Shown here piece after piece: positions 1-64,000 of a stretch of 64,000 bases of DNA. Position 1 is the stretch's first letter, and every line of letters begins with the position of its first letter. This DNA comes from Paenirhodobacter ferrireducens (GTDB taxonomy: Bacteria > Pseudomonadota > Alphaproteobacteria > Rhodobacterales > Rhodobacteraceae), in contig NZ_SAVB01000006.1 of assembly GCF_004022265.1 (NCBI RefSeq), positions 124,001 through 188,000 on the forward strand. The letters are read 5' to 3'. The notes below the pieces were generated by a model. The model worked only from the letters and a program-made list of their open reading frames with translations, was not told the DNA's origin and did no database searches. The translations under genes were made by a program, and so were the position numbers.

Positions 1-1
1 G

Positions 2-1030
2 GGCCAGATCGACGCCGGGCTGCGCGGCGCCATCGCGCGCGACCTGCCGCAGGTGGCGCCGGCCTATTTCATCATCGACATCCAGCCCGATCAGCTGGAT
101 CCGCTGCTCGCCCGGCTGGAGGCCTTCCCCGAGGTGAGCCGCGTCGACACCGCGCCGATGCTGCGCGGCGTGATCACCGAGATCAACGGCCGCCCGGCGC
201 GCGAGGTGGCGGGCGATCACTGGGTGCTGCGCGGCGACCGTGGCGTGACCTTCGCCGCCACCCCGCGCGAGCGGCTGACCGCCGGCACCTGGTGGCCCGA
301 GGAGTACGCCGGCCCGCCGCAGGCGAGCTTTGCCGCGAAGGAGGCGGTGGAACTCGGCCTGAAACTGGGCGACCGGATCACCGTGAACATCCTGGGCCGC
401 GACATCGAGGCGACGATCACCTCGTTGCGCGATGTCGATTTCTCGACCGCCGGCATCGGCTTCGTGCTGACGCTGAATCCCGCGGCGCTGGCGGGCGCGC
501 CACATACCGACATCGCCACGATCTACGCCCCCGAGGCGAGCGAGGCGGCGATTCTGCGCGATCTGGCGCGTGCCTTTCCGAACATCACTGCGATCCGGGT
601 GCGCGACGCCATCGCGCGGGTGAGCGAGGCGCTTGGCACCATCGCCCGGGCGGTGGCGCTGGCGGCCTCGGTCACGCTGGCGACGGGGTTCACCGTGCTG
701 ATCGGCGCGGCGGCGGCGGGCGAGGGGGCACGGGCGCGCGAGGCGGCATTGCTCAAGACGCTCGGCGCCACGCGCGGGATGATCCTGCGCTCCTTCGCGC
801 TGCGCGCCGCGCTCGCCGGCGCCGCGGCCGGGATCATCGCCGTCGCGGTCGGCGCGCTCGCCGGCTGGGCGGTTCTGCATTTCGTCATGGAGGCAAGCTA
901 TCGCTTCGCACCCGGCCCGGCCGTCGCGATCGCGCTTGGCGGCATCGGCGCGGTGCTGGTCGCGGGGCTGGTCTTCGCGCTGCGCCCGCTGGCCGCTCGC
1001 CCGGCCCGGGTGCTGCGCGAAAACGAATGA
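2..1030 (+). CDS. ABC transporter permease, FtsX/YbbP-like, 3' part
   Basis: The open frame runs in from the window edge, so the start is missing; the GTG at 53 is internal. The visible part begins with a periplasmic domain and ends with three hydrophobic segments (roughly residues 200-225, 250-280 and 290-315 counted from position 53), the usual C-terminal arrangement of FtsX-type permeases of the YbbP/MacB group. A charged ALLKTLGATR loop between the membrane segments, typical of the family, is present. Such permeases work with an ATPase (YbbA type) in lipid or lipoprotein export; the partner should lie upstream, outside the window. The substrate cannot be inferred. Confidence 0.85.
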   Translation, partial: GQIDAGLRGAIARDLPQVAPAYFIIDIQPDQLDPLLARLEAFPEVSRVDTAPMLRGVITEINGRPAREVAGDHWVLRGDRGVTFAATPRERLTAGTWWPEEYAGPPQASFAAKEAVELGLKLGDRITVNILGRDIEATITSLRDVDFSTAGIGFVLTLNPAALAGAPHTDIATIYAPEASEAAILRDLARAFPNITAIRVRDAIARVSEALGTIARAVALAASVTLATGFTVLIGAAAAGEGARAREAALLKTLGATRGMILRSFALRAALAGAAAGIIAVAVGALAGWAVLHFVMEASYRFAPGPAVAIALGGIGAVLVAGLVFALRPLAARPARVLRENE

Positions 1031-1050
1031 GGCCGCCCGGGGGCGGCCTT
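1031..1050 (+). terminator. GC hairpin after the permease gene
   Basis: Immediately after the stop, GGCCGCCC and GGGCGGCC form a perfect 8-bp stem with a 2-base centre, followed by TT only. It sits between convergent genes, so it may serve both; the weak T-tract keeps the call modest. Confidence 0.5.
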
Positions 1051-1087
1051 CCCGCCCCGGAGCAGGGGCGTCGTCATGCGAGAGGGA

Positions 1088-1567
1088 TCAGCCGCGCAGG
1101 CCGGCGTCCTTGAGGATGCCGCGGCGCTTCGCCTCGTAGTAGTAGCCGCGCGCATACCAGCCCACGGCTTCCTTCTCGTTGCCATCGGCACAGAGCCACG
1201 CGCCGCGCAGGTATTTCACCGCGTATTTCAGGTTCGTCTCGGCATCGAGCAGTTCGCGCGACGAGCCCGAGAAGCCCATGGTCGAGGCGGTGCGCGGGTC
1301 GATCTGCATCAGCCCCATGTAGGAGCCGTTGCGCGCCGTCGGGTTGTAGCCGCTTTCGCGCTGCACGATGCGGTGCACCAGCGTGCGCGGCACCTCGTAA
1401 TGATCGGCATATTTGTTGATGAGACCGCGCAGTTCGGTGCTTTCGCCGGGCTGCAGCGGCAGCTGATCCGGGGACATGCCCTTCGAGGACGCGCGGGGGT
1501 CTGTGCCGCAAGCGGCGAGGGCAAGAACCAGGGGCAACGTCAGCAGAAGGCTGCGGCGGATCATCAT
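1088..1567 (-). CDS. lytic transglycosylase-type lipoprotein (SLT domain)
   Basis: A protein of about 159 residues with a lipoprotein signal peptide (LALAAC just before the mature Cys) followed by a lysozyme-like SLT fold. The segment RESGYNP contains the expected catalytic glutamate, followed by GLMQIDP and GWYARGYYYE. Members cleave peptidoglycan to 1,6-anhydromuramyl products from the outer membrane. I chose the ATG at 1567 because GGAG lies 9 bases upstream; an ATG at 1582 has a purine run almost touching it. It is convergent with the permease and divergent from glpD. Confidence 0.85.
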   Translation of the reverse strand: MMIRRSLLLTLPLVLALAACGTDPRASSKGMSPDQLPLQPGESTELRGLINKYADHYEVPRTLVHRIVQRESGYNPTARNGSYMGLMQIDPRTASTMGFSGSSRELLDAETNLKYAVKYLRGAWLCADGNEKEAVGWYARGYYYEAKRRGILKDAGLRG

Positions 1568-1731
1568 CGGGAACTGCTCCATTCCTCATTTGATTACAAC
1601 ATTGATACAATCACGTGAGAAAGCCGCCTAGCGCGCAGCAAAGCCCCGGCGTGTCGATAAGCGGGATCTCGCCGAAAGGCTTTGACATCCGCCCCGTCCT
1701 CGGGCCCACTCGGATCAGCCCAGGAGGTGCC

Positions 1732-3309
1732 ATGTCCTTAGCAACGCAGGAAAATCCCGTCGATCTGTGCATTATCGGCGGTGGCGTGAACGGCTGCGGC
1801 ATCGCCCGCGATGCGGCCGGTCGCGGCCTCTCGGTTCTGCTTTTCGAGCAGGCAGACCTCGCACAGGCCACCTCTTCGGCTTCGACCAAGCTGTTTCACG
1901 GCGGGCTGCGCTATCTCGAATATCTCGAGATTCGCCTCGTGCACGAGGCGCTCGCCGAGCGCGAGGTGCTGCTTGCGGCCAGCCCCCACATCAGCCACCC
2001 GATGCGCTTCGTGCTGCCGATCGACCCGGCGATGCGCTTTCCGACCGACACGCCGGTCGGCCGGCTGATGGAGCTGTTCCTGCCCTGGCTGAAGGGGAAG
2101 CGGCCGGCGGCGATGATCCGGGCGGGGCTGTTCCTGTACGACCACCTCGGCGGCCGGCGCACGCTGCCCGGCACCCGCGCGCTCGATCTGCGCCGCGATC
2201 CGGCCGGCGCGCCGCTGCGGCCGGGCTTTGCAAAGGCCTATGAGTATTCCGACGGCTGGGTCGATGACGCGCGGCTGGTGGTGCTGAATGCGCGTGATGC
2301 TGCGGCGCGCGGCGCCGAGATCCGCACCCGCAGCCGGGTGACCGAGGCACATCGCGAGGGCGATTTGTGGCGCGTGGTCACCCCGGCGGGCAGTTTCTGG
2401 GCGCGGGCGCTGGTGAATGCCGCCGGGCCCTGGGTCGGCGAGGTGATCCGTGACACCATCCACGTGCCCTCGACCGAGGGCGCGCGACTGGTGCGCGGCT
2501 CGCATATCGTGACGCGGCGCCTCTTCGATCACGACCGCGCCTATTTCTTTCAGGGGCGCGACGGGCGGATCTGCTTTGCCATCCCCTACGAGGAGGATTT
2601 CACCCTGATCGGCACCACCGATCAGGATTACCGCGGCGCCCCGGGCGCGGCGCAGTGCAGCGAGGACGAGATCACCTATCTCTGCGCCTTCGTGTCGGAG
2701 TATTTCGCCAAACCCGTGACCCCCGCCGATGTGGTCTGGACCTATTCCGGCGTGCGGCCGCTTTATGACGACGGGGCAAGCTCGGCCACCGCGGCGACGC
2801 GCGACTATGTGCTGCGGCTCGATGCCGAGGGGGCGCCGCTGCTGAACATCTTCGGCGGCAAGATCACCACCTATCGGCGGCTGGCGGAAGCGGCGCTGGC
2901 AAAGCTTGCGCCCTTCTTCCCCGCGGCGACCGGCCCCTGGACCGCCGGTGCGGCGCTGCCGGGCGGCGACTTCCCGATCGACGGTCGGCCCGCACTCGCC
3001 GCCGATCTGATCCGCGACTATCCGTTCCTGAGCGCGCCCTGGGCCGCGCGGCTGGTGCGCAGCTATGGCACCGAGGCGCGGGTCTGGCTGGGGGATGCAC
3101 GCACGGCCGGGGATCTGGGCGCCGATCTGGGCGCCACCCTGACCGAGGCCGAGCTGCGCTGGCTCGTCGCCCGGGAATGGGCGGTGACGGCCGAGGACGT
3201 GCTGTGGCGGCGCAGCAAGCTTGGCCTGCGGCTGGGCCCGGTGCAGGTGCAGGCGGTGGCGGGGATGCTGGCGCAGATCCTTGCGGAAGCCGGGATGACG
3301 GAGGCCTGA
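1732..3309 (+). CDS. glpD: aerobic glycerol-3-phosphate dehydrogenase
   Basis: About 525 residues, the normal GlpD length. It oxidises sn-glycerol 3-phosphate to dihydroxyacetone phosphate at the membrane and passes electrons to quinone. The N-terminus has the FAD-binding glycine motif [25 protein letters not shown] and the long DAO domain follow, and the last ~130 residues fit the DAO C-terminal domain. The ATG at 1732 has AGGAGGTG just upstream; the frame stays open back to 1615, but that part is not protein-like. It is followed 20 bases on by glpK, so the two form a glycerol-catabolism unit. Confidence 0.95.
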
Positions 3310-3329
3310 GGAGAGGCCGGGAGGAGAGG

Positions 3330-4808
3330 ATGAGCGAGATTCTGGCCCTCGATCAGGGCACCACCTCGTCGCGCGCGATCCGTTTCGCGGTGACCGGCAC
3401 GGGCGGGCTGAGCCCGGTTGCCACGGTGCAGCGCGAATTCGCGCAGATCTACCCGCGCCCGGGCGAGGTCGAGCACGACCCCGAGGAGATCTGGGCGACG
3501 ACGCTGTCTTGCGCGCGCGCCGCGATGAGCGACGCGGTGGTGGCGATCGGCATCACCAATCAGCGCGAGACGACGGTGATCTGGGACCGCGCCAGCGGTG
3601 CGCCGATCGCCAATGCGCTTGTCTGGCAGGACCGCCGCACCACCCCCGCCTGCACCGCCCTGCGCGATGCGGGCGCCGAGGCCGAGGTGACGGCGAGGAC
3701 CGGGCTGCTGCTCGACCCCTATTTCTCGGCCACGAAGATCCGCTGGCTTCTGGATGCGGTGCCCGGTGCCCGGGCACGGGCCGAGGCGGGGGCGCTGGCC
3801 TTCGGCACTGTCGACGCCTTCCTGATCTGGCGGCTGACCGGCGGGCGGGTACATGCGACCGACGCCACCAATGCCGCGCGCACGATGCTCTATGACATCG
3901 AGCGCGGCGAGTGGGATGCCGATCTGTGCCGGATGTTCGGCGTGCCGATGGCGCTCTTGCCCGAGGTGCGCGATTGCGCGGCCGAGTTCGGCGCCACCGA
4001 TCCCGCGCTGTTCGGCCGGGCGCTGCCGATCCGCGGCGTGGCGGGGGATCAGCAGGCGGCGGCGATGGGGCAGGGCTGTTTCGCGCCGGGGATGATGAAA
4101 TCGACCTATGGCACCGGCTGCTTTGCGTTGCTGACCACCGGCGCGGTGCGCATCGCCTCGGGACACCGGCTGCTGACCACGGTGGCGAGCCGCTTTGCCG
4201 GGCGCACACATTTCGCGCTCGAGGGCTCGATCTTCGTCGCGGGGGCGGTGGTGCAATGGCTGCGCGACGGGCTGAAGCTGATTGACAGCGCGGCCGAGAC
4301 GCAGGCGCTGGCGGAAACCGCGGACCCCGAGCAACAGGTGCTGATGGTGCCCGCCTTCACCGGCCTTGGCGCGCCCTGGTGGCGGCCCGAGGCGCAGGGC
4401 GCGATCTTCGGCCTGACCCGCGGCACCGGCCGGGCCGAGATCGCCCGTGCCGCGCTGCAATCGGTGGGCTATCAGACCCGCGACCTGTGGGAGGCGATGC
4501 GGGCGGATGCCGGTACGCTCGACCTTGGCGTGCTGCGCGTCGATGGCGGCATGGCGCGCTCGGACTGGACGATGCAGTTCCTGGCCGACATCCTCGGCGC
4601 CCCGGTCGACCGGCCGGTGGTGACCGAGACCACGGCGCTTGGCGCGGCCTGGCTGGCGGGCTGGCAGTCGGGGCTGTGCCCGGGGCCCGAGGAGGCCGGC
4701 CGGCACTGGGCGCTCGAGCGCCGGTTCGAGCCGGCGATGGCCGAGGCGCCGCGCGCGGCGGCCTATGCGCGCTGGCGCCGTGCCGTCGCGGCAACGATTT
4801 CGGTCTGA
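3330..4808 (+). CDS. glpK: glycerol kinase
   Basis: A 492-residue FGGY-family kinase that phosphorylates glycerol with ATP to sn-glycerol 3-phosphate, the substrate of the upstream gene. Visible hallmarks are the phosphate loop [10 protein letters not shown] near the N-terminus, the QDRRT segment, the FGGY signature around [19 protein letters not shown] in the middle, and the C-terminal signature around [19 protein letters not shown]. The ATG at 3330 follows GGAGGAGAGG. The frame is open back to 3177, inside glpD, but that stretch is a shadow. Confidence 0.96.
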
Positions 4809-4945
4809 TCGGCGCGGCCGGCTCGACAGCGCCGGGGCAGGGGCGTAGCCCGGGCGCGGGCGCGCCCATGGGGCGGGCCTGCCATGGCGGGGAGGCATGG
4901 GTTCCGCAACGGGGGGGAAGAAAGACCCAACAGGAGCAAGACCGA

Positions 4946-5335
4946 ATGCCTCTCATGCAATACCACGTCATCAAGGGCCGCACGCCGGAAGAGATCGAGC
5001 TGCTGCTCGACACCGCCCACGAGGCGATGGTGCGCACCTTCAAGGTGCCGCAGGGCGACCGCTATCAGATTCTGACCGAGCACGCGCCGAGCCATCTGAA
5101 GGCGCTCGACACCGGGCTGGGCATTCCGCGCACCAAGAAATTCGTGCTGCTGCATGTGGTGTCGCGGCCGCGTGGGCGCGAGGCGAAGGTGGCCTTCTAT
5201 GAAAACCTCTGCGCCGATCTGCAGGCGAAATGCGGCATCGCGCCGAGTGACGTGATGATCTCCTTCACCGAGAACGGCGACGAGGACTGGTCCTTCGGCC
5301 ATGGCCGGGCGCAGTTCCTGACCGGCGAGCTGTGA
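4946..5335 (+). CDS. tautomerase family protein
   Basis: A 129-residue protein starting Met-Pro-Leu, so Met removal would leave the N-terminal proline that is the catalytic base of the 4-oxalocrotonate tautomerase superfamily. Segments such as TPEEIELLLDTAHEAMV and VPQGDRYQILTEH fit the longer single-chain members. The substrate is unknown. The start at 4946 follows CAGGAGCAAG. It lies 137 bases after glpK and could be co-transcribed with it. Confidence 0.8.
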   Translation: MPLMQYHVIKGRTPEEIELLLDTAHEAMVRTFKVPQGDRYQILTEHAPSHLKALDTGLGIPRTKKFVLLHVVSRPRGREAKVAFYENLCADLQAKCGIAPSDVMISFTENGDEDWSFGHGRAQFLTGEL

Positions 5336-5370
5336 TCGCGGGTGGGGGGCGGTGACCGCCCCCCTTCCGG

Positions 5371-7803
5371 TCAGAACCGGGCGCGGCGCAGGCGCAGCGC
5401 GTTCGTCACCACGAAGACCGAGGAGAAGGCCATCGCGCCCGCGGCCAGCATCGGCGACAGGCCCGGCCCGCCGAAGGGGCGCAGCACGCCCATGGCCACC
5501 GGGATCAGCGCGACGTTATAGGCGAAGGCCCAGAACAGGTTCTCGCGGATGTTGCGCATCACCGCGCGCGAGAGCCTGAGCGCACGTGCCGCGCCGCGCG
5601 GGTCGTCGCCCATCAGCACCACCTCGGCCGCCTCGATCGCGACATCGGTGCCGGTGCCGATCGCCAGCCCCACATCCGCCGCCGCAAGCGCCGGCGCGTC
5701 GTTGATACCGTCGCCGACGAAGGCCACGGCGCCTTTGCCGCCAAGCGCGTTCACCGCAGCGACCTTGCCCTCGGGCAGGACCTCGGCCTCCACCCGGGTG
5801 ATGCCGAGCCGCCGCGCCACCGCTTCGGCCGTGGGTTTCGCGTCGCCGGTGACAAGCGCCACCTCGACGCCCGCCGCCTGCAGCGCCGAGACCGCCTCGG
5901 CCGCGTGCTCCTTGATCGGATCGGCGACGGCCAGAAGCGCCATCGCCGCACCGTCGCGGGCAAGATAGATGGGGGTCTTGCCCTCGCCCGCGAGCGCCAG
6001 CGCCCGTGCCGCGAGAGGGCCGATGTCGATGCCCGCCTCGGTCATCGCGCGGGCATTGCCAAGCAGCACGGTCTTGCCGTCGACCTCGGCCGAGAGGCCG
6101 CGGCCGGGCAGGGCCTCGACCTTGCGCGCGCGGGGCAGGGGCAGGCCGCGGGCCTCGGCCGCCGCGACGATCGCGCGGGCGAGCGGATGCTCCGAACGCG
6201 CCTCGGGCGCCGCGGCGGTGGCAAGTGCGTCTTCCGCGGTGATGCCCGTGACCGGGATCAGCTCGGTGAGCTCGGGGTGGCCAAGGGTCAGCGTGCCGGT
6301 CTTGTCGAAGGCGAGGGTTTTCACCTCGGACAGGCGCTGCAGCGCGTCGCCGCGGCGGAACAGCAGGCCGAGTTCCGCGCCGCGCCCGGTGCCGACAAGG
6401 ATCGAGACCGGCGTCGCCAGCCCCATCGCGCAGGGGCAGGCGATGATCATCACCGAGATTGCCGCGACGAGGGCATGGGTGAAGCCCTGACCCGCCAGCA
6501 TCCAGAGCGCGAAGGTCAGCAGCGAGAGCACCATTACCGCCGGCACGAAGATGCGCGTCACCTTGTCGACCAGCGCCTGCACCGGCAGCTTCTGGCCCTG
6601 CGCCTCCTCGACCAGCGCGATGATGCGCGACAGCACGGTGTCGGTGCCGGTCGCGGTGACGCGGAAAGCAAGCGCCGTCTGCCCGTTCACCGTGCCGCCG
6701 GTGATCTCGGCGCCCGGGGTCTTCTCGACCGGGGCAGGCTCGCCCGTCAGCATCGATTCGTCGATCCAGCCATGGCCCTCGGTCACCAGCCCGTCGACCG
6801 CGACACGCTCGCCCGGGGTCAGAAGCACGATGTCGCCGGGCGCGAGCTCTTCGACCGGCAGCTCGACGGTGCCGTTTTCGCGCGCGACCCGCGCCGTCGC
6901 CGGGCGCAGCGCGACGAGTCGCGAGATCGCCTCGCCTGCGCGGCCCTTCGCCCGCGCCTCGAGCCAGCGGCCGACGAGGATCAGCGTGACGATCACCGCC
7001 GCCGCCTCGAAATAGACCACGCGGGCGGAGGCGGGGAGCAGCTCGGGCGCGACCGTGACCGCCGCGGAATAGAGGAAGGCAGCCAAGGCGCCCATGGCGA
7101 CGAGCGAGTTCATCTCGGGCGCGCCGCGCAGCAGCGCCGGGATGCCGATGCGCAGGAACACCCGGCCCGGGAAGGCCAGCACCAGCGCGGTGAGGACAAG
7201 CTGGATCCACCAGCTCGCGCGCTCGCCGATCGTGTGCATCACCGCCATGTGGAAGCCGGGGATCAGATGCGTGCCCATGGCCAGCACGAAGACCGGCAGG
7301 GTGAGCGCGGCCGAGATCAGCACCTGTCGCTTCAGCTTCGCCGCCTCCGCCGCCTGACGCTCGGCGACCGGCGCGGCGGGGGCATCGGCGGTGGCAACGC
7401 GCGCACCATAGCCCGCGCCCTCGACCGCCTTCACCAGCTCGGAGGGGGCAACGGCGCCCTGGGCATAGCCCACCTGCGCGGTCTGGGTTGCCAGATTGAC
7501 CGAGGCCTCGATCACCCCGGGCAGCGCGGTCAGCGCGTGCTCGACATGGCTGACGCAGCTCGCGCAGGTCATGCCGGTGATGTCGAGTTTCGCCTCGGCG
7601 CGGTTGACCGGATAGCCCGCCTTCGCCAGCGCCGCGGCGAGCGAAGCGGGGGTGGCCGGTGCCTCGAACTCGACCCGGGCCGAGCGCGCCATCAGGTTCG
7701 CCGTGGCGCTGGTCACCCCCGGCTCGGCGCTCAGGGCCCGCTCGACGCGGCCGGTGCAGGCACCGCAGTGCATTCCGTCGATGGTGAACGTGGTCTTGGA
7801 CAT
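5371..7803 (-). CDS. copA: copper-exporting P1B-type ATPase
   Basis: About 810 residues. Two N-terminal heavy-metal-binding domains carry GMHCGACTGRVERAL and GMTCASCVSHVEHAL. The core has the actuator loop ESMLTGEPAPVEK, the transmembrane CPC motif (ACPCAMGLATP), the phosphorylation site DKTGTLT and the hinge GDGINDAPAL. CPC with this architecture marks Cu(I) export across the inner membrane. The ATG at 7803 follows GGAGGT; the longer frame to 7926 is not used. No CueR/HmrR regulator gene is visible nearby, but another copper locus (DUF2946 and a TonB receptor) lies at 60.7-63.3 kb. Confidence 0.95.
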   Translation of the reverse strand: MSKTTFTIDGMHCGACTGRVERALSAEPGVTSATANLMARSARVEFEAPATPASLAAALAKAGYPVNRAEAKLDITGMTCASCVSHVEHALTALPGVIEASVNLATQTAQVGYAQGAVAPSELVKAVEGAGYGARVATADAPAAPVAERQAAEAAKLKRQVLISAALTLPVFVLAMGTHLIPGFHMAVMHTIGERASWWIQLVLTALVLAFPGRVFLRIGIPALLRGAPEMNSLVAMGALAAFLYSAAVTVAPELLPASARVVYFEAAAVIVTLILVGRWLEARAKGRAGEAISRLVALRPATARVARENGTVELPVEELAPGDIVLLTPGERVAVDGLVTEGHGWIDESMLTGEPAPVEKTPGAEITGGTVNGQTALAFRVTATGTDTVLSRIIALVEEAQGQKLPVQALVDKVTRIFVPAVMVLSLLTFALWMLAGQGFTHALVAAISVMIIACPCAMGLATPVSILVGTGRGAELGLLFRRGDALQRLSEVKTLAFDKTGTLTLGHPELTELIPVTGITAEDALATAAAPEARSEHPLARAIVAAAEARGLPLPRARKVEALPGRGLSAEVDGKTVLLGNARAMTEAGIDIGPLAARALALAGEGKTPIYLARDGAAMALLAVADPIKEHAAEAVSALQAAGVEVALVTGDAKPTAEAVARRLGITRVEAEVLPEGKVAAVNALGGKGAVAFVGDGINDAPALAAADVGLAIGTGTDVAIEAAEVVLMGDDPRGAARALRLSRAVMRNIRENLFWAFAYNVALIPVAMGVLRPFGGPGLSPMLAAGAMAFSSVFVVTNALRLRRARF

Positions 7804-7950
7804 GGGGCACCTCCGAAGCTTCACTTGGAGCGCACCCCGGCCCGGGTCAACCGGAACAGAAACATTCCCGAACTTGAATTTGTGTTGTGGCAATGCTAGC
7901 TGGAGCGAAAGCGCCTTCCAACCCATCCACCCCCGTCACGGAGTCCCCCC

Positions 7951-8160
7951 ATGAACCTCGACCGCTCGGTCTTCGCCTTTGCCGGCGTGATGGTCCTGAT
8001 CAGCGTGCTGCTGACCTGGTATGTCTCGCATTACTTCCTGTGGTTCACCGTCTTCATCGGCCTGAACCTGCTGCAGTCGGCCTTCACCGGCTTCTGCCCG
8101 GCCGCGATGATCTTTTCGAAGCTGGGTCTGAAGAGTGGCTGTGCCTTCCAGGGCAAATAA
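7951..8160 (+). CDS. DUF2892-type small inner-membrane protein
   Basis: 69 residues with two hydrophobic segments separated by a short loop, and the GFCPAAMIFSKLG segment typical of DUF2892 (YgaP C-terminal-like) proteins. No enzymatic role is assigned to the family. It is divergent from copA across about 147 bases and is followed by a clear terminator, so it is probably monocistronic. Confidence 0.8.
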   Translation: MNLDRSVFAFAGVMVLISVLLTWYVSHYFLWFTVFIGLNLLQSAFTGFCPAAMIFSKLGLKSGCAFQGK

Positions 8161-8184
8161 GCCTCACCTCATGCAGATTTCGGG

Positions 8185-8215
8185 AAAGGGCGGGGGAACC
8201 CGCCCTTTTCCTTTT
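8185..8215 (+). terminator. Rho-independent terminator
   Basis: AAAGGGCGGG and CCCGCCCTTT form a perfect 10-bp stem around GGAA, followed by a T-rich tail. It ends the DUF2892 gene. Confidence 0.85.
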
Positions 8216-8273
8216 CCGTTGAGGGGGGAAGGGCGCCCTGATAGCCTTGCCCCAACGATAACCGGAGACCGCG

Positions 8274-8891
8274 ATGCTTCGCCGCACCCTTCTGACCACC
8301 CTCGCCGCGCTGCCCTTCGCGGGCACTGCCCTGGCCGCACAGACCACCGCCACCGGCTCTTCCGCCTCGAACCCGGTCGAGGTGCTGCCGCCCGAGAAGC
8401 CCGCGCCGCAATGGCCGATCGCGAAGCGCTATTACCCGACCGAGGTGAACGTCCGTCCGGAGCTGGCCGTGGGCTCGATCATCATCGTCTCGGACAAGTT
8501 CTTCCTCTACCACGTCATCGCGCCGGGCAAGGCGATGCGCTACGGCGTCGCCGTGGGCAAGGACGAGCTGAAATTCCGCGGCACCGCCTATGTCGGGCGC
8601 AAGGTCGAATGGCCGAGCTGGAAGCCGACGCCCGAGATGGTCAAGCGCTCGCCCGATCATTACGCGAAATATGCCGAGAACGGGATGCCCGGCGGCCCGG
8701 GCAACCCGCTCGGCGCGCGGGCGATGTATCTCTATCAGGACGGTCGCGACACCGCGATCCGCATCCACGGCACCACCGAGCCGAGCTCGATCGGGCATGC
8801 GGTGTCGAACGGCTGTCTGCGGATGGTCAACGATCACGTCATCGAGCTGTTCCAGTCGGTGCCCGTCGGCACGCCGGTGACGGTCTACTGA
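8274..8891 (+). CDS. L,D-transpeptidase (YkuD domain)
   Basis: 205 residues with a cleavable signal peptide (LPFAGTALAA) and a YkuD domain. The catalytic stretch HGTTEPSSIGHAVSNGCLRM contains the family's His, Ser-x-Gly and Cys-x-Arg residues with normal spacing. Such enzymes act in the periplasm to form 3-3 peptidoglycan cross-links or anchor proteins to meso-diaminopimelate. A single gene after a terminator, convergent with the next gene. Confidence 0.92.
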   Translation: MLRRTLLTTLAALPFAGTALAAQTTATGSSASNPVEVLPPEKPAPQWPIAKRYYPTEVNVRPELAVGSIIIVSDKFFLYHVIAPGKAMRYGVAVGKDELKFRGTAYVGRKVEWPSWKPTPEMVKRSPDHYAKYAENGMPGGPGNPLGARAMYLYQDGRDTAIRIHGTTEPSSIGHAVSNGCLRMVNDHVIELFQSVPVGTPVTVY

Positions 8892-8910
8892 GACGGGCCC
8901 CGGGGCGGGA

Positions 8911-9617
8911 TCAGAAGGTCCCGGCCGTCGCGGCGTGAAACTCGAAGGCGCCGATCATCCGCGTGAAGAGATCGTCGTCGACCCGGCCCCAGAACTGCTC
9001 GGGATCGGTACCGCACCATTTCTGCCGGGTGTGGAGGATCGCAACGGGGATGCCGTCGGGCCGCAGGAACTCCACCCGGCGCTGGTCGTCACTGCCGACG
9101 AGGCGCTGGGTGAACATCGTGACCGAGATCGGCCGGCCGGAGCGGGCACGGCACAGCGCCTGAAACCGTCGCAGCTTGGCTGCCACCCGCGCGATGTCCT
9201 GAGTGCGGTGCAGCCGGTAGTGATAGAGGAAACACGCCGGTCCCGTGCCGGTCAGCCCGTCGAGAAACCGCTGCGCCTTGCGCGCGCAGCTGGCGCGCAT
9301 CTGTGCATCGTCAATCACGTCGTGATGCGAGAATTCGAAGCCGTTGCAGACGGACTTCTCATAGAGCCCGGCCTCGCAGGTGTAGAGGGAATGGACCGGC
9401 ATCCGCGTCTTGTAGCGCTGCTCGTGGTGCAGGAACCGCGGTGTCAGCATGTCGACGAAATTGGTCTCGACGAGTTGCGTCGCATAGTCGATGTTGGACC
9501 GTGCATGGCTGAACGGCGTGGTCAGCAGCGGCGCGACGCCGTGGCGCTGCAAGACGCCGTGGCCAAGGCAGTTCTCTCCGATCGAATAGAAGGCGACGCC
9601 GGGGCTGGCTGTGGTCA
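8911..9617 (-). CDS. possible DUF1796-family putative cysteine peptidase
   Basis: A protein of about 235 residues beginning near YSIGENCLGHGVLQRHG followed by TTPFSHARSN, which resembles the N-terminal SLGxNC...SPFDW pattern of DUF1796 proteins, proposed to be papain-like. The Cys in GENC would be the nucleophile; this is inference. The start is uncertain: GTG at 9617 places the conserved motif near the N-terminus, while ATG at 9720 gives 269 residues with an unconvincing extension. No signal peptide is seen. Confidence 0.6.
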
Positions 9618-9853
9618 CTGCGGGTCTCGTGCTCGGAATCGGGGCTATGCCCGCCGAGGCTAGGGGGTTTCCGGGCCGAAATCCACCGCCGACGGCCCGT
9701 TGGCAGTGCCGGGGCGGCATCGGCAGTTCCCTTGCGCAAGGGCTGGTGCCTTGCCGGGGGCAGGCCGAAGCCCGCCGCGCGGGGCGGGCGCAGATTTTGC
9801 GCGCAAGCCCCTTGACGCCCCGCGCGCCATCGCATAGCTACGCGCCACAGCGT

Positions 9854-9930
9854 GGCTAGGTAGCTCAGCAGGTTAGAGCACGTGACTCATAATCACGGGG
9901 TCGGGGGTTCGAGTCCCCCCCTCGCCACCA
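9854..9930 (+). tRNA. tRNA-Met (anticodon CAT)
   Basis: A 77-nt cloverleaf: acceptor GGCTAGG/CCTCGCC, D arm GCTC...GAGC, anticodon stem CGTGA/TCACG with loop CTCATAA, T stem GGGGG/CCCCC with TTCGAGT, discriminator A and encoded CCA. The acceptor stem has one T-C mismatch at its fourth pair. CAT could also denote the lysidine-modified Ile tRNA, but an elongator Met tRNA is more likely. A broken integrase reading frame overlaps the 3' half on the other strand. Confidence 0.95.
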
Positions 9931-9967
9931 AAACTTCCCCCTTATCGTGAAGAGACGTCGCTGAATC
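9893..9967 (-). pseudogene. tyrosine integrase remnant, last codons (piece 3 of 3)
   Basis: Read leftward, this encodes a tail ending LVARGGLEPPTP and a stop inside the tRNA-Met, the familiar ending of integrases whose attachment site is a tRNA 3' end. When the two Mu-type insertions and one copy of each target duplication are removed, the frame continues without a stop from 57868 through 17848-17817 to here. The gene is therefore an interrupted relic of an island integrase. Confidence 0.75.
9963..9967. repeat. 5-bp target duplication GAATC, left copy
   Basis: GAATC directly precedes the TGTGG terminus at 9968; the identical GAATC directly follows the CCACA terminus at 17812-17816. Five bases is the target duplication made by MuA-type transposases. 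Confidence 0.9.
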
Positions 9968-10020
9968 TGTGGCGGAGCACCGGCTTTCGGACAACGGCGC
10001 ACCAGCTTTAGGATGGAAAT
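9968..10020. repeat. right-end terminal sequence of the satellite (two MuA-like sites)
   Basis: The first 25 bases match the prophage end at 17854 at 21 positions by eye. A GGCTT-type box starts at base 16 and an AGCTT-type box at base 37, the same offsets as in the prophage end. This two-box spacing resembles the closely spaced R1/R2 sites of Mu. Confidence 0.8.
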
Positions 10021-10084
10021 TTCTTCTCCCGCTGATTAGTGGCAGGGAAAACGTTCTTCCAATGGCAAAACCGCAGACCAAAGA

Positions 10085-10107
10085 AAAGGGGCCATGTCGG
10101 CCCCTTT
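10085..10107 (-). terminator. terminator of the satellite's leftward operon
   Basis: AAAGGGGCC and GGCCCCTTT form a perfect 9-bp stem with a 5-base loop; on the minus strand it is followed by TCTTT. It lies 35 bases beyond the last gene of the leftward operon. Confidence 0.8.
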
Positions 10108-10141
10108 GTTCACGGCTCTCGCCCTACCGTCAACCGTCTCC

Positions 10142-10492
10142 TCATGGCAGCGGATCTCCCTTCACCTTCCAGCCCTTGGCAATCCGTTTCGCCTTCCTCT
10201 TAGCCTCTCCTGCCGCTTTCCTGCGCCGCTTGCCCTCTTCGAGCAAGGCCGAGCACAGCGCCCCGTCAAACAAAAACGCGGCCCAATGATAGGCCGTCGC
10301 GCCGCGATATTCGCCATACCACTTGGCAGTGTTCTTCTCGAACCGCCAGCCATATGGCCCGGCGCGCTGTTCCTTGATCCAGCGGATCACGCCGCTTTCA
10401 GAGGTGCGATACCCGGGAATGCGATAGCGGCTCACCACCTCGGCGATCTGCCGGGCGGTGAACCAGTCGGTCTCATCATATTCCTGCGACAT
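10142..10492 (-). CDS. MuA-type DNA-binding-domain protein (satellite)
   Basis: About 116 residues. DWFTARQIAEVV near the start parallels FFTARELAEMA at the N-terminus of the prophage MuA. A WIKEQ...GWR segment and an AYHWAA segment follow, where Mu DNA-binding domains have a GW and a YHIS/FHVS strand. The C-terminus is a highly basic helix rich in Lys/Arg. No catalytic domain is present. ATG 10492 is preferred over the longer frame to 10573, which overlaps the upstream gene. Last gene of the leftward operon. Probably a DNA-binding regulator or end/operator competitor; the role is inferred. Confidence 0.7.
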   Translation of the reverse strand: MSQEYDETDWFTARQIAEVVSRYRIPGYRTSESGVIRWIKEQRAGPYGWRFEKNTAKWYGEYRGATAYHWAAFLFDGALCSALLEEGKRRRKAAGEAKRKAKRIAKGWKVKGDPLP

Positions 10493-10499
10493 GCGCGCC

Positions 10500-11054
10500 T
10501 CACGCCAGACCGAACCGGACAAGAACCTGCGCCGCCTCTTCAACGCTTGGCAAGGCCGTTCCTTCCGGGACATGATGCGGCAACTCGCGCCATGCGCGGG
10601 CGAGGTCGCCGCCTGTTTCGTTCCGCATCAGCCGCATCAGGGGGAGCACCCATGGCGGTGCGGTGTTCACCGGCATGGGCGGCGCTGGCGCTGGCGGGGC
10701 GGGCAGATCGAACCATTCCCCGGCCTCGGCCTCGATCGGCGGCAGGTCGAGGATGCGCGCCAGAAGGGCGTCAAACGCCCGCGATGGCAGCGCCGATACG
10801 TGGAACAGATACCGCCCATTCGACCATCGGCATTCCCACCCTTCCTGACGGGCCTTGCGGGTGATGGTGCTGCGGTGCGTGGGCAGGCCCGGCAGGCGCA
10901 GGGCCTCAAGCTCGGCTGCGGCGAACCACTCTTGCAGCTCGAAATGTTCCCGCAGCACCCGCACCAGCATGGCTTCAAGGAAGGCCATACGCCGTTGCGC
11001 ATAGGCCCAGGTATCGGCGTCAACTGCCACCGTCAGGTCAAAACGCTCATCCAT
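10500..11054 (-). CDS. Mu DNA-binding-domain protein (satellite)
   Basis: About 184 residues. The middle segment EWFAAAELEALRLPGLP, then THRSTITRKARQEGWE and a YLFHVSALP strand closely follow the Mu repressor/transposase N-terminal winged-helix pattern seen in the prophage MuA (TARELA...TERGVRARAKRDGWA...GLEYHISLLP). The rest is Pro/Ala-rich with no recognisable catalytic residues. It overlaps the upstream gene by 8 bases and ends 7 bases before the next start, so translation is probably coupled. It could bind satellite or helper ends, or operators. Confidence 0.75.
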   Translation of the reverse strand: MDERFDLTVAVDADTWAYAQRRMAFLEAMLVRVLREHFELQEWFAAAELEALRLPGLPTHRSTITRKARQEGWECRWSNGRYLFHVSALPSRAFDALLARILDLPPIEAEAGEWFDLPAPPAPAPPMPVNTAPPWVLPLMRLMRNETGGDLARAWRELPHHVPEGTALPSVEEAAQVLVRFGLA

Positions 11055-11613
11055 CGCGGCCCCCTTGGACAGTAAGGCCCCGGGCGCGCAGTTCGGCCAC
11101 CAGTGCCTCGGTCGGCAGATCGGCCAGCGCGCGCCGTTGGCTGGGGCGCAGGCGGGGCGCGCGATCCGCCTTTCCCGCGACCATAGCGACGGCCTCGCGC
11201 AGGCTGGCGGCGCGGCCCGTGTCGAGCAGATCGAGCGCGCGGGCCTGCGCCTTGGGCGCAAGCTCGGACAGGGCTTTCAGGTGGGTCATCTTGTCCGCGC
11301 GCGGCGCGGCCAGAAGGCGGGCTCGGCTATCGGGCATCAGGTTGGTGAAGATCATGACATACCAGTTGATGCCCTTCTTTGACGTTTGTTCTCTCTTCGC
11401 GACGAAGGCTGCGAAGCCGCCCGGTTCGTCAGCTTTCAGCCTGCCCCCCACCGACGACTCCGGGTAAATCTCGACATAGGCCGCCTTGGCCTCGCCAAGC
11501 TTGCAGGCGCGTTCAATCGGGCGCATCTTCGGGCCGAACTTGGCCAGTTCCATCAGCACGCGCACAAGGCGCGGCTCCGGCCCCTCGCGCCGGGTGTCCC
11601 GTTTCACCGCCAT
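11047..11613 (-). CDS. FlhC-like putative transcriptional regulator (satellite)
   Basis: About 188 residues. The N-terminal half (LVRVLMELAKFGPKM, then RPIERACKL, then a GG-containing loop and INWYVMIFTNL) resembles in order and spacing the FlhC family, including relatives on conjugative plasmids. I see no clear zinc-binding cysteine cluster, so the match is weak. The start at 11613 lies one base after the stop of the upstream gene (TGA at 11617-11615), implying a tightly coupled pair. Role inferred as DNA-binding control of the satellite or helper. Confidence 0.55.
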   Translation of the reverse strand: MAVKRDTRREGPEPRLVRVLMELAKFGPKMRPIERACKLGEAKAAYVEIYPESSVGGRLKADEPGGFAAFVAKREQTSKKGINWYVMIFTNLMPDSRARLLAAPRADKMTHLKALSELAPKAQARALDLLDTGRAASLREAVAMVAGKADRAPRLRPSQRRALADLPTEALVAELRARGLTVQGGRDG

Positions 11614-11614
11614 G

Positions 11615-12574
11615 TCAATGCACCTTCCGGCGACCACGCGGCGCGGGGGTGGGCTCTTCCTCGGGGCTTTCGGGCTCTTCGCTGACCTCGGCCAGAAGCA
11701 TCCCCACCACGCGCGCGACCGAGGCCGAAGGCAGGCCGCTTTCGTCGGCGATCCGGGCAATCGTCTCGCTCATGCCGCCGGTTTCGGGATCGTCGCCCAC
11801 CACGGCTTCCAGCGTCTCGCGCAGCTTCCCGGCGCTCGGCCCCTGCGCGATCCGCTCTGCCGCCTGTTCCCGCATGTCGGCATCGGCGCGGCCCGCCTCC
11901 TGCATTTCGGCGATCTGGCCCTTGTAACCGGCCCGGCGCGGCATGTGGGTCAGGACCGCTTCCAGCACCTCGTGCAGGCGGTCCAGTTCGATCCCGGTGG
12001 CATCGCTGACGCGGCCCCAGATTTCGCCATGGGCCAACGCGCGGTTGATCTGCATCGCCAGCAGATGCGCGGCCATCCCCTCGGCCGGATGCCCGCCCCT
12101 GTCGCGATAGGCTTCCCCGGCGTGATCCTCGCCGGTCAGGACGAACATCACGCGGGCCACGTCTGCCCGGTCAACGCAGGCGCGGGCGGCGATCATGTCC
12201 AGATCGTGCCACGCTGGGCGGCTGGCCTCGGCCAGAACGGCGGTGCGGATGATCTCGGCAATGCGATCCTCGGCGCTGGGGGCCGGGTCTTGCAGGGCGG
12301 GGCGGTGGGCGTCCTCGATCTCGGCCAGCGCGGTTTCGGCGCGGTCAACCCGGGTGATCAGGCGGAACACATCGCTGTTGATCTCGGCCAGATCATCGAC
12401 ATGACGGCGCAGGAGCTGACCGATCCCGTAGCCGATCAGCGCATCGACCCCGCCCGCATGGGTTTCGTGCATCCGGTCGAGCAGGAAGTTGAAGGCGCGC
12501 AGGGCGTGATAGGTATCATCGACCTGCGTCACGAAATCGGACAGATTCAGGTCGGGGGCAAGTTCGGTATTCAT
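11615..12574 (-). CDS. hypothetical satellite protein, first gene of leftward operon
   Basis: About 319 residues, acidic and rich in Ala/Glu/Asp, largely helical by composition, with a basic C-terminal tail (PRGRRKVH). I do not recognise a family. Its position immediately before an FlhC-like gene invites comparison with FlhD-FlhC pairs, but the sequence does not show FlhD features. The ATG at 12574 is preferred over the longer frame to 12586. The gene faces the regulatory region at 12575-13407, whose nearest dyad (12583-12655) could autoregulate this operon. Confidence 0.75.
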   Translation of the reverse strand: MNTELAPDLNLSDFVTQVDDTYHALRAFNFLLDRMHETHAGGVDALIGYGIGQLLRRHVDDLAEINSDVFRLITRVDRAETALAEIEDAHRPALQDPAPSAEDRIAEIIRTAVLAEASRPAWHDLDMIAARACVDRADVARVMFVLTGEDHAGEAYRDRGGHPAEGMAAHLLAMQINRALAHGEIWGRVSDATGIELDRLHEVLEAVLTHMPRRAGYKGQIAEMQEAGRADADMREQAAERIAQGPSAGKLRETLEAVVGDDPETGGMSETIARIADESGLPSASVARVVGMLLAEVSEEPESPEEEPTPAPRGRRKVH

Positions 12575-13407
12575 GGTCGCATCCACTGGTAAGCGCTTTT
12601 CAAGGCGCGAAATCCGCGAACAGCGCGGAAGCCGGGAGTTGAAAACCGCCAGTGGACGGCAGCAGGGCCTTTAGGCGCGAACGCCTTGGACATACGCCTT
12701 GCCCTCCCGGCCACACCATGTGCGACCGCCTCCGGCAAGGCCGGATATGCTGCGCCGTTCTGATCAGGAAAATGCGTGGGAAATGATTTCCCACCCTTCG
12801 CACCGATCACGGTGGCGCGACCCACCACTGGTAAGAGTTTTCAAGCTCCACTTGCGACGATGCGTCAAAAACGCCTGCGCCGCAAGTGGATTTGACGGGG
12901 GAGGTGGGCAAAGTGTGCTAAAAGCCAGACTTCGGCCACCGACCAGAGTCCAGAGATTGGACTCTGGTCGCAACCGCTATCAGTCATGTGCCAAAAGCCA
13001 GAGTCTGGCTTCTGGCAGAACATTTGGCGAACGAAAGGCCCGTCCGGATGCGCCCGGCCGGGCCTTTCCGGCGTCTTCGGTGGCGTTGCACCCAGAACCG
13101 CCACGATCTGCCGTTTCCTGTTCGATCAGGCGAAAACGGCTGACCTTCTCTCGCTTGAAGGCCAGCCGTTCCGGCATCATCGACCGAGGGGCGTGGGACG
13201 GACCCCCGGCGATCTGCCTGCATTGCCAAAGTGCAGCAATGCCATCCGCAGTCAGAGCAACACGCGGTTTGGAGAACCCGAAACTTCCCCGCTGCGCCCG
13301 GCCATCATCCCCGAGCACCCGCCCGCATCCCCCGGACCATGTCCGGGGGACCGGCTTTTTTCACAGGACATAGTCCTGTGAACGGGTCTGAATGGAGGGT
13401 TTCAAGG
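12575..13407. promoter_or_regulatory. satellite control region between divergent operons
   Basis: No convincing gene. It holds a 21-22 bp direct repeat starting CCACTGGTAAG and ending TTTTCAAG (12583-12604, 12824-12845) with an inverted partner (TTGAAAA at 12639, CCAGTGG at 12649); a 10-bp dyad TCCACTTGCG/CGCAAGTGGA (12847-12856, 12881-12890); an 11-bp dyad GACCAGAGTCC/GGACTCTGGTC (12941-12951, 12959-12969); paired AAAAGCCAGA boxes near 12920 and 12995, the second overlapping GCCAGAGTCTGGC; then two hairpins at 13329-13380. This looks like multi-operator control of divergent transcription. A minus-strand frame at 12980-13318 is possible but unlikely. Confidence 0.65.
13329..13380 (+). terminator. 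tandem hairpins before the satellite Mor-like gene
   Basis: CCCCCGGAC-CAT-GTCCGGGGG (13329-13349) is followed by ACCGGC and six T, then CACAGGAC-ATA-GTCCTGTG (13362-13380). The first stem is identical to hairpins at three transcription-unit boundaries in the prophage. It may terminate upstream transcription and/or bind a regulator just before the activator gene. Confidence 0.7.
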
Positions 13408-13884
13408 ATGACTGCACGGATCGACCGCATCGACTTCCCGGACGAGAGCAACGCCCAGCTCATCAAGGACATGATCCTTGACGAGCTCGGGCATTATGTC
13501 TTCGACCGGCTGTGCGATGCCCTGGGCGGCCAGACCATCAATCTCCCGAACCGCCCCGAGACAATCCATGAGGGGCATTTCCTCGCCCAGGCGATCGGGC
13601 TGGAGAATGCCCGCCTGATGGCGGCAACGGTCGGCTATGCGGCCTATTACGTGCCGCTTCCGCGCCGGGGCAGCGAACCGGAAGCCGATCCGGTCGATCT
13701 GGTGCGCAAGGGGCTTGCGAACTGGGAAATCGCCAAGGTGATCGGCTTCACCGAGCGCCACGTTCGCCGCCTGCTGGCGAGCCGGGGCGTCAACAATCCC
13801 AACCGCAAACCGCGCAGTCTGCCCGCCCTTCTCGGCGCGCCGTCCGGCGGCGGAACGCCCGTCCAGTCGGGCGGCTTCGCCTGA
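13408..13884 (+). CDS. Mor/C-family transcription activator (satellite)
   Basis: About 158 residues. The order matches Mor of Mu-like phages: an N-terminal dimerisation region (MILDELGHYVFDRLCDALGG, then INLP), a linker, and a C-terminal helix-turn-helix reading LVRKGLANWEIAKVIGFTERHVRRLL. It is a diverged paralogue of the prophage activator at 45623-46021. The ATG at 13408 follows AAGG; the longer frame to 13231 covers regulatory DNA. It precedes and probably activates the capsid cassette starting at 14016. Confidence 0.85.
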   Translation: MTARIDRIDFPDESNAQLIKDMILDELGHYVFDRLCDALGGQTINLPNRPETIHEGHFLAQAIGLENARLMAATVGYAAYYVPLPRRGSEPEADPVDLVRKGLANWEIAKVIGFTERHVRRLLASRGVNNPNRKPRSLPALLGAPSGGGTPVQSGGFA

Positions 13885-13891
13885 ACACCTC

Positions 13892-13977
13892 GCAGGAGCG
13901 ATTTTGACGCCGGTTTGACGTGGCCTCTCGCCTTTTCAGGTGTCCGGGTGGCCAGAGACCATCAAAGCCGCTCCTGC
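13892..13977 (+). promoter_or_regulatory. shared 85-bp intergenic element, satellite copy
   Basis: Bounded by GCAGGAGCG and CGCTCCTGC (perfect 9-bp inverted arms), with TTTTGACGCC and TTTGACG boxes inside. The core matches the prophage element at 38434-38519 (27 of 29 bases in the best stretch by eye). It lies between the activator and capsid genes, where a late promoter would be expected. Confidence 0.6.
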
Positions 13978-14015
13978 GCCAGATTTTCCCTACCTGAGCA
14001 ACACGGAGTTCCCCC

Positions 14016-14963
14016 TTGCCAGTCCTCAACACCAGAACGGCCCGCGTCGTCGATCCGATCCTCACCACGATCGCCCAGGGCTATCGCCACAACGAACGGG
14101 TCGGGCATATCCTGTTCCCGGCCGTCCCCGTCCCGGCACGGGGCGGCACCGTCATCCGGTTCGGGCTGGAAAGCTTCGTCGATTACAAGGCGATCCGTGC
14201 GCCCGGCGCGAACACGGCGCAGATCCAGTTCGGCTATCAGGGCGAGCCCTTCGCGCTGAAGCAATATGCCCTGGATGTTCCCGTGCCCCGTGAGTTCATG
14301 GAAGATGCGCAGACGGTGCCTGGCATCGACCTTGGCAAGCGCGCGGTCAACACGGCCATGAACAGCCTTACGCTGTCTCTGGAAATCGAACAGGCCGCAC
14401 TTGCCACCGATACCGCCCGCTATGGCGCGAACAACAAGCTCGCGCTCTCGGGTGCGGATTGCTGGAATGACGGCGCGAGCGATCCGATCGCGGACATCGA
14501 GGCCGCGAAAGATCAGGTGCGCACCACCTGCGGCGTCGAGCCGAACCGTATGGTCGTTGCCAATGTCGGCTTCAAGGCGCTCAAGCAGCACCCGAAGATC
14601 ATCGAACGGTTCAAGTATACGACCGCCGAATCTGTCACGGCCAAGATGCTGGCGGGCCTGTTCGATCTGGAAGAGCTGGCCGTGGGCAAGACCACCTACG
14701 TCACCGAGACCGACGCCACCCCTCCGGTGTTTCATGAGGCCTGGGACAACGTCGCGGTGCTGGCCTACACGCCGACGCAGGACGCGGCGATGGAAAACCC
14801 CTCCTTCGGCTACACTTACACCCTGCAAGGGCACCCGTTCGTGGAGAAGCCCGAATGGAAGAGCGAGGTGAAGTCGTGGGTCTATGGCGTAACCTATGAA
14901 CGTGTTCCGGTGATGACGGGCATCGCCTCGGGCTTCCTGTTCACCGGCATCACGGGGGCATGA
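14016..14963 (+). CDS. major capsid protein (satellite copy)
   Basis: 315 residues, collinear with the prophage capsid at 35739-36698: both begin LNTRTA, share PGIDLG followed by AVN, NxKLALxGAD around residue 140, ALKxHPKI around 195, LEMLA/TAKMLAG, and SFGYTYxL near residue 265, and end in GFLF. Overall the two are clearly diverged, unlike gpG. The start is TTG at 14016 with GGAG upstream. First gene of the rightward cassette; its stop overlaps the next start (ATGA). Confidence 0.88.
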   Translation: MPVLNTRTARVVDPILTTIAQGYRHNERVGHILFPAVPVPARGGTVIRFGLESFVDYKAIRAPGANTAQIQFGYQGEPFALKQYALDVPVPREFMEDAQTVPGIDLGKRAVNTAMNSLTLSLEIEQAALATDTARYGANNKLALSGADCWNDGASDPIADIEAAKDQVRTTCGVEPNRMVVANVGFKALKQHPKIIERFKYTTAESVTAKMLAGLFDLEELAVGKTTYVTETDATPPVFHEAWDNVAVLAYTPTQDAAMENPSFGYTYTLQGHPFVEKPEWKSEVKSWVYGVTYERVPVMTGIASGFLFTGITGA

Positions 14964-15838
14964 CCATGGCAGGTCCGCAATCCGGGGCAATCCCGATCCT
15001 GCGCGCAGGCCCGATCTGCACCGCGATCGGGCAGGTGCCGTCAAAAATCAACGAGGGTGACCTGTTCGCCCTCGCCGCCAACTACAAGGCGGACAGCGCC
15101 ACCATGTTCGCCGCCCCCGCATCGTTCGGTGTTCCCCCGAAGGCTTCGTTCATCCGCGCGCTTGTGGTCGAAAATGGCACGCTCTTTGCCATCCCGCGCC
15201 CGGGTGGCAACGCGTCCTTCGCGGCGGGCATGTCGATGGGCAGGCCGATCACCTTCGCCTCTCTCTACGCGCCGAAGTCACCGGACAACCCCGCACCAGG
15301 CGAAATTCACCTTCACAGTGTCAGCTTCTTCGACGACCTGCCCGCGCCGGGAAAGGGCAGTATCCCGAACGGCGGAACGGCGATCCTGCAAGGCGATATC
15401 GCTGCCTTCGCGTCCAGCCCGTCAAGAAAACAGGTGTCCGCGCGCGAAGCCGAGCTGGAACAGCTTCTGTTTGCGCAGAAGGTGGAGAAGCTGGTGGACG
15501 AAGGGCGTCTTCTCCCCGTGCTGAAGGATGAGGTCATCAGCTTCTGCGCCGGGATTGACCAGCGCCATACCGTCAGCTTCGCCTCGGGTGAAACCATCCC
15601 GGCCAAGGAATGGCTGTTCTCCTTCCTGGAGCGCATGCCGAAGGTGGTGAGCTTCGGGGCCATGGACCTCGGCCCGGACCCGTTCACGAATGCCCCGGCA
15701 GCGGCTGCCAACATGCCCAAGGGGCACGAGATCGACCGGACCCAGAATGAGCTTGCCGCCCGCGCCCAGCAGATCATGCGCCAGAACCCGGACATGCCCT
15801 TCGCCGACGCCGTGGTGATCGCCCAGAACGGACGTTGA
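14960..15838 (+). CDS. protease/scaffold-like capsid protein (satellite, copy 1)
   Basis: 292 residues. The C-terminal half (AREAELEQLL, then VDEGRLLPVLKDEV and VSFASGETI) matches the scaffold half of the prophage protease (AREAELTERE, VDEGRLLPVLRDKV, VSFAAGDAP). The N-terminal half weakly follows the protease domain; by eye the presumed nucleophile Ser is kept (ASLYAP versus MSFFPP), while the His of PRHIGF is displaced. It may be a mainly scaffolding version. ATG at 14960 overlaps the capsid stop, suggesting coupled, stoichiometric expression. Confidence 0.75.
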   Translation: MTMAGPQSGAIPILRAGPICTAIGQVPSKINEGDLFALAANYKADSATMFAAPASFGVPPKASFIRALVVENGTLFAIPRPGGNASFAAGMSMGRPITFASLYAPKSPDNPAPGEIHLHSVSFFDDLPAPGKGSIPNGGTAILQGDIAAFASSPSRKQVSAREAELEQLLFAQKVEKLVDEGRLLPVLKDEVISFCAGIDQRHTVSFASGETIPAKEWLFSFLERMPKVVSFGAMDLGPDPFTNAPAAAANMPKGHEIDRTQNELAARAQQIMRQNPDMPFADAVVIAQNGR

Positions 15839-15889
15839 CACCGTGAGGTCACCCGCAAGGTGGCCTCGCCTTCAACCTGTGAGGTCAAG

Positions 15890-16624
15890 ATGGGACGCTC
15901 CCCCGGGTATATTTTCGGCGGTGACTTTGACCGTTGCACGCCGCACGCGATCACCGGAAAGGTGCATTTCGCGACCGATGTTCAATGTGTCGGCCCTCTC
16001 ACGATCTATCGTGCCAGCGCAGCTGGCGGCGCGGCTCCGGTCATCACCGCAGAGGTGCTGCGTCAGATCGCTTCGACCTATAACGAGCAGCGCGAAACCG
16101 CGCCTGTGCCGCTCGTTCTGGGCATCCCCAAGATAGACGATCCGGCCTATGGTTGGGTGGCATTGCTCGAAGCACGGGGTGATACCCTCACCGCTGATTT
16201 CGGGTCGGTCTGGCCCGAGGTCGCCAAGGCGCTGAAATCCGGTCAGCGCGGCACGATCGACGTTGATTTCTTCCCGCCGGGCGCGCCGGGAAACCCGGCC
16301 CCCGCTCAATGGTCCCTGCGCCGTGTCACCGTCTTCGGGTTGGATGATCTGAAACTTCCGGCCCTGCCGAAGCCGATTGTGACCCCTCAATGCGGCCCGA
16401 GCCCTTCGGTCTCGACAGAGACGCCACTACCACGCCCGCCGGTCACTCCGCCTCAAAGCGTCAAGGACGCGATCCCCGTCAGTGTTTTTGACGGCATGAA
16501 CTTGCCACGCGGCTTCGATGCTGATCCGGAACAGGCCGAACTCTACGCCCGCATTCTGCGCATCCAGCGCGAGAAGACCGTCACCTTCGCCGAAGCGGTG
16601 ACCATCGCAGCGAAATGGAACTAA
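15890..16624 (+). CDS. protease-like protein, probably inactive (satellite, copy 2)
   Basis: About 244 residues. It follows the N-terminal domain of the prophage protease (LTIYRA.., VLRQIASTYN, APVPLVLGIP, YGWV, then VDFFPP, NPAP and VTVFG) but lacks most of the coiled scaffold half. At the places corresponding to the Ser of KVSMSFFPP and the His of PRHIGF it has Asp (TIDVDFFPP) and Arg, so catalysis is probably lost. The C-terminus (LYARILRIQREKTVTFAEAV) resembles the last helix of the prophage protease. ATG 15890 follows GAGG. Confidence 0.72.
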   Translation: MGRSPGYIFGGDFDRCTPHAITGKVHFATDVQCVGPLTIYRASAAGGAAPVITAEVLRQIASTYNEQRETAPVPLVLGIPKIDDPAYGWVALLEARGDTLTADFGSVWPEVAKALKSGQRGTIDVDFFPPGAPGNPAPAQWSLRRVTVFGLDDLKLPALPKPIVTPQCGPSPSVSTETPLPRPPVTPPQSVKDAIPVSVFDGMNLPRGFDADPEQAELYARILRIQREKTVTFAEAVTIAAKWN

Positions 16625-16674
16625 ACACGTATCCTCTGATCTTGATGTGGTCGTATATTAAAGGAGCAACGACG

Positions 16675-17277
16675 ATGCCAGAAAATGGCTTTACAATCGA
16701 GGTGAACGACCGGGAGGCCAGCGAGGCGCTCGCGGCGCTGCTGCGCCGCATGGAAGAGCGGCGCGGGTTTTACCAAAACGTAGCCGAACTCCTCGCGAGC
16801 TCGTCCCGGGAGAATTTCCGCAAGCAGACGGCCCCCAGCGGCACTCCCTGGGCGAAGCTCAAGGCCGCGACGATCCGGGAGCGCACCCGCAAGGGACAGC
16901 TCCCTCTCACGATCCTGAACACGAATGGCGTGAAGGACGGCATCCACCTGCAAGCTGCTATCTCGCAGGATGCCGACAATGACGCGGCCCGGGTCGGTGT
17001 TCTCGATCAGGATCCCGTCCGCCACTATGCTGCAATCCATCAGTTCGGCGGCACGATCCCGATCCCGGCGCGCAAGGGCCGCATCTATCGTCACTACGAT
17101 CCGACCACCGGAGTGACCGGCCGGAAATTCGTCTCGCCAAAATCCGACGGCGCGCGCGCGACCGAGGTCGATATCGCGGGTTACATGGTCACCATGCCTG
17201 CCCGACCCTACCTCGGGGTCTCGGCCGAAGACGAAATGGAGATCATGCTGCTTGCCGAGGACTGGATCGGCCTCTGA
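16675..17277 (+). CDS. virion morphogenesis protein gpG-like (satellite)
   Basis: 200 residues, phage virion morphogenesis family (Mu gpG, P2 gpS type), involved in head completion or tail joining. It is over 80% identical by eye to the prophage gpG (38529-39140), including IEVNDREASEALAALL, IRERTRKGQLPLTILNTNGV and AARVGVLDQDP. The DNA is also nearly identical in places, far closer than the capsid pair. ATG 16675 follows AAGGAGC. Last gene of the capsid cassette. Confidence 0.92.
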   Translation: MPENGFTIEVNDREASEALAALLRRMEERRGFYQNVAELLASSSRENFRKQTAPSGTPWAKLKAATIRERTRKGQLPLTILNTNGVKDGIHLQAAISQDADNDAARVGVLDQDPVRHYAAIHQFGGTIPIPARKGRIYRHYDPTTGVTGRKFVSPKSDGARATEVDIAGYMVTMPARPYLGVSAEDEMEIMLLAEDWIGL

Positions 17278-17703
17278 TCCGTGATGGGGCCACTAGCGTC
17301 AAAGCGCCCCCCCCATAGGCATGGGAAAGCATCCTGACTTATCCGTGATTTGAAGAATATTCTCCCGATCCTGCCTTGTATCTACGTTCCGACCTTGGTC
17401 AGACCTATGATGCTGTTTTTACCTCTGATTTTCCGAGGTATCACTTTGACTTATAACAATAATTTTAATGTCTGACGCAATCTGACCAGACCGGAACAAG
17501 ATTTCCGACCTTGGTCAGACCTTGGCGCTCCGCATCGCATCTTTAGATGGGCATTCTGAGCCCCCATAAGTTTCCATGCTATGCGTTTTCTACTAATGTT
17601 GTCATCATGTTGCCTGTTGATAGGTGATTGTTGCCTCGATGTTTAGAACGTGATCGTTCGATGATAGGTGAAGCGCCAGTTTTGGGCGGTTCCTTACATT
17701 TTT
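17278..17703. promoter_or_regulatory. satellite left-end noncoding region
   Basis: No gene seen and AT-richer than its surroundings. It contains two direct copies of TTCCGACCTTGGTCAGACC (17386-17404, 17503-17521). The second forms an imperfect hairpin with 17481-17496 around loop CAAGAT, the same loop and position class as the perfect hairpin at 57337-57376 in the prophage. A packaging, operator or small-RNA role is possible. Confidence 0.55.
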
Positions 17704-17811
17704 GTCCGAAAGCACTTTTCGCCAGAAGCGGCACTTTTCTGTTCGTTCTCAACGCGTTGCATGCTTTTTTCTGGGGTTATGCTTTTGTCCGGAAGTTACT
17801 ACCCCTCCACA
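17704..17811. repeat. left-end terminal sequence of the satellite
   Basis: Read inward from 17811, the first 25 bases are identical to the prophage left end at 57678. A CTTCCGGAC box ends at base 25, a CGAAAAGTG-like box ends at base 80 and a CTTTCGGAC box ends at base 108, at exactly the same offsets as in the prophage. The gap between the first and second boxes resembles L1 versus L2/L3 of Mu. Confidence 0.85.
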
Positions 17812-17816
17812 GAATC
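17812..17816. repeat. 5-bp target duplication GAATC, right copy
   Basis: Identical to 9963-9967, directly outside the CCACA terminus. Confidence 0.9.
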
Positions 17817-17848
17817 ATTCGGCCTGATCGTCAGGGCCGTTTGCAGTT
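17817..17848 (-). pseudogene. tyrosine integrase remnant (piece 2 of 3)
   Basis: With the adjoining duplications, this 32-bp sliver of host DNA between the two elements keeps the integrase reading frame open (KLQTALTIRPNDS) when both elements are removed in silico. Confidence 0.7.
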
Positions 17849-17853
17849 TGCGG
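17849..17853. repeat. 5-bp target duplication TGCGG, left copy
   Basis: TGCGG directly precedes TGTGG at 17854 and is repeated at 57679-57683 directly after CCACA. Confidence 0.92.
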
Positions 17854-17897
17854 TGTGGCGGCGCGGCGGCTTCCGGACGATTGAGCATTAGCTTACG
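17854..17897. repeat. right-end terminal sequence of the prophage
   Basis: TGTGGCGG terminus with GGCTTCCGGAC at base 16 and AGCTTACGGAC at base 37, two tandem MuA-like boxes 21 bp apart. The first 25 bases match the inverted left end at 57678 closely (TGTGG.GG.G..G...CTTCCGGAC). Confidence 0.85.
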
Positions 17898-17922
17898 GAC
17901 GAAAATTTTCGCCTAGCCTATC

Positions 17923-18738
17923 TCACCCACTGACCGTCAGGTCACGCTGGATTGCTGCCGCCAGATCGCGCCACTGAGCGAGACGATCTGCGGATTGGGC
18001 CAGCGGTCCATTGCAGGCGAACAGCGCCGCCATCGACACCGTACCCGGGGCCCCAACTGCACTGCTGTTCGAGCCGACATAGGTCGACGTCATCGTCGGA
18101 GGCGTCGTGCCGGCTGTATTCACGGCGACACGGCCGCCGTTGATTGCCATGCCGTTCAGTCCGTTATTCCTGTCGAGCGAAAAAACATACCATCCGGGTT
18201 TGGTGATGGTGCAGTCCTTGCGGGTATAGACGTCAGCCGTGTCGCGCAGATAGGTAGACGAGACCCCCTGCCAGCCGACGAATCCGTCAACAGCACCACC
18301 ATAGGAGCGGGTCAGGGCGTGGCTGAAATATCCGCCGCCCTGCTCGCCATTGCCGGCGATGGTTCGGGCTGCAGTGAGGCACGCGGCATCCAGATGCAGG
18401 ATCAGGCCGAGGCCAAACGATGCGGTGCTGGTGGGCGTGGTCTTGAAATTCGCAGAGCCCGTCGAACAGTCCATCGCCATCAGCCCATCGACGACCCGAT
18501 AGGTGGCTCCACGCGCAGCGCCATACGCCCGCATGCCGAGCCTGTCCCGCCGCCCGATTGCCGAGGAGAACACGCCGGGGACCGCGCTGCCGAGAGCTAC
18601 GCCCGCGGAGAACGACACCCCGGGTTGCGGCACCCACAGCCCGAGAATGTCGTCCCCGAACATCGACAACCGCTTGCGCAGGTCTCCAGAATGGAATGCC
18701 GAAATCGCGCCGGAAACCCGGCCCTTGATGATCGTCAC
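17923..18738 (-). CDS. phage tail fibre-associated protein, hypothetical
   Basis: About 271 residues, Gly/Ala/Ser/Thr-rich with beta-type composition; the central part (YGGAVDGFVGWQGV, then KPGWYVFSLDRNNG and AINGGRVAVNT) looks like a LamG/concanavalin-type sugar-binding sandwich, but this is a guess. The likely GTG start at 18738 overlaps the stop of the large fibre gene (GTGA). Last gene before the right end, where Mu-like phages keep fibre or chaperone genes. Confidence 0.65.
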   Translation of the reverse strand: MTIIKGRVSGAISAFHSGDLRKRLSMFGDDILGLWVPQPGVSFSAGVALGSAVPGVFSSAIGRRDRLGMRAYGAARGATYRVVDGLMAMDCSTGSANFKTTPTSTASFGLGLILHLDAACLTAARTIAGNGEQGGGYFSHALTRSYGGAVDGFVGWQGVSSTYLRDTADVYTRKDCTITKPGWYVFSLDRNNGLNGMAINGGRVAVNTAGTTPPTMTSTYVGSNSSAVGAPGTVSMAALFACNGPLAQSADRLAQWRDLAAAIQRDLTVSG

Positions 18739-21700
18739 AGCAGGAACTCCTTGCGGAATGAGGGCAGCCAGCGATGCAATTTGCGGTCTGGGAGCGCGAA
18801 TGAGGGCCGCTCCCATGTGGTGCGGAGCAGGCCGCGGTGAGCATAGTGCAGAGGGTCAGCGGTGCTCATATCCTGCTGCTGCAGGGCATACCGCACCTGG
18901 AACCCCTGCGTTTTCTGGATCGCCCCGGAGAAACTGACCTTGTAGGCAGTGCCGCCATTGATGACCTCGACCCCGGTCACAGGCGTCAGCGCACCGGTGC
19001 GCGAGGACGAGGACGAGGTGGTGTTGATCACATCGACGATCTGCACACCCTTGCCGACATCGATGCCGATGCCGCCATAGTAGGTATCAGCGGCGATTGT
19101 CAGCAGCTCGTCGTCGCGCAGCCATTTCGAATAGTCGAGGATCAGATGGTCGGCAGCGACGGTGATATCCGGTGTCCCGATCGTCCATTTCCGGCCGTTG
19201 AGCGTTTCATGCGTCGCGAGCCCGAGAAGTTCGCCGAAAATCGTGGTCGAGTGGTAGTTCGGGTGGACCTGACCGTCCTGCAGCACGATATCCGGCTGGT
19301 AGAGCGGCGCCCCGAGAACGGTGCGCGGCGTCTCCTCGCAATAGCGCAGCTGGGCATCACAGACTGGCCAGACGATGGTGCTGGTGTCCGTATCGCCGCC
19401 GCTCTGGGACAGCACCCACAGCGGATCATGCTCCTGCTCCCCGTAGAACTCCTTGGTGAGCTTCCGGAAATCGGCACGGGACAGAACCAGGTCGTCATAA
19501 TAGTGCAAGTTGGTTTTGTCCGCCGTGCCCTGGACCCAGGTGAACGCCTTCACCACGGGCGTGAACCCGAGCCGCGTGCAGGCATCTTTCACGGACTGGT
19601 GCCAGCGGCGCACATTGAGCCAATGCGTGTCGGGAAAAATTGCCGGGTCCTTGACCGTCGTCCCCTCCACCCAGTTACCGTCCTCGTCCCACGGATCAGT
19701 GGAGTAGACCCCCCACGGCCACAGCGAGAGAATGCGTGCACCGCTCTGACCGATCGTTTTCGCGATCAGAGGCAGCGGCGTGTGGTCATCCTCGGCTCGC
19801 AGGTTGGCGAGCATTTTTGCCGCAGGGTAGACATTGCCGCCGCCGCCATTGGCTGCAGCGATCCACGGATAGGTCAGCCGATCGTTATAGTACCCCGTTG
19901 CCGAGTACCCGAATACCGACGACGGGTTGCCGTCGTCGACGTCGAGAAATCCGGGCGTGTCCGGAGAGACCACCGGATCGGTATAGACGTTGCCGTAGGC
20001 GAGAGACTGCCCAGACCCCCACAGGATATCCACCTGCCCATCGGCCCGGTAGAAAATACCCCACCCCTCGGCGCTCTGGCGCACGCGGTGGGTGCGGCCG
20101 CCCCAGGTATCCGTCAGGTAATCGACGTCACCGTTCGTGCGCGGGGTGATTGCCATCGCATCGGCCGGCAGAGCATCAGCCCAATAGGCGCCGGACAGCA
20201 GGTATCGCGCCGCAGCCCGGCCCGGCTTGAAATCGATGCTGCCGTCTCCCGCGAGGCTGAGCACAGGCTGACCGGTCCCATCGGCCAAAACAGGCACAGA
20301 TGACCCCGGGATGATCGTCTGCGGACTGGTCGTCGCCGCGATCATTTCATCCTGGCTCAGCGCCCGTGGCACATAGCGCCAGAACTCGATCGCGCCGGAA
20401 AACGGCCGCAGGGTGCCATCCTGAATCGGCATGTAGTCGCCAAAACGGAGGCGCTTGAGCTGCGTGTAGAGGTTGGCAATAGAATTGACCGTCGCAGATG
20501 CCATCAGGCCATTGACGGCCAGTCGCAGCGTTTCACCATCGTAGGACATCGCAACGCGATAGCTATCGCTATAGACGTCCTCGATCGAGACAGTTTTCGG
20601 GACGCTGGTGCTGCCCAGAACCGCGGTAATCGCGCGCCCGACCATCTCGAGCCCGACACCGCGGTTGGCGGTATCCGGATCAACGCTCACCTTGAAAATC
20701 GGCACTATCCCGTCCGCCGTTTCCCGGAAACCTGGGGACAGCCTGAAATGGCACTCGAACGACCAGGAAAGCGGGTCCTGAATGAGGTTCGAGACATCGA
20801 TTTCCATCTTGTCCGCGGCAACCGAAACACCGTTTCCGACCGGTGCAGCAGGCAGCCGCGGCGATGCGCATTTCTGGACCGAGAAATGGTGGATCACCCC
20901 GAGCGCAGTTCCCGCCGCGAATGTCGAGGTCAGCGTCGTGTTCGACGTTTCCTTGGGGTAGACGTAGAAAAAATGGCCAGCTGCATAGGCACTGAATGCC
21001 CAGAAGCGGAAGCGGATGCGGATCAGACCACCGGGAAGGTCGTCAAAAAACGGGCCATCTGCATCAGCCACCGTGCTCGTCATGGTGTTGGTGAAGGTCC
21101 GCTCCTGCAGGTCGATGCAGAACACGTAGCCCGACCCGCCGAAAGCAGTGCTGCCTGCCTCGGGCGGGAGGCGAAAGATCATGTAGCGCGCATCCTGGCG
21201 CGCGAGGATCAGGTCGACTTGATACCAGCCGACCGTGATCGGGATGGCTGCATAGCCGAAAAATCGCGCAGCCGTCCCGCTGGCAGTGGCGGTCAGCGCC
21301 TTGGGCGTGGTGCCTTCGACAGCCGGCACCGAGCTATCGGCGGCGACGGTAATCCCGGAAACGGTCACTCCTGTCCCCAGGACATTGTCGGATCCCCAGA
21401 CAGTCGCCTGGGGCTCGAATACCGCCCCCGAAGCACCGTCCGCAGCCACTGAGCGCCGCAGCGCCCCGGCAACCGAACGGCGCAGCACACCGGAGCGGTT
21501 CTTGACGAGCTGGGTCATGGGGCTGACGGACGCGAATTCGGACGGATCGCGCGCGCTATCTCCATCGACAGCCTTGATGAACATCTCCCCTGATGCGAAG
21601 TCGATGCGGATTGCAGCCTCGTCGTCGAGTGCATCTTCACTGTAGCTGTGCGCGCCGCCTGCGGCCCGCGCCAGACGTGCATCGGCCACGGTTGCGCGGT

Positions 21701-22862
21701 TGACCTCGTTCGCGAGGTTCCCGGCGATGACGCCCTCGGCCGCGGTCGCGCGGTTGACCTCGTTCGCGAGGTTCCCGGCGATGACGCCCTCGGCCGCGGT
21801 CGCACGGTTGACCTCGTTCGCGAGGTTCCCGGCGATGACGCCCTCGGCCGCGGTCGCGCGGTTAACCTCGTTCGAGAGGTTCCCGGCGATGACGCCCTCG
21901 GCCGCGGTTGCGCGGTTAACCTCGTTCACGAGGTTCCCGGCGATCACACCCTCGGCCGCGCCGGCCCGCTCGGCCTCGGCGGCAATCGCGGTCATCACCT
22001 CAGCCAGATCGAAGGCCTTGTGCCACCAGGCGCCGGTCGCGTCCTGCTGGTAATGGGTGGCGTCGACAGGCGTGGGCACGACGTCGGTGTAGAGACGCCA
22101 GACCCGGAATGACGAGCCATCGCGCTGCAGTACCGTAGTCGTGCCCTCGGGCCAGGTGACGGCCGAGAAGTTGTTGCCGGCGGTGGCGACGACTCGGCGG
22201 GTGTGCAGGTCCGCTCCCAGAGCCGTCAGCGATGCGGAGATGACGCCCTCGGCCGCCTCGGCCCGCCCGGCCTCGGCCGCGATCGCCGCGGTCACCTCGG
22301 CCAGATCGAACACCTTGTTCCACCAGGCGCCGGTCGCGTCCTGCTGGTAATGCGTGGCATCGACCGGCGTCGGCACCGCATCGGTGTAGAGGCGCCAGAC
22401 CCGGAACGACGCGCCGTCGCGCTGCAGCACCGTGGTCGTGCCCGGCGGCCAGGTGACGGCAGAGAAATTGTTGCCGGCAGTAGCGACGACCCGGCGGGTG
22501 TGCAGGTCATCTCCCAGAGCCGTCAGCGCATTCGACAAGGTATCGATCTGGGCGGCCTCGACAGCGCTCGTTGGCAGATCCCCCGTGCGCGTCCAGGATC
22601 CGGAGCCGCTCGCCCCGGACTTCGTATAGACACCGTTGTAGGCCGAGGTCGGATCGCCGCGCACGTAGCCGATTGCTCCATCCGGCCAGGAACGATCCGC
22701 ATAGAGTTCGGCGCGCGTGGCATAGGTCGGGCCGAGCAGCGAGTTGATCAGCGCCACCAGGCGCGTGAGCGTGATCTTGCGCGTCGATCCTGCATAGGAT
22801 CCGACCAGCGTGTCGATCAACGAGGACGAGGTGAGATTGACGGTCGTGACGCCATTTGCCAT
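18735..22862 (-). CDS. tail fibre / receptor-binding protein with SGNH-hydrolase-like domain
   Basis: 1375 residues. The N-terminus attaches to the tail; then come two copies of a ~90-residue unit (LHTRRVVATAGNNFSAVTW ... VFDLAEV), five copies of an 18-residue EVNRATAAEGVIAG-type coiled repeat, a LamG-like region (PLSWSFECHFRL...), and from about residue 950 an SGNH/carbohydrate-esterase-like domain (LWGSGQSLAYG, TIGQSGA, WVQGTAD, QVHPNYHST). The Ser of GSGQS and the His of VHPNYHS are candidate catalytic residues. It probably binds and deacetylates a surface polysaccharide. Confidence 0.85.
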   Translation of the reverse strand: MANGVTTVNLTSSSLIDTLVGSYAGSTRKITLTRLVALINSLLGPTYATRAELYADRSWPDGAIGYVRGDPTSAYNGVYTKSGASGSGSWTRTGDLPTSAVEAAQIDTLSNALTALGDDLHTRRVVATAGNNFSAVTWPPGTTTVLQRDGASFRVWRLYTDAVPTPVDATHYQQDATGAWWNKVFDLAEVTAAIAAEAGRAEAAEGVISASLTALGADLHTRRVVATAGNNFSAVTWPEGTTTVLQRDGSSFRVWRLYTDVVPTPVDATHYQQDATGAWWHKAFDLAEVMTAIAAEAERAGAAEGVIAGNLVNEVNRATAAEGVIAGNLSNEVNRATAAEGVIAGNLANEVNRATAAEGVIAGNLANEVNRATAAEGVIAGNLANEVNRATVADARLARAAGGAHSYSEDALDDEAAIRIDFASGEMFIKAVDGDSARDPSEFASVSPMTQLVKNRSGVLRRSVAGALRRSVAADGASGAVFEPQATVWGSDNVLGTGVTVSGITVAADSSVPAVEGTTPKALTATASGTAARFFGYAAIPITVGWYQVDLILARQDARYMIFRLPPEAGSTAFGGSGYVFCIDLQERTFTNTMTSTVADADGPFFDDLPGGLIRIRFRFWAFSAYAAGHFFYVYPKETSNTTLTSTFAAGTALGVIHHFSVQKCASPRLPAAPVGNGVSVAADKMEIDVSNLIQDPLSWSFECHFRLSPGFRETADGIVPIFKVSVDPDTANRGVGLEMVGRAITAVLGSTSVPKTVSIEDVYSDSYRVAMSYDGETLRLAVNGLMASATVNSIANLYTQLKRLRFGDYMPIQDGTLRPFSGAIEFWRYVPRALSQDEMIAATTSPQTIIPGSSVPVLADGTGQPVLSLAGDGSIDFKPGRAAARYLLSGAYWADALPADAMAITPRTNGDVDYLTDTWGGRTHRVRQSAEGWGIFYRADGQVDILWGSGQSLAYGNVYTDPVVSPDTPGFLDVDDGNPSSVFGYSATGYYNDRLTYPWIAAANGGGGNVYPAAKMLANLRAEDDHTPLPLIAKTIGQSGARILSLWPWGVYSTDPWDEDGNWVEGTTVKDPAIFPDTHWLNVRRWHQSVKDACTRLGFTPVVKAFTWVQGTADKTNLHYYDDLVLSRADFRKLTKEFYGEQEHDPLWVLSQSGGDTDTSTIVWPVCDAQLRYCEETPRTVLGAPLYQPDIVLQDGQVHPNYHSTTIFGELLGLATHETLNGRKWTIGTPDITVAADHLILDYSKWLRDDELLTIAADTYYGGIGIDVGKGVQIVDVINTTSSSSSRTGALTPVTGVEVINGGTAYKVSFSGAIQKTQGFQVRYALQQQDMSTADPLHYAHRGLLRTTWERPSFALPDRKLHRWLPSFRKEFLL
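21690..21960 (-). repeat. 54-bp tandem repeats in the tail fibre gene
   Basis: Five near-identical 54-bp units encode N-L-x-N-E-V-N-R-A-T-A-A-E-G-V-I-A-G. The nucleotide sequence is almost unchanged between units, so copy number could vary by slippage or recombination and change fibre shaft length. Not a CRISPR array: no spacers. Confidence 0.85.
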
Positions 22863-25800
22863 CAGATAATCTCCACAGTGAAGGGGCCGGAAATCGTGCC
22901 GAGACCGTCGGCATTCTGTGCTTCCAGCCAGATGTAATGATTGCCCTGAGACAGGCAGGATTCCGTCTCGAGGTAGAGGGTCACGTCATCTACCGATCCG
23001 TCGAAATCAGCACTCGCCCGGATCTCGAGCGCCGTGTTTCCGGCTGCCGAGGTGATGCGATCGAGAGCTCGACCATTGGTGCCGATGGCAGTACCGATCC
23101 GATCGATACCGCCGGCAAGGCAGGCGGTGACCGTGCCGGCCGTGCGACCAGAGACCGTGATGGCGATGCGATAGGACCGCCCACTGAGGAGGTCGATGTC
23201 CTGGGCGAGAGCACCCGCATCGCCAGCACTATGTGATGCGATCCCACCGGAAATCGACCAGCCGAGCCCGGCCGTCCAGGGGCCCGCATCAGACAGTGCG
23301 GACCCCAAAACGCGATTGTCGAGATCGGCGCCGAGTATGCGCTGATAGCTCTGCCCGGCAGATACGGCTACCGGTGTGCCGACTGCATCCGCTTCGCGAT
23401 CGAGCATCGCTGTCGTCGATCGGTAGATCTGCACGGCCGTGGTATCGGGGTCAGACACTGCCCACGCGACAGATACGCCGCCCAACAGAGCCGTGATATC
23501 GATGCTCTCTGGATCCAGCTCTGCCGGCAGAGCTGGATCGGAGGCGCCAATGGTCAGCGCGACGACGTTGGTATAGCTGCTGGCCACTCCCATTGCTGTG
23601 AGCGCACGCGCGCGCACCTCAATGGCGTCGCCACGATGGCCGTCAATCTGGATGCCGCCGTTTGTCACTGCCGCTGAGATCGTCGTCCAGCTCGAGGCCC
23701 CAGACAGGCGCCAGTCCACCTCGTAACGCGCGATCTGCACCGCAGACCCATGCCCGGGCGTCAGCGACACGATCACCCAGTAATTCCAGAAGGCTGAACT
23801 GAATGGCGTCTCGTCCCATTCGCTGCTGATCGATGCGATGACCGGGACTGCCGGGATTGTACTGCCCATGTCGATCACCGCACCGACCCGGCCCGACCAT
23901 TCCGGCACCTCCTCGGCGTCGATGATCTCGTCGATCTGCGGTGCGGCATCGGCGAGCGTCAGGATCACGCTCAGGTCCTGTCCCGGCTCAATCCCGGTCA
24001 CGATCGCCGGCACGGTCTCCTCTCCCAGCACCCCGAAATGCACGAGGTCGCCCGTGCCCGGCACCGGGCCGCTGCCGGTGAGGCGCAGCAGAGCCGGTCG
24101 CTCTGCCTGCACGATCTCGACTGCACGATGCTCGGAGGTGCCGATCGTGTCAGCGGCGTCAAAAATCCGGAACCTGATCCCGTAGTTGACGCCCTCCTGA
24201 ATGGTCAGCGCCTCGTCGATCTGGATCATCGCCCCCGTCACAGCACGAACCCGCGCCACCGTGCTGCGCCCATCGAGCACATAGTGGCTGAGCGCGACCA
24301 GATCGCCGCGCGTCGCCACACGAGCCGCACCGTCCTGCGTCACCTGATAGATGTCGGGCCGGTGCATCGTCTCGTACATGCGGCGGCGGGTTTCGCGCCA
24401 GATCTCGACCGGCGAGGTCTTGCCCGGGCGAGAGACCTCCTCGACAGTGTCGCGCGCGCCAGTATCATTGCCGGGCCATGGGATGAACCGCTCTGCCGGC
24501 TTGTAGTCGTTCGTTTCATCGAGAAAGCGCACCCGCTGCCCATCCGGCGCCCGGAAATACTTCCTGGAGACCTTGAAACCACGGCTGTTGCGCGGCCCGA
24601 TGTGGTCGACGATCAGGTCGCGCGGGCGGTCGATGATCACCGTGTATCTCGTGCCAGTCCAGCGGATCGAGGCGCGGCCGGCAGCGGCCACACGCTGCAG
24701 CGCGGCCCCGACAGTCAGTGAGCTGTCCTCGAAGACCTCGTTGAACTCCAGCCCCTTTTCGACGCAGAAATCATGCCAGTCGGCGAAGGCATCGAGGTCG
24801 ATGCGGGCATCAGTGCACGGCTTGGCATTGCCCGCGGCCTGCAGGATATAGCGCGCGAGAGAGGCCGGTCGGCGCGTCGCGCGCTTGATCCATGATTGCG
24901 TTGCCGCGTCCCAGTCGAGGCAGACCCGCGAGACCATCGCCGTCACGGTGTCGAGCGTACCTTGCAGCTGGTAGGTCGCCTTGATCCGCACACCGATCAG
25001 CGCGATCCCATCCATGGCGAGCGGATATTCGGGGCGGAGTGTCTGCAGCGCCGCCCAGGTCGTGTCACGCTGGACCGAGGTTTTGGTGGTTTCCTCGGTC
25101 AGCATGGTCACCCGGACGTCATAGCGGCCGCGGACGGGGAACTGCCACGTGTACTGGCGCCAGAACATCTCGAGCTTCTTGGCCGTCACCTTGAGAGTGG
25201 TCTCTTCGACCCAGTCCGACACGCCATCGTCGAGCCGGTATTCGATTTTGATCTCGACCGTCTGGCTCCGCTTGTCGCCGCCATCCGAGATCTTCACCAG
25301 CCCTCCGGTCCAGCAGAAAATGCAGCTCGCGCCCGCAGCATCATCGCCCGTGGTGCGCACGACCGGCTTGAGCGTTGATCCCGATGTGACCTCGCCGAGG
25401 TCATCGCGATTGAGCGGCCGCTGGATCTCGACGCCGACCGATTGCTCGGCGATCTGCTGCGGATAGAGCGAGATCGGGTCATCGCCGGCAGCCCCCGTCC
25501 GGATCTCGGTCGTGACCTCGTCATATTCCTCGATCGGCGTCTCGCCGATCCAGAGGTCCGAGACCTCGAGTTCGCCATAGCCCAGGCAGAACACCGCCCG
25601 GACATACATGAAATCGCCGACGATTTCAGTGTAGGACAGCGCGGCGAAGGGAGGGGCCCAACGGATGCGCCCCATCACCAACGGCACGACGCCGTCGGGG
25701 CGCGGCGTGTTGCGCCAGCCGGAGATCGAATAGCGGTTCTCGGCCTCGAGATCATCGACTGGGATCAGCGCATTGATCGCGAGCGTGCCGATGGCGGTCA

Positions 25801-26206
25801 CTGCCATGCCGATCAGACCGGCACCGATCATCTGGGCGGTCGTGCCGGTGAACCCGAGCGCGGTGCCGAGCCCGAGGCCATACATCGCGCCGAGCGCCAC
25901 TGCAGCGATCGAGACGACGATTGCCAGCACAGAGCGCAGGGCGCTCTTGCCCGGGATGACCCGGATCACCACGCGCACACCGGGTCGCGGCCGGACGCAG
26001 CCCCAGAATTTCGGCTCGATCGCCTCGGCGCCGGCCGGCGTCACCAGAACGACGCGGCAGCGCAGCAGATCATCCGGCGCCGCATCGGGCAGCGCGACGC
26101 GCAGGATCTCGGCGATCGTCCGGCCGGTGGGCACGGTGATCTCGATGCGGTCTCCCGGGTCGAAATGCGGCATCGCCAGGACCGGCGTCATCAGCTCGTC
26201 GGTCAT
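22862..26206 (-). CDS. tail tip host-specificity protein (lambda gpJ-like)
   Basis: About 1114 residues. The N-terminal part has hydrophobic segments around residues 85-135 and then the GWRNTPRPDGVVPLVMGRIRWAPPFAALSY stretch (in shorter blocks) typical of J-like tip proteins; fibronectin-like repeats and a carbohydrate-binding-like module follow towards the C-terminus. Forms the tail tip and contacts the receptor. ATG at 26206 rather than the longer frame to 26266; it overlaps the NlpC/P60 gene by 4 bases, and its stop overlaps the fibre start (ATGA). Confidence 0.85.
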   Translation of the reverse strand: MTDELMTPVLAMPHFDPGDRIEITVPTGRTIAEILRVALPDAAPDDLLRCRVVLVTPAGAEAIEPKFWGCVRPRPGVRVVIRVIPGKSALRSVLAIVVSIAAVALGAMYGLGLGTALGFTGTTAQMIGAGLIGMAVTAIGTLAINALIPVDDLEAENRYSISGWRNTPRPDGVVPLVMGRIRWAPPFAALSYTEIVGDFMYVRAVFCLGYGELEVSDLWIGETPIEEYDEVTTEIRTGAAGDDPISLYPQQIAEQSVGVEIQRPLNRDDLGEVTSGSTLKPVVRTTGDDAAGASCIFCWTGGLVKISDGGDKRSQTVEIKIEYRLDDGVSDWVEETTLKVTAKKLEMFWRQYTWQFPVRGRYDVRVTMLTEETTKTSVQRDTTWAALQTLRPEYPLAMDGIALIGVRIKATYQLQGTLDTVTAMVSRVCLDWDAATQSWIKRATRRPASLARYILQAAGNAKPCTDARIDLDAFADWHDFCVEKGLEFNEVFEDSSLTVGAALQRVAAAGRASIRWTGTRYTVIIDRPRDLIVDHIGPRNSRGFKVSRKYFRAPDGQRVRFLDETNDYKPAERFIPWPGNDTGARDTVEEVSRPGKTSPVEIWRETRRRMYETMHRPDIYQVTQDGAARVATRGDLVALSHYVLDGRSTVARVRAVTGAMIQIDEALTIQEGVNYGIRFRIFDAADTIGTSEHRAVEIVQAERPALLRLTGSGPVPGTGDLVHFGVLGEETVPAIVTGIEPGQDLSVILTLADAAPQIDEIIDAEEVPEWSGRVGAVIDMGSTIPAVPVIASISSEWDETPFSSAFWNYWVIVSLTPGHGSAVQIARYEVDWRLSGASSWTTISAAVTNGGIQIDGHRGDAIEVRARALTAMGVASSYTNVVALTIGASDPALPAELDPESIDITALLGGVSVAWAVSDPDTTAVQIYRSTTAMLDREADAVGTPVAVSAGQSYQRILGADLDNRVLGSALSDAGPWTAGLGWSISGGIASHSAGDAGALAQDIDLLSGRSYRIAITVSGRTAGTVTACLAGGIDRIGTAIGTNGRALDRITSAAGNTALEIRASADFDGSVDDVTLYLETESCLSQGNHYIWLEAQNADGLGTISGPFTVEII

Positions 26207-26613
26207 GCGATCCTCCCGGTATGGCGCCAGATGCCGGTGAGCCGCGGTCGCCAGTGGCCCTCGCAATAGTGCTCGACCTTGGCGGCATCCTCTCCCGCCA
26301 TGTGCAGCATCAGGCCGGGCCGGATCACGATGCCGATGTGGCTGGTCAGCCGGCCGCGGCGGAACACCACCAGGTCGAACTCTCCCGGGCAGTCATCGAC
26401 CGGGTGCCAGAGCGGAGACTGCGCGCCCGCCGTGATGAGGGCCGCGATCTCGGCGCGCTCATCGGCCGAGAGATAGGCGCCAAGGTAGTCCGGCAGATCG
26501 ATGCCCAGCTCCTGCCGATAGACGAGGCAGGCCAGCCCCCAGCAATCGCAGCCAGAGGCATCGCGGCCGCGATCGCGCCAGGGCGTGCCGATGTAGCGGG
26601 CCGACCAGTTCAT
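26203..26613 (-). CDS. NlpC/P60 family tail peptidase (lambda gpK-like)
   Basis: 136 residues. DASGCDCWGLACLVYR contains the catalytic Cys, and SHIGIVI the catalytic His, of the NlpC/P60 fold; a second His lies in MLHMAG. It cleaves peptidoglycan peptides during DNA entry or tail-tip maturation. The order tape measure, M-like, L-like, K-like, J-like is that of lambda. Confidence 0.9.
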   Translation of the reverse strand: MNWSARYIGTPWRDRGRDASGCDCWGLACLVYRQELGIDLPDYLGAYLSADERAEIAALITAGAQSPLWHPVDDCPGEFDLVVFRRGRLTSHIGIVIRPGLMLHMAGEDAAKVEHYCEGHWRPRLTGIWRHTGRIA

Positions 26614-27143
26614 GATGCGAACAGCCCCGGAAAGCGGGCATAGGACATGCGCCCGGACGGGAACGGCTCGTCCTCGATCAGCTCGCGGGAGATACTGAGC
26701 GTGATCTCGCCAGCGGTGGCGTCCATCGAGACGATCTGCAGATCATCGAATTCCGCCTCGATCTCGTCCGGGCTCGAGGCGAGCACCACGGCCAGCGCGA
26801 CCTCGGGCGGCTCGGTGAAGCTGCGCAGCAGCTGCACCATTGAGGCATCGAGGTTTTCGAGCACGAGGGTTGCGGCGGCCGGCGCGTCCTCCTGATCTCC
26901 CGGCAGCACCGTCGACGCGATGATCCACAGCCACGGCTCCGATACCGGGTTCGCCCCGCGCCAGCTCGAGCGCGTGCCATAGGCGATGTCTGGCGGCTCC
27001 GATACCCGCTCGGTGTTGTCGGTCGAGAGCCGCACCGGCGCATCGAGATCCGGATGCGAGATTTCGATCAGCACCACCTGGATCTCGGCCGAGGCCTCGG
27101 CATCCTGCATCAGACGGGCATTCAGACTGATCCGCCGGCTCAT
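26610..27143 (-). CDS. minor tail protein (lambda gpL position, DUF1833-like)
   Basis: 177 residues, beta-rich, with LVLENLDASMVQLLRSFTEPP and a C-terminal ...MSYARFPGLF. It resembles DUF1833 proteins that occupy the tail-tip slot between M- and K-like genes. Four-base overlaps on both sides indicate translational coupling. Confidence 0.75.
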   Translation of the reverse strand: MSRRISLNARLMQDAEASAEIQVVLIEISHPDLDAPVRLSTDNTERVSEPPDIAYGTRSSWRGANPVSEPWLWIIASTVLPGDQEDAPAAATLVLENLDASMVQLLRSFTEPPEVALAVVLASSPDEIEAEFDDLQIVSMDATAGEITLSISRELIEDEPFPSGRMSYARFPGLFAS

Positions 27144-27565
27144 GGCATCACCACCACTGAAAACGACTTCCGGAACTCGATCCCGCTCAGAGTCTCGACG
27201 GGGACGTCATCACCCCAGAGGCACAGCCACCGCCCGGACATCAGCAGCGGCACCCCGTCGCCGGCGAGGATCGGCACACCGTCTGACGTCAGCAGCGGCC
27301 ACCCCTCGGTCGTCGGGTCCGGCATGTAGAAGAGGGTCGAACCATACTTGCAGGTGTCTTCGTAGAACTGATCGAACACTGCCCGCTGATTGCGGTCGAG
27401 CATCACCGAGAGGCTGACGAGGCGCGCGACGGAGGAGAACTTGCGTGCATATGCTGGCGGGCCAGCGTCGTTCTGGCGCTTGCGGCGGGCATCCTGCAGC
27501 TTGGATTGCCAGCTCGACCGCTCGGGGCGCGGCAGGGTCTCGGGCCAGGTCGGAACCGTGCTCAT
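27140..27565 (-). CDS. minor tail protein (lambda gpM position)
   Basis: 141 residues with the aromatic, short-strand character of tail-tip proteins (WPETLPRPERSSW at the start, YEDTCKYGSTLFYMPDP centrally). Function assigned by position directly downstream of the tape measure gene in a lambda-type tail cassette, with 4-base overlaps to both neighbours. Confidence 0.7.
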   Translation of the reverse strand: MSTVPTWPETLPRPERSSWQSKLQDARRKRQNDAGPPAYARKFSSVARLVSLSVMLDRNQRAVFDQFYEDTCKYGSTLFYMPDPTTEGWPLLTSDGVPILAGDGVPLLMSGRWLCLWGDDVPVETLSGIEFRKSFSVVVMP

Positions 27566-30500
27566 CTCCGCACCACCCGGTTCTTCGGCTGCCAGGCGCT
27601 GTCGAGCGCCCGACGGGCCGGGTTGCCGCGCTGCGTGGCGGCCGCGGCCACCGCGTCACCGATCGTCATCGTGATCTGGCGCCCGCCCTGGTCGTCGGTC
27701 GTTTCCTCGGCAATCACCGGATCAGTGCCGTAGTTGTTCACGACCATACGGATCGGACCGCTGCTTGCCGAGCTGCCGCCACCACCACCGGATGCCATCG
27801 CTGGCGCCGAGAAGGCCACTGGCGCGACATACCCGCCCGTCGCATAGCCGCGCAGCGTGCCGCGGCGCAGGGCCTCGAGGTTCGCGACCCCGATGCGCGA
27901 GGTCGATGCAGCGTCAAAAACATACTCGCGTTCGTGGACCACGCCGGCGATTTTTGACGGGTCCGAGCCGCCGGTTTCGCCGCCGCGCGCGAAGCCCGGG
28001 ATGCCCCAGGCATGGGCAACGCCCGTGGCGAAGGTGCCAAAGAAGCTCGAGAACCCGCCAGACGCGCCGCCGGACATGAGCCCGCTCAGCCCCTGCGACA
28101 GGGCATTTCCGAAGACGTCAAAGCCCTCACCGAGCGCGCCAAGATCGGTCGCGGCCGTGGCCGTGGTGGCGCTGAACTTCCCAAGGGCGGCCTCGGCCGC
28201 CGCAAGCCGGCGGTCAAAGTGCATCGACCCGGCTGGGTTCGCAGCGCTCCATCCAGAGGGGCGCTCAAAACCGACGAATGCCGCCGTTGCATCCTGGACG
28301 TTGGTCGATGCCAGCAGCTTCTGCATCGCGGCCCGCTCCGAGGTCTGCAGCTCCTGCCACATGAACTCGAGCTGCGCGCCGACATCGCCGAGGTTCTGCT
28401 TGCCGCCGATCGAGGAAAACAGCGATCCCGCGCGGTCATTCCACTGTGCGAGCCCGAATGCCGCCCCGGCATCCCCGACAGCCAGCGGGTTGAACCCGCT
28501 CTCGGCCGAGAGATTTCCCATGATCCCGGCGATCTGGTGCGGCGCGAGGCCCTTGCCGGAGAAGAAGTTCCAGATCTGCGACTGGATCGCAGAGGATCCG
28601 CCGAGTGGGGCGCTGCCGCTGTTCGCCGCGATCGGTGCAGCACCGCTGTTCGCGGCCCCGATCCGGTCGAGACCGGCCGAGCCCGAGAGCTGCGCCGTGC
28701 CAGCGCCACCGATGATGACCGTCGCGGCCGTGACCTGCATCGTCGCGACCGAGCGCATCGCCTGGGTGGCGGCATCCGCGCCCGCCCTGGTAGGATCGAT
28801 CGCCGGCGTCTTGCCGGTCAGGCGATCCCAGATGCCGCCAAGGCCACCTGCGTCAAAGATCGTCGCATAATTCGTCCCCATCAGCCCGTTCTTCAGCGGG
28901 TTGGAGATGGCCAGCTCGCTCAGCATGCCGGTGATCTGGTCAGAGAGGGCCTGTGCCGCCCCGCCGATATCGCCCTTTCGCAATGCCCCGACGATGCCGT
29001 CGATGGCATTTTCGCCGGCCTTGCCGACGGTATCCAAGGCCTCCGTGATGCGCTCTGTCTGCAGCCGCACATCAGTGGCCAGCCGCGCTCTTTCGCGCAG
29101 CTGCTCGGCCTCGGCGCTGCCCACATCGAGGCCCTGCTGGCGAATGTAGAGCTCGGCCTCATAGGCCGCCTGTGCCTGTGCCCGCACGGCCGCGGACTGG
29201 CCCGCCAGAGACGCCTCGAGGCGCATGCGGGCAATCTGCTCGTCCTGCGTCCGAACATAGTCCTGCAGGGCCGCGCGCAGCTCGGTCACGGCCGCGCTCC
29301 GGATCAGGTCTGCCCGGGCGGCTGCCTCCTGCGCATCGCCGGTCTCGGCGATCACCCGGGCATATTCCTGCTGAGCCTCGATCTCGGCGCGCGCGATCGG
29401 GGTGGAGGCCAGACGCGCTGCGGCCTGATACGTGGCGGCCTCCTGGGCCCGGCGCAGCTCCTCGGTCCGCTGCATGCGGTCCCGCTGGATCTGGGCCTCG
29501 GCCTCATCCGCGGCCCGCCGCCGCTTGTCCTTGGCATCGGTCGGCGACAGGTCTGGCCCCTGATCCCGGATCCAGCGTTCGGCATCCGCTGCGGCCTGAG
29601 CGCGGATCCGCGCGGCCGAGGTCTGGCCGATCAGACCGGTTTCCAGCCGAAGATCCGCGATCCGGTCTCGGCTCGCCCGTGCGTCGGCGTTGACTGCCGC
29701 CTCTCGGCGCGCCGTGGCGAGGCCATCATAGGCGTCACCCAGCTTGCGGATCTGCTCTTCCAGGCGCGCCCTTTCGGCCCCCTCAGCAATCGCGGCCGCG
29801 GCCAGCAGCGGGCGCATCGTCAGCTCGCGCTCCATCCATGTGTCCGCGTCAGCTGCGGCGACCGTGCCGGCGGCGATCTTGGCCGTCAGCTGTCCGCGGA
29901 TCGCGGCTTCGGCCGCCATCGCACTGGCCTGGCTGCTCGCGCCGGCGATCGTCTGGGCAATGACCTGGTTGCGGGCGCGCTGTGCGGCCGTGCTGATTTC
30001 GCCGGAGGCCACCTCCTGATCAGCCATCTGCAGCAGCGTGCGGCGCGCCTCCAGCTCGGCTCGCAGCAGCGGGTTGCGTTCGGTCTGGATCTGGATCTCG
30101 AGCCGATCGAGCTCGGCCTGGCGTGCCTCTCTGTTCTCGAGAGCGGCGAGGATGCGGGTCTTCGCCTCGAGATCAGCGGTGATCTGATCACGCTGTCCGT
30201 CGCTGATGCCGGTATTGCCGTCGAGGCCTGCGCGCAGCACGACGATCTGGTTGCGCAGATCCTGCATGCGCTTGGCCGTCGCGTTGACGCCGGACGCGCC
30301 CGCGATGGTGTTGGCCGCGGTGCCGCGGTCATTGGCCTTGTCCTGTTCCGCCTTCGCCTCTTTCGCGGCCTGCTCCGCCAGCAGGCGATCGAGTTCCGCC
30401 TGATAAGCGTCCCGTCCCCGCACGCGCGGCATCGAAAGGATGCGCCGCAGATCCGAGATCCTGTCCTCAGTGCTCCGATCCAGGAACACGTAACTGAGCG

Positions 30501-31800
30501 CGCCACCGACCTTGTCCCAGGCATTCGCGGCGGCGGTTCCGACGCTCTCCCAGGCTTTGGCCCAGCCAGTGGTCGCTTCTGTTGCCGATGCCAGTCTGCC
30601 GCGCAGCGCTTCGAGCAGCACGGATTGCGCCTCGGTCAGGCGGTTCTGCGCAGCCAGGTTCCGCGCATGCTCTGCGGTCTTGGCATCGATCAGGCCATAT
30701 TGCTGGCTCAGCTCATTCGCTGCTTTCGCCGGATCGCGCATCATCTCGGCCAGGGCATCCCCTGCGGCCGAGGCGCTGATCCCCATCGTCGCCCCGAAAT
30801 CTCGCGAGATCCCGATCAGCTGGGCGAAGTTCTCATGCCCGATCTTTCCGGTGCGTAGGAACGCCGCTTCCATCGAGCGCGCCGTGGCGACCGAGATCCC
30901 TGCCGCCCGGGCGCCGGTCTGGGCGGCCGCTTCCATCTCTCCGGCGCTGCCCGCCACCGCGCGGCCGAGCCCCGAGGCTGCCGTCGTGACCTCCTTCGTG
31001 GACTTCAGGTAATCGTTCCACGCCATGGCGCCGAGCACGACGGCGGCTGTGGCGGCGCCGGCGGCAACACGCGGCAGCGTCAGGGCAGATTTGAGCAATG
31101 ACAGCGCCCGCCCGATCCCGCCGATCTGGTCGATCGCCTGCGGTCCCTGCTGCAGCAGAACCTGCAGGGGCGGCATGCCCAGCGCCAGCGACTGGATCGT
31201 GTCGCTCGCCTGCATGGACAGGCCGCGCATTTCCCACGAAGTGAGCTTCGTCGCGGCCCCGAGCTTTGTCATGCCTGCAGTCACAGGGGCCATGCGGGCC
31301 GCGGCCGCTTCGCGGGCGGCGGTCGCTTCGTGGGCGGTCAGCGCTTCCAGCCGTTCGGCCTCTGCGATGCGCTTCAGCTCCGTCTCGTATTGCCGCGACA
31401 TCGCGAAGATCGGGTTGTAGCGGGCCCGGATCGCCTCCCTCTGGGCGGGGCTGAGACCACCATCTTGTGGCGCCGATGGCCCCGGTGCCGGTGTACCGAG
31501 GGAGTTGGCGGGAACCGTCCCCGGAAGCGACTGCACGACGGGCGCAGCCTGGGCGGCGCGCCGGGCGCTTTCAGAGCGCTTGACCGCTGCAGTGTAGCTC
31601 TCCTGCGCCTGCGTCGCCTTGGCGGTCGAGGCAGCCTCACGGTCGATCGCCGCCGCATTTTCGTCGGTGACTTTCGCAGCCTGGGCGGTCGTGGCGCTGA
31701 CCGTCCACAGCTCGCGCTTGATGGCCTCGATCCCGGCCTTGGCCGCCTCGATTTCTGACTTAAAAACGATCGAGACGTTGAATGCCTTGTTCTCGCCCAT
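27562..31800 (-). CDS. tail tape measure protein with lysozyme-like domain
   Basis: 1412 residues, mostly alpha-helical and Ala/Glu/Arg-rich, with a hydrophobic stretch near residues 240-270. Around residues 1150-1280 a segment (IWNFFSGKGLAPHQIAGIMG, NLSAESGFNPLAVGDAGAAF, GLAQW) matches the phage tail lysozyme (Phage_lysozyme2) pattern, with the Glu of SAESGFNP as candidate catalytic residue. It sets tail length and probably opens peptidoglycan on injection. At roughly 3 residues per 0.45 nm it predicts a tail of about 200 nm. Confidence 0.92.
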   Translation of the reverse strand: MGENKAFNVSIVFKSEIEAAKAGIEAIKRELWTVSATTAQAAKVTDENAAAIDREAASTAKATQAQESYTAAVKRSESARRAAQAAPVVQSLPGTVPANSLGTPAPGPSAPQDGGLSPAQREAIRARYNPIFAMSRQYETELKRIAEAERLEALTAHEATAAREAAAARMAPVTAGMTKLGAATKLTSWEMRGLSMQASDTIQSLALGMPPLQVLLQQGPQAIDQIGGIGRALSLLKSALTLPRVAAGAATAAVVLGAMAWNDYLKSTKEVTTAASGLGRAVAGSAGEMEAAAQTGARAAGISVATARSMEAAFLRTGKIGHENFAQLIGISRDFGATMGISASAAGDALAEMMRDPAKAANELSQQYGLIDAKTAEHARNLAAQNRLTEAQSVLLEALRGRLASATEATTGWAKAWESVGTAAANAWDKVGGALSYVFLDRSTEDRISDLRRILSMPRVRGRDAYQAELDRLLAEQAAKEAKAEQDKANDRGTAANTIAGASGVNATAKRMQDLRNQIVVLRAGLDGNTGISDGQRDQITADLEAKTRILAALENREARQAELDRLEIQIQTERNPLLRAELEARRTLLQMADQEVASGEISTAAQRARNQVIAQTIAGASSQASAMAAEAAIRGQLTAKIAAGTVAAADADTWMERELTMRPLLAAAAIAEGAERARLEEQIRKLGDAYDGLATARREAAVNADARASRDRIADLRLETGLIGQTSAARIRAQAAADAERWIRDQGPDLSPTDAKDKRRRAADEAEAQIQRDRMQRTEELRRAQEAATYQAAARLASTPIARAEIEAQQEYARVIAETGDAQEAAARADLIRSAAVTELRAALQDYVRTQDEQIARMRLEASLAGQSAAVRAQAQAAYEAELYIRQQGLDVGSAEAEQLRERARLATDVRLQTERITEALDTVGKAGENAIDGIVGALRKGDIGGAAQALSDQITGMLSELAISNPLKNGLMGTNYATIFDAGGLGGIWDRLTGKTPAIDPTRAGADAATQAMRSVATMQVTAATVIIGGAGTAQLSGSAGLDRIGAANSGAAPIAANSGSAPLGGSSAIQSQIWNFFSGKGLAPHQIAGIMGNLSAESGFNPLAVGDAGAAFGLAQWNDRAGSLFSSIGGKQNLGDVGAQLEFMWQELQTSERAAMQKLLASTNVQDATAAFVGFERPSGWSAANPAGSMHFDRRLAAAEAALGKFSATTATAATDLGALGEGFDVFGNALSQGLSGLMSGGASGGFSSFFGTFATGVAHAWGIPGFARGGETGGSDPSKIAGVVHEREYVFDAASTSRIGVANLEALRRGTLRGYATGGYVAPVAFSAPAMASGGGGGSSASSGPIRMVVNNYGTDPVIAEETTDDQGGRQITMTIGDAVAAAATQRGNPARRALDSAWQPKNRVVRR

Positions 31801-32542
31801 CAGTCCGCCCTCGCGAAGACGTCGAGCGCTGCGCGCTCCATCTGCTGCACTGCCGCGAATGCGTCATCGCCAATGCCAAGCCGCCGAAAGGCGACGTCGA
31901 CGGCGCTGTAATCGAGGCCGATCCAGATCAACGCGCCAACGCCGGCAGCAATGCGCCACTGGGTCTCGACCGCGAGAAACGCCAGGAGAGCATCCCAGTT
32001 GCTGGCCCAGACCTCAAACATCTCTCCCTCGTCTTCCTGGATTGCATCGGTGGGAACCGGCACACCCCAGCGGGCGAACTGGTCAGCGATGTCCTGGTCG
32101 ATGCGCACCGGCTGGCGATCGTCGACCTTGCCGAGCCGCGCGAAGGCCCAGGCCCGCGCGGCCTCGGTCAGTTTCCCCGCTGCGCCTCGAGGCCGAAGGC
32201 GCTGTCGGTGAAGGCCTTCGAAAGAGCAGAGCGGAACCACTGCCACTGCAGTGCGGCGCGCAGCGTTTCCTTCGAAAAAGCCACCGGATTGCCATTGCCA
32301 TCGACGACACCGTCCCAGCCCTTGATGATCTCGAGCCAGTTCGCGATCTCGGCGTCGGCGCGCTCGCGATCGGTGCTCAGCGCGGCGAATTGCTCATTCA
32401 GCGCGATCTCCTCGTCGCGGGTCTTGGGCGTGAACTGCACCTTGAGATCCTGGGCAATGGTCTTCCCGGGGGCATCCGGGTCGGGGACGCGGACGGTGAC
32501 GGGCCACCAGAAGGTCGGGGCTTCGACGAGGGTGAATTTCAT
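31800..32542 (-). CDS. tail assembly chaperone GT-like fusion (programmed -1 frameshift)
   Basis: The frame ending at 31800 has no good start of its own; it overlaps the upstream gene in the -1 frame. The canonical slippery heptamer GGGAAAC (minus strand, 32177-32171) sits directly before the TGA of the upstream frame, and slippage there joins ...AQRG to KLTEAARAWAFARLG. This reproduces lambda G/GT. The T-like half (DUF1799-like, ~120 residues) would contact the tail tube and the G half the tape measure. Confidence 0.8.
32168..32542 (-). CDS. tail assembly chaperone G-like protein
   Basis: 124 residues, beginning MKFTLVEAPTFWWPVTVRVP and ending in a helical region. It sits between the tail tube gene and the tape measure, the G slot of lambda-like tails. 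Its stop is directly preceded by the -1 slippery site, so it is the major product and the fusion the minor one. Confidence 0.88.
   Translation of the reverse strand: MKFTLVEAPTFWWPVTVRVPDPDAPGKTIAQDLKVQFTPKTRDEEIALNEQFAALSTDRERADAEIANWLEIIKGWDGVVDGNGNPVAFSKETLRAALQWQWFRSALSKAFTDSAFGLEAQRGN
32171..32177 (-). other. slippery heptamer for -1 ribosomal frameshift
   Basis: On the coding strand G GGA AAC in the zero frame, followed at once by TGA. It fits the X XXY YYZ rule and parallels lambda's GGGAAAG. Confidence 0.8.
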
Positions 32543-32602
32543 CAGCAGGTCTCCGGAAGAGAGGAAGGGGAGACCAGGCGCGCGCGGCGCCCGGTCATGG
32601 GG

Positions 32603-33532
32603 TCAGCGAACGGTGATCGTCAGCTCGTCGAGGCCCGCGGTCGGACACAGCGAGAGCGGCAGCGAGTAGTTCGAGATGTTGTCGGTGTTGCCCTGGGTCA
32701 CCTTGCCGATTTCCACGGCAGGGGCATCGAGTTCGACGATGTTGCCGGCCGCGATGCCATGGGTCAGCGCCAGCGCCCCACGCGTGCGGTTCAGCGCGCG
32801 CCCGAACCAGTCGACAGTCGCGAGCGACCGGGCCTCGACCACGGCCGTGCCGGTCGTGGAGCGGTTCGAGATCAGCACCAGCTCGTCGCCGATCAGGAAC
32901 CGCGGCGTCACCGTGTTGCCCAGATCCAGCGCCAGGCTTTCGGCCACAGCGGACCAGCCGTGCAGCGTCATCTGGGTGTTCGCCTTGGACACCGGCAACG
33001 GCGTGACAAGGCCTGCCGCCGTCACGGCGCTCATCGTCGCGATATCGGTGATGGTGCCGAGCAGCCCCGTCATCGTGAAGGTGAAACGCGGGATGCCCTT
33101 CGGCGTGAAGTTCACCGACACGTTGCCGCGGCTGCCGAGCAGCACATGGCGCACAAGGTCGCTCTCGAAGTAGATCGACGCGGCTTCGACGGCGTCTTCG
33201 ACGATCGAATAGACGACCGAGGTGCCGGCGGTGATGGTCTCCGCCATGCCACAGGCCCGCAGAAGGGCACCATACTGGGGCACATCACCGGCCGCGCCGC
33301 CCCCGGAGACCTCGACGTCGAAGCTGATCTTGCCATAGATGCCGGCCAGCACGACGCCCTGGTTGCCGAGATACGGCAGCAGGAGGTCGCGCGAGACTTC
33401 ATCACCTTCGATCGGCGTGAAATTCACATTGGTGGCGACGATCCTGTTCGCGGCGACCGGAGCCGCATCCGCGCCATAGATGGTTTCGATTTTCACGAGA
33501 ATGGCGAGCTTGCGCCAGCGACGGGATGCCAT
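32603..33532 (-). CDS. major tail tube protein
   Basis: 309 residues, beta-rich, beginning MASRRWRKLAILVKIET and containing PIEGDEVSRDLLLPYLG and GIPRFTFTMTGLLG, the latter typical of phage tail tube subunits. Located directly upstream of the G/GT chaperone, the normal tube position. No signal or membrane segment. Confidence 0.8.
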   Translation of the reverse strand: MASRRWRKLAILVKIETIYGADAAPVAANRIVATNVNFTPIEGDEVSRDLLLPYLGNQGVVLAGIYGKISFDVEVSGGGAAGDVPQYGALLRACGMAETITAGTSVVYSIVEDAVEAASIYFESDLVRHVLLGSRGNVSVNFTPKGIPRFTFTMTGLLGTITDIATMSAVTAAGLVTPLPVSKANTQMTLHGWSAVAESLALDLGNTVTPRFLIGDELVLISNRSTTGTAVVEARSLATVDWFGRALNRTRGALALTHGIAAGNIVELDAPAVEIGKVTQGNTDNISNYSLPLSLCPTAGLDELTITVR

Positions 33533-33534
33533 GG

Positions 33535-33705
33535 TCAGGCCTCCTGGTTGGTGGCGGCGGTGTCGCTCGCCTTGGTTTTCGGCTGTTTCTCGGCCGGGGC
33601 ATCAGCCTGGGCCGGCGGCGTGCTCGTCTCCGCATCATTCTGACGGGTCAGCGCGCCGGTCTTGGCGCTGCGGATCCAGCGGCCTCCGGTGGTCGGTCGA
33701 CTCAT
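33535..33705 (-). CDS. small hypothetical phage protein
   Basis: 56 residues from the ATG at 33705, starting SRPTTGGRWIRSAKTG, with a disordered Ala/Thr/Lys-rich tail. Two bases before the tail tube start region. Unknown function; probably a tail accessory or linker. Confidence 0.6.
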   Translation of the reverse strand: MSRPTTGGRWIRSAKTGALTRQNDAETSTPPAQADAPAEKQPKTKASDTAATNQEA

Positions 33706-33706
33706 T

Positions 33707-33766
33707 TCAAACCTCGACAATCAGTGGCCCGACATGGATGCCGGGCGCCTTGGTCTGGTTTGACAT
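33707..33766 (-). CDS. possible 19-residue leader peptide
   Basis: An ATG at 33766 opens a 19-codon frame (MSNQTKAPGIHVGPLIVEV) that stops one base before the next start, directly after the hairpin at 33783-33803. Its tight packing suggests translation, but no family is known. Confidence 0.35.
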   Translation of the reverse strand: MSNQTKAPGIHVGPLIVEV

Positions 33767-33782
33767 GGCCGGAAATGCGAAA

Positions 33783-33803
33783 CCCCCGGACAAGGTCCGG
33801 GGG
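33783..33803 (-). terminator. conserved hairpin CCCCCGGAC-NNN-GTCCGGGGG, tail copy
   Basis: Perfect 9-bp stem with 3-base loop, followed on the minus strand by TTTCGCATTT. One of three prophage copies, each at an operon boundary; here between the tail-terminator-like and tail-tube genes. Confidence 0.75.
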
Positions 33804-33852
33804 TCATCTCTCGCTGGAGTGCAGCCACAATGCGGCCGCGTGGGGGAGCGCG

Positions 33853-34278
33853 TCAACCCGTGAGGTATCGCGTCGTCTCCCAGGTCTGCACATAGGTGCT
33901 GACCCCGGTCGTCAGTCGCCCGCCCTGGCCACCGATCAACGAGATCGGCGCGGCCTCCGGGGTGGGCTGCCAGCCTGCGATCGCCGCCTCGATCTCGCCT
34001 TTGATCGCACGGAAGGCAGCGACCCGGGCCGTGCCCTTGCTGTCGTCGGCAATGCGGATCTGGAAGGCGACGAGAAACTCGACCCAGACCAGCTGGCGAA
34101 AGCCGGTAGACAGCTCGTTGGCAGTGCCACGCTCCCGATACGGTGCGACGAATGCAGCGCCGGATCCGGCCGGTGTGCCCTTCGCGATCGCCTCGATGTC
34201 CTCGATCACCTCGACCGAGGTGAGTGCCGGAGCCAGCGCCTCGAGGCGCTCCTTCACGAGATCCAGAAGATCGGTCAC
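33853..34278 (-). CDS. tail terminator-like protein (Mu gp37-like position)
   Basis: 141 residues starting MTDLLDLVKERLEALAPALTS, with VWVEFLVAFQIRI and an end reading TYVQTWETTRYLTG, a pattern seen in tail terminator or head-closure proteins. Downstream of the DUF1320 gene with a 4-base overlap, the gp36-gp37 order of Mu-like phages. Confidence 0.7.
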   Translation of the reverse strand: MTDLLDLVKERLEALAPALTSVEVIEDIEAIAKGTPAGSGAAFVAPYRERGTANELSTGFRQLVWVEFLVAFQIRIADDSKGTARVAAFRAIKGEIEAAIAGWQPTPEAAPISLIGGQGGRLTTGVSTYVQTWETTRYLTG

Positions 34279-34691
34279 CGCCAGCCCCGCAGGTCAAAAT
34301 GCGGCGCCGGGTGAACCGCGAGGACCGTGCCGGCCTGATCGCTCGCCGCCGGCGTCAGACCTGCCGCGCCCGGCACGGCCGCCTTGCCTTCGGCGACGGA
34401 TTTCAGGTCGGACATCGCATCCTTGTAGTCATCGGCCACGTACTCGGGCCGCTCATAGCGGTGCAGGTAATAGCGCGCGATCGACACCGCCCAGCTGCGC
34501 ACGATGTTGGGCACCACCGTCAAGGGGATGCGATATTTGACGCCGACCCACGAGTTGATCTTGTTGTCGGCGTGGCCGAGCGCCGCTTCGATCACCTCGG
34601 GATCGGCGATGCCGTCACCGTCGCGATCGGCGATCTGCAGGATCTCCGTCTCGCCCGCGCGTTCGATCAGGTCATCCAGGCTCGCATACAT
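34275..34691 (-). CDS. DUF1320 head-tail connector (Mu gp36-like)
   Basis: 138 residues: MYASLDDLIERAGETEILQI at the start, then ALGHADNKINSWVGVKYRIPL and SWAVSIARYYLHR, the DUF1320 hallmarks. A structural protein of the neck. Normal position between capsid and tail genes. Confidence 0.88.
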   Translation of the reverse strand: MYASLDDLIERAGETEILQIADRDGDGIADPEVIEAALGHADNKINSWVGVKYRIPLTVVPNIVRSWAVSIARYYLHRYERPEYVADDYKDAMSDLKSVAEGKAAVPGAAGLTPAASDQAGTVLAVHPAPHFDLRGWR

Positions 34692-34694
34692 CGC

Positions 34695-34958
34695 TCAGCC
34701 CACCAGCATCAGGCGCCCGGCGCCAAGATCACCCGAGCAGATCATGCCGCCCACGCGTCGTCCGGTGAGCGAGCGCGCCAGGTGCATACGGCGGCGCACA
34801 TCCGCCGCGCCGCCCGATGCCCGCCAGTCTTCACCCCCGGGGTAGTTGGACCGCAGGTCGATGGGCGTCACGATGATCTTGAAGCCGAGAGCGAAGACAC
34901 CGGCGCACCAGTCGATCGCCAGCATGAGGCGGGAGATGAGGATATCGGCCCAGTGCAT
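34695..34958 (-). CDS. hypothetical phage protein
   Basis: 87 residues from the ATG at 34958; a hydrophobic N-terminal stretch (ILISRLMLAIDWCAGVFALGFKIIV, in two blocks) and a basic middle. It might be a membrane-associated or neck protein. The longer frame to 35039 overlaps the neighbour and is not preferred. Confidence 0.55.
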   Translation of the reverse strand: MHWADILISRLMLAIDWCAGVFALGFKIIVTPIDLRSNYPGGEDWRASGGAADVRRRMHLARSLTGRRVGGMICSGDLGAGRLMLVG

Positions 34959-34989
34959 CAGATGACCTCCAAGAGCGTGCGCCTTGTAA

Positions 34990-35172
34990 TCAAGCGAGGA
35001 CGTAGGCGGCTTTCGCCTTGCCATGCCCTTTCGAACCATCGCTCCGGATCAGTCCCTGTTTGACCAGAACGCGCGCGGCGGAAACGGGGAGGACCACCGG
35101 CTGCTTCGCGTTCTTGATTTTTTCGAAGGTCGACTTCTGGCTCTTGGTCAGGCTGGTCGTATCCATATTCAT
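34990..35172 (-). CDS. small hypothetical phage protein
   Basis: 60 residues, Lys/Ser-rich, with a short helix-turn-strand feel (TFEKIKNAK, then VLVKQGLIRSDG, AYVLA). Unknown. A winged-helix-like end is possible but not provable. Lies between two structural genes. Confidence 0.6.
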   Translation of the reverse strand: MNMDTTSLTKSQKSTFEKIKNAKQPVVLPVSAARVLVKQGLIRSDGSKGHGKAKAAYVLA

Positions 35173-35250
35173 GTCCTGGTCATGCTGAGGGATTGGTGCC
35201 GGGGGCGCGAGGAAGGGGGCGCGCCCCCGGCGGTGAAGGGCTGCTGCTCG

Positions 35251-35661
35251 TCAGCCCTTCTGACTGCCACGCGCCTTCTTCGGCGGCGTGCTTTTCGTGG
35301 CCTCGGCATCGTGCGAAACGGGCGCATCGGCCGCGCCCGGGGCGGTCTGTGCCTGAAGATCAAGCACACGGCCCTGCAGCAGGTCGCGCTGCGCCTCGGC
35401 CTCGTCCGCACGGGTTTCCATCGCCTTCAGCTCATCGGTGAGCGCATCGATCACGGCGGACTGCTCGGCAATCGTCCGTTCGAGCATCGTGCGATCTTCG
35501 AGCACCGCGTCGGCCACCGACTGCGGCGCGGTTGCGCCGATGGCGCCGCTTTCCTTGAGATGACGGTAAACGGTCTGGTCGACGACCACGATCTTGCCTG
35601 CGGGCTCGATCTTGCCGCGGATCTTGGCCGCGGTCGCAAGGGTGACTTCGGTGACGTCCAT
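35251..35661 (-). CDS. hypothetical phage structural protein with coiled coil
   Basis: 136 residues: a compact N-terminus (VVVDQTVYRHLKESGAIG), then a heptad-rich region (LERTIAEQSAVIDALTDEL, KAMETRADEAEAQRDLL) predicting a coiled coil, then a disordered basic tail. Directly downstream of the capsid gene, where Mu-like phages keep a gp35-like neck/head protein. Confidence 0.65.
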   Translation of the reverse strand: MDVTEVTLATAAKIRGKIEPAGKIVVVDQTVYRHLKESGAIGATAPQSVADAVLEDRTMLERTIAEQSAVIDALTDELKAMETRADEAEAQRDLLQGRVLDLQAQTAPGAADAPVSHDAEATKSTPPKKARGSQKG

Positions 35662-35738
35662 ATCGCTATCGCTCTCCTGTCGGTTTGATGAAGCGGGCGG
35701 CGGACCGCCCACTCGGAAAACCGACCGCCTTGGCGGTC

Positions 35739-36698
35739 TTATACCGCGGCCGCGCCGGCGTTCTGGAACAGGAAGCCGGCATCGGCGCCGACCAGATAGG
35801 GCTTGCGCTCGGTCGTGGTCGGATAGATCCACGACTTCGACGGGCGGTCGTAATAGGGCTGCTCGACCTGCGGATAGCCCATCAGCTCATAGGTGTAGCC
35901 ATAGGACGGAACCATGTAGTTGCCGCCGGTGGTGGGCACCCAGGCGAGGATCGCATCGTCGCCCCAGACATCGGTGGCGGCCACGCTGTCGTCGGCCGTC
36001 TCCGGCAGGTAGACCGCGTCGCCGGTGACCACGCGCTCGAGCTGGAAATAGGCCGCCAGCATCTCGAGCGTGATCGAATCCTTGGAGACGTACTTGAACT
36101 GCTCCTTGATCTTGGGGTGGTTCTTCAGCGCCTTCGCGGCCGTGGGGCCGAGCATCAGCGTGTTCGGCCGGCGCCCGGTGAACCGCCGGATCATCTCGGA
36201 CGCATCACCGATGTCTTCGCCCGGATCGCTGGTCGCACTGGTCCAGCGGTCGGCACCGGCCAGCGCCAGCTTGTGGTTGGCGTCATAGTTCGCTGCGGTG
36301 CGCGCGATCTGCGCGGCCTCGTATTCGAGGCCGAGATCGACCACATCGAGGACCATGTTGACCGCATTCGACCCGAGATCGATCCCCGGAACCTTCTCGG
36401 CCTCCTGCTGGTGCTCGATCGGCACGACGCCCTCGAGCGCGTCCTGGACGAGCGACACCGTGCCGGCGTCGAAGCCGTACTGCACGCGCTTCACGTTGGT
36501 GCCCGGCGCACGGCGGGTGTTCAGCTTGCGGAAGGCTTCCTTGCCGAACTTCAGGACCGACATCGAGCGGTTGGGGATCGAGACGCGCGGGAAAAGGACG
36601 TGCGACACGAAGGAGGGGTTGCGATAGCCGCGCGCATGGTTCGACAGGATCGGGCTGATCACCTGGGCCGTGCGCGTGTTGAGAATGGTCTGGGGCAT
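35739..36698 (-). CDS. major capsid protein (prophage)
   Basis: 319 residues, the same fold family as the satellite capsid (14016-14963). Starts MPQTILNTRTAQVISPIL; landmarks are VPGIDLGSNAVN, NHKLALAGADRW, ALKNHPKIKEQFKYV and YGYTYELMGYPQVEQPYYD. It differs from the classical Mu gpT in sequence and looks like the type found in many Mu-like phages of Rhodobacteraceae. Preceded by DUF2190 and protease genes. Confidence 0.9.
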   Translation of the reverse strand: MPQTILNTRTAQVISPILSNHARGYRNPSFVSHVLFPRVSIPNRSMSVLKFGKEAFRKLNTRRAPGTNVKRVQYGFDAGTVSLVQDALEGVVPIEHQQEAEKVPGIDLGSNAVNMVLDVVDLGLEYEAAQIARTAANYDANHKLALAGADRWTSATSDPGEDIGDASEMIRRFTGRRPNTLMLGPTAAKALKNHPKIKEQFKYVSKDSITLEMLAAYFQLERVVTGDAVYLPETADDSVAATDVWGDDAILAWVPTTGGNYMVPSYGYTYELMGYPQVEQPYYDRPSKSWIYPTTTERKPYLVGADAGFLFQNAGAAAV

Positions 36699-36708
36699 GT
36701 TCAGTCCT

Positions 36709-37047
36709 TCAGCGGATGAGGATGTCGACGAACTCGCCGTCGGCGGCGGAGGTCAGTGCGGTGGCGAAGACGTTGACGGGCGTGGCGCCGGCAACCTTGA
36801 CGCCGCCGGCCGCGGCCGAGATGAGCTTCGCGCCGACGGTGATCGCACCCGAGGCCTTGACCCGGGCGACCCCGAGAACATTCAGGGCGACCGGATCGCC
36901 GATCACCGTGCAGGGGTTCTTGGCGACGCCCAGCACCGCTGCGTCATCGGCCGCCACCTTGGCGCCATTGAAGCCGACCAAATCGTTGGCCGCGAACAGG
37001 CCGGTGGAAATGACGGTCCAGGGCAGGACATCGTGAAAATACTGCAT
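36709..37047 (-). CDS. DUF2190 capsid decoration-like protein
   Basis: 112 residues of small Gly/Ala/Val-rich beta type (TVISTGLFAANDLVGFNGAKV; AITVGAKLISAA; GEFVDILIR), matching DUF2190 capsid-cement proteins. Sits between protease and capsid. The satellite lacks this gene. Confidence 0.82.
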   Translation of the reverse strand: MQYFHDVLPWTVISTGLFAANDLVGFNGAKVAADDAAVLGVAKNPCTVIGDPVALNVLGVARVKASGAITVGAKLISAAAGGVKVAGATPVNVFATALTSAADGEFVDILIR

Positions 37048-37058
37048 GTTGGATCCTC

Positions 37059-38261
37059 TCAGCAGGAGACGGCCGCGACGGCGTCGAGATAGGAGGTGTC
37101 GGGATGCTCGCGCATGTAGGCCTCGGCCTTGTGGTGCAGAGCGATCTCGTCGCCATCGACGGGCTTGCCATCAGCGGCAAAGGAGGTGGTGGCGGCGGCA
37201 TCGGCCGGCAGCTGCCCGAGGTCATGACGGCCCAGGGTGACCACCACCGGCTGGGCTTCGAGCACCTCGCGCAGCGCGGCGACGGGCGAGATCGGGGCAT
37301 CCCCGGCGGCGAAGGACACCGAGGCATGGCCGGGCAGCGCATCCATCAGCGCGACGACCTTGTCCCGCAGCACGGGCAGCAGACGCCCTTCATCGACCAT
37401 GCGCTCGGCGAAGGAGGCATTTTCGGAATGGGCGGCGGCGCTCTCGCGCTCGGCGATCTTGCGCTCGCGTTCGGTCAGCTCCGCTTCGCGCGCTGCGAAG
37501 TCGGCGGGTTTCTCTCCGGGCACGGGGGCCTCCTTTTCAGATTTCAGAATGATGCACCGCATGCCGGGCGGCTGTTCTCCGGACACGAAGCCACCGGCCG
37601 CGAAGCCCGGTCCATCGCCGATGTCGTCGGGCTTGCGGGACGTCTCGATCTCGCTCAGCCATTCGATCTCGTAGGACGGCAGCGCCTTGTCCGCCTCCTC
37701 GAGGCCGTGCTTCTCGATGAAGAAGTCGCGCAGACGCCGGAACAGCGACGCCGAACGCTCGAACCCGGGATCGCCGAACTGGGCGAACTCGGCCGAGAAG
37801 GTGATCGCATCGGCCGGGGCGATCGAGAAGGCGACATTCTTCAGCCCCGGCACCGCGGGGGACGCGGCCCCCAGAAAGCCGATGTGGCGTGGATACCAGG
37901 AGCCGGGGTTGGGGTTGGCCGGATGATGCGGCGGGAAGAAGGACATCGACACCTTGCGGAAGCGCCCGGCGCGGACCGAGGCGGCAAAGGCGGGCTCGAT
38001 ATCGCGGATGGTGGCGCTGAGATGCTCCGTCTCGGGGTCGAAGTCGAACTTCTCGGCCCAGCCGAGCGCGGGCGCATCAGAGGCGGGGTGCCCGACGACG
38101 ATGGGCGCGGGGGCGGTCTCAGGATCGTAGGATGCGGCGATCGCCTTCAGATCGGCGGCGGTGTAGCTGAGCGGCGCCCCCTCCATGGAGGTGAAGCGTC
38201 CGGTCCGGAAGACGTCGATGCGAGCCGAGATGGGGGCCGAGGTGGGGAGTGACTGGGGCAT
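37059..38261 (-). CDS. prohead protease/scaffold (Mu gpI-like)
   Basis: About 400 residues. N-terminal protease: DVFRTGRFTSMEGAPLSYT, APIVVGHP, PALGW, then KVSMSFFPPHHPANPNPG and YPRHIGFLG with the presumed Ser and His; C-terminal scaffold: AREAELTERERKIAERE, a VDEGRLLPVLRDKV helix and a final MREHPDTSYLDAV segment. Start ATG 38261; the longer frame crosses the hairpin. It would process capsid proteins during head maturation. Both domains have separate relatives in the satellite. Confidence 0.88.
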   Translation of the reverse strand: MPQSLPTSAPISARIDVFRTGRFTSMEGAPLSYTAADLKAIAASYDPETAPAPIVVGHPASDAPALGWAEKFDFDPETEHLSATIRDIEPAFAASVRAGRFRKVSMSFFPPHHPANPNPGSWYPRHIGFLGAASPAVPGLKNVAFSIAPADAITFSAEFAQFGDPGFERSASLFRRLRDFFIEKHGLEEADKALPSYEIEWLSEIETSRKPDDIGDGPGFAAGGFVSGEQPPGMRCIILKSEKEAPVPGEKPADFAAREAELTERERKIAERESAAAHSENASFAERMVDEGRLLPVLRDKVVALMDALPGHASVSFAAGDAPISPVAALREVLEAQPVVVTLGRHDLGQLPADAAATTSFAADGKPVDGDEIALHHKAEAYMREHPDTSYLDAVAAVSC

Positions 38262-38290
38262 GGCTATCCGGGAGCAGGTGGGTGACCCCG

Positions 38291-38336
38291 GTTTTGCATG
38301 CCTGAAAATGCAAAACCCCCGGACATGGTCCGGGGG
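38291..38336 (-). terminator. conserved hairpin pair upstream of the protease gene
   Basis: CCCCCGGAC-ATG-GTCCGGGGG (38316-38336, identical stem to three other copies) next to GTTTTGCAT/ATGCAAAAC (38291-38299, 38308-38316). On the minus strand the first hairpin is followed by a T-rich tail. The position corresponds to the Mu late promoter PI, upstream of gene I. Confidence 0.75.
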
Positions 38337-38433
38337 GATGATCGGCGTCGAGATCCGCCTCCTGCGGCACCATGCGCCGCCGATCCCGGGCCGGTCAAGC
38401 GCCTGCACCGGCGGGAGGGGATGCGTTATGCCG

Positions 38434-38519
38434 CCAGAGCGATTTTGACGCCTGTTTGACGCGGCATCTCCGGTCCGGACGGGCGACGGCAGCCCGAGAC
38501 GGTCAAGGCCACTCCTGAG
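38434..38519. promoter_or_regulatory. shared 85-bp intergenic element, prophage copy
   Basis: GAGCGATTTTGACGCCTG and TTTGACGCGGC on the plus strand, closed by CACTCCTGAGC; the counterpart of 13892-13977. Relative to the flanking genes it is inverted compared with the satellite copy. It lies between gpG and the protease gene. Confidence 0.6.
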
Positions 38520-38528
38520 CGCTCTCCG

Positions 38529-39140
38529 TCACGCCCCGGGTTCGAGGCCGAGCCAGTCTCCGGCCAGCAGCAGGATCTCCGTCTCATCATCGGCCGAGAC
38601 ACCGAGGTAGGGGCGGGCGGGCATCGTGACCGTATAGGCCGGGATATCGACCTCGGTCGCCTTGGCTCCCTCGGACTCGGGCGACACGAATTTCCGGCCG
38701 GTCACCCCGGAGGTCGGATCGTAATGACGATAGATGCGGCCCTTGCGCGCCGGGATCTGGATAGTGCCGCCGAACTGATGGATTGCCGCATAATGGCGGA
38801 TTGGATCCTGATCGAGCACACCGACCCGCGCCGCGTCATTGTCGGCATCCTGCGAGATCGCTGCGGCCAGGTGAATGCCCTCCTTCACCCCGTTCGTGTT
38901 CAGGATGGTGAGAGGGAGCTGCCCCTTGCGGGTGCGCTCCCGGATCGTCGCGGCCTTGAGCTTCTCCCAGGGGATGCCGCTGGGGGCCGACTGCTTGCGG
39001 AAATTCTCCCGCGCCGAGTCTGCCAGCAGCTGCGCGACGGTCTTGTAGAAACCGCGCCGCTCTTCCATGCGGTGCAGCAGCGCCGCGAGTGCCTCGCTGG
39101 CCTCCCGGTCGTTCACCTCGATCGAAAACGTGCGGTCCAT
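38529..39140 (-). CDS. virion morphogenesis protein gpG-like (prophage)
   Basis: 203 residues, virion morphogenesis family. It shares long identical blocks with the satellite gpG (16675-17277). Placed after gp30, before the late-promoter-like region, as in Mu. Confidence 0.92.
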   Translation of the reverse strand: MDRTFSIEVNDREASEALAALLHRMEERRGFYKTVAQLLADSARENFRKQSAPSGIPWEKLKAATIRERTRKGQLPLTILNTNGVKEGIHLAAAISQDADNDAARVGVLDQDPIRHYAAIHQFGGTIQIPARKGRIYRHYDPTSGVTGRKFVSPESEGAKATEVDIPAYTVTMPARPYLGVSADDETEILLLAGDWLGLEPGA

Positions 39141-39250
39141 ATGGAAATCTCACCTCTTGTGGGCTATATTACCCTTGTGTCGGCAATCCGATGAACGGTG
39201 ATGTTCCTGGTAGGCCCCCGACGCTACCGCCGGATCACCCCGGCGGGTCC

Positions 39251-40873
39251 TTACTTCCTCGGTCGCGACCAGACGAGCTTTCCGCCCCGGCGGCGATTGA
39301 GCAGCGCGAGATCCGGGTTCCCCTTCTTGTCGGTCGTGTTGTAGGCGGTGATTTCCTGCCACCACCGACGACCGACCTCGAAGACCACCATGAGCCCGGA
39401 TTTCCCATCGGTGCGGATGTAGCGCCGATCGACGGTCAGCACTTCCGCTCCCGTCTGTCGGTTGACCTTTCGCGCGACCCCGACCCAGATTTCATCCGGG
39501 TCAAGAAGCGCTTCCGCCAGCAGCGGCGTAAGGGATGCCCGATCCCTCTTTCCCACCTTCCATGCGCCCGTCGCCGTCTCGCGAAACAGCTCATCCGAGA
39601 TCGGCAGGGTGACACCGGTCGGGTCGGTCCAGGGCACCGCGTGGCCAATCGCGGCGCCGAACGGCTTGAGGAAGGCCGTGACGTAGTCCTCATCGCGCAC
39701 ATTGAGCGGCAGCGGCGTCGCGGTGAACGGCTTTGCGGCGGCGACCAGATCAGCGATCGGCTCGGGCGTATCGATCTGCACTGCATGGCGCCCGTCTGGC
39801 GTCAAACCACCGGCCTCCTCCTCGAGCTTTGACGGCACCATGCCGCGCTCCCAGAGATTTCCCGGCTGATAGTCCCAGCCAAGGCCGATCCCCTGCGGCA
39901 TCTGCACCGTGCGCTGGTTGGTCCGATCGAGCACGCTGCGCATGATGTCCGCGGGTGGAATCTGGCCCCACCGCGGCTGCTGCATGGCGCGCCGCTCGGA
40001 CATCGCACGGACGCCGCAGGAACACAGCCAGTCGTTCGGCGGGAAATGGATGTCCCACCACGGGTCGTCATGGCGCGCGAGCAGACCGTCCCAAGCGACA
40101 TGCATCGGCCGGGGCTGCAGCGGCGTCCGGCTTTCACCGTGGATATACTGCCACCATGGCTGCAGCCGGACCACGTCAGGGTCTCGCATCATGGCAAGGC
40201 GGCCCGCCATGTAGCTCGTGCGCACGTTGGTGTCGAAAATCGTCCGGATCCGCCATTCGCGGCCGCCGTTGTAGGACCAGCCGTATTTCTCGACGAGCCG
40301 GTCAAAATCAGCGGCGAAGGACTTGTATCCGCCGCCGCCATCGACAGCATCCAGAATGGCCTGGTGAAACTCCTCCGCCATGGCAAGATCGGTGACACCC
40401 GCCACGACGAACTCGCGGTCATGGTCGCCGAACATCTTGTCGGTCCAGACCTTCGATGCCGCCGGCCGCTTCTGCTTCAGGAAGTCGATCTGCGGCTGGA
40501 AATTGAAGAGGATCCCCTTGTCCGCAAACTCGGCGCTCGGAGGCTGCAGGTCTGGCGCGACGAACCAGGGGGCATAGAAGCTGGTCAGCTCCTCCTCGTC
40601 CAGATCGAGAAAGACCGCCTCGCGCCCCTCCCAGGCCGCCAGTTCCGTCGCCGATCCGATCAGCTTGCCAAACGCCTCTGGTGTCCAGCTGGCAGCGAGG
40701 TCGAGCAGCCCGCGAGCAGCAGCGTCAAAGCTCTCCGCCCGCTCGATCACCTCGCGGATCGCAGAGATCCGTGCTTCGATCAGCGGACGTGCCGCCTGCG
40801 TCGCCTGCGCCGCGATCCCGGCTGGCCGGTCATCGACCGCGTAGGAGCAGCAGGGGCAAGGCGGAGCGCTCAC
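39251..40873 (-). CDS. head morphogenesis protein (Mu gp30/SPP1 gp7-like) with toxin-like C-terminus
   Basis: 540 residues. The N-terminal two-thirds is a MuF/gp7-type minor head protein (IRTIFDTNVRTSYMAGRLA, then WQYIHGESRTP, then HFPPNDWLCSCGVRAMSE). The last ~120 residues (LDPDEIWVGVARK, RRYIRTDGKSGLMVVFEVG, LALLNRRRGGKLVWSR) resemble phage-associated barnase/EndoU/colicin-like (PBECR2-type) nuclease domains often fused to MuF. An ejected effector or interbacterial function is plausible. Four-base overlap with the portal gene. Confidence 0.85.
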   Translation of the reverse strand: MSAPPCPCCSYAVDDRPAGIAAQATQAARPLIEARISAIREVIERAESFDAAARGLLDLAASWTPEAFGKLIGSATELAAWEGREAVFLDLDEEELTSFYAPWFVAPDLQPPSAEFADKGILFNFQPQIDFLKQKRPAASKVWTDKMFGDHDREFVVAGVTDLAMAEEFHQAILDAVDGGGGYKSFAADFDRLVEKYGWSYNGGREWRIRTIFDTNVRTSYMAGRLAMMRDPDVVRLQPWWQYIHGESRTPLQPRPMHVAWDGLLARHDDPWWDIHFPPNDWLCSCGVRAMSERRAMQQPRWGQIPPADIMRSVLDRTNQRTVQMPQGIGLGWDYQPGNLWERGMVPSKLEEEAGGLTPDGRHAVQIDTPEPIADLVAAAKPFTATPLPLNVRDEDYVTAFLKPFGAAIGHAVPWTDPTGVTLPISDELFRETATGAWKVGKRDRASLTPLLAEALLDPDEIWVGVARKVNRQTGAEVLTVDRRYIRTDGKSGLMVVFEVGRRWWQEITAYNTTDKKGNPDLALLNRRRGGKLVWSRPRK

Positions 40874-42285
40874 CGAGTGACACCGGGCAGGCGGGGCGCA
40901 GCCCCGACCGAAACCGGCGCGCGTGTCACGCCAGGCACCCCCGTTGGAACACCGGGAACAGGATCGACCGGCGGAGCCTCCCGCAGATCACCGCGGATCG
41001 TCACCAGGGCATCGATCACATCGTCATCCAGATCGCCAACGAGGCCAGACGCCACGATGAGCTTCCGTGCAACGGCATCATCGGTCAGTTTCGCCGCGAT
41101 CTGGAGCACGTCGCGCAGCGCGCTGTTCGTGGCCGCGGCCGCCTCCGCTTCGGCTTTCCTGGTCTCGGCCTCTGCCTTGGCGTCTGCCGGACGCTCGCGC
41201 CAGACGGACGGCAGGCGCGCGCCTGGCACGTTGTATTCGACGATCCAGCGGATCAGCGTGTCGCGCAGGGTAGCGGACAACAGGTCGGAATCGCCATCGA
41301 CCAAGAGGCCGAGCTGGTCGGCGTGGGTCTCGGCCGCCGCCCGGGATCCGCTCGACCCGATGTCGGTGGACAGGGTCTCCCCGTTGACCCGGATCGAGAT
41401 CTGCTTGTCCCAATACTCGAGGAAATCGCGGTAGGTGATCGAGCCGGATTTTGACGCTTCCAGAAACTTGGTGTTGGTCCCGGTCGGCACCAGGATGGCT
41501 GAACTGGTACGCGCCCCGGCGAGTGCATCGATGGTCTTGCGATCGACCTCCGGCAGCGATCCGAAGGGCGTTTCACCCACCACCGTCGGCCCTGCGAACT
41601 TGTCGAGGAACAGCATCCAGAAGGCGATGCCCTCGCGCTTGAACAGGACCGGCCAGAACAGCGATGACCCCAGGCCGAGACCATAGGGGTTGTTGCCCTT
41701 CACACCGAAGCGATGGACGATGAACTTCCGCTCGGGAAGCTCCTCGCCCAGATACATGTTTGCCATGGTCAGCAGGCGCGGGCGCCACTCCTCGTCGAAG
41801 ACGAATCGGCGCTGATCGTGCGCCACGATCTGCTGTGGCCAGATCCCCGCTCCGTCACGCGCCCAGACCACCTCGGAAATCGCGAAGCCCTTCAGGGTGG
41901 CATCGAGCAGATCTTCGCAGATGCGGTCGAAGGGCAGGCTTTCGAAGACCTGACGCACCACTGCCGCCGCCTCGATGTCACGCGCGCTCGGATCATTCGC
42001 GGGCTCGACCCGCCACTCGCGGGCCGTCAGCTGCTTCTTGCGTTTGTCGAGGACCGAACCCGCCCAGGTATCGCGCTCGATCTCGTCATAGATCTTCAGG
42101 CCCTTGCCGTCGCCCCGCTCGAGCAGCGTGTCGTCGAGCGGCTGCATGCGCCCGGTATAGACCGGGAGCGTGATGTCGTTGCGTGCGTTCGCAACGAGTG
42201 CCCGCGCCTGAGCCGGCAAGTTCTTGCGGGCGTCGATAGCAGGATCTGCGGCGAAGGACGCCGTGGATCTTTTCTTGCGGCTCAC
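40870..42285 (-). CDS. portal protein (DUF935, Mu gp29-like)
   Basis: 471 residues: DITLPVYTGRMQPLDDTLLE, YDEIERDTWAGSVLDKRKKQL, then FAGPTVVGETPFGS and ISIRVNGETLSTDIG, all landmarks of DUF935 portals. It forms the dodecameric DNA gate of the head. Overlaps both terminase and gp30 genes by 4 bases. Confidence 0.92.
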   Translation of the reverse strand: MSRKKRSTASFAADPAIDARKNLPAQARALVANARNDITLPVYTGRMQPLDDTLLERGDGKGLKIYDEIERDTWAGSVLDKRKKQLTAREWRVEPANDPSARDIEAAAVVRQVFESLPFDRICEDLLDATLKGFAISEVVWARDGAGIWPQQIVAHDQRRFVFDEEWRPRLLTMANMYLGEELPERKFIVHRFGVKGNNPYGLGLGSSLFWPVLFKREGIAFWMLFLDKFAGPTVVGETPFGSLPEVDRKTIDALAGARTSSAILVPTGTNTKFLEASKSGSITYRDFLEYWDKQISIRVNGETLSTDIGSSGSRAAAETHADQLGLLVDGDSDLLSATLRDTLIRWIVEYNVPGARLPSVWRERPADAKAEAETRKAEAEAAAATNSALRDVLQIAAKLTDDAVARKLIVASGLVGDLDDDVIDALVTIRGDLREAPPVDPVPGVPTGVPGVTRAPVSVGAAPRLPGVTR

Positions 42286-43931
42286 AACCGATACCCCCTC
42301 ATGAAGTCAGATGACGACCGGCCCGCCGTCATGATCGACCCGCCGCCGAGACCGCCGATGCCGCCGGAATATTTCAGGGCGTTTTGCCAGAGCATGTCGA
42401 GGCAGTCCGGGCCGTCATCATGATCGGCATTCGGCCATTGCTGCAGCTGGTCGATCAGCGTCGTTTGGCTCTGGTGCAGCCGGATCAGTCCGGCAGCGAT
42501 CGGCGGCTGCAGACGCTCGATGCGCAGGTTCTTGTCAGAGCTCGGCGTGATCGGGATCGCGGAGATCCCCACACCCTGTTTCGCGGCCTCGACCATCAGC
42601 GAGGTACGCAGGAACTCCTGGAACTGGACCGCCTCGACGAACCACAGGACGCAGCCGTATTCGCGCTGCAGCGCGATCGTGTCGGCGATGATCAGATCGG
42701 GCAGGCGGCGCCGGATCGAGGCCTCGACGAGGTCCATGGTGCCGGTCAGCCGGTCCATGCCGCCGATCAGGATTGCGGATGGGTCACGGCCCCGCGACTT
42801 GCGGCCCAGCGACGGGTCGATGGCGCCGAAGAACACCAGATCGCGGCGAACCTGTACCCACCAGGTCAGATCGCCGAAGGGGTTCCCATCGCTGATGGGC
42901 TTGTTCTGGTATTCGGTCTGAAAGGCGTCGTGCGACTCGGCGCGCTTCAGCATCAGCTCGACGAGTGGCTGGACAGACGGCCAGTTGACGACTGCGCCCG
43001 CATCCATCTCCGCCTGGTTAGCGGCATAGAACGCGCGCGCCGCGGGCTCACCGTCGTTCTGATAGACCTCCTCGAACGCGTCCCACAGGTCCATCCGGTC
43101 CGGCCAGCGCACGATCGCCTGAAACTCGGTGACCCGCCACATCGGCTTCTTGGAGGCTCGCACCACGACAGCATCAAAATGCAGAACCGTGCCGACCCAG
43201 ACCACATCCATTGACCCATCCGGCGGCCCGACCTGCAGCGCGGCGCGGTAGACCCAGTTCTCGAGCTTCTGGCGCTGCTCCGGGCTGCGGACCTGCTCGT
43301 CGTTCTCGAGGTCGTCGAAGAACATCAGGTCGGGACGATGCGGGCCATGCCGGCGGCCGCGCAGCTTCTGCAGCGCGCCGAGACCCTCGACGCGGATGTT
43401 GTTCGCCGTGACGATCTCACCTTCGCGCCAGACGCGCCCCGCGCCGCAGGCATCGGGGAAATCGCTCTGCAGGCGGATATTGGTGGTCAGCTCGGCCTTG
43501 ATCGCCTCGATGAGCAGCGCCGCCTGCGCATAGACGTCGCAGACCTCGATAATATAGCGCTTCTCGCTGAGCATGATGCAGTAGAGCGCGAAGCCGAGCG
43601 AGAGGTGCGTCGATTTAGACGACCCTCGTGGTGCGATCAGAAGCTCACGGGCGCCCCTCTCGGACCCGAGGATCTCCGGGGCCAGCCGGAATACCGCTTC
43701 GTGAAAGAGCGACGGCTCGCCCTTCACGTAATGCGGCAGATAGGTCTCGAGGAAGAAGCGAAAGCCGTCATCGCCCCGCACACGCGCCAGTCGGTCCCGC
43801 TTTGCCGCGAGGTCGGTCGGGAAGGCATCGACGGAAAGGTCGATCCAGCGGGCAAGTTCGTCGGCCTTCTGCTGAATGCTGTCCTTGAATTCCTTGACGC
43901 TGAGCTTCTTGCGCTGTGGACGGGCGGCCAT
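42282..43931 (-). CDS. terminase large subunit (Mu gp28-like)
   Basis: 549 residues. ATPase domain with Walker A-type APRGSSKST (around residue 100), Walker B LMFFDD and a coupling region WVGTVLHFD; nuclease domain with FFGAIDPSLG and acidic residues in DDGPDCLDML near the end. Drives headful packaging from the left end. The satellite has no counterpart. Confidence 0.93.
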   Translation of the reverse strand: MAARPQRKKLSVKEFKDSIQQKADELARWIDLSVDAFPTDLAAKRDRLARVRGDDGFRFFLETYLPHYVKGEPSLFHEAVFRLAPEILGSERGARELLIAPRGSSKSTHLSLGFALYCIMLSEKRYIIEVCDVYAQAALLIEAIKAELTTNIRLQSDFPDACGAGRVWREGEIVTANNIRVEGLGALQKLRGRRHGPHRPDLMFFDDLENDEQVRSPEQRQKLENWVYRAALQVGPPDGSMDVVWVGTVLHFDAVVVRASKKPMWRVTEFQAIVRWPDRMDLWDAFEEVYQNDGEPAARAFYAANQAEMDAGAVVNWPSVQPLVELMLKRAESHDAFQTEYQNKPISDGNPFGDLTWWVQVRRDLVFFGAIDPSLGRKSRGRDPSAILIGGMDRLTGTMDLVEASIRRRLPDLIIADTIALQREYGCVLWFVEAVQFQEFLRTSLMVEAAKQGVGISAIPITPSSDKNLRIERLQPPIAAGLIRLHQSQTTLIDQLQQWPNADHDDGPDCLDMLWQNALKYSGGIGGLGGGSIMTAGRSSSDFMRGYRL

Positions 43932-43939
43932 GGATCACC

Positions 43940-44440
43940 TCATGGCGTGAAGCACAGCGAGATGTGATCCGCGAAGGGGGCCAGCAGTTCCTGAACCGCT
44001 TCGATGTGATGCGGGAACTTCTCGCGTACGAAGTCCACGAGCTCCTCGACCACCGCCTGGGCCACGCCCAGCTCCGAGAGCCGCGGCGCAGCGCGCGAGG
44101 CCGCAGCGACCATCTTCGTGGTGGAATCGGCGAGCGAGGCCATCAGTTTGACCTTCGTCTCGACGTCGAGCGCGCCTTCCTTGATCTGGTGCAGCAGCTG
44201 CTGCGCCTGCAGCATATACTCCTCGAGCACGATCGAGGTGACGACATCGCCGCCCTGGCCGGACATCACGGCCGCGGTGCGCGCCATGTCCCAGTCATCG
44301 CCGTCTGCCTTCGCCTTCTTCTTCCAGCGTCCGATCGTGACCTCGCTCACGCCATAGGCCGCGGCGATGGTTGAGGCAGTCAGGCGGCGGAACACATAGT
44401 CGGAGCGCGCGCGGCGGCGGATCTCGTCGTTATTGGCCAA
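43940..44440 (-). CDS. DUF1804 protein, probable terminase small subunit
   Basis: 166 residues. The N-terminal helix-turn-helix (LTASTIAAAYGVSEVTIGRWKKKAK) is followed by a helical oligomerisation region. DUF1804 proteins sit directly upstream of gp28-type terminases in Mu-like phages and are thought to recognise pac. It would be the protein to read the shared left-end DNA of satellite and prophage. Confidence 0.8.
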   Translation of the reverse strand: MANNDEIRRRARSDYVFRRLTASTIAAAYGVSEVTIGRWKKKAKADGDDWDMARTAAVMSGQGGDVVTSIVLEEYMLQAQQLLHQIKEGALDVETKVKLMASLADSTTKMVAAASRAAPRLSELGVAQAVVEELVDFVREKFPHHIEAVQELLAPFADHISLCFTP

Positions 44441-44684
44441 TGGTCAGCCCTCCCTTGACGATGAAGGCGATGACCCCGAGCAGAAGCGACGAGATGATGA
44501 GCCAGACGACCTTGTTGATGTTGGCGTTGATCGAGTTGAGGCTGCCGTGGATGTAGTTCATCCGCTCGGCATTGACCGCCTCCGACGTCTCGAGCTTGGT
44601 CACGCGCTGATCGAGCCCGTCGAGGCGACTATGGGCATGATCGATGCGATCCGCATGGTGCGTGGTGAAGTTGACGTCGGTCAC
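44430..44684 (-). CDS. XhlA/DUF-type membrane protein of the lysis region
   Basis: 84 residues from the GTG at 44684 (AGGGA upstream): an N-terminal coiled coil (DHAHSRLDGLDQRVTKLETS) and one C-terminal membrane segment (VVWLIISSLLLGVIAFIV). This resembles haemolysin XhlA-like or Rz-region proteins. Overlaps DUF1804 by 11 bases. Confidence 0.65.
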   Translation of the reverse strand: MTDVNFTTHHADRIDHAHSRLDGLDQRVTKLETSEAVNAERMNYIHGSLNSINANINKVVWLIISSLLLGVIAFIVKGGLTIGQ

Positions 44685-44713
44685 GTCTGTATTCCCTGGC
44701 AGAGGTCGGGCGC

Positions 44714-44908
44714 CTACTTGACGCCCCACTTGGCGAAGATCGCCGAGGAGATCCCGAGCGCGGCAACCGCGGCGCCGGCGGCGGTGGACAGGTCCACGGT
44801 GAGCACGCCGTCGGTATAGGTCACGCCCCATCCGGGGATCAGTGCGACGAGCGTGGTCAGCACGGGCGACACGACATAGAGGAAGATGCGGACATAGACG
44901 GAATTCAT
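44714..44908 (-). CDS. putative holin
   Basis: 64 residues with two hydrophobic segments (YVRIFLYVVSPVLTTLVALI and AAGAAVAALGISSAIFA) and a short charged end. Located directly after the amidase gene in transcription order, where a holin is expected. Assigned from topology and context only. Confidence 0.65.
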   Translation of the reverse strand: MNSVYVRIFLYVVSPVLTTLVALIPGWGVTYTDGVLTVDLSTAAGAAVAALGISSAIFAKWGVK

Positions 44909-44909
44909 G

Positions 44910-45533
44910 TCAGGCTCCTTTCAGCCAGGAGGGAACGTTGAAGCCCGGGCACGCCTTCGCCGCCCATTCGTTGTGGCCGGAGATCCGGGTGATCTGGGTG
45001 CGCATGCTGATCGCCTGGATCTGCGCGCGCAGGCGCGCATCCTGCGCGGCGGTGAAATTGGTGCTGAACGCATCGTTCTCGGTCGATCCGAAGCCGCCGA
45101 TCAGACAGATATGGATCACGCCGGAATTGTGCCCGACCACGCCGGCGCCGATCTCGGTTTCAGGGCGCCCGGCGATGACCACGCCACTGCGGCCGATCAC
45201 CCAGTGATAGCCGATATCACGCCAGCCGCGGTCCTCGACATGCCAGCGACGGATCTCCTTGAACTGCGCCGCGAACCCTTCGAGCTCGAGCCAGCCGGGG
45301 CGGGTCGCCGAGCAGTGGACGACGATCTCATGCACGGGATAGCGCGCGGCGCCCTGGTAGATGATCGACGTGGTATCGGGGGCAATGCTGGTTTCCGCGG
45401 GGGCGCCGCTGGCGGCCAGCCATGCTTCCGCGGCGCCTCTGGTCTTCCCCCCGAAAATACCGTCGATGCCACCCGGCTGATAGCCGAGGTCACGAAGACC
45501 CGTCTGGATGAGGGAGAGTGCCGGATTGGTCAT
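44910..45533 (-). CDS. N-acetylmuramoyl-L-alanine amidase endolysin
   Basis: 207 residues. N-terminal peptidoglycan-binding repeat (LIQTGLRDLGYQPGGIDGIF); amidase_2 core with IVVHCSAT (zinc His), WRDIGYHWVIG and SGHNEWAAKACPGFN (second His and Cys). Cuts the stem peptide from glycan at lysis. ATG 45533 lies downstream of the conserved hairpin, the Plys position of Mu. Confidence 0.93.
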   Translation of the reverse strand: MTNPALSLIQTGLRDLGYQPGGIDGIFGGKTRGAAEAWLAASGAPAETSIAPDTTSIIYQGAARYPVHEIVVHCSATRPGWLELEGFAAQFKEIRRWHVEDRGWRDIGYHWVIGRSGVVIAGRPETEIGAGVVGHNSGVIHICLIGGFGSTENDAFSTNFTAAQDARLRAQIQAISMRTQITRISGHNEWAAKACPGFNVPSWLKGA

Positions 45534-45594
45534 GGTGGGGCCTGCTTTCGTCGCCGGGTGGCAGGTCCGGTCTACGCGCGCCCGAAAAGCCAAA

Positions 45595-45615
45595 CCCCCG
45601 GACAATGTCCGGGGG
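45595..45615 (-). terminator. conserved hairpin between activator and lysis genes
   Basis: CCCCCGGAC-AAT-GTCCGGGGG, the same stem as at 33783, 38316 and 13329, followed on the minus strand by TTTGGCTTTT. It separates the activator unit from the lysis unit. Confidence 0.78.
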
Positions 45616-45622
45616 TGCGCTG

Positions 45623-46021
45623 TTACCAGTCAGGAAACAGGGGGAGCGGATCCGGCGGGCGGTTCGCCAGGCGCCTGACATGGCGCTGCGAGATCCCGAG
45701 CAGCCTGGCGATCTCGCGCCGATCCCGGCCGCTTGCCTGCAGCGAGGCAATCTCGGGGCGAAGGCGCCGCACCTTGCCGTTCGGCACATAGACCCTCATG
45801 CCGGCAAGGAAGTGGCAAACCTGCTCGCCGACATCGGCTCCCAGCAGCTCGACGATGGCGCGGCACGGCTGCCGCGTCTCGCGAAACCGGCGCGGGAATT
45901 CCAGCTCCTGCCCGCCGAACTCTTGCATGAGACGCAGCGCGACGCCAAGACCGAACGTTTCGGCAACGTCCAGCAGCGAGTCCGGCACATCATCCAGTTG
46001 GGAAGGCAGATGCTGTTTCAT
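45623..46021 (-). CDS. Mor/C-family late transcription activator (prophage)
   Basis: 132 residues. Acidic N-terminal dimerisation region, YVPNGK linker (Mor/C hallmark), and helix-turn-helix LQASGRDRREIARLLGISQRHVRRL. It immediately precedes the lysis genes, the location of C in Mu; no second Mor/C gene is seen, so one protein may serve both steps. ATG 46021 is preferred to 46066. Confidence 0.9.
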   Translation of the reverse strand: MKQHLPSQLDDVPDSLLDVAETFGLGVALRLMQEFGGQELEFPRRFRETRQPCRAIVELLGADVGEQVCHFLAGMRVYVPNGKVRRLRPEIASLQASGRDRREIARLLGISQRHVRRLANRPPDPLPLFPDW

Positions 46022-46025
46022 TGGG

Positions 46026-46358
46026 TCAGTCCTGACGTATTCTGGCGAGGATGCCGCGCTGCGCATCCGAAAGCGGCATTCCCGGCCTGTTTGCCTGGCG
46101 GATCAGGCGAATGCGATATTCGGCAAGGGTGATCGTCTCATGGCGCCCCCGCGGCCTGCGATCGAGCCAGATCCGTTTCGATGCCTGGCGCACGGAATTG
46201 GTCGGGCACTGATACAGGGCCGCAATATCGCGGACAAGCACATCCGCGAGCCAGAGCACCCGCAGTTCCGCTTCCGGGATCACCGGCCGCCGCCCTTCCG
46301 TCAGGCTCGGGTCCATCCAGACCCGGCGGATTTCGGCATTGGGGATGCGTTTATCCAC
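46026..46358 (-). CDS. hypothetical early phage protein
   Basis: 110 residues, basic; a central helix-turn-helix-like stretch (VRDIAALYQCPTNSVRQASKRI) suggests DNA binding. GTG start at 46358 overlaps the end of the gp16-like gene. Unknown role, in the same transcription unit as the activator. Confidence 0.7.
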   Translation of the reverse strand: MDKRIPNAEIRRVWMDPSLTEGRRPVIPEAELRVLWLADVLVRDIAALYQCPTNSVRQASKRIWLDRRPRGRHETITLAEYRIRLIRQANRPGMPLSDAQRGILARIRQD

Positions 46359-46779
46359 GGCTCAGGGCCTTTCCGCGCGCTTCCATCCGCTTCAACGCTT
46401 CGATGATCGGTGTCGCCTGGTCATAGCTGAGCATGTCGGGATCAACCGCGACGGCATCGACGCCATGGGCGATGAACCGCTTGCAGAAGGCCCGCAAGGC
46501 CTCGCGCGATCCAGTCTCGATGACCCCATACCGGGCGCAGCTCGTCCAGAGAGCATGGATCAGGCGGACATAGGGCTTTGTCGACGGCGGCAGGGCCTTG
46601 CCGGAACGCCGGATCCGGAACCCCTTGCGCTTCAGCTCGTCGACGACGCTGCTGCGTTCGCGTTCAGACATCTGGCGCAGCGACGATTTTCCCGTCACCC
46701 GCTCCAGGAGCGCACGATAGGTGTCTTCGTCCAGATCCAGCTGCTGGCGGGCGATGTTGATGATCGCGAAGGTGTTCAT
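46351..46779 (-). CDS. gp16-like protein (DUF1018)
   Basis: 142 residues: IINIARQQLDLDEDTYRALL, then LRQMSERERSSVVDELKRKGFR, then YVRLIHALW, the standard DUF1018/Mu gp16 pattern. Helical; early gene located before Mor in Mu-like phages. Role unknown. ATG 46779. Confidence 0.88.
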   Translation of the reverse strand: MNTFAIINIARQQLDLDEDTYRALLERVTGKSSLRQMSERERSSVVDELKRKGFRIRRSGKALPPSTKPYVRLIHALWTSCARYGVIETGSREALRAFCKRFIAHGVDAVAVDPDMLSYDQATPIIEALKRMEARGKALSRG

Positions 46780-46780
46780 G

Positions 46781-47044
46781 TCAGTGCTGCCCTGGATCAG
46801 GAAGCATGAGCTGCGGTGGCGGCAGCGCCAAGGCTTTCGCCTTCGCAGGCTTCTTCGGCGGAGCCTTCTGAGGCTTTTGGCCGTCCTGCACCTTTCCGAG
46901 CTCCTCCAAGGCATAGCCAAAGCGCCACGGTGTGCTGCACTCGATTTCGATGCGGATGACCGATTTTCCGTTTTTCGATGTTCCTGTGAATGACTTCAGT
47001 CGCATCTCGGCATCCGGATCTCCGTAAAGGGAGAAGTGGCTCAT
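46781..47044 (-). CDS. hypothetical early phage protein
   Basis: 87 residues with a folded beta N-terminal half (KSVIRIEIECSTPWRFGYAL) and a Pro/Lys-rich tail. It ends one base before the gp16-like start. Unknown function. Confidence 0.65.
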   Translation of the reverse strand: MSHFSLYGDPDAEMRLKSFTGTSKNGKSVIRIEIECSTPWRFGYALEELGKVQDGQKPQKAPPKKPAKAKALALPPPQLMLPDPGQH

Positions 47045-47119
47045 GGCTCTAAACTATCCTCCAGCTGCTCATCAGGCCGCGGCCACCACGCCGCGACGAC
47101 GCCCCGCAGGGCGTTTCGC

Positions 47120-47389
47120 TCAGATGGTCTTGAAGGGCTTGAACGCCAGCACATCGCGCGCGGGCACCTCGACCGCGGCGCCGGTATGCGGGTTGCGGGC
47201 GGTGCGGGCTGCACGTTTCTTGACGCTGAACGCACCGAACGTCCCGATGCTGACGCGCTCCCCAGCCTCGGCATGTTCGCGGATCAGATCGAACACGCGA
47301 TTGACGGCCCGTTCGGTGTTGGTGACATTCCAGCCCATCTCCTCGGCGAGCTGGCGGGCGAGTGCGGATTTCGGGAAGGTCTTTGCCAT
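47120..47389 (-). CDS. HU/IHF-family DNA-binding protein (prophage)
   Basis: 89 residues with the HU pattern: FPKSALARQLAEEMGWN at the start, SIGTFGAFSVKKRAARTARNPHTG in the DNA-binding arm and FKPFKT at the end. Mu transposition needs host HU or IHF for the transpososome; a phage-borne copy could make the phage self-sufficient. Confidence 0.93.
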   Translation of the reverse strand: MAKTFPKSALARQLAEEMGWNVTNTERAVNRVFDLIREHAEAGERVSIGTFGAFSVKKRAARTARNPHTGAAVEVPARDVLAFKPFKTI

Positions 47390-47406
47390 GGTGTTTCTCC
47401 TGTAAT

Positions 47407-47434
47407 GGTTGGTGGTTGGTGGTTGGTGGTTGGT
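47407..47434 (+). repeat. GGTTGGT x4 tandem repeat
   Basis: Four 7-bp units in the 44-bp gap between the DUF3164 and HU genes. On the plus strand it could fold as a two-layer G-quadruplex; the mRNA carries the C-rich complement just upstream of the HU ribosome-binding site. Confidence 0.8.
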
Positions 47435-48084
47435 CAGGCTTTCGCCAGATCGATGGTGACGGTCTGCCAGGGCGCATCGAAGGCATCACGCATCGAGAAG
47501 CGCATGTAGGTCTTCGAGCCGATCACCCGGATCGCATCACGGATCGCACGCATGGCCTGCTGCCAGCGCTCGTCCTCGATCTCCAGCCGCAGCAGCATGA
47601 AGACCTCCCCGCGATTGATCTGGCCTTCCTTGTCGGTGTTGAAGGCGCGCGTGACGATCGCGCGGATCTCGGGGCGGCTCTCGGCCGACCATTCGTTCAG
47701 GCACTCATCGATCAGTGCTTTCGCGATCTGAAGCTCGGGGCCGAAGGTCATCAGGTCGGACACGCGGATCTCGACCTTCATCAGGCCATCGAAGCTGGTG
47801 TAGCTCTTGTTGCCCTTCTTGCCGCCGACGGTGAGCCCATATTCCTGCTCGAGCAGCGCATCCAGTTCGCCCAGGTCGTCGAAGGTATGGCCCTTGAACC
47901 GGGCAACCTGCTCGCTCAGCGCAACGGCGAAACCGAAGATCTTGCGAACCTGCTCGTCGATCAGCTTGTCGGTCGGCTTGATCAGCGACACGGGGCGATA
48001 GCCGCCAGTGGCGTCGCGCATGTACTGCTGGCCGGAGATCTCGACGATGCCGGTCGGGATGGAAGCGGGAGAGAAGTCAGACAT
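47434..48084 (-). CDS. DUF3164 family protein
   Basis: 216 residues: GQQYMRDATGGYRPVSLIKP near the start, YGLTVGGKKGNKSYTSFDGL centrally, then FVLL-type strands. DUF3164 is a recurrent early protein of Mu-like phages whose function is unknown to me. It should not be confused with Gam. Confidence 0.85.
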   Translation of the reverse strand: MSDFSPASIPTGIVEISGQQYMRDATGGYRPVSLIKPTDKLIDEQVRKIFGFAVALSEQVARFKGHTFDDLGELDALLEQEYGLTVGGKKGNKSYTSFDGLMKVEIRVSDLMTFGPELQIAKALIDECLNEWSAESRPEIRAIVTRAFNTDKEGQINRGEVFMLLRLEIEDERWQQAMRAIRDAIRVIGSKTYMRFSMRDAFDAPWQTVTIDLAKA

Positions 48085-48448
48085 TCTTTTGTTCCTTGGT
48101 GGGGTTGAGCGGGCAACGGCGGCAGGCCGACCACTGCGCGAGTTTGACGGGGTTGGAGGTGGACATCGGGGCGGTCGCGTGGGTGCGGCACTCGTCCGCG
48201 CCGATGCCGCGGCGCAAATGCGGGCACAGCACCTGATCGCGGTAACGATCCAGGACGACCGGGCCGAACTTGGCGCTGACCTTGTCCAGCTTGGCGGGAT
48301 ACTTGCCCGAGAGCAGCATCGACAGGGCCGTGCGCTTCATCCCGATCGAGGCGGCGACACCTGCGATGGTCGCCCCGGGCTTTGCAACCTCGTCGCGGAG
48401 GATCTGCAGCCACTCAGGATCAGGCATGTCGATCAGGCGCGCGTGCAC
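48077..48448 (-). CDS. helix-turn-helix early protein with Cys cluster
   Basis: 123 residues: HTH stretch ATIAGVAASIGMKRTALSMLLSGKYP, then CPHLRRGIGADEC...C..C, a possible metal site. GTG start at 48448 with GGAGG 7 bases upstream. Early regulator-like gene of unknown target. Confidence 0.72.
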   Translation of the reverse strand: MHARLIDMPDPEWLQILRDEVAKPGATIAGVAASIGMKRTALSMLLSGKYPAKLDKVSAKFGPVVLDRYRDQVLCPHLRRGIGADECRTHATAPMSTSNPVKLAQWSACRRCPLNPTKEQKNV

Positions 48449-49029
48449 GGCACATCCTCCCCCAGATTGAGGTCGCGCAGAACCTGCTTCGTCGGTTGGT
48501 AGACGGGGGCTTCCCGCCCGGTGTTCTTCGCCAGTGCGAAGAGCTTGTAGCCGTTCGATGTCGGTGCAGTTCCCGCCACGCGGCGCGGCAGCTCAATCAC
48601 ATATCCAGCGCGCACGAGGACCGTCAGATAGCGCCTGACGTTGTCGATCGGGTTGCGATCATCGCCATTGGCTGCGTCGCAGACGAGGTCACCGACTGTG
48701 AAGCGCCCCCTGGTCCGCATCGAGAGCCAGGCGCGCTGGCGAAACGTATTCTGGATGACCTTGCAGCCCGTATGTTTTCCGCGCGGCCCGGATGTGATCA
48801 CCTCGCCGCGTTCTGCTGCCGAGATACCTTCGTCTGTCAGCTTGTAGCAGCCGACCTCCATCCGCATCAGGTAATCCCGCCGCAGCAGGGCTGCAGCGGC
48901 GTCAGAGACCTGACGGCGCGTGAGGTCGAGTTCTTCTTCCAGCTGGGAGATCGTACGGCAGGACCCGTCGCAAAGGGCCGTGAGCAGCGCCGTGGGAGCT
49001 TTTCCAGGGTGGTAGCGATCGACCATCAC
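48433..49029 (-). CDS. winged-helix early phage protein
   Basis: 198 residues with two possible winged helices (TISQLEEELDLTRRQVSDAAAALL and PIDNVRRYLTVLVRAGYV). It directly follows muB with a 4-base overlap. Possibly DNA-binding; function unknown. Confidence 0.72.
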   Translation of the reverse strand: MMVDRYHPGKAPTALLTALCDGSCRTISQLEEELDLTRRQVSDAAAALLRRDYLMRMEVGCYKLTDEGISAAERGEVITSGPRGKHTGCKVIQNTFRQRAWLSMRTRGRFTVGDLVCDAANGDDRNPIDNVRRYLTVLVRAGYVIELPRRVAGTAPTSNGYKLFALAKNTGREAPVYQPTKQVLRDLNLGEDVPCTRA

Positions 49030-49799
49030 AACGCCCCCGTGACGATGATCTCTTTCCCGGTCGTGCGGTCCGTCATGATCGGCTGACCAGCCATATCGGA
49101 GACCGTCACACCGGTTTCCCCAACATCAGCCCGCATGCCGAAGCGCTCGATATGCGCAATAGCGTCAAGGATTTCGCGGTTGAACCCACGCGAGGCCTTC
49201 CAGACATACTGGACAAGGTCATCTGCAACCGGCACTTCGCAGCGGCCAGCGATCAGCGCGCGGGCATCCTCGATCGTTGCGGGCAGGAAGCTGACCTTGT
49301 TCGGGGCGCGGCTTTCGATCTGCGGGAAGCGGCGCAGGTTGTCGCGCAGCGTGCCCATACCGACGAGAATGGTCGGCAGGAACTTGAGGTCAGAGATCCC
49401 GCGGATCGCCTCCATGATTTCACCGCGCGAGGAGACCAGATCGCATTCATCGATCACCAGGCCGAACGTCCGGTCGAGCAGCATCGCCCTCTCGGCACGG
49501 TCCTGCAGCTCCTGCAGCGCCCGGGCAAAGCGGTCACGCTTCCCGCGGATGCTCTTCGGATCAACCGAGAGCTCTGCGAGCAGCTCCTGGATGAACCAGC
49601 TGTAGTCCCAGCCTTTCTGGGCACGCAGGTAGATGCTCCCGGTCTGGGTGGTCCAGCGGTTGATCGTGGTGGTCTTGCCCAGGCCCGGCTTTCCATCCAC
49701 CACCACGAGGCACGCCTCTTGCGCGCCGCGTTCATTGACCTTCTTCAGGGCGCCATAGAACTCCCTGACGTTGCTCGTCTCGACAAAGGTCGGTCTCAT
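49026..49799 (-). CDS. transposition ATPase MuB-like
   Basis: 257 residues, AAA+ ATPase: Walker A DGKPGLGKTTTINRW near residue 40, Walker B FGLVIDECD near 120, arginine-rich sensor regions. It selects target DNA and gives target immunity. The satellite inserted 42 bp from one prophage end, so this protein's immunity behaviour is of interest. Confidence 0.93.
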   Translation of the reverse strand: MRPTFVETSNVREFYGALKKVNERGAQEACLVVVDGKPGLGKTTTINRWTTQTGSIYLRAQKGWDYSWFIQELLAELSVDPKSIRGKRDRFARALQELQDRAERAMLLDRTFGLVIDECDLVSSRGEIMEAIRGISDLKFLPTILVGMGTLRDNLRRFPQIESRAPNKVSFLPATIEDARALIAGRCEVPVADDLVQYVWKASRGFNREILDAIAHIERFGMRADVGETGVTVSDMAGQPIMTDRTTGKEIIVTGAL

Positions 49800-49836
49800 G
49801 CTATGCTCTCCTCATTCTCGGAAAGTTTCTGGTTGG

Positions 49837-52125
49837 TCAGGCAACGGCGCGGAGGAGGGTTCGAAGCGCCTCCACGTCGATGCCTGACATTCTGAAAAGG
49901 TCGCGGGCTGCTGGGCTGCTTATGCAGCTCCGCAGCACCTTGATCTGATTGGCGCTGAGCTGGTCCGGGTGCTGCAGCGCCCAGGCTGCGAGTTCCTCGT
50001 CGGATCTGAAGGTCCGGCGCCGCGGTGCTCCATCAGCGATCGTGTCGACGCGCTCGGTGGCAGGCATCGCTGCGACCGTGGCGGCGGGCCGCACATCAAG
50101 AATCTCGGCAGTCGTCTGCATGGGATGGTGCTCAAGCATCGGCGCAGTGCGCTCGGCTTCGACATCGCGAACCTTCGCCTCGAGGCGCTTGAGCGCGCCT
50201 TTCTGGCGTTTGTCTTCTGCGGCGGCGATACGGGTCCGCGGCATGTAGCTGACCTTGTTCCCGCCATAGACGGCCACGGTGATCAGTTTCCCGGGCTCAC
50301 CGGTCTCGCGATCGATCTCACGCACCCAGACCCGGTCAGCCTGGGCATCGTCATAGCCCACAAACACCCGCTTCTCATGGTACGGGTTGAGGTCGAGGCT
50401 GAAATACTCGTTCGTGTTCCACTGAACGAGGCACCGCGACACGGTGCGCTCGACGTAGGGCCGGAAGAGATCGTCCATCATCTCCGGATCGACAAGGACA
50501 GGCTCGAAGCCGTCTGCGACATGCTGCGCCCAGGCCTCGTTCGGTGTCATGAACCGGCGCCGCCCCGTCACCGGATCGATGATCCGCGGCAGGGAGCTGT
50601 GGGGCTCGTTGTTGTAGTCCTCGGCGCGGCGCGCCACGGCCTCGCGGAAGGCCTCCCAGGGCATCAGCAGGGACGAAGCGCCGACCTCTGCAATCTCCCG
50701 CCGGCTCTGGCGGAAAGCCTTTTGACGGGCCTCCTTGTCCATCCCATCGCCCAGATAGGTGGGAAATTCCTTGGCAAGGGTGATCCAGATGGTCTGGTGT
50801 GACCGTTCGATATTGCCCTTCGCCTGTGACCCGTAGGGAAGCGCATGCATCTTGTCGATGCCGAGCCGGGCCATCAGCCCATTGCCCTCGTCGTCATACG
50901 TCTTGTTCTTGTAGCCCGCCCCGCGGTCTACGTAGAACACGGCGCAAATCCCGTTCTCCGCGCAGGCATTGCGCAAGGCCTCGGTCACGGCGATGACGTT
51001 TTCCTTGCGCGAGATCGCCCAGCCGACGAGGCGCCGCGTCGCGACATCCATGATCGACGTGATTTCCGGCCGCATTGCCCTGTAGGAATTCGGGTCTGCA
51101 ACCTCGGCATCGAATGTGTGACCATCGGCCACATAGATCGTGGTGGGCAGCAGGTCCGAGGTGTCGCGCGACACATAGGCAAGGCGCGAGCGCATGGTCA
51201 GCGGACCCTCGCGGCCCTTGGCCCGCTCAACGTGATCGAGCTTTTCGCGAAGGGTGTATTTGACCTGGTCGATGGTCAGGGCGGCCATCCCGGGCGGCGT
51301 CTGTTCGAGGTATTTGCGATGGATCCTCTGGATCGACGGCTTCGCCGGCTGCGCGAACAGCCGCATGAACCGCCAGAAGTCGTCCGGGATCGGCTCTGCC
51401 GATTTCGTGGTCGCCGGGGCCAGACCGGAAAATCCATGCTCCCGATGCGCCTTCATCCACGCATAGAGGGCCGAGCGCCCGACCGAGGTGAAATCACCGG
51501 CGCGGGGCCGATTGTTTGCCAGAGCCAGAACCTCCTCCGACACACCGAACCCATAGGGGGCTTTGGGGTCGAAGGGGCGGGTCATCGGCGACCCGAGCTG
51601 GATCGCACGCATCGCAGCCGCGTCGAGATAGTCCCCGCGATCGCGCGCTGCGCAGGCATTGCGCCAGGTCCTGTGCCCGTCCTGTGCCACCAGGAAATCC
51701 GCCAGCGCCCCGCTGACCTTCTTCCCGCGCCGGGCAGCATAGCCGATGATGGCGACCATGATCTCCGAGCGCGCTTCTGCCGTGGTCCTGGCGCGGCGGC
51801 CCAGCGTTGCCGGAACTGCCGGCACGGTTTCTGACCGCACCGCAATGGCATTCCGCTCGCGGGTGCTGGTCCGCAGCATCCGCTCCTTCAGCAGCATCCC
51901 CTGCATGTCGGGCAGCAACGAGATGTGGTATTCAAGGCCGCCGCCGCCGGTCATCCCGTCGCGCTTGCGACATAGCGACGGCTGCTCGGCCCAGCCATCG
52001 CGCTTGGCGCGCGCCCTGACGCCTCGCTCGGTGTGCGGCAGTTTCTTGTACCCCCACCGGGCGGCCATTTCGGCCAGCTCGCGCGCGGTGAAGAATTCCT
52101 GAATGGGAAGGGAAAGATCGTTCAT
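49837..52125 (-). CDS. transposase MuA-like
   Basis: About 762 residues. N-terminal Mu DNA-binding domain (FFTARELAEMAARWGYKKLP ... GLEYHISLLP); catalytic rve domain with candidate DDE residues D334 (YVADGHTFD), D400 (FYVDRGAGYKN) and E440 (QAKGNIERSH); then a Mu transposase C-terminal barrel and a helical MuB-contacting end. ATG 52125 is preferred over 52353. It would act on both its own ends and the satellite's. Confidence 0.95.
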   Translation of the reverse strand: MNDLSLPIQEFFTARELAEMAARWGYKKLPHTERGVRARAKRDGWAEQPSLCRKRDGMTGGGGLEYHISLLPDMQGMLLKERMLRTSTRERNAIAVRSETVPAVPATLGRRARTTAEARSEIMVAIIGYAARRGKKVSGALADFLVAQDGHRTWRNACAARDRGDYLDAAAMRAIQLGSPMTRPFDPKAPYGFGVSEEVLALANNRPRAGDFTSVGRSALYAWMKAHREHGFSGLAPATTKSAEPIPDDFWRFMRLFAQPAKPSIQRIHRKYLEQTPPGMAALTIDQVKYTLREKLDHVERAKGREGPLTMRSRLAYVSRDTSDLLPTTIYVADGHTFDAEVADPNSYRAMRPEITSIMDVATRRLVGWAISRKENVIAVTEALRNACAENGICAVFYVDRGAGYKNKTYDDEGNGLMARLGIDKMHALPYGSQAKGNIERSHQTIWITLAKEFPTYLGDGMDKEARQKAFRQSRREIAEVGASSLLMPWEAFREAVARRAEDYNNEPHSSLPRIIDPVTGRRRFMTPNEAWAQHVADGFEPVLVDPEMMDDLFRPYVERTVSRCLVQWNTNEYFSLDLNPYHEKRVFVGYDDAQADRVWVREIDRETGEPGKLITVAVYGGNKVSYMPRTRIAAAEDKRQKGALKRLEAKVRDVEAERTAPMLEHHPMQTTAEILDVRPAATVAAMPATERVDTIADGAPRRRTFRSDEELAAWALQHPDQLSANQIKVLRSCISSPAARDLFRMSGIDVEALRTLLRAVA

Positions 52126-52586
52126 CGCCGGATTTTCCTGCGTGCGGCCAGGGCCTGTTTGCGTGCCTGCAATTCTTCGATGTGATCGTCGAGCAGCCGC
52201 TCTTCGATCAGCTCCGCATATTCGCTCTCGATCACCGTCAGGCCGAACTCGCCCGGAACGAACCCGAGCAGATCCCGGACCTCGGTCGCATGGACGAGCC
52301 CGATGAACGCATCGAGCGGGATCCTGTGATCCTCCGATCCCTCGGAAGACCACTTGTTCAGCATGGCCTCGCTGATCGTCCGGCCCAGAAACCCCGTCAT
52401 CCGGCGCGCGACATCCGCGCGGCTCAGGCCATCGTCACGCGCATCGCGCAGTGCCTGCGCAATCAGCCGCGCAATCCGGTTGTCAAGGCGCCCGCGCCCG
52501 ATGACGTCGTCGCTGTAGCCCACACCCACCTTCGGTGGCTGCCAGCTGAACAGGTCCTTCGTCAAAGGGTCACGGTAGCGGGACAT
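52122..52586 (-). CDS. hypothetical early protein upstream of muA
   Basis: 154 residues. LSRADVARRMTGFLGRTISEAMLNKWSSE resembles a helix-turn-helix; the C-terminus is a charged helix. Overlaps muA and the ParB-like gene by 1-4 bases. Commonly seen before muA in such phages; role unknown. Confidence 0.78.
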   Translation of the reverse strand: MSRYRDPLTKDLFSWQPPKVGVGYSDDVIGRGRLDNRIARLIAQALRDARDDGLSRADVARRMTGFLGRTISEAMLNKWSSEGSEDHRIPLDAFIGLVHATEVRDLLGFVPGEFGLTVIESEYAELIEERLLDDHIEELQARKQALAARRKIRR

Positions 52587-53434
52587 CAGATGCGCCCCAG
52601 CCGTTTGAGAGAGGCAATCATCCGGTCGGCGTTGTTCTGCACGACCATGTCGAGAGCATCATCGGCCAGGCGTGCGAAGGCCGTGTTGATCGCGCGAAAC
52701 TGCCGCTCGGCTGCGCTGACCTCGGCTCCACGCTCCAGAAACGCCAGCGCCCCGGCCACGTTCTGGACGTCCGGATGATCCTTGTCCTCGATCAGCTCGA
52801 GGATCTTCGCCTGCATCGCCGGCTTCTGCTCGGACAGCGCCTTCAGCTCGGTCTTCTTCTCGGCCAGCTTCGTGCCATGGAGCGCCTCACGCGAGGCAGG
52901 CGAAAGCTTGGTCCAGATCGCAACGGCCTCAAACACGGCAGATCGTCCGAGGCCAAACTTCGATGCCATCGCATCAGAGAAGGCGGGGGTAGTGTCTGGG
53001 TCGTCACCAGAGTCCGAATTCTGGATTCTGGATTTTCCCTTCGCGACATTCTTGTTGCCACCATTCGTGGCCTCGGGGTGCAGCCGCAGCCAAGCCTCCT
53101 TCAGCATGGCAAGGTGACGGCAGAAATCCAGCGCAACCATGCGGCGCGCAAGGTTTGCCATCACCTGATCCAGCATGGCTTCGTCGTCCGATGTCTTGTC
53201 AGACATCACCACCGGGATCACGTCCCGGCCAAGAAGTTTGAACGCCTCATAGCGGTGACGCCCATCGACAAGGCGGAAGCGATCTTCGGCAACGGCGCGG
53301 ACCAGAACAGGGCAAAGCAGCCCCTGCATTCGGATGCTGTCTGCCAGTGCCTCGGCATGTCCGGGATCGAGATCGCGGGCGCGATCCTCGCCGACCTCGA
53401 TCGAGGCGAGCGGGATATGGATCAGGTCGCCCAT
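52586..53434 (-). CDS. ParB/Srx-fold nuclease-domain protein
   Basis: About 282 residues: IPLASIEVGEDRARDLDPGHAEALADSI, then GLLCPVLVRAV and LVDGRHRYEAFKLLG, the ParB N-terminal/sulfiredoxin pattern, followed by a HTH region (MASKFGLGRSAVFEAVAIW). Could bind or nick phage or host DNA in early infection. ATG 53434 (a GTG precedes it). Confidence 0.85.
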   Translation of the reverse strand: MGDLIHIPLASIEVGEDRARDLDPGHAEALADSIRMQGLLCPVLVRAVAEDRFRLVDGRHRYEAFKLLGRDVIPVVMSDKTSDDEAMLDQVMANLARRMVALDFCRHLAMLKEAWLRLHPEATNGGNKNVAKGKSRIQNSDSGDDPDTTPAFSDAMASKFGLGRSAVFEAVAIWTKLSPASREALHGTKLAEKKTELKALSEQKPAMQAKILELIEDKDHPDVQNVAGALAFLERGAEVSAAERQFRAINTAFARLADDALDMVVQNNADRMIASLKRLGRI

Positions 53435-53628
53435 CACTTCTCAGCCACCTTCTTGAGCTGATCGATCCAGAAGGTGAGGCCTTGTTCGCTCTCGTTGATC
53501 CGCTCCAGGGCTTCCCGGGCGACGCCGGGGTCACTCGAAACCACATAGAGGCTTTCCGCCTCCAGGGCCAAAAGCCTTGCCTTTTTCGCGATGATGAGCG
53601 CGATTTTTTCCATCGAAAGTTCGGTCAT
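53434..53628 (-). CDS. small helical early protein
   Basis: 64 residues, almost entirely helical (KIALIIAKKARLLALEAESLY, GVAREALERINESEQGLTFW in blocks). Overlaps the ParB-like gene (ATGA). Unknown. Confidence 0.7.
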   Translation of the reverse strand: MTELSMEKIALIIAKKARLLALEAESLYVVSSDPGVAREALERINESEQGLTFWIDQLKKVAEK

Positions 53629-53759
53629 GGGGATGCCTGTAGTTTCTGGATTTTATCCGGGCGTGATCCCGGGCTATTTCGTTGTTCGATCTTTGCAGTG
53701 CCGGGAAGGACGAACTGCCTGACAGTGCTCAACGTCTCGTCAAATTAGGAGGAATCAGG

Positions 53760-54005
53760 ATGATGAATGACCGCCCCCTGGAAATCAGTGAGCTCCTCGA
53801 TCGCATCGCCAAGCTGGAGGGGCGCTGCGACGCCCTGTCCATTGTCCTGCATTCGAGCATCATCATGAGCGAGGATGCCCTGAAGCGGCATATCGACGGG
53901 ATCGTGATGCTGATTTCCGGCCTCGCAGAAAGCCACCAAAACCCCCACGCCGCCACCGTCCTGCGGGAGTGGGTCGCCATCTTGCAGAGAGACAGCAAGC
54001 CATGA
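53760..54005 (+). CDS. small plus-strand gene within the early operon
   Basis: 81 residues from ATG 53760, preceded by a strong AGGAGGAA site. MNDRPLEISELLDRIAKLEGRCDALS suggests a helical coiled coil. Opposite in direction to all neighbouring early genes; no minus-strand gene covers it convincingly. Possibly expressed in lysogeny. Confidence 0.6.
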   Translation: MMNDRPLEISELLDRIAKLEGRCDALSIVLHSSIIMSEDALKRHIDGIVMLISGLAESHQNPHAATVLREWVAILQRDSKP

Positions 54006-54091
54006 AAGAAGGCGATCTCGCCGAGCATGGTGCCGATCGGAAAGCGTCTCGACGACCATGTCGCTGGAAAGATAGCAGGGGGATGCGGTGC

Positions 54092-54277
54092 TCAATTTCG
54101 GCCCCTCACCTTCATGGTCCCCTTGGCGTCCCCCACCGCCGCCATCAGCCTCTGGCCGACATCGACGGTCTCGGGGGCAGCACCGCGGCTGGCCTCCTCA
54201 GCGATGCGCGTCGCCTGATCGAGAAGGCGCAGATGCGCCACGATCAGGTCGGCCAGCGCCTCGGTCTGTAGCTGCAT
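54092..54277 (-). CDS. small helical early protein
   Basis: 61 residues from ATG 54277: TEALADLIVAHLRLLDQATR and a polar end. Overlaps the stop of the upstream gene. Unknown. Confidence 0.6.
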   Translation of the reverse strand: MQLQTEALADLIVAHLRLLDQATRIAEEASRGAAPETVDVGQRLMAAVGDAKGTMKVRGRN

Positions 54278-54552
54278 CACCGGACACCGCCTTTCGCCTT
54301 CGTCAGCACCTGGACGATCCAGTTGCACACGGCCTGTTGGCGGCTGCAGGTCGCCGTCGCGGTGAAGCCGAAGGCCCGCGCGCGATAGCCGTAGGAAACG
54401 GCGTCAACCTCGACGTCGCAGGCCCGCTCGAACTCGGGGACGAGGTCAGCGCAATGGCGGATGGGTTTCAGGCTCTGCGCAACCTCCGCCGCCATCTGCA
54501 GACGCTCGTCCCGCGACAGGCGGCGCGGGGTGGTGGGATGAAGGTCCCCCAT
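54277..54552 (-). CDS. early protein, paralogue of the upstream gene
   Basis: About 91 residues. The C-terminal half (VSYGYRARAFGFTATATCSR, QQAVCNWIVQVL) repeats that of the next gene upstream, indicating tandem duplication. Unknown function. Confidence 0.7.
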   Translation of the reverse strand: MGDLHPTTPRRLSRDERLQMAAEVAQSLKPIRHCADLVPEFERACDVEVDAVSYGYRARAFGFTATATCSRQQAVCNWIVQVLTKAKGGVR

Positions 54553-54839
54553 CACGCCACCTCCCCGATCGGGGCCTGCGCGGCCTCGGCCGTCACCGCA
54601 AGGATCCAGTTCCGCACCGCCTGCGTCCGGTTCCGGACCGAGGTGGCGCGAAACCCATAGGCGCGCGCCTCATAGCGACCGCCGCTGATCCGCACATCGC
54701 CAAGCGTCGCCGCCAGGAAGGCCGGAACCAGCTCGCTGGACGAAAGCACGTCAAGCCTGGCGGCCACCTTGACGGCAGCGGCGAGGCGGTCGCGATGCTC
54801 GGCCCTCTGGCGCGAGCTGTTGAAGCTGGGAAGCCACAT
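54552..54839 (-). CDS. early protein, paralogue of the downstream gene
   Basis: About 95 residues from ATG 54839. ARAYGFRATSVRNRTQAVRNW aligns with the downstream protein. Overlapping stop/start on both sides. Confidence 0.7.
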   Translation of the reverse strand: MWLPSFNSSRQRAEHRDRLAAAVKVAARLDVLSSSELVPAFLAATLGDVRISGGRYEARAYGFRATSVRNRTQAVRNWILAVTAEAAQAPIGEVA

Positions 54840-55129
54840 CACGCCGCCCCCCCATAGCTGACCCGCAGCATCTGCTCGCACTCGGCGAGCGAGCCGTCTG
54901 CCTCGGCATTATTCAGATAGATGAGCAGTTGCGCGACCGCTTCTCCGCGCCGCGCCCAAGCATCGCACGATGCCATGCGCAGGTGATCTCCCAGCAGACT
55001 GCTGATACCAGCGGTATCGATCCGAATGTCAATGTCCTCGGCGGCCAGTCGGGTTTCCTCAGCATAGCGCGTCAGCCGCCGGATTTCCGCCATCCGCTCG
55101 GGCGGGGTGAAGGTGGGGGACAGCGTCAT
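54839..55129 (-). CDS. hypothetical early protein
   Basis: About 96 residues (ATG 55129, GTG at 55132): helical, acidic (LAAEDIDIRIDTAGISSLLG). Overlaps the stop of the preceding membrane peptide gene (TGATG). Unknown. Confidence 0.68.
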   Translation of the reverse strand: MTLSPTFTPPERMAEIRRLTRYAEETRLAAEDIDIRIDTAGISSLLGDHLRMASCDAWARRGEAVAQLLIYLNNAEADGSLAECEQMLRVSYGGAA

Positions 55130-55260
55130 CACAGCCCCTCCATGCCGGGCAGGCCGGTGCCGCAGGCAATCCAGAGGCCCGCGACGAACAGGACCGCCAG
55201 CGCCGCAGCGCCGAGCGCATCCGCCAGCCCGATGATGAAATCGTCATCCCGGTCACGCAT
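55129..55260 (-). CDS. 43-residue single-span membrane peptide
   Basis: ATG 55260 to TGA 55129. Acidic start MRDRDDDF, then one hydrophobic helix (IIGLADALGAAALAVLFVAG, LWIACG) and GLPGMEGL. Overlapping stop/start junctions with both neighbours argue that it is translated. Unknown; possible exclusion or membrane-regulator peptide. Confidence 0.6.
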   Translation of the reverse strand: MRDRDDDFIIGLADALGAAALAVLFVAGLWIACGTGLPGMEGL

Positions 55261-55567
55261 CGGACACCTCCGTCACCGGCATCGCGACATGCACCGGCCG
55301 AACCAGCGCCGCAACGGCAGCCCGCAGGGCCGCATCCTCGCAAAAGGCCTTCGACACGGCTTCGCGGCCGGCCTGCTCGTCGGCTTCCTCGATCAGGAAG
55401 GCCTGAACGCTGCGCAGGCTCAGGCACAGGCGCGACAGGGTCTCGGGATCGGGACGCACACCGCCATGAAGCAGCGCGATCACCTCGCCAAGATCGCCGG
55501 CCGAGCGCCGGAACGCCCCGGAGCTGCCGTCAAGAACCAGCAGATGGTTGGACGAAAAACCGCTCAT
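55253..55567 (-). CDS. hypothetical early protein
   Basis: 104 residues, helical (LGEVIALLHGG, LSRLCLSLRSVQAFLIEEA). Four-base overlap with the Ner-like gene and 8-base overlap with the membrane peptide gene. Unknown. Confidence 0.7.
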   Translation of the reverse strand: MSGFSSNHLLVLDGSSGAFRRSAGDLGEVIALLHGGVRPDPETLSRLCLSLRSVQAFLIEEADEQAGREAVSKAFCEDAALRAAVAALVRPVHVAMPVTEVSDA

Positions 55568-55857
55568 GCCGCGGCCTCGTTGTCAGCGGCACGCCGCGCT
55601 TTTTCCCTTGCGATCAGGGCCTCGTTCTCGGCAGAAAGGATGCGGGACTTCCTCGGGGGGTAACGTTCCGGGAAAAGCTCCGCCGCAGGCACGCCGAGGA
55701 ACTCGGAAAGCGCCTTCTCGGCGGGGCGCGAGGTGCGCGTCCAGACGCTGCGCATCTGGCTCGGATAGATGCCCTTGAGTTCGGCAAGACCGGTCAGGGT
55801 CATGCCGCGCTCCTCAAGGGCACACTTGATCCTGGGCTTGGTCCAGGGTGCTCCCAT
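55564..55857 (-). CDS. Ner/Nlp-like early regulator
   Basis: 97 residues from ATG 55857: PRIKCALEERGMTLTGLAEL, KGIYPSQMRSVWTRTSRPAEKAL, the winged-helix Ner/Nlp (SfsB) pattern of Mu. First gene of the leftward lytic operon, opposite the repressor; Ner shuts off early and repressor promoters. Confidence 0.88.
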   Translation of the reverse strand: MGAPWTKPRIKCALEERGMTLTGLAELKGIYPSQMRSVWTRTSRPAEKALSEFLGVPAAELFPERYPPRKSRILSAENEALIAREKARRAADNEAAA

Positions 55858-55916
55858 GGGGTGGTCTCCTGTTGAGGGCCGATGTTGGCGCATCGGCCTT
55901 TTTCAGAACTGATCGT

Positions 55917-55996
55917 GACAACAGCCAACGCTCTTCGGCGGAGGCATAAGGAAGGGATAAGTCAGCTTTGCACTTTAGTAAAGTGCGATTGTTGTC
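55917..55996. promoter_or_regulatory. repressor/Ner operator region
   Basis: The divergent gap between Ner and repressor holds a perfect dyad GCACTTT-AGT-AAAGTGC (55970-55986), flanked by an outer pair GACAACA (55917-55923) and TGTTGTC (55990-55996). The position and symmetry fit repressor and Ner operators over back-to-back promoters. Confidence 0.65.
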
Positions 55997-55999
55997 TTT

Positions 56000-56725
56000 T
56001 TGAAATCATTGGCGAGACCAGAGGTTGAACCACAGACACCCCTCGCGAAGAGGTTGCGCGATGTCCGTAAGGCACTGGGCGACCCGGAGCGTGCTGCATT
56101 TGCTGAAGGGCTAGAAATCTCAAAGAGTACGATTGCATTCTATGAGCGCGGAGAGCGGACGCCGGATGCCAACGTGCTCCGCCTTTACCGCGACCGGCAT
56201 GGCGTTGACATGAACTGGCTGATCAGCGGTGAAGGCGAGATGTTCATGCCAGGATCAGCGACTGACCACGCGCAATACCTCGCGAATAACGATCTTAATC
56301 GACCAGACTTCGTGCGCCTGCCGATCTACAACGAGATCCAGGCATCAGCGGGCCCAGGCGCGACTGTTCCGGCGACCGAGCAGGCCGATGGTGTCGTCGC
56401 CTTCGCGCGGCCGTTCCTGCGCGATCTGGGCGCGACCCCGGATCGCTGCTCGATCATCTGGGCACGCGGCGATTCGATGCAGCCGACCATTCCCGACGGC
56501 TCGATCCTGGTCGTCGACTGCAGCCAGACCGATGTGGTGAACGGCTGCATCTACGTGCTCAACGTCGATGACGACCTGCTCGTCAAGCGGGTGCGCCGCC
56601 GCCTCGACGCCACGATCGAGATCGTCAGCGACAACTCGATGTATCCGCCCGAGTCGCTCCGCGCCGAGCAGCTGCGTCACCTGCGCGTCGTCGGCCGCGT
56701 CGTCTATTTCTGCAGGACACCATAA
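56000..56725 (+). CDS. CI/LexA-type phage repressor (HTH-S24)
   Basis: 241 residues with TTG start. N-terminal HTH (LAKRLRDVRKALGDPERAAF, AEGLEISKSTIAFYERG), linker, C-terminal S24 peptidase: nucleophile Ser in RGDSMQPTIPDG and Lys in DDLLVKRV. The domain set predicts RecA-stimulated self-cleavage, i.e. SOS induction, unlike the classical Mu c repressor. Divergent from the lytic operon. Confidence 0.93.
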   Translation: MKSLARPEVEPQTPLAKRLRDVRKALGDPERAAFAEGLEISKSTIAFYERGERTPDANVLRLYRDRHGVDMNWLISGEGEMFMPGSATDHAQYLANNDLNRPDFVRLPIYNEIQASAGPGATVPATEQADGVVAFARPFLRDLGATPDRCSIIWARGDSMQPTIPDGSILVVDCSQTDVVNGCIYVLNVDDDLLVKRVRRRLDATIEIVSDNSMYPPESLRAEQLRHLRVVGRVVYFCRTP

Positions 56726-56728
56726 CCA

Positions 56729-57127
56729 ATGGAATTCATGATGAATTTTACTTTCACCATTCGCTCTGCAACCATCTTTTCGATGATCATCGTATCCAGT
56801 GCGTGCTTCGGTGCTGACGAAACAACGGGCCCAAGAACTTTGACCGAGACTGAAACGGCAAGGATGGAAGATGCCATCCGATCCCAGCTTCGCGACCCAG
56901 ACAGTGCAAAGTTCTCTGACATTGTGGCGGATGGCAATTCCGCCATGATCACCGTGTGTGGCAACGTTAACTCCAAAAACGGTTATGGTGGGTATACAGG
57001 AAAGATCCCGTTCAGTGTGTTTTTGATGCCAAACGGTGACGTTCCGAGCATTGGAGAAGGTGACCTGATGTTTGAAACTGTAATGAAAATCTGCGCCGAT
57101 GTTGGCGTGCAAAAAGCGCCGAACTGA
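56729..57127 (+). CDS. secreted hypothetical protein, likely lysogenic-conversion gene
   Basis: 132 residues (internal Mets 4/5 possible starts). Signal peptide (SATIFSMIIVSSACFG), possibly lipoprotein at the Cys although the lipobox is poor. Mature part: RDPDSAKFSDIVADG, VCGNVNSKNGYGGYTG, PFSVFL, a pattern seen in small bacterial periplasmic proteins of unknown role. AT-richer than the early genes and co-oriented with the repressor, so probably expressed in the lysogen. Confidence 0.75.
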   Translation: MEFMMNFTFTIRSATIFSMIIVSSACFGADETTGPRTLTETETARMEDAIRSQLRDPDSAKFSDIVADGNSAMITVCGNVNSKNGYGGYTGKIPFSVFLMPNGDVPSIGEGDLMFETVMKICADVGVQKAPN

Positions 57128-57570
57128 CGGACTTCCAAAAGTATACGATGCCGCTGGTGCAAGGGGTGAGCTGCTGGTGTGCAACCGGACATTTCTATAG
57201 CGTCAAAGTGGCGCTCATCGACGGTATCAAGTCCCGTTTTTGACGTCTCCGGAACTTCCGACCTAGAAGGTGTCGTCTCGGACGTATAAGGCGATAAAAA
57301 TCGTTATTTTATAGTTTGTTAGCAAGGTAGGAAATAGACACCCAAGGTCGGAACAAGATTTCCGACCTTGGGTGTCCTCCGATGGGCCATGCTAGCCATG
57401 ATGAGTGACCATCAGCGATCTCATGGTTGCCGCTTCGGCTTTCATCATCTCAATTTCCACTAATGTTTACTTAGTGATAGTCGATGATCTGCGAATGTTC
57501 ATCGGATGATCGGAACGTGATGCCCCGGTGTTACATCTCATGGCTGTTTCCTCGCGTCTCTTACAGCCCC
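57128..57570. promoter_or_regulatory. prophage left-end noncoding region with perfect hairpin
   Basis: No gene. AT-rich. At 57337-57376 GACACCCAAGGTCGGAA and TTCCGACCTTGGGTGTC form a perfect 17-bp stem around CAAGAT. The satellite has a related hairpin with the same loop. Packaging site, operator or terminator of outward transcription are possible roles. Confidence 0.6.
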
Positions 57571-57678
57571 GTCCGAAAGCACTTTTCGCCTAGATGTTCA
57601 CTTTTCGATGCGTTCTCAATGCCTTGCCCGCAGATCGTCGGGGTTATCCCTCTGTCCGGAAGTTACTACCCCTCCACA
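57571..57678. repeat. left-end terminal sequence of the prophage
   Basis: Read inward from CCACA at 57678: CTTCCGGAC ending at base 25, CGAAAAGTG at base 80 and CTTTCGGAC at base 108, i.e. one outer and two inner MuA-like sites. It matches the satellite end at 17704-17811. Confidence 0.88.
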
Positions 57679-57683
57679 TGCGG
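57679..57683. repeat. 5-bp target duplication TGCGG, right copy
   Basis: Identical to 17849-17853. Confidence 0.92.
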
Positions 57684-57868
57684 TCTCTCCTTGTGCTTTT
57701 CAGCTTCGTGCTTATCAGCTTCTCCACCGCCGAAATTGCCAGCGCCGAATCGCGGCTCAGGTAGTGTTCCGCCAGGATCGCCTCGGTTGATTTCGGGGCA
57801 TGCCCGCTGATCGCGCAGAGCTCGGGAACGCTGCATCCGGCGCCTGCCAGCCGCAGCACGGCGGTGCC
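57684..57868 (-). pseudogene. tyrosine integrase remnant (piece 1 of 3)
   Basis: The minus frame reads GTAVLRLAGAGCSVPELCAI, SGHAPKSTEAILAEHYLSRD, then AVEKLISTKLKSTRRDR, the C-terminal part of a tyrosine recombinase with the conserved GH and the HYL tyrosine. The N-terminal catalytic Arg and everything before it are missing: upstream sequence switches to a transporter-protein remnant. The 3' end continues at 17848-17817 and 9967-9893. Confidence 0.82.
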
Positions 57869-58290
57869 GGGCAATCGGGGTGCGAGATGCAGGCATCCCG
57901 CGCGACCGTGTCGTTTGGCCCCCTCACCTCAAGCCGCGCCACCGGGCATTTTCCAAGGATCGCTGTCGGGGCCCAATAATAGCCGAACCAGCCCTGCCTG
58001 CGTTCATGGGCCCTGGCGCTCGAGCCATCGAGCCCTGCGGCCGAGCCGGTGTCGACCAGCTCGAAGCTCTTCGCTTCGGCAGCATCGGCGCGACAAAGGG
58101 TCTCGCTCAAGATCTGGCTGGTCCACCCCGACGGGAAGTCGAACAGGGCACCTTTCGACGGCTTCCCGGGGGGGCGGGGAACAGCTCGAGAGGCGCCAGC
58201 GCATCCTCGACGGTCCTGATCTCGGAATGGGCCCAGCGCCGAGGCAAGGCGAAGGGAGCAGAGAAACCTCCGACCTCGTCCTGACGATGG
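57869..58290 (-). pseudogene. glycine betaine ABC transporter substrate-binding protein remnant
   Basis: EIRTVEDALAPLELFPAP (58226-58170 region) continues after a frameshift as KPSKGALFDFPSGWTSQILSE, DTGSAAGLDGSSARAHERRQ, GWFGYYWAPTAILGK and ARDACISHPDC, matching ProX/OpuAC-type binding proteins. It is frameshifted near 58150-58170 and truncated at 57868 where the integrase remnant begins, so it is not functional. The 58291-58682 stretch has no gene I can support. Confidence 0.7.
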
Positions 58291-58682
58291 TGCCCTTCGT
58301 CCTTGGGCCGCGCAAATGAAGACCCGCCGCGGCGCTGCCCGCGACGATCCGCTGGACTCTTGAGACCCCGAATGAAGTGGCAGGATGCGCATGGGGCCAG
58401 GAGAGATGCTTGAAGCATCGCCCACATGCTCCGCGCAGAGCGCTCCGGGGGCGCAGGCGGAAATCCCGGCAGTCCCCGAGCCCACGGGCGTTGCCATGGC
58501 ACACGCTTGACCGCCCCGCGCCGATACGCTACCTGCGGGCCAAGGTGCCGGGCACCTGCCGCCTGCGGACGCAAGTCATGGTGAAGCCCGGAACAAGACG
58601 ACATCTCACCCTCGAAGCATTTCGCGCGGTGGGCAATGCAGGCCCCCATCCATCCTGAAATGCCTCAGAAGAGGAGTGAGCG

Positions 58683-60065
58683 ATGTCTTTTGGGCATGCC
58701 GTCTCGCACGATAACCCGTTTCTGACGGCCCCCATCGGGCGGCTGTTTCTCTCAAACGCCCTGCCCATGGCCGTGGTTATGTCGATGGGCGGGATACTGA
58801 ATCTGGTCGACGGCGTTTTCGTCGGCCGCTTCATCGGGGCGGAGGCACTGGCGGCAGTCAGCCTCGCCTTTCCGGTGGCGATGTTGCTGGCCGCGCTTGC
58901 AACGCTGGTCGGCGGTGGCATGGCGAGCCTGCTGGCGCGGTATCTGGGGGCCGGGGACCGGCGCGGGGCTGGGCGGGTCTTTGCCGGCGCGCATGGGCTG
59001 GCGCTGGCGGTTTCGGCGCTGCTTGTGGCGCTCTGGTTCGGTTTCGGAGCGATGCTGGCCGGTGCCATGGCCGCCGGCAATGCGCGGGTTGCCGGAATGG
59101 CGCGGGACTATCTGACGATCCTGATCTGCGGCGCGCCGATCTATCTGCTGCTTGGCCTGCACATCGACGCGTTGCGAAACGAGGGGCGCGCAGGGCTGAT
59201 TGCGGCGTTTTCTGTGTGCGTGAACCTGTTCAACATCGGGGCGAACTGGCTTGGGATCGTCGTGCTCGATCTCGGGATTTCGGGCTCCGCCCTTGGCACC
59301 GTCACGGCACAGGCGCTTGGTCTGGTGCTGGCGCTTGGCATCCGAGCGCGCGGCACGGGTCTGCTGCCGCTCCAGGTCCTGCGCCGCGAAAGCTGGGGCG
59401 CGGCTTGGGGGGCGGTCCTCGTCCTCGGCTTGCCCCTGTGCCTCAGCTTCCTCGGCATCGCCCTGGTCGCGAGCCTCGTCATGTTGGCATTGCACCGCCA
59501 CGCGGCAGAGTATGCCCTTGACGTCGCGGCCTACGGAGGGGTTACGCGGCTTCTGGGCCTTGCCTTCCTGCCGCAGATGGCGATCGCGCTCGCCCTGCAA
59601 GGGATCGCGGGCAACAATGCCGGCGCCGGACGGGCGGACCGGGCCATGGCGGCGCTGCGGCTGGCGATGGCGACGGCTTTCCTGTGGTGCCTTGCCGTGA
59701 TGCTGACGGGGATCTTCGCCGGGCAGGCGGTCGGCGGCTGGTTCAGCCGTGACCCGCGGGTGATCGGGGCGGTTGCGCTCATCCTCCGCCCGATGCTGGC
59801 ACTTTACGCGATCTCCGGCCCGATCCTCGTGCTGGCGATGTATTTTCAGGCCCTCGGCCAGCCGCGGCGGACGGCCGTGCTGACATTGGTCAAGCCGTGG
59901 CTGCTGATGCCCGCGCTGATCTTCGGCCTCTCTGCCGGGGTCGGGGTGCGGGGAATCTGGCTGGCCTTTCCGGTGGCGGATGCAGCCATGTTGCTGCTTG
60001 CGCTTCTGATCGGGCGCGCCACCCTGCGTCCGGTACCCGGTTTCAGCATGGAGGATGCGGCATGA
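58683..60065 (+). CDS. MATE-family efflux transporter
   Basis: 460 residues with about 12 hydrophobic segments. The start of the first MATE repeat is visible as PIGRLFLSNALPMAVVMSMG, ILNLVDGVFVGRFIGAEALA; the second repeat shows ...YGGVTRLLGLAFLPQMAIAL, ALQGIAGNNAGAG. Na+ or H+ antiport of cationic compounds. ATG 58683 follows AGAGGAGTGAGCG. Its stop overlaps the next gene's start (ATGA). Confidence 0.92.
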   Translation: MSFGHAVSHDNPFLTAPIGRLFLSNALPMAVVMSMGGILNLVDGVFVGRFIGAEALAAVSLAFPVAMLLAALATLVGGGMASLLARYLGAGDRRGAGRVFAGAHGLALAVSALLVALWFGFGAMLAGAMAAGNARVAGMARDYLTILICGAPIYLLLGLHIDALRNEGRAGLIAAFSVCVNLFNIGANWLGIVVLDLGISGSALGTVTAQALGLVLALGIRARGTGLLPLQVLRRESWGAAWGAVLVLGLPLCLSFLGIALVASLVMLALHRHAAEYALDVAAYGGVTRLLGLAFLPQMAIALALQGIAGNNAGAGRADRAMAALRLAMATAFLWCLAVMLTGIFAGQAVGGWFSRDPRVIGAVALILRPMLALYAISGPILVLAMYFQALGQPRRTAVLTLVKPWLLMPALIFGLSAGVGVRGIWLAFPVADAAMLLLALLIGRATLRPVPGFSMEDAA

Positions 60066-60490
60066 CCATGACCATCGATGAGGCGAAAGCTCAGGCAAAG
60101 GCACTGCGCGCCGCCCTTCAGGCGCAGGGCAGCGCCGTCAGCCATGCACAGGCGCTGGAGCTGATCGCCCGCCAGCATGGGGCCAAGGACTGGAACACAC
60201 TCCATGCCCGGCTGGCGCTGCGCAACGAGCCGGCCGAGCTGGCGCTTGGCGATCGGGTCCGGGGCCGGTATCTCGGCCAGCCCTTTACCGGCAGGATCAT
60301 CGGCCTGTCGGGGCCGGTCACCCACCGGCAGATCGAGATCCGCTTCGATCAGCCGGTCGATGTGGTCCGGTTCGAGAGCTTCTCGAACCTGCGCCAGCAG
60401 ATCCGGGCAACGATCAACGAAAACTGGCGCTCGCATCGCTGTACCTCGGATGGCGTGCCGCAGCTGATTGTGGTGAAGGAGGAGGGGTGA
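60062..60490 (+). CDS. glyoxalase-superfamily-like small protein
   Basis: 142 residues: SHAQALELIARQHGAKDWNT, LHARLA at the start, typical of short proteins annotated glyoxalase superfamily, then a basic beta part (LGQPFTGRIIGLSGPVTHRQ). No metal-binding glyoxalase residues can be pointed out, so enzymatic function is doubtful. Translationally coupled to the MATE gene. 60491-60724 holds no gene I can support. Confidence 0.72.
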   Translation: MTMTIDEAKAQAKALRAALQAQGSAVSHAQALELIARQHGAKDWNTLHARLALRNEPAELALGDRVRGRYLGQPFTGRIIGLSGPVTHRQIEIRFDQPVDVVRFESFSNLRQQIRATINENWRSHRCTSDGVPQLIVVKEEG

Positions 60491-60724
60491 GGCCGATCGG
60501 CAGCTCGGGACGCCGCATTTCGATCAAGGCTGAAGAAATTCAGGACAGTCATTCGACGCGGTTCGGTTTGTCTGCGCAGGTTTCGGGCTGTCTCCGAGTG
60601 GTTTTCTGCCTCGGTCAGGCCGCTGCCGTTTCCGGCAGCGGCGCGATGCAGTCGGCTTGAGCGGGCGGAATGCCGCAGTCTCACGGGGCTTGACGTTTTC
60701 GTGAGCGCAGGTGAGATGCGCGTC

Positions 60725-61132
60725 ATGAGAACAGTGCAGCGCATAGGGTCGGCTTGCCGCGGCATCTTTGCCGTGCTGCTTGCGCTGGTCCTGAGCCTGC
60801 AGGTCGGTTCGGCCTATCTGCCGGCCGCGGCCGCGCCCGATCTCGGCGCGAACGAGGTGATGCTTGAGCTGTGCGACGGCACTGGGCTGAGCCGGATCGT
60901 CATCGACCTCGCCACCGGCAAGACCCGCAATGCGGCCGCGGGCGGCGAGCAGTCCGGCCCGAAATGCCCGTTCTGTGTGCTTGGTCTGGCCGCGCCCCAG
61001 AGCTTTGCGCCCGAGCTTGCCTTCCATGCTCGCGTGCACCGCGAGGCCTTGCCGCTGCCGGTGCTGCGCCTGCCGGCAAGTGCGCCGCGCGACCACAGCC
61101 GGGCGATCCGCGCGCCCCCCGTCCTGACCTGA
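60725..61132 (+). CDS. DUF2946-like periplasmic protein, copper-locus associated
   Basis: About 135 residues with an N-terminal membrane/signal segment (GIFAVLLALVLSLQVGSAYL) and a KCPFCVLG motif, typical of DUF2946 proteins found beside TonB-dependent copper receptors. The two cysteines may bind copper. ATG 60725 has AGGTGAG 8 bases upstream; 60701 and 60716 are alternatives. The receptor gene follows after 81 bases. Confidence 0.8.
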   Translation: MRTVQRIGSACRGIFAVLLALVLSLQVGSAYLPAAAAPDLGANEVMLELCDGTGLSRIVIDLATGKTRNAAAGGEQSGPKCPFCVLGLAAPQSFAPELAFHARVHREALPLPVLRLPASAPRDHSRAIRAPPVLT

Positions 61133-61213
61133 AACGTCCCGGTCCGTCCGGGCAAGACGATGCCGCGGCCCCGCCGTGGCCTCCCGCTCCGTTTCCACAA
61201 GGTCTGAAATCCC

Positions 61214-63301
61214 ATGAACATCTTCTTTCCGGCACGCCTTGGCGTGACCGCGCTGCTGCTTGGCAGCCTCGCCCCCGCCGCCTTTGCTCCCGCCGCGATG
61301 GCCGAAGAGGCGAAGACCGACGCGCCGCTCGCGCTTGACACCATCGTCGTCGCGCCGAAGACGCTCGCGCAGGACGGCACCACGATCACCGTCGCCCCGG
61401 GCGCGCTGTCGGTGCCGCCGGCGCTTGACGGGGGGGCGCTGCTGTCCTCGATCCCGGGCATCTCCGGCTCTCGCATGGGCGGGCATGGCATCGACATCAT
61501 CTTGCGCGGCATGTCGAAGAACCAGCTCAACGTGATCGACGCGGGGTCCTTCACCTATGGCGGCTGTCCGAACCGGATGGACCCGCCGTCCTCGATCGCG
61601 GCCTTCTACCGCGCCGACCGGATCGTCGTGGAAAAGGGCTATTCCAGCGTGACGAACGGGCCGGGGGCGCCGGCCGGCACGGTCCGGCTCGAGCGCGATG
61701 CGCCGAGCTTTGAGGCAGGCAAGCGGGTCAGTGGCGATTTGACCTTGGGTGGCACCTCGAACGGGGCAGGGCGCGAGGTTGCCGGGCGGCTGTCCTTCGA
61801 TCTGGGCCGCGGCCTCTATCTGGAGACCTCGGGCGAGTACAAGACCGCCGACGACTACACGGACGGGTCGGGCCATGACGTGCGCTCGGCCTATACGCAG
61901 AAAGGCGCGGGCGTCACGCTTGGTTACAAGCAGGGCGGGCTCGACCTTGCGCTCGACATCGAGAAGGACCGTGCCGAGGACGTGGAATTTGCTGGCGCCG
62001 GCATGGACAGCCCGCTGTCCGAGACCGAGACCCTGCGCCTGCGCGGCGGTGTCGATCTCGATTTCGGGCCGCTGAAGCGGATCGAGGGGGCGCTCTACCG
62101 CTCGAACGTCGATCACACGATGGACAATTATTCGCTGCGCGTGCCGACCGGCATGGCGATGGTCTCGCCCACCACCTCTGACACCCATGGCGGCAAGGTC
62201 GAGGGCAAGTTCGAGTTCGGCCGCACCAAGGCGACCGTCGGTATCGACTATCAGTCGAACGCCCGCACTGCCTGGGGCTACATGGCGATGACGCCGGCGA
62301 TGATCGACTTCGATGCGCCATCCTCGCTGACCTGGCCCGATGTGACGATCGCGCAGACCGGGCTTTACGCCCAGACCGAGACCGCGCTGACCTCTCGCGA
62401 CACGCTGAAGATGGGGCTGCGTTTCGATCATGTGCGCGCGGATGCCGCGAAGGCCGATGTCGCTGTGCGTGGCGTGACGCCGAACGACTATTACTCGGCG
62501 GTCTACGGCACCACCTATGACAAGGCGCGGACCGAGGACAATCTCGGCGGGCTGATCCGCTTCGAACATGCGTTTGACGCCGACACCAAGGCCTTCGTCG
62601 GGCTTTCGCGGACGGTGCGCACGGCCGATACCAACGAGCGCGCAATGGCGCGTGGTTCGATGGGCACGCCGACCTGGGTCGGCAACCCCGACATCGCGCC
62701 CGAGAAGCACAACCAGCTCGACATCGGTTTCCAGACCGCGCGGCAGACCTGGTCGCTGAACGCCTCGGCCTTCTACGACAAGGTCGACGACTTCATCTTG
62801 CAGGACTCGGTGACGATCTCGATGATGGGCAGCACCAGCACCCGCACCGAATATCGCAACATCGGCGCGACGCTGTCGGGGGCCGAGGTTTCGGGCAGCT
62901 ACTCGATGGGCAAGCTGACCTTTGCGGGCGATGCCACGTATACCCGCGGGCAGAACACCAGCGACGATGCGCCGCTGGCGCAGATCCCGCCGCTCGAGGG
63001 CAGCCTCAGCGCGGTCTGGGACGAGGCGCTGTGGAACGCGGGGGCGCGGGTGAACTGGGCCACGCGGCAGGACCGGATCAACGCCGAGATCGACCCGGGC
63101 GAGACCGCGGGCTGGGCGACGCTCGACCTCTTCGGCAGCTATGCGGTGAAGGAGAATGTCCGGCTGATCGGCGGAATCAACAACGTCTTCGACAAGACCT
63201 ATGCCCAGCACCTGAGCCGGCGCAACGTCTTCGACACCACGGTGACGCGGGTGAACGAGCCGGGGCGGACGGTCTATGTCTCGATGCAGATGACGTTCTG
63301 A
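61214..63301 (+). CDS. TonB-dependent copper receptor (NosA/OprC-like)
   Basis: 695 residues: signal peptide ending near AAMAEE, plug domain with LSSIPGISGSRMGGHGIDII, LRGMSKNQLNVIDAG and the diagnostic GGCPNRMDPPSS, 22-strand-type barrel, terminal aromatic (VYVSMQMTF). The family takes up copper at the outer membrane, often for copper enzymes such as nitrous oxide reductase or cytochrome oxidase. Forms an operon with the DUF2946 gene. Confidence 0.93.
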   Translation: MNIFFPARLGVTALLLGSLAPAAFAPAAMAEEAKTDAPLALDTIVVAPKTLAQDGTTITVAPGALSVPPALDGGALLSSIPGISGSRMGGHGIDIILRGMSKNQLNVIDAGSFTYGGCPNRMDPPSSIAAFYRADRIVVEKGYSSVTNGPGAPAGTVRLERDAPSFEAGKRVSGDLTLGGTSNGAGREVAGRLSFDLGRGLYLETSGEYKTADDYTDGSGHDVRSAYTQKGAGVTLGYKQGGLDLALDIEKDRAEDVEFAGAGMDSPLSETETLRLRGGVDLDFGPLKRIEGALYRSNVDHTMDNYSLRVPTGMAMVSPTTSDTHGGKVEGKFEFGRTKATVGIDYQSNARTAWGYMAMTPAMIDFDAPSSLTWPDVTIAQTGLYAQTETALTSRDTLKMGLRFDHVRADAAKADVAVRGVTPNDYYSAVYGTTYDKARTEDNLGGLIRFEHAFDADTKAFVGLSRTVRTADTNERAMARGSMGTPTWVGNPDIAPEKHNQLDIGFQTARQTWSLNASAFYDKVDDFILQDSVTISMMGSTSTRTEYRNIGATLSGAEVSGSYSMGKLTFAGDATYTRGQNTSDDAPLAQIPPLEGSLSAVWDEALWNAGARVNWATRQDRINAEIDPGETAGWATLDLFGSYAVKENVRLIGGINNVFDKTYAQHLSRRNVFDTTVTRVNEPGRTVYVSMQMTF

Positions 63302-63377
63302 CATCAGCGCGGCGTCCCGGGCCGGGGCGCCGCCATCCCGTCTGCCGCCGCACGGGCCGGCCCGCTGCGGGCCCGGT

Positions 63378-63396
63378 GTCCGACGATCCGGCGGAC
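63378..63396. promoter_or_regulatory. candidate upstream activator site
   Basis: GTCCG and CGGAC as an inverted pair with a 9-base spacer, 116 bases upstream of the sigma-54-like promoter, a usual distance for an enhancer-binding protein. Tentative. Confidence 0.35.
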
Positions 63397-63511
63397 GGTG
63401 TCCGAAACCCGGATGGAGCTGTCCGGGAAACGCCGCGCCAGATGCGCCGGTTTCGGAATAAATCCTTTCCCGACAGTCGATTGCAAATTTCCCACCGTGA
63501 TGCCGGCGCTT

Positions 63512-63526
63512 TGGCATCAACCCTGC
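63512..63526 (+). promoter_or_regulatory. sigma-54-type promoter
   Basis: TGGCATCAACCCTGC has GG at -24 and GC at -12 with exact spacing. It lies 116 bases before the hydantoinase/acetone carboxylase start. Acetone carboxylase operons are known to be driven by sigma-54 and an AcxR-type activator, which supports the reading. Confidence 0.6.
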
Positions 63527-63641
63527 TTCCTTTCCTCACAGGTTCGTCGGCGCGTGGAAGGGGAGGAGCCTTTCCCGCATCTGCCGCGGCCCCGGCGCGC
63601 AGGAGGCGCCGTCGCAACAGGTATGGGAGGAGAAATGCGCA

Positions 63642-64000
63642 ATGGCATTTCAGATTAACATTGATAACGGCGGGACTCTCACCGACGTCTGCATCATGTC
63701 GGATGACGGCGTGACCAAGACCAAGGTCCTGACCACGCCCTACGATCTGTCGAAATGCTTCTTCGAGGGGCTGCAAAAGGCCTCTGAGGTCGTCTATGGC
63801 GCGTCCGACGTGAAGCGGCTGCTCGAGGAAGTCGACCTGATCCGCTATTCGACCACGCAGGGCACCAACGCGATCTGCGAGCGCAAGGGGCCGAAGCTTG
63901 GTCTGATTCTCGCGACGGGCGCCGAGGATCTGCCCGCGCAGCTGGCCGCGCATGACGCCGAGGTCTGGGCCGCGCTCGTCGGTGACCGGGTGGGCTTCGT
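63642..64000 (+). CDS. hydantoinase/oxoprolinase family protein, likely acetone carboxylase subunit (5' part)
   Basis: 119 codons are visible before the window ends. MAFQINIDNGGTLTDVCIMS is the ATP-binding start of hydantoinase A-type subunits, followed by YSTTQGTNAICERKGPKLGL. The NxDNGGTxTD variant is typical of acetone carboxylase beta-type subunits. ATG 63642 has GGAGGAG upstream; a competing ATG at 63635 is in another frame. Assignment to acetone rather than hydantoin metabolism is inferred from motif and promoter. Confidence 0.8.
   Translation, partial: MAFQINIDNGGTLTDVCIMSDDGVTKTKVLTTPYDLSKCFFEGLQKASEVVYGASDVKRLLEEVDLIRYSTTQGTNAICERKGPKLGLILATGAEDLPAQLAAHDAEVWAALVGDRVGF

Follow-up and report, generated by a model that had tools for sequence, protein, structure and literature searches.

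Capsid-forming PICIs (cf-PICIs) carry their own capsid and protease-family genes together with a portal, a terminase, a head-completion set and a site-specific integrase, and P4-like satellites carry primase/helicase and P4-type capsid-size genes. The excerpts of a review covered here name several families of phage satellites (P4-like, PICI, cfPICI, PLE, PICMI, VEIMEs and Tycheposons), none of which is described there as using a transposable phage. A capsid gene in a satellite is not new in itself: according to the partial text of PMC10111431, GN-PICIs often have one, some GN-PICIs are embedded in the helper, and their capsid genes are reported to be unnecessary for transfer, so that carrying such a gene does not prove that a satellite builds its own capsids. 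Non-autonomous transposons such as MITEs (hitchers; PMC11389934, in part) are mobilized through shared ends by the transposase of another element. We found no satellite of a transposable phage in the literature searched, which included parts of PMC11389934, PMC5977238, PMC10111431, and PMC10689766; a main survey of transposable phages (PMC10284936) lay outside this search. Here, we describe an element that is quite probably a member of a family of satellites of Mu-like (transposable) phages, which would be transposed and packaged in trans and would contribute their own head proteins.

The element is a discrete insertion of 7,844 bp at positions 9968-17811 of the 64,000-nucleotide stretch of DNA that we analyzed (the window). 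As the first-pass annotation had claimed, its outermost letters are TGTGG, starting at 9968, and CCACA, finishing at 17811, and a perfect GAATC duplication frames it. The element and its surroundings comprise the following features:

9854-9930, + strand, host tRNA-Met (CAT), beside which the element sits
9963-9967, no strand, GAATC, left copy of the target duplication
9968-10016, + strand, left, late-side terminus, TGTGGCGGAGC..., 21/26 identical to the other, late end of the prophage
17704-17811, - strand, early-side terminus, reading inward from 17811 as TGTGGAGGGGTAGTAACTTCCGGACA..., 80% identity over 108 bp to prophage positions 57571-57678
17812-17816, no strand, GAATC, right copy of the target duplication
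17854-57678, - strand, complete Mu-like prophage, the presumed helper, 39,825 bp, duplication TGCGG
35763-36689, prophage capsid
38544-39128, prophage gpG copy
49029-49799, prophage AAA protein
49840-52353, prophage transposase, with Mu DNA-binding, sub-cut-off rve, and Mu-transpos_C domains

The prophage also encodes a portal and gpF. Because TGTGG...CCACA pairs with a duplication arose by chance at 0.4 per shuffled window (60 first-order shuffles), the target duplication taken singly is weak evidence. The decisive evidence for the element is its right terminus, which is identical at 26/26 positions to the early end of the adjoining prophage; the next-best window positions for this 26-mer reached 18/26 on the + strand and 17/26 on the - strand, and the early-end match extends over 108 bp (E 9e-18). 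Inside the late-side terminus, a subterminal repeat of the form CGGCTTTCGGAC / CCAGCTTTAGGA occurs twice; both copies are candidate transposase binding sites. Mu-type packaging is expected from the early, transposase-side end. The first-pass annotation had packaging begin at the left end of the element; the early end of the helper corresponds to its right end (17811) instead.

To establish the gene content of the element, 10 ORFs were scanned against profiles, with the following assignments:

10142-10573, - strand, e1, 143 aa, matching the DNA-binding region of the helper transposase of UBA1943 over 34 residues (E 7e-6)
10500-11054, - strand, e2, 184 aa, Mu DNA-binding domain (PF02316), matching the phrog_310 transposase at positions 3-74 only
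11047-11610, - strand, e3, 187 aa, ParB-like, C-terminal part of phrog_3264, 29% over 135 aa to the prophage ParB-like protein
11615-12586, - strand, e4, 323 aa, no known family above cut-off
12587-12745, - strand, leader upstream of e4, sequence core and helices conserved in five satellites as judged by eye, without covariation statistics
13408-13884, + strand, e5, Mor-like/late transcription activator (phrog_836)
14016-14963, + strand, e6, major capsid protein (phrog_1005, E 4e-94; PF03864)
14966-15838, + strand, e7, protease/scaffold paralogue, C-terminal part of phrog_976
15890-16624, + strand, e8, second protease-family protein, N-terminal part of phrog_976
16675-17277, + strand, e9, gpG-like virion morphogenesis (connector-class) protein (PF05069)

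The family matches thus bear out the regulators, Mor-like activator, capsid, protease/scaffold-like and gpG-like genes reported earlier. The accompanying claim that transposase, terminase, portal, tail, and lysis genes are lacking stands for a full, catalytic transposase, a large terminase, a portal, and lysis families, none of which was detected among the 10 ORFs, and has to be amended for e2, which carries a transposase-type DNA-binding domain. Neither an rve/DDE core nor a MuB-like AAA protein was found in the satellite ORFs, which hold just the N-terminal Mu DNA-binding domain; no head-completion set was found either, gpG being the sole connector-class gene, and there was no site-specific integrase, no P4-type primase/helicase or capsid-size family, and no tail gene beyond a weak match of e1 to a minor tail family (E 0.03). 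That match was not counted, nor were those of e1 to the Terminase_7 small subunit (21.5 bits, below the cut-off of 27) and of e5 to a small-terminase family (E 0.005, weak). A PADLOC scan of five proteins returned no defence genes, and an Rfam scan for structured RNA returned no family at the gathering threshold.

The hallmark of the satellite family is e2, whose AlphaFold model has as its top PDB match 1tns, the Mu transposase DNA-binding domain (E 0.014; none at E 0.001), and e1 occupies the location of the transposase fragments in relatives. The e2 protein, and e1 in several relatives, are transposase-type domains without a catalytic core; six of nine e1/e2 proteins match the phrog_310 profile, only at about 3-74, 100-169, or 485-575. 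Relatives of e4 are present in L053, G397, and L208, with a 76-residue match in SY72. Searching 394 genomes with e4 yielded 30 with matches, strong only in the window's genome and in G121; the other 28 were set aside as weak (E 3e-6 to 1e-3), almost all of them lying within very long frames.

This content sets the element beside, and apart from, each of the closest systems. With RcapMu/B3-type Mu-like phages (RcapMu, RR1-B, and the window prophage), the satellites share TGT...ACA ends, 5-bp duplications, a Mor-type activator, Mu-type capsid, protease/scaffold and gpG families, and a Mu DNA-binding domain; they differ in that no catalytic transposase, MuB, large terminase, portal, or tail sheath/tube was found in them, in their size (5.6-8.3 kb versus ~39 kb), and in their capsid-gene order. 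As the first-pass annotation had reported, this order is reversed, running capsid, protease/scaffold, gpG on the + strand of the satellite and gpG, protease, capsid on the - strand of the prophage; RcapMu and YPCBV-1 have the prophage order. Like cf-PICIs, the satellites have their own capsid and protease-family genes and are expected to need helper tails, but no site-specific integrase, large terminase, portal, or head-completion set was found in them, their helper is a transposable phage, and their spread would be by transposition. They resemble GN-PICIs and helper-embedded PICIs in being small and in their capsid gene, and the UBA1943 satellite sits within the terminal ~30 bp of the adjacent phage end; however, the integrase and primase/ori of GN-PICIs (PMC10111431, in part) were not detected in the satellites, which use transposon ends. 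Unlike MITEs, they have a set of virion genes, regulators, and an end from which packaging presumably starts, and intercellular transfer is therefore expected. A small or altered head would presumably be needed for the small genome, as with SaPIs and P4, whereas the satellites encode a complete capsid and protease/scaffold rather than a size-redirecting factor acting on the helper capsid.

The first-pass annotation had proposed looking for insertions in further genomes and would have given up its reading had none turned up; several did. Counting the window copy, six complete elements of 5.6-8.3 kb were found, all six with perfect 5-bp duplications that differ from insertion to insertion:

Tabrizicola SY72 satellite, 6,551 bp, duplication GCCCC
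UBA1943 satellite, 6,329 bp, duplication AAATC
IMG/VR L208 satellite, 8,285 bp, duplication GCAGA
IMG/VR L210 satellite, 7,924 bp, duplication TAGTC
G248 satellite, 5,565 bp, duplication AACAG

In G248, a whole 5,565-bp contig is exactly one element, and at least two copies are present, because its final 77 bp also open two different contigs, C40 and C7. Of the complete elements, 5/6 encode a DNA-binding protein of the Mu-transposase type without catalytic function, and all six retain the capsid gene at full length alongside one or more protease/scaffold genes. No gpG was found in the SY72, G248, and L210 satellites, and no Pfam family in the extra 355-aa gene of SY72. L210 has in common with the other satellites only Mor, capsid, protease/scaffold, and end type. 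Partial relatives were also found, among them the decayed L048, L049, and G248:C52. A class-wide draw of 367 genomes gave no satellite outside the bacterial family; the matches to e2 in 14 genomes other than the window's were read as transposase-sized because they lie in frames of at least 658 aa.

Helper genes were detected in the window, SY72, UBA1943, and G248 genomes, and a full helper phage adjoins the satellite in the window, UBA1943, and G248; the outer ends of the UBA1943 prophage showed no matching duplication (CAAAG versus CCATT). In all four genomes with both ends in hand, the best early-end match of the satellite was the helper of its own genome. Over the first 100 nt, own-pair identity was 0.79 in the window, 0.97 in SY72, 0.92 in UBA1943, and 0.65 in G248, and the best non-own pair (SY72 satellite versus window prophage) reached 0.65; the near-zero G248 values in this comparison result from the use of free end gaps, and over 30 nt the identity of the G248 satellite is 0.90 with its own helper and no higher than 0.53 with the others. 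This tracking of the local helper speaks against a self-sufficient small phage with an unrecognized transposase or terminase, a reading that e4 and the SY72 cargo gene, both without a known family, and the sub-cut-off small-terminase match of e1 might otherwise encourage. Only non-catalytic transposase domains were detected, a tail module would not fit into 5.6-8.3 kb, and the L210 tape-measure gene is the sole tail gene found in any complete element; we consider such a phage hardly credible.

The satellite capsids form a group of their own. The window capsid e6 is 67-69% identical to most other satellite capsids, 57% to those of G248 and L210, and 44% to that of the adjoining prophage. Eight satellite-labeled capsid rows, two of them (L207 and L209) from incomplete contigs, fall on one side of a branch with support 87/89, below the starred support level; helper capsids stand apart (100/99), and the sister of the satellite group is the full phage YPCBV-1 (86/82). 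The e9 DNA, for its part, is 87% identical to the prophage gpG copy, and the gpG proteins of five other satellites or remnants show 33-43% identity to the window prophage gpG. Simple decay of the neighboring phage, the origin that would have undone the first-pass reading, is rejected because of the recurrent layout and the separate capsid group. More generally, a defective deletion derivative of a Mu-like phage (a natural mini-Mu), without a life cycle of its own, would have Mu-like ends, Mor, capsid, and gpG and lack a catalytic transposase, and the decayed relatives fit it; yet six complete elements have a similar layout, each with its own duplication, their capsid order is the reverse of that in the phages compared, their capsids cluster away from local helpers, and G248 carries more than one copy, which makes this origin very improbable.

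Capsid dN/dS was 0.15-0.36 in the 15 of 21 pairs that were not saturated, indicating that the satellite capsids are under purifying selection. The proteases vary more in their state. The window proteins e7 and e8 correspond to opposite halves of phrog_976, the head-maturation protease family; their putative catalytic motifs are degenerate, and neither keeps the GHP and VS motifs of relatives, so the window copy may be impaired or dependent on the helper protease. These degenerate motifs lend something to the view that the satellite is helper-mobilized but makes no particles of its own, its capsid/protease-scaffold cassette serving to interfere (mixed or defective helper heads, lower yield, altered size, or helper exclusion), as do the dispensable GN-PICI capsid genes and, in the partial text of PMC12409344, the redirection of helper capsid size by SaPIs. 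Interference would, however, need no more than a short fragment, whereas the capsid gene is full-length in every complete satellite and accompanied by one or more protease/scaffold genes, the capsid is under selection, and SY72, UBA1943, G248, L208, and L210 retain the GHP..D.PA.GW and [VI]S..[LF][FY] motifs. We therefore regard pure interference as unlikely and head formation with satellite proteins as the better reading.

Nine of 10 insertions with known context lie directly downstream of a tRNA gene, G397 being away from one. A clean empty site was not found: the close relative G046 has the same tRNA-Met and neither element, but its sequence departs from that of the window shortly beyond this gene. 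That Mu-like prophages of the bacterial family target tRNAs in general received no support from 10 other prophages (nine genomes), chosen from transposase matches and compared at both end regions. A convincing end pair was obtained in one of them (G047, duplication AACAA), most true ends not being located; no tRNA lay within 400 bp of the top three late-end candidates of any prophage, and a tRNA occurred somewhere in the end regions of 5/10, near chance expectation. We found no tRNA-flank targeting by a Mu-type system in a limited literature search.

Taken as a satellite, the element suggests the following life cycle. Since the satellite ends copy those of the helper, the MuA-like transposase and MuB-like AAA activator of the helper would transpose it in trans, leaving 5-bp duplications, and the tRNA-flank preference is probably set by the same helper machinery. 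After helper induction, the Mor-like activator of the satellite would switch on the capsid and protease/scaffold genes, along with gpG in those satellites that have it. From the early end of the satellite, the helper terminase would fill heads containing satellite capsid protein, to be completed by helper portal and tail. The e2 protein, joined in several satellites by e1, probably binds to the ends held in common or to an operator, biasing transposition or repression toward the satellite. On balance, we lean toward a distinct satellite lineage spreading by trans-transposition, which would use the helper transpososome for replication and tRNA-flank integration, helper terminase, portal, and tail for packaging, heads from its own capsid and protease/scaffold, and transposase fragments without a catalytic core to control the shared machinery.

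The finding raises the prospect of tRNA-flank targeting by a Mu-type system, and the helper-satellite pairs of G248, SY72, and UBA1943 make the satellite reading directly testable. If true, the satellite would combine a MITE-like, trans-mobilized transposon with virion parasitism and would offer a natural system for seeing how a single transpososome, packaging start, and tail can serve two elements.

The element at 9968-17811 (7,844 bp) opens with TGTGG, closes with CCACA and is flanked on either side by GAATC. A complete Mu-like prophage of 39,825 bp, carrying a TGCGG duplication, lies 42 bp beyond it. The prophage encodes an AAA protein, a portal, gpF, and a transposase in which Mu DNA-binding and Mu-transpos_C domains are accompanied by an rve match below the cut-off. 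At its C terminus, the gpF-like protein bears a PBECR2 nuclease-like domain (PF18810, E 2e-27).

Features of the window
9854-9930, tRNA-Met
9968-17811, satellite element
17854-57678, Mu-like prophage (presumed helper)
39254-40873, gpF-like protein of the prophage
Element e1, leftward, 143 aa
Element e2, leftward, 184 aa, Mu DNA-binding domain PF02316
Element e3, leftward, ParB-like
Element e4, leftward, 323 aa, no family above cut-off
Element e5 to e9, rightward, in order: Mor-like activator, major capsid, two protease/scaffold-family proteins, gpG

Because TGTGG/CCACA pairs with a duplication arose 0.4 times per shuffled window (60 shuffles), the element's duplication by itself could be a chance product. 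Its shared end sequence could not. The right terminus equals the early (transposase-side) terminus of the prophage at 26/26 positions, against 18 (plus strand) and 17 (minus strand) of 26 at the best other positions in the window, and the early ends match over 108 bp (E 9e-18). Element and prophage thus have terminal sequences in common, in the same orientation, and the right end of the element corresponds to the transposase-side end of the helper.

Ten element ORFs were scanned against protein families; none matched a catalytic transposase, a large terminase, or a portal, and ORF 12574-12828 had no match at all. Weak matches to small-terminase families were seen for e1 (21.5 bits, below the cut-off of 27) and e5 (E 0.005). 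Two element proteins match the head-maturation protease/scaffold family, each over a different half. The head genes are ordered gpG, protease, capsid in the prophage, as in phages RcapMu and YPCBV-1, so the element order is reversed, although its head genes are all co-directional.

The search for relatives covered 394 family genomes (393 genera) with e4 and e7; e2 was searched in an equal number of family genomes, 18 of the window's genus, 4 of the genus of Tabrizicola sp. SY72, 367 of the class, and IMG/VR; capsids were searched in genome contigs and IMG/VR. Six complete elements were recovered, together with partial and decayed copies.

Satellites, their flanking duplications, nearest upstream tRNA, and early-end match to their own helper (first 100 nt)
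Window, 9968-17811, complete; GAATC; tRNA-Met, 37 bp; 0.79
Tabrizicola sp. SY72, L047 7301-13851, complete; GCCCC; tRNA-Asn, 107 bp; 0.97
UBA1943 MAG, L050 6488-12816, complete; AAATC; tRNA-Arg, 133 bp; 0.92
IMG/VR stretch L208, 3187-11471, complete; GCAGA; tRNA-Met, 192 bp, opposite orientation
IMG/VR stretch L210, 90-8013, complete; TAGTC; tRNA-Gln, 55 bp
Genome G248, contig C60, 5,565 bp, exactly one element; tRNA-Arg, 57 bp, and tRNA-Thr, 43 bp; 0.65
Genome G248, contig C52, decayed; tRNA-Phe, ~56 bp
Gemmobacter MAG L053, partial, contig stops inside the capsid; tRNA-Cys, end not located
Genome G397, partial, contig stops before Mor
L207 and L209, partial, metagenome contigs
Genomes G363 (L048) and G343 (L049), decayed pieces

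In G248, the last 77 bp of the element open both C40 and C7, and the first 77 bp close C16. AACAG stands at the junctions in C16 and C40, while the C7 flank differs, which indicates at least two satellite copies. The decayed copy on C52 (L141, ~286-2440), with tRNA-Phe upstream, has a truncated e2 and no capsid-gene matches. Stand-alone e2 genes occurred in 3/394 family genomes (the window's own, SY72, and G248); in the other 20 matching family genomes, the match lay within frames of 300-1,003 aa, only one of which was shorter than 685. They were also present in 2/18 genomes of the window's genus (its own and G397) and 2/4 of SY72's (SY72 and G411), with none in the class draw of 367 besides the window's own genome. 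The satellite family is therefore real but uncommon in these draws.

The capsid, a protease/scaffold protein, and the Mor-like activator are each present in 6/6 complete elements (G248 has its Mor-like gene after the protease gene rather than ahead of the capsid), e2 in five (it was looked for in L210 and not found), and gpG in three (window, UBA1943, and, as a partial match, L208). A cement/scaffold-type protein also occurs in G248 and L210. At the gpG position of the others, the SY72 satellite has a 355-aa gene (L047 12213-13280) with no Pfam or PADLOC family. The otherwise tail-less L210 satellite contains a tape-measure gene (5348-7936, 862 aa, phrog_58 E 1e-25; that of the window prophage is 1,412 aa). 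In L207, an 867-codon frame follows capsid and protease from ~3.1 kb and is open at the contig end; it may be similar to the L210 gene. Together, these two genes hint at satellite control of tail length.

Transposase fragments recur among the e1/e2 proteins. Of nine satellite e1/e2 proteins scanned against PHROGs, six matched the 696-position transposase profile phrog_310: e2 of the window (positions 3-74) and G248 (5-73), and e1 of SY72 (100-169), G397 (5-73), L208 (7-68), and, weakly, UBA1943 (485-575, E 0.0035). Window, L053, and G248 e1 did not match. By BLASTP, UBA1943 e1 aligned with two stretches of the transposase of its own helper (49-117 and 593-687) that leave out the core; window e1 aligned with the UBA1943 helper transposase over 34 residues only (E 7e-6), Gemmobacter e1 resembled SY72 e1, and G248 e1 gave no such match (best E 0.3). 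Most of these satellites thus encode non-catalytic transposase pieces. No PDB entry matched an AlphaFold model of window e2 (6 sequences, mean pLDDT 73.7, ~90 in the winged-helix part) at E 0.001; the best, at E 0.014 with a TM by target of 0.65, was 1tns, the DNA-binding domain of the Mu transposase. The e1/e2 pieces may act as end-binding regulators.

Each satellite's early end is closest to the helper of its own genome in 4/4 genomes with both ends. The highest non-own value was 0.65 (SY72 satellite versus window prophage); as some near-zero G248 values stem from free end gaps, only the order within rows should be read. The first 26 nt of the G248 satellite and helper are identical, and near-identity in SY72 spans at least 250 bp of the early end, even though its helper and satellite are on separate contigs. 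The Mu packaging signal lies close to the early end. Window satellite and prophage gpG share 87% DNA identity, which points to exchange of this gene between satellite and helper.

A tree of 26 capsids places all eight rows labeled satellite (L207 and L209 from incomplete contigs) together on one side of a branch supported at 87/89, which recurs in 87% of bootstrap trees and is not starred. The sister of this group is phage YPCBV-1 (86/82). A second branch (100/99) separates them from the helper capsids, which lie with those of RcapMu and RR1-B. The satellite capsids were thus not taken from present helpers. Their dN/dS of 0.15-0.36 (15/21 pairs with unsaturated dS) indicates that they are kept by selection.

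Of ten insertions whose context is known, nine sit a short way downstream of a tRNA; only G397 departs from this, its target resembling an IS91-type transposase gene. This count omits the G363 and G343 remnants, both at contig ends, where the 11-12 kb retrieved for each showed no tRNA. With 46 tRNAs in the 4.07-Mb window genome, 200-bp downstream zones make up ~0.23% of it. A prophage occupies the locus too in three cases (G248, UBA1943, and the window). The G248 one carries CAAAA at each end; the ends of the UBA1943 one read CAAAG and CCATT, with no matching duplication. In L208, a second end-like terminus adjoins the satellite, most of that phage being off the contig. The UBA1943 satellite is nested in a phage terminus, ~30 bp inside end-like sequence that resumes on the other side (L050 6458-6488, 12817-12860). 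Among 10 further Mu-like prophages from the family, whose ends were mostly not located, no tRNA preference was seen. For transposable phages of P. aeruginosa, PMC5977238 describes hotspots near palindromes.

A leader RNA precedes e4 in five satellites.

Leaders upstream of e4
Window 12587-12745, minus strand
L138 4870-5025, minus strand
L140 2213-2345, minus strand
L208 6605-6765, minus strand
L050 8502-8665, minus strand

Judged by eye from helix lists, without covariation statistics, the leaders have common helices in which both sides vary in sequence from one satellite to another; one helix crosses two others, a possible pseudoknot. Their folding energies lie only a modest distance below those of shuffled sequences (z -1.4 to -3.0). 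IMG/VR has 113 stretches with the core ATGTCCARGGCG-n-GCCNAAA; among the 45 inspected by eye, all but ~5-6 looked alike, usually before an ATG. No Rfam family reached its gathering threshold, and sRNA-Xcc1 gave weak full-length matches (25.6 and 34.7 bits, cut-off 53). The leader is possibly an undescribed or under-modeled class of phage leader RNA.

What the capsid cassette does admits two readings. Motifs GHP..D.PA.GW and [VI]S..[LF][FY], to which we assign a catalytic role by analogy with prohead proteases, are kept in the single protease/scaffold protein of SY72, UBA1943, G248, L208, and L210, and both window proteins lack them. The degenerate motifs of the window copy agree with the main alternative, that the cassette interferes with the helper; the dispensability of GN-PICI capsid genes reported in PMC10111431 makes this a real option. 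The best-supported model for the satellites is mobilization in trans by a Mu-like helper. Helper transposase and AAA protein would act on the satellite's copied ends, and the satellite Mor would switch on its head genes; helper terminase would fill the heads from the shared early end, and helper portal and tail would complete the particle.

PMC11389934 and PMC10111431 already describe phage satellites in general, those that carry capsid genes, those embedded in their helpers, and MITEs. Searches of open-licence PMC papers, with most subscription papers outside their reach, turned up no satellite of a transposable phage. The principle of mobilization was not found described in the literature searched, and the satellites are best regarded as a new family within a kind already described.
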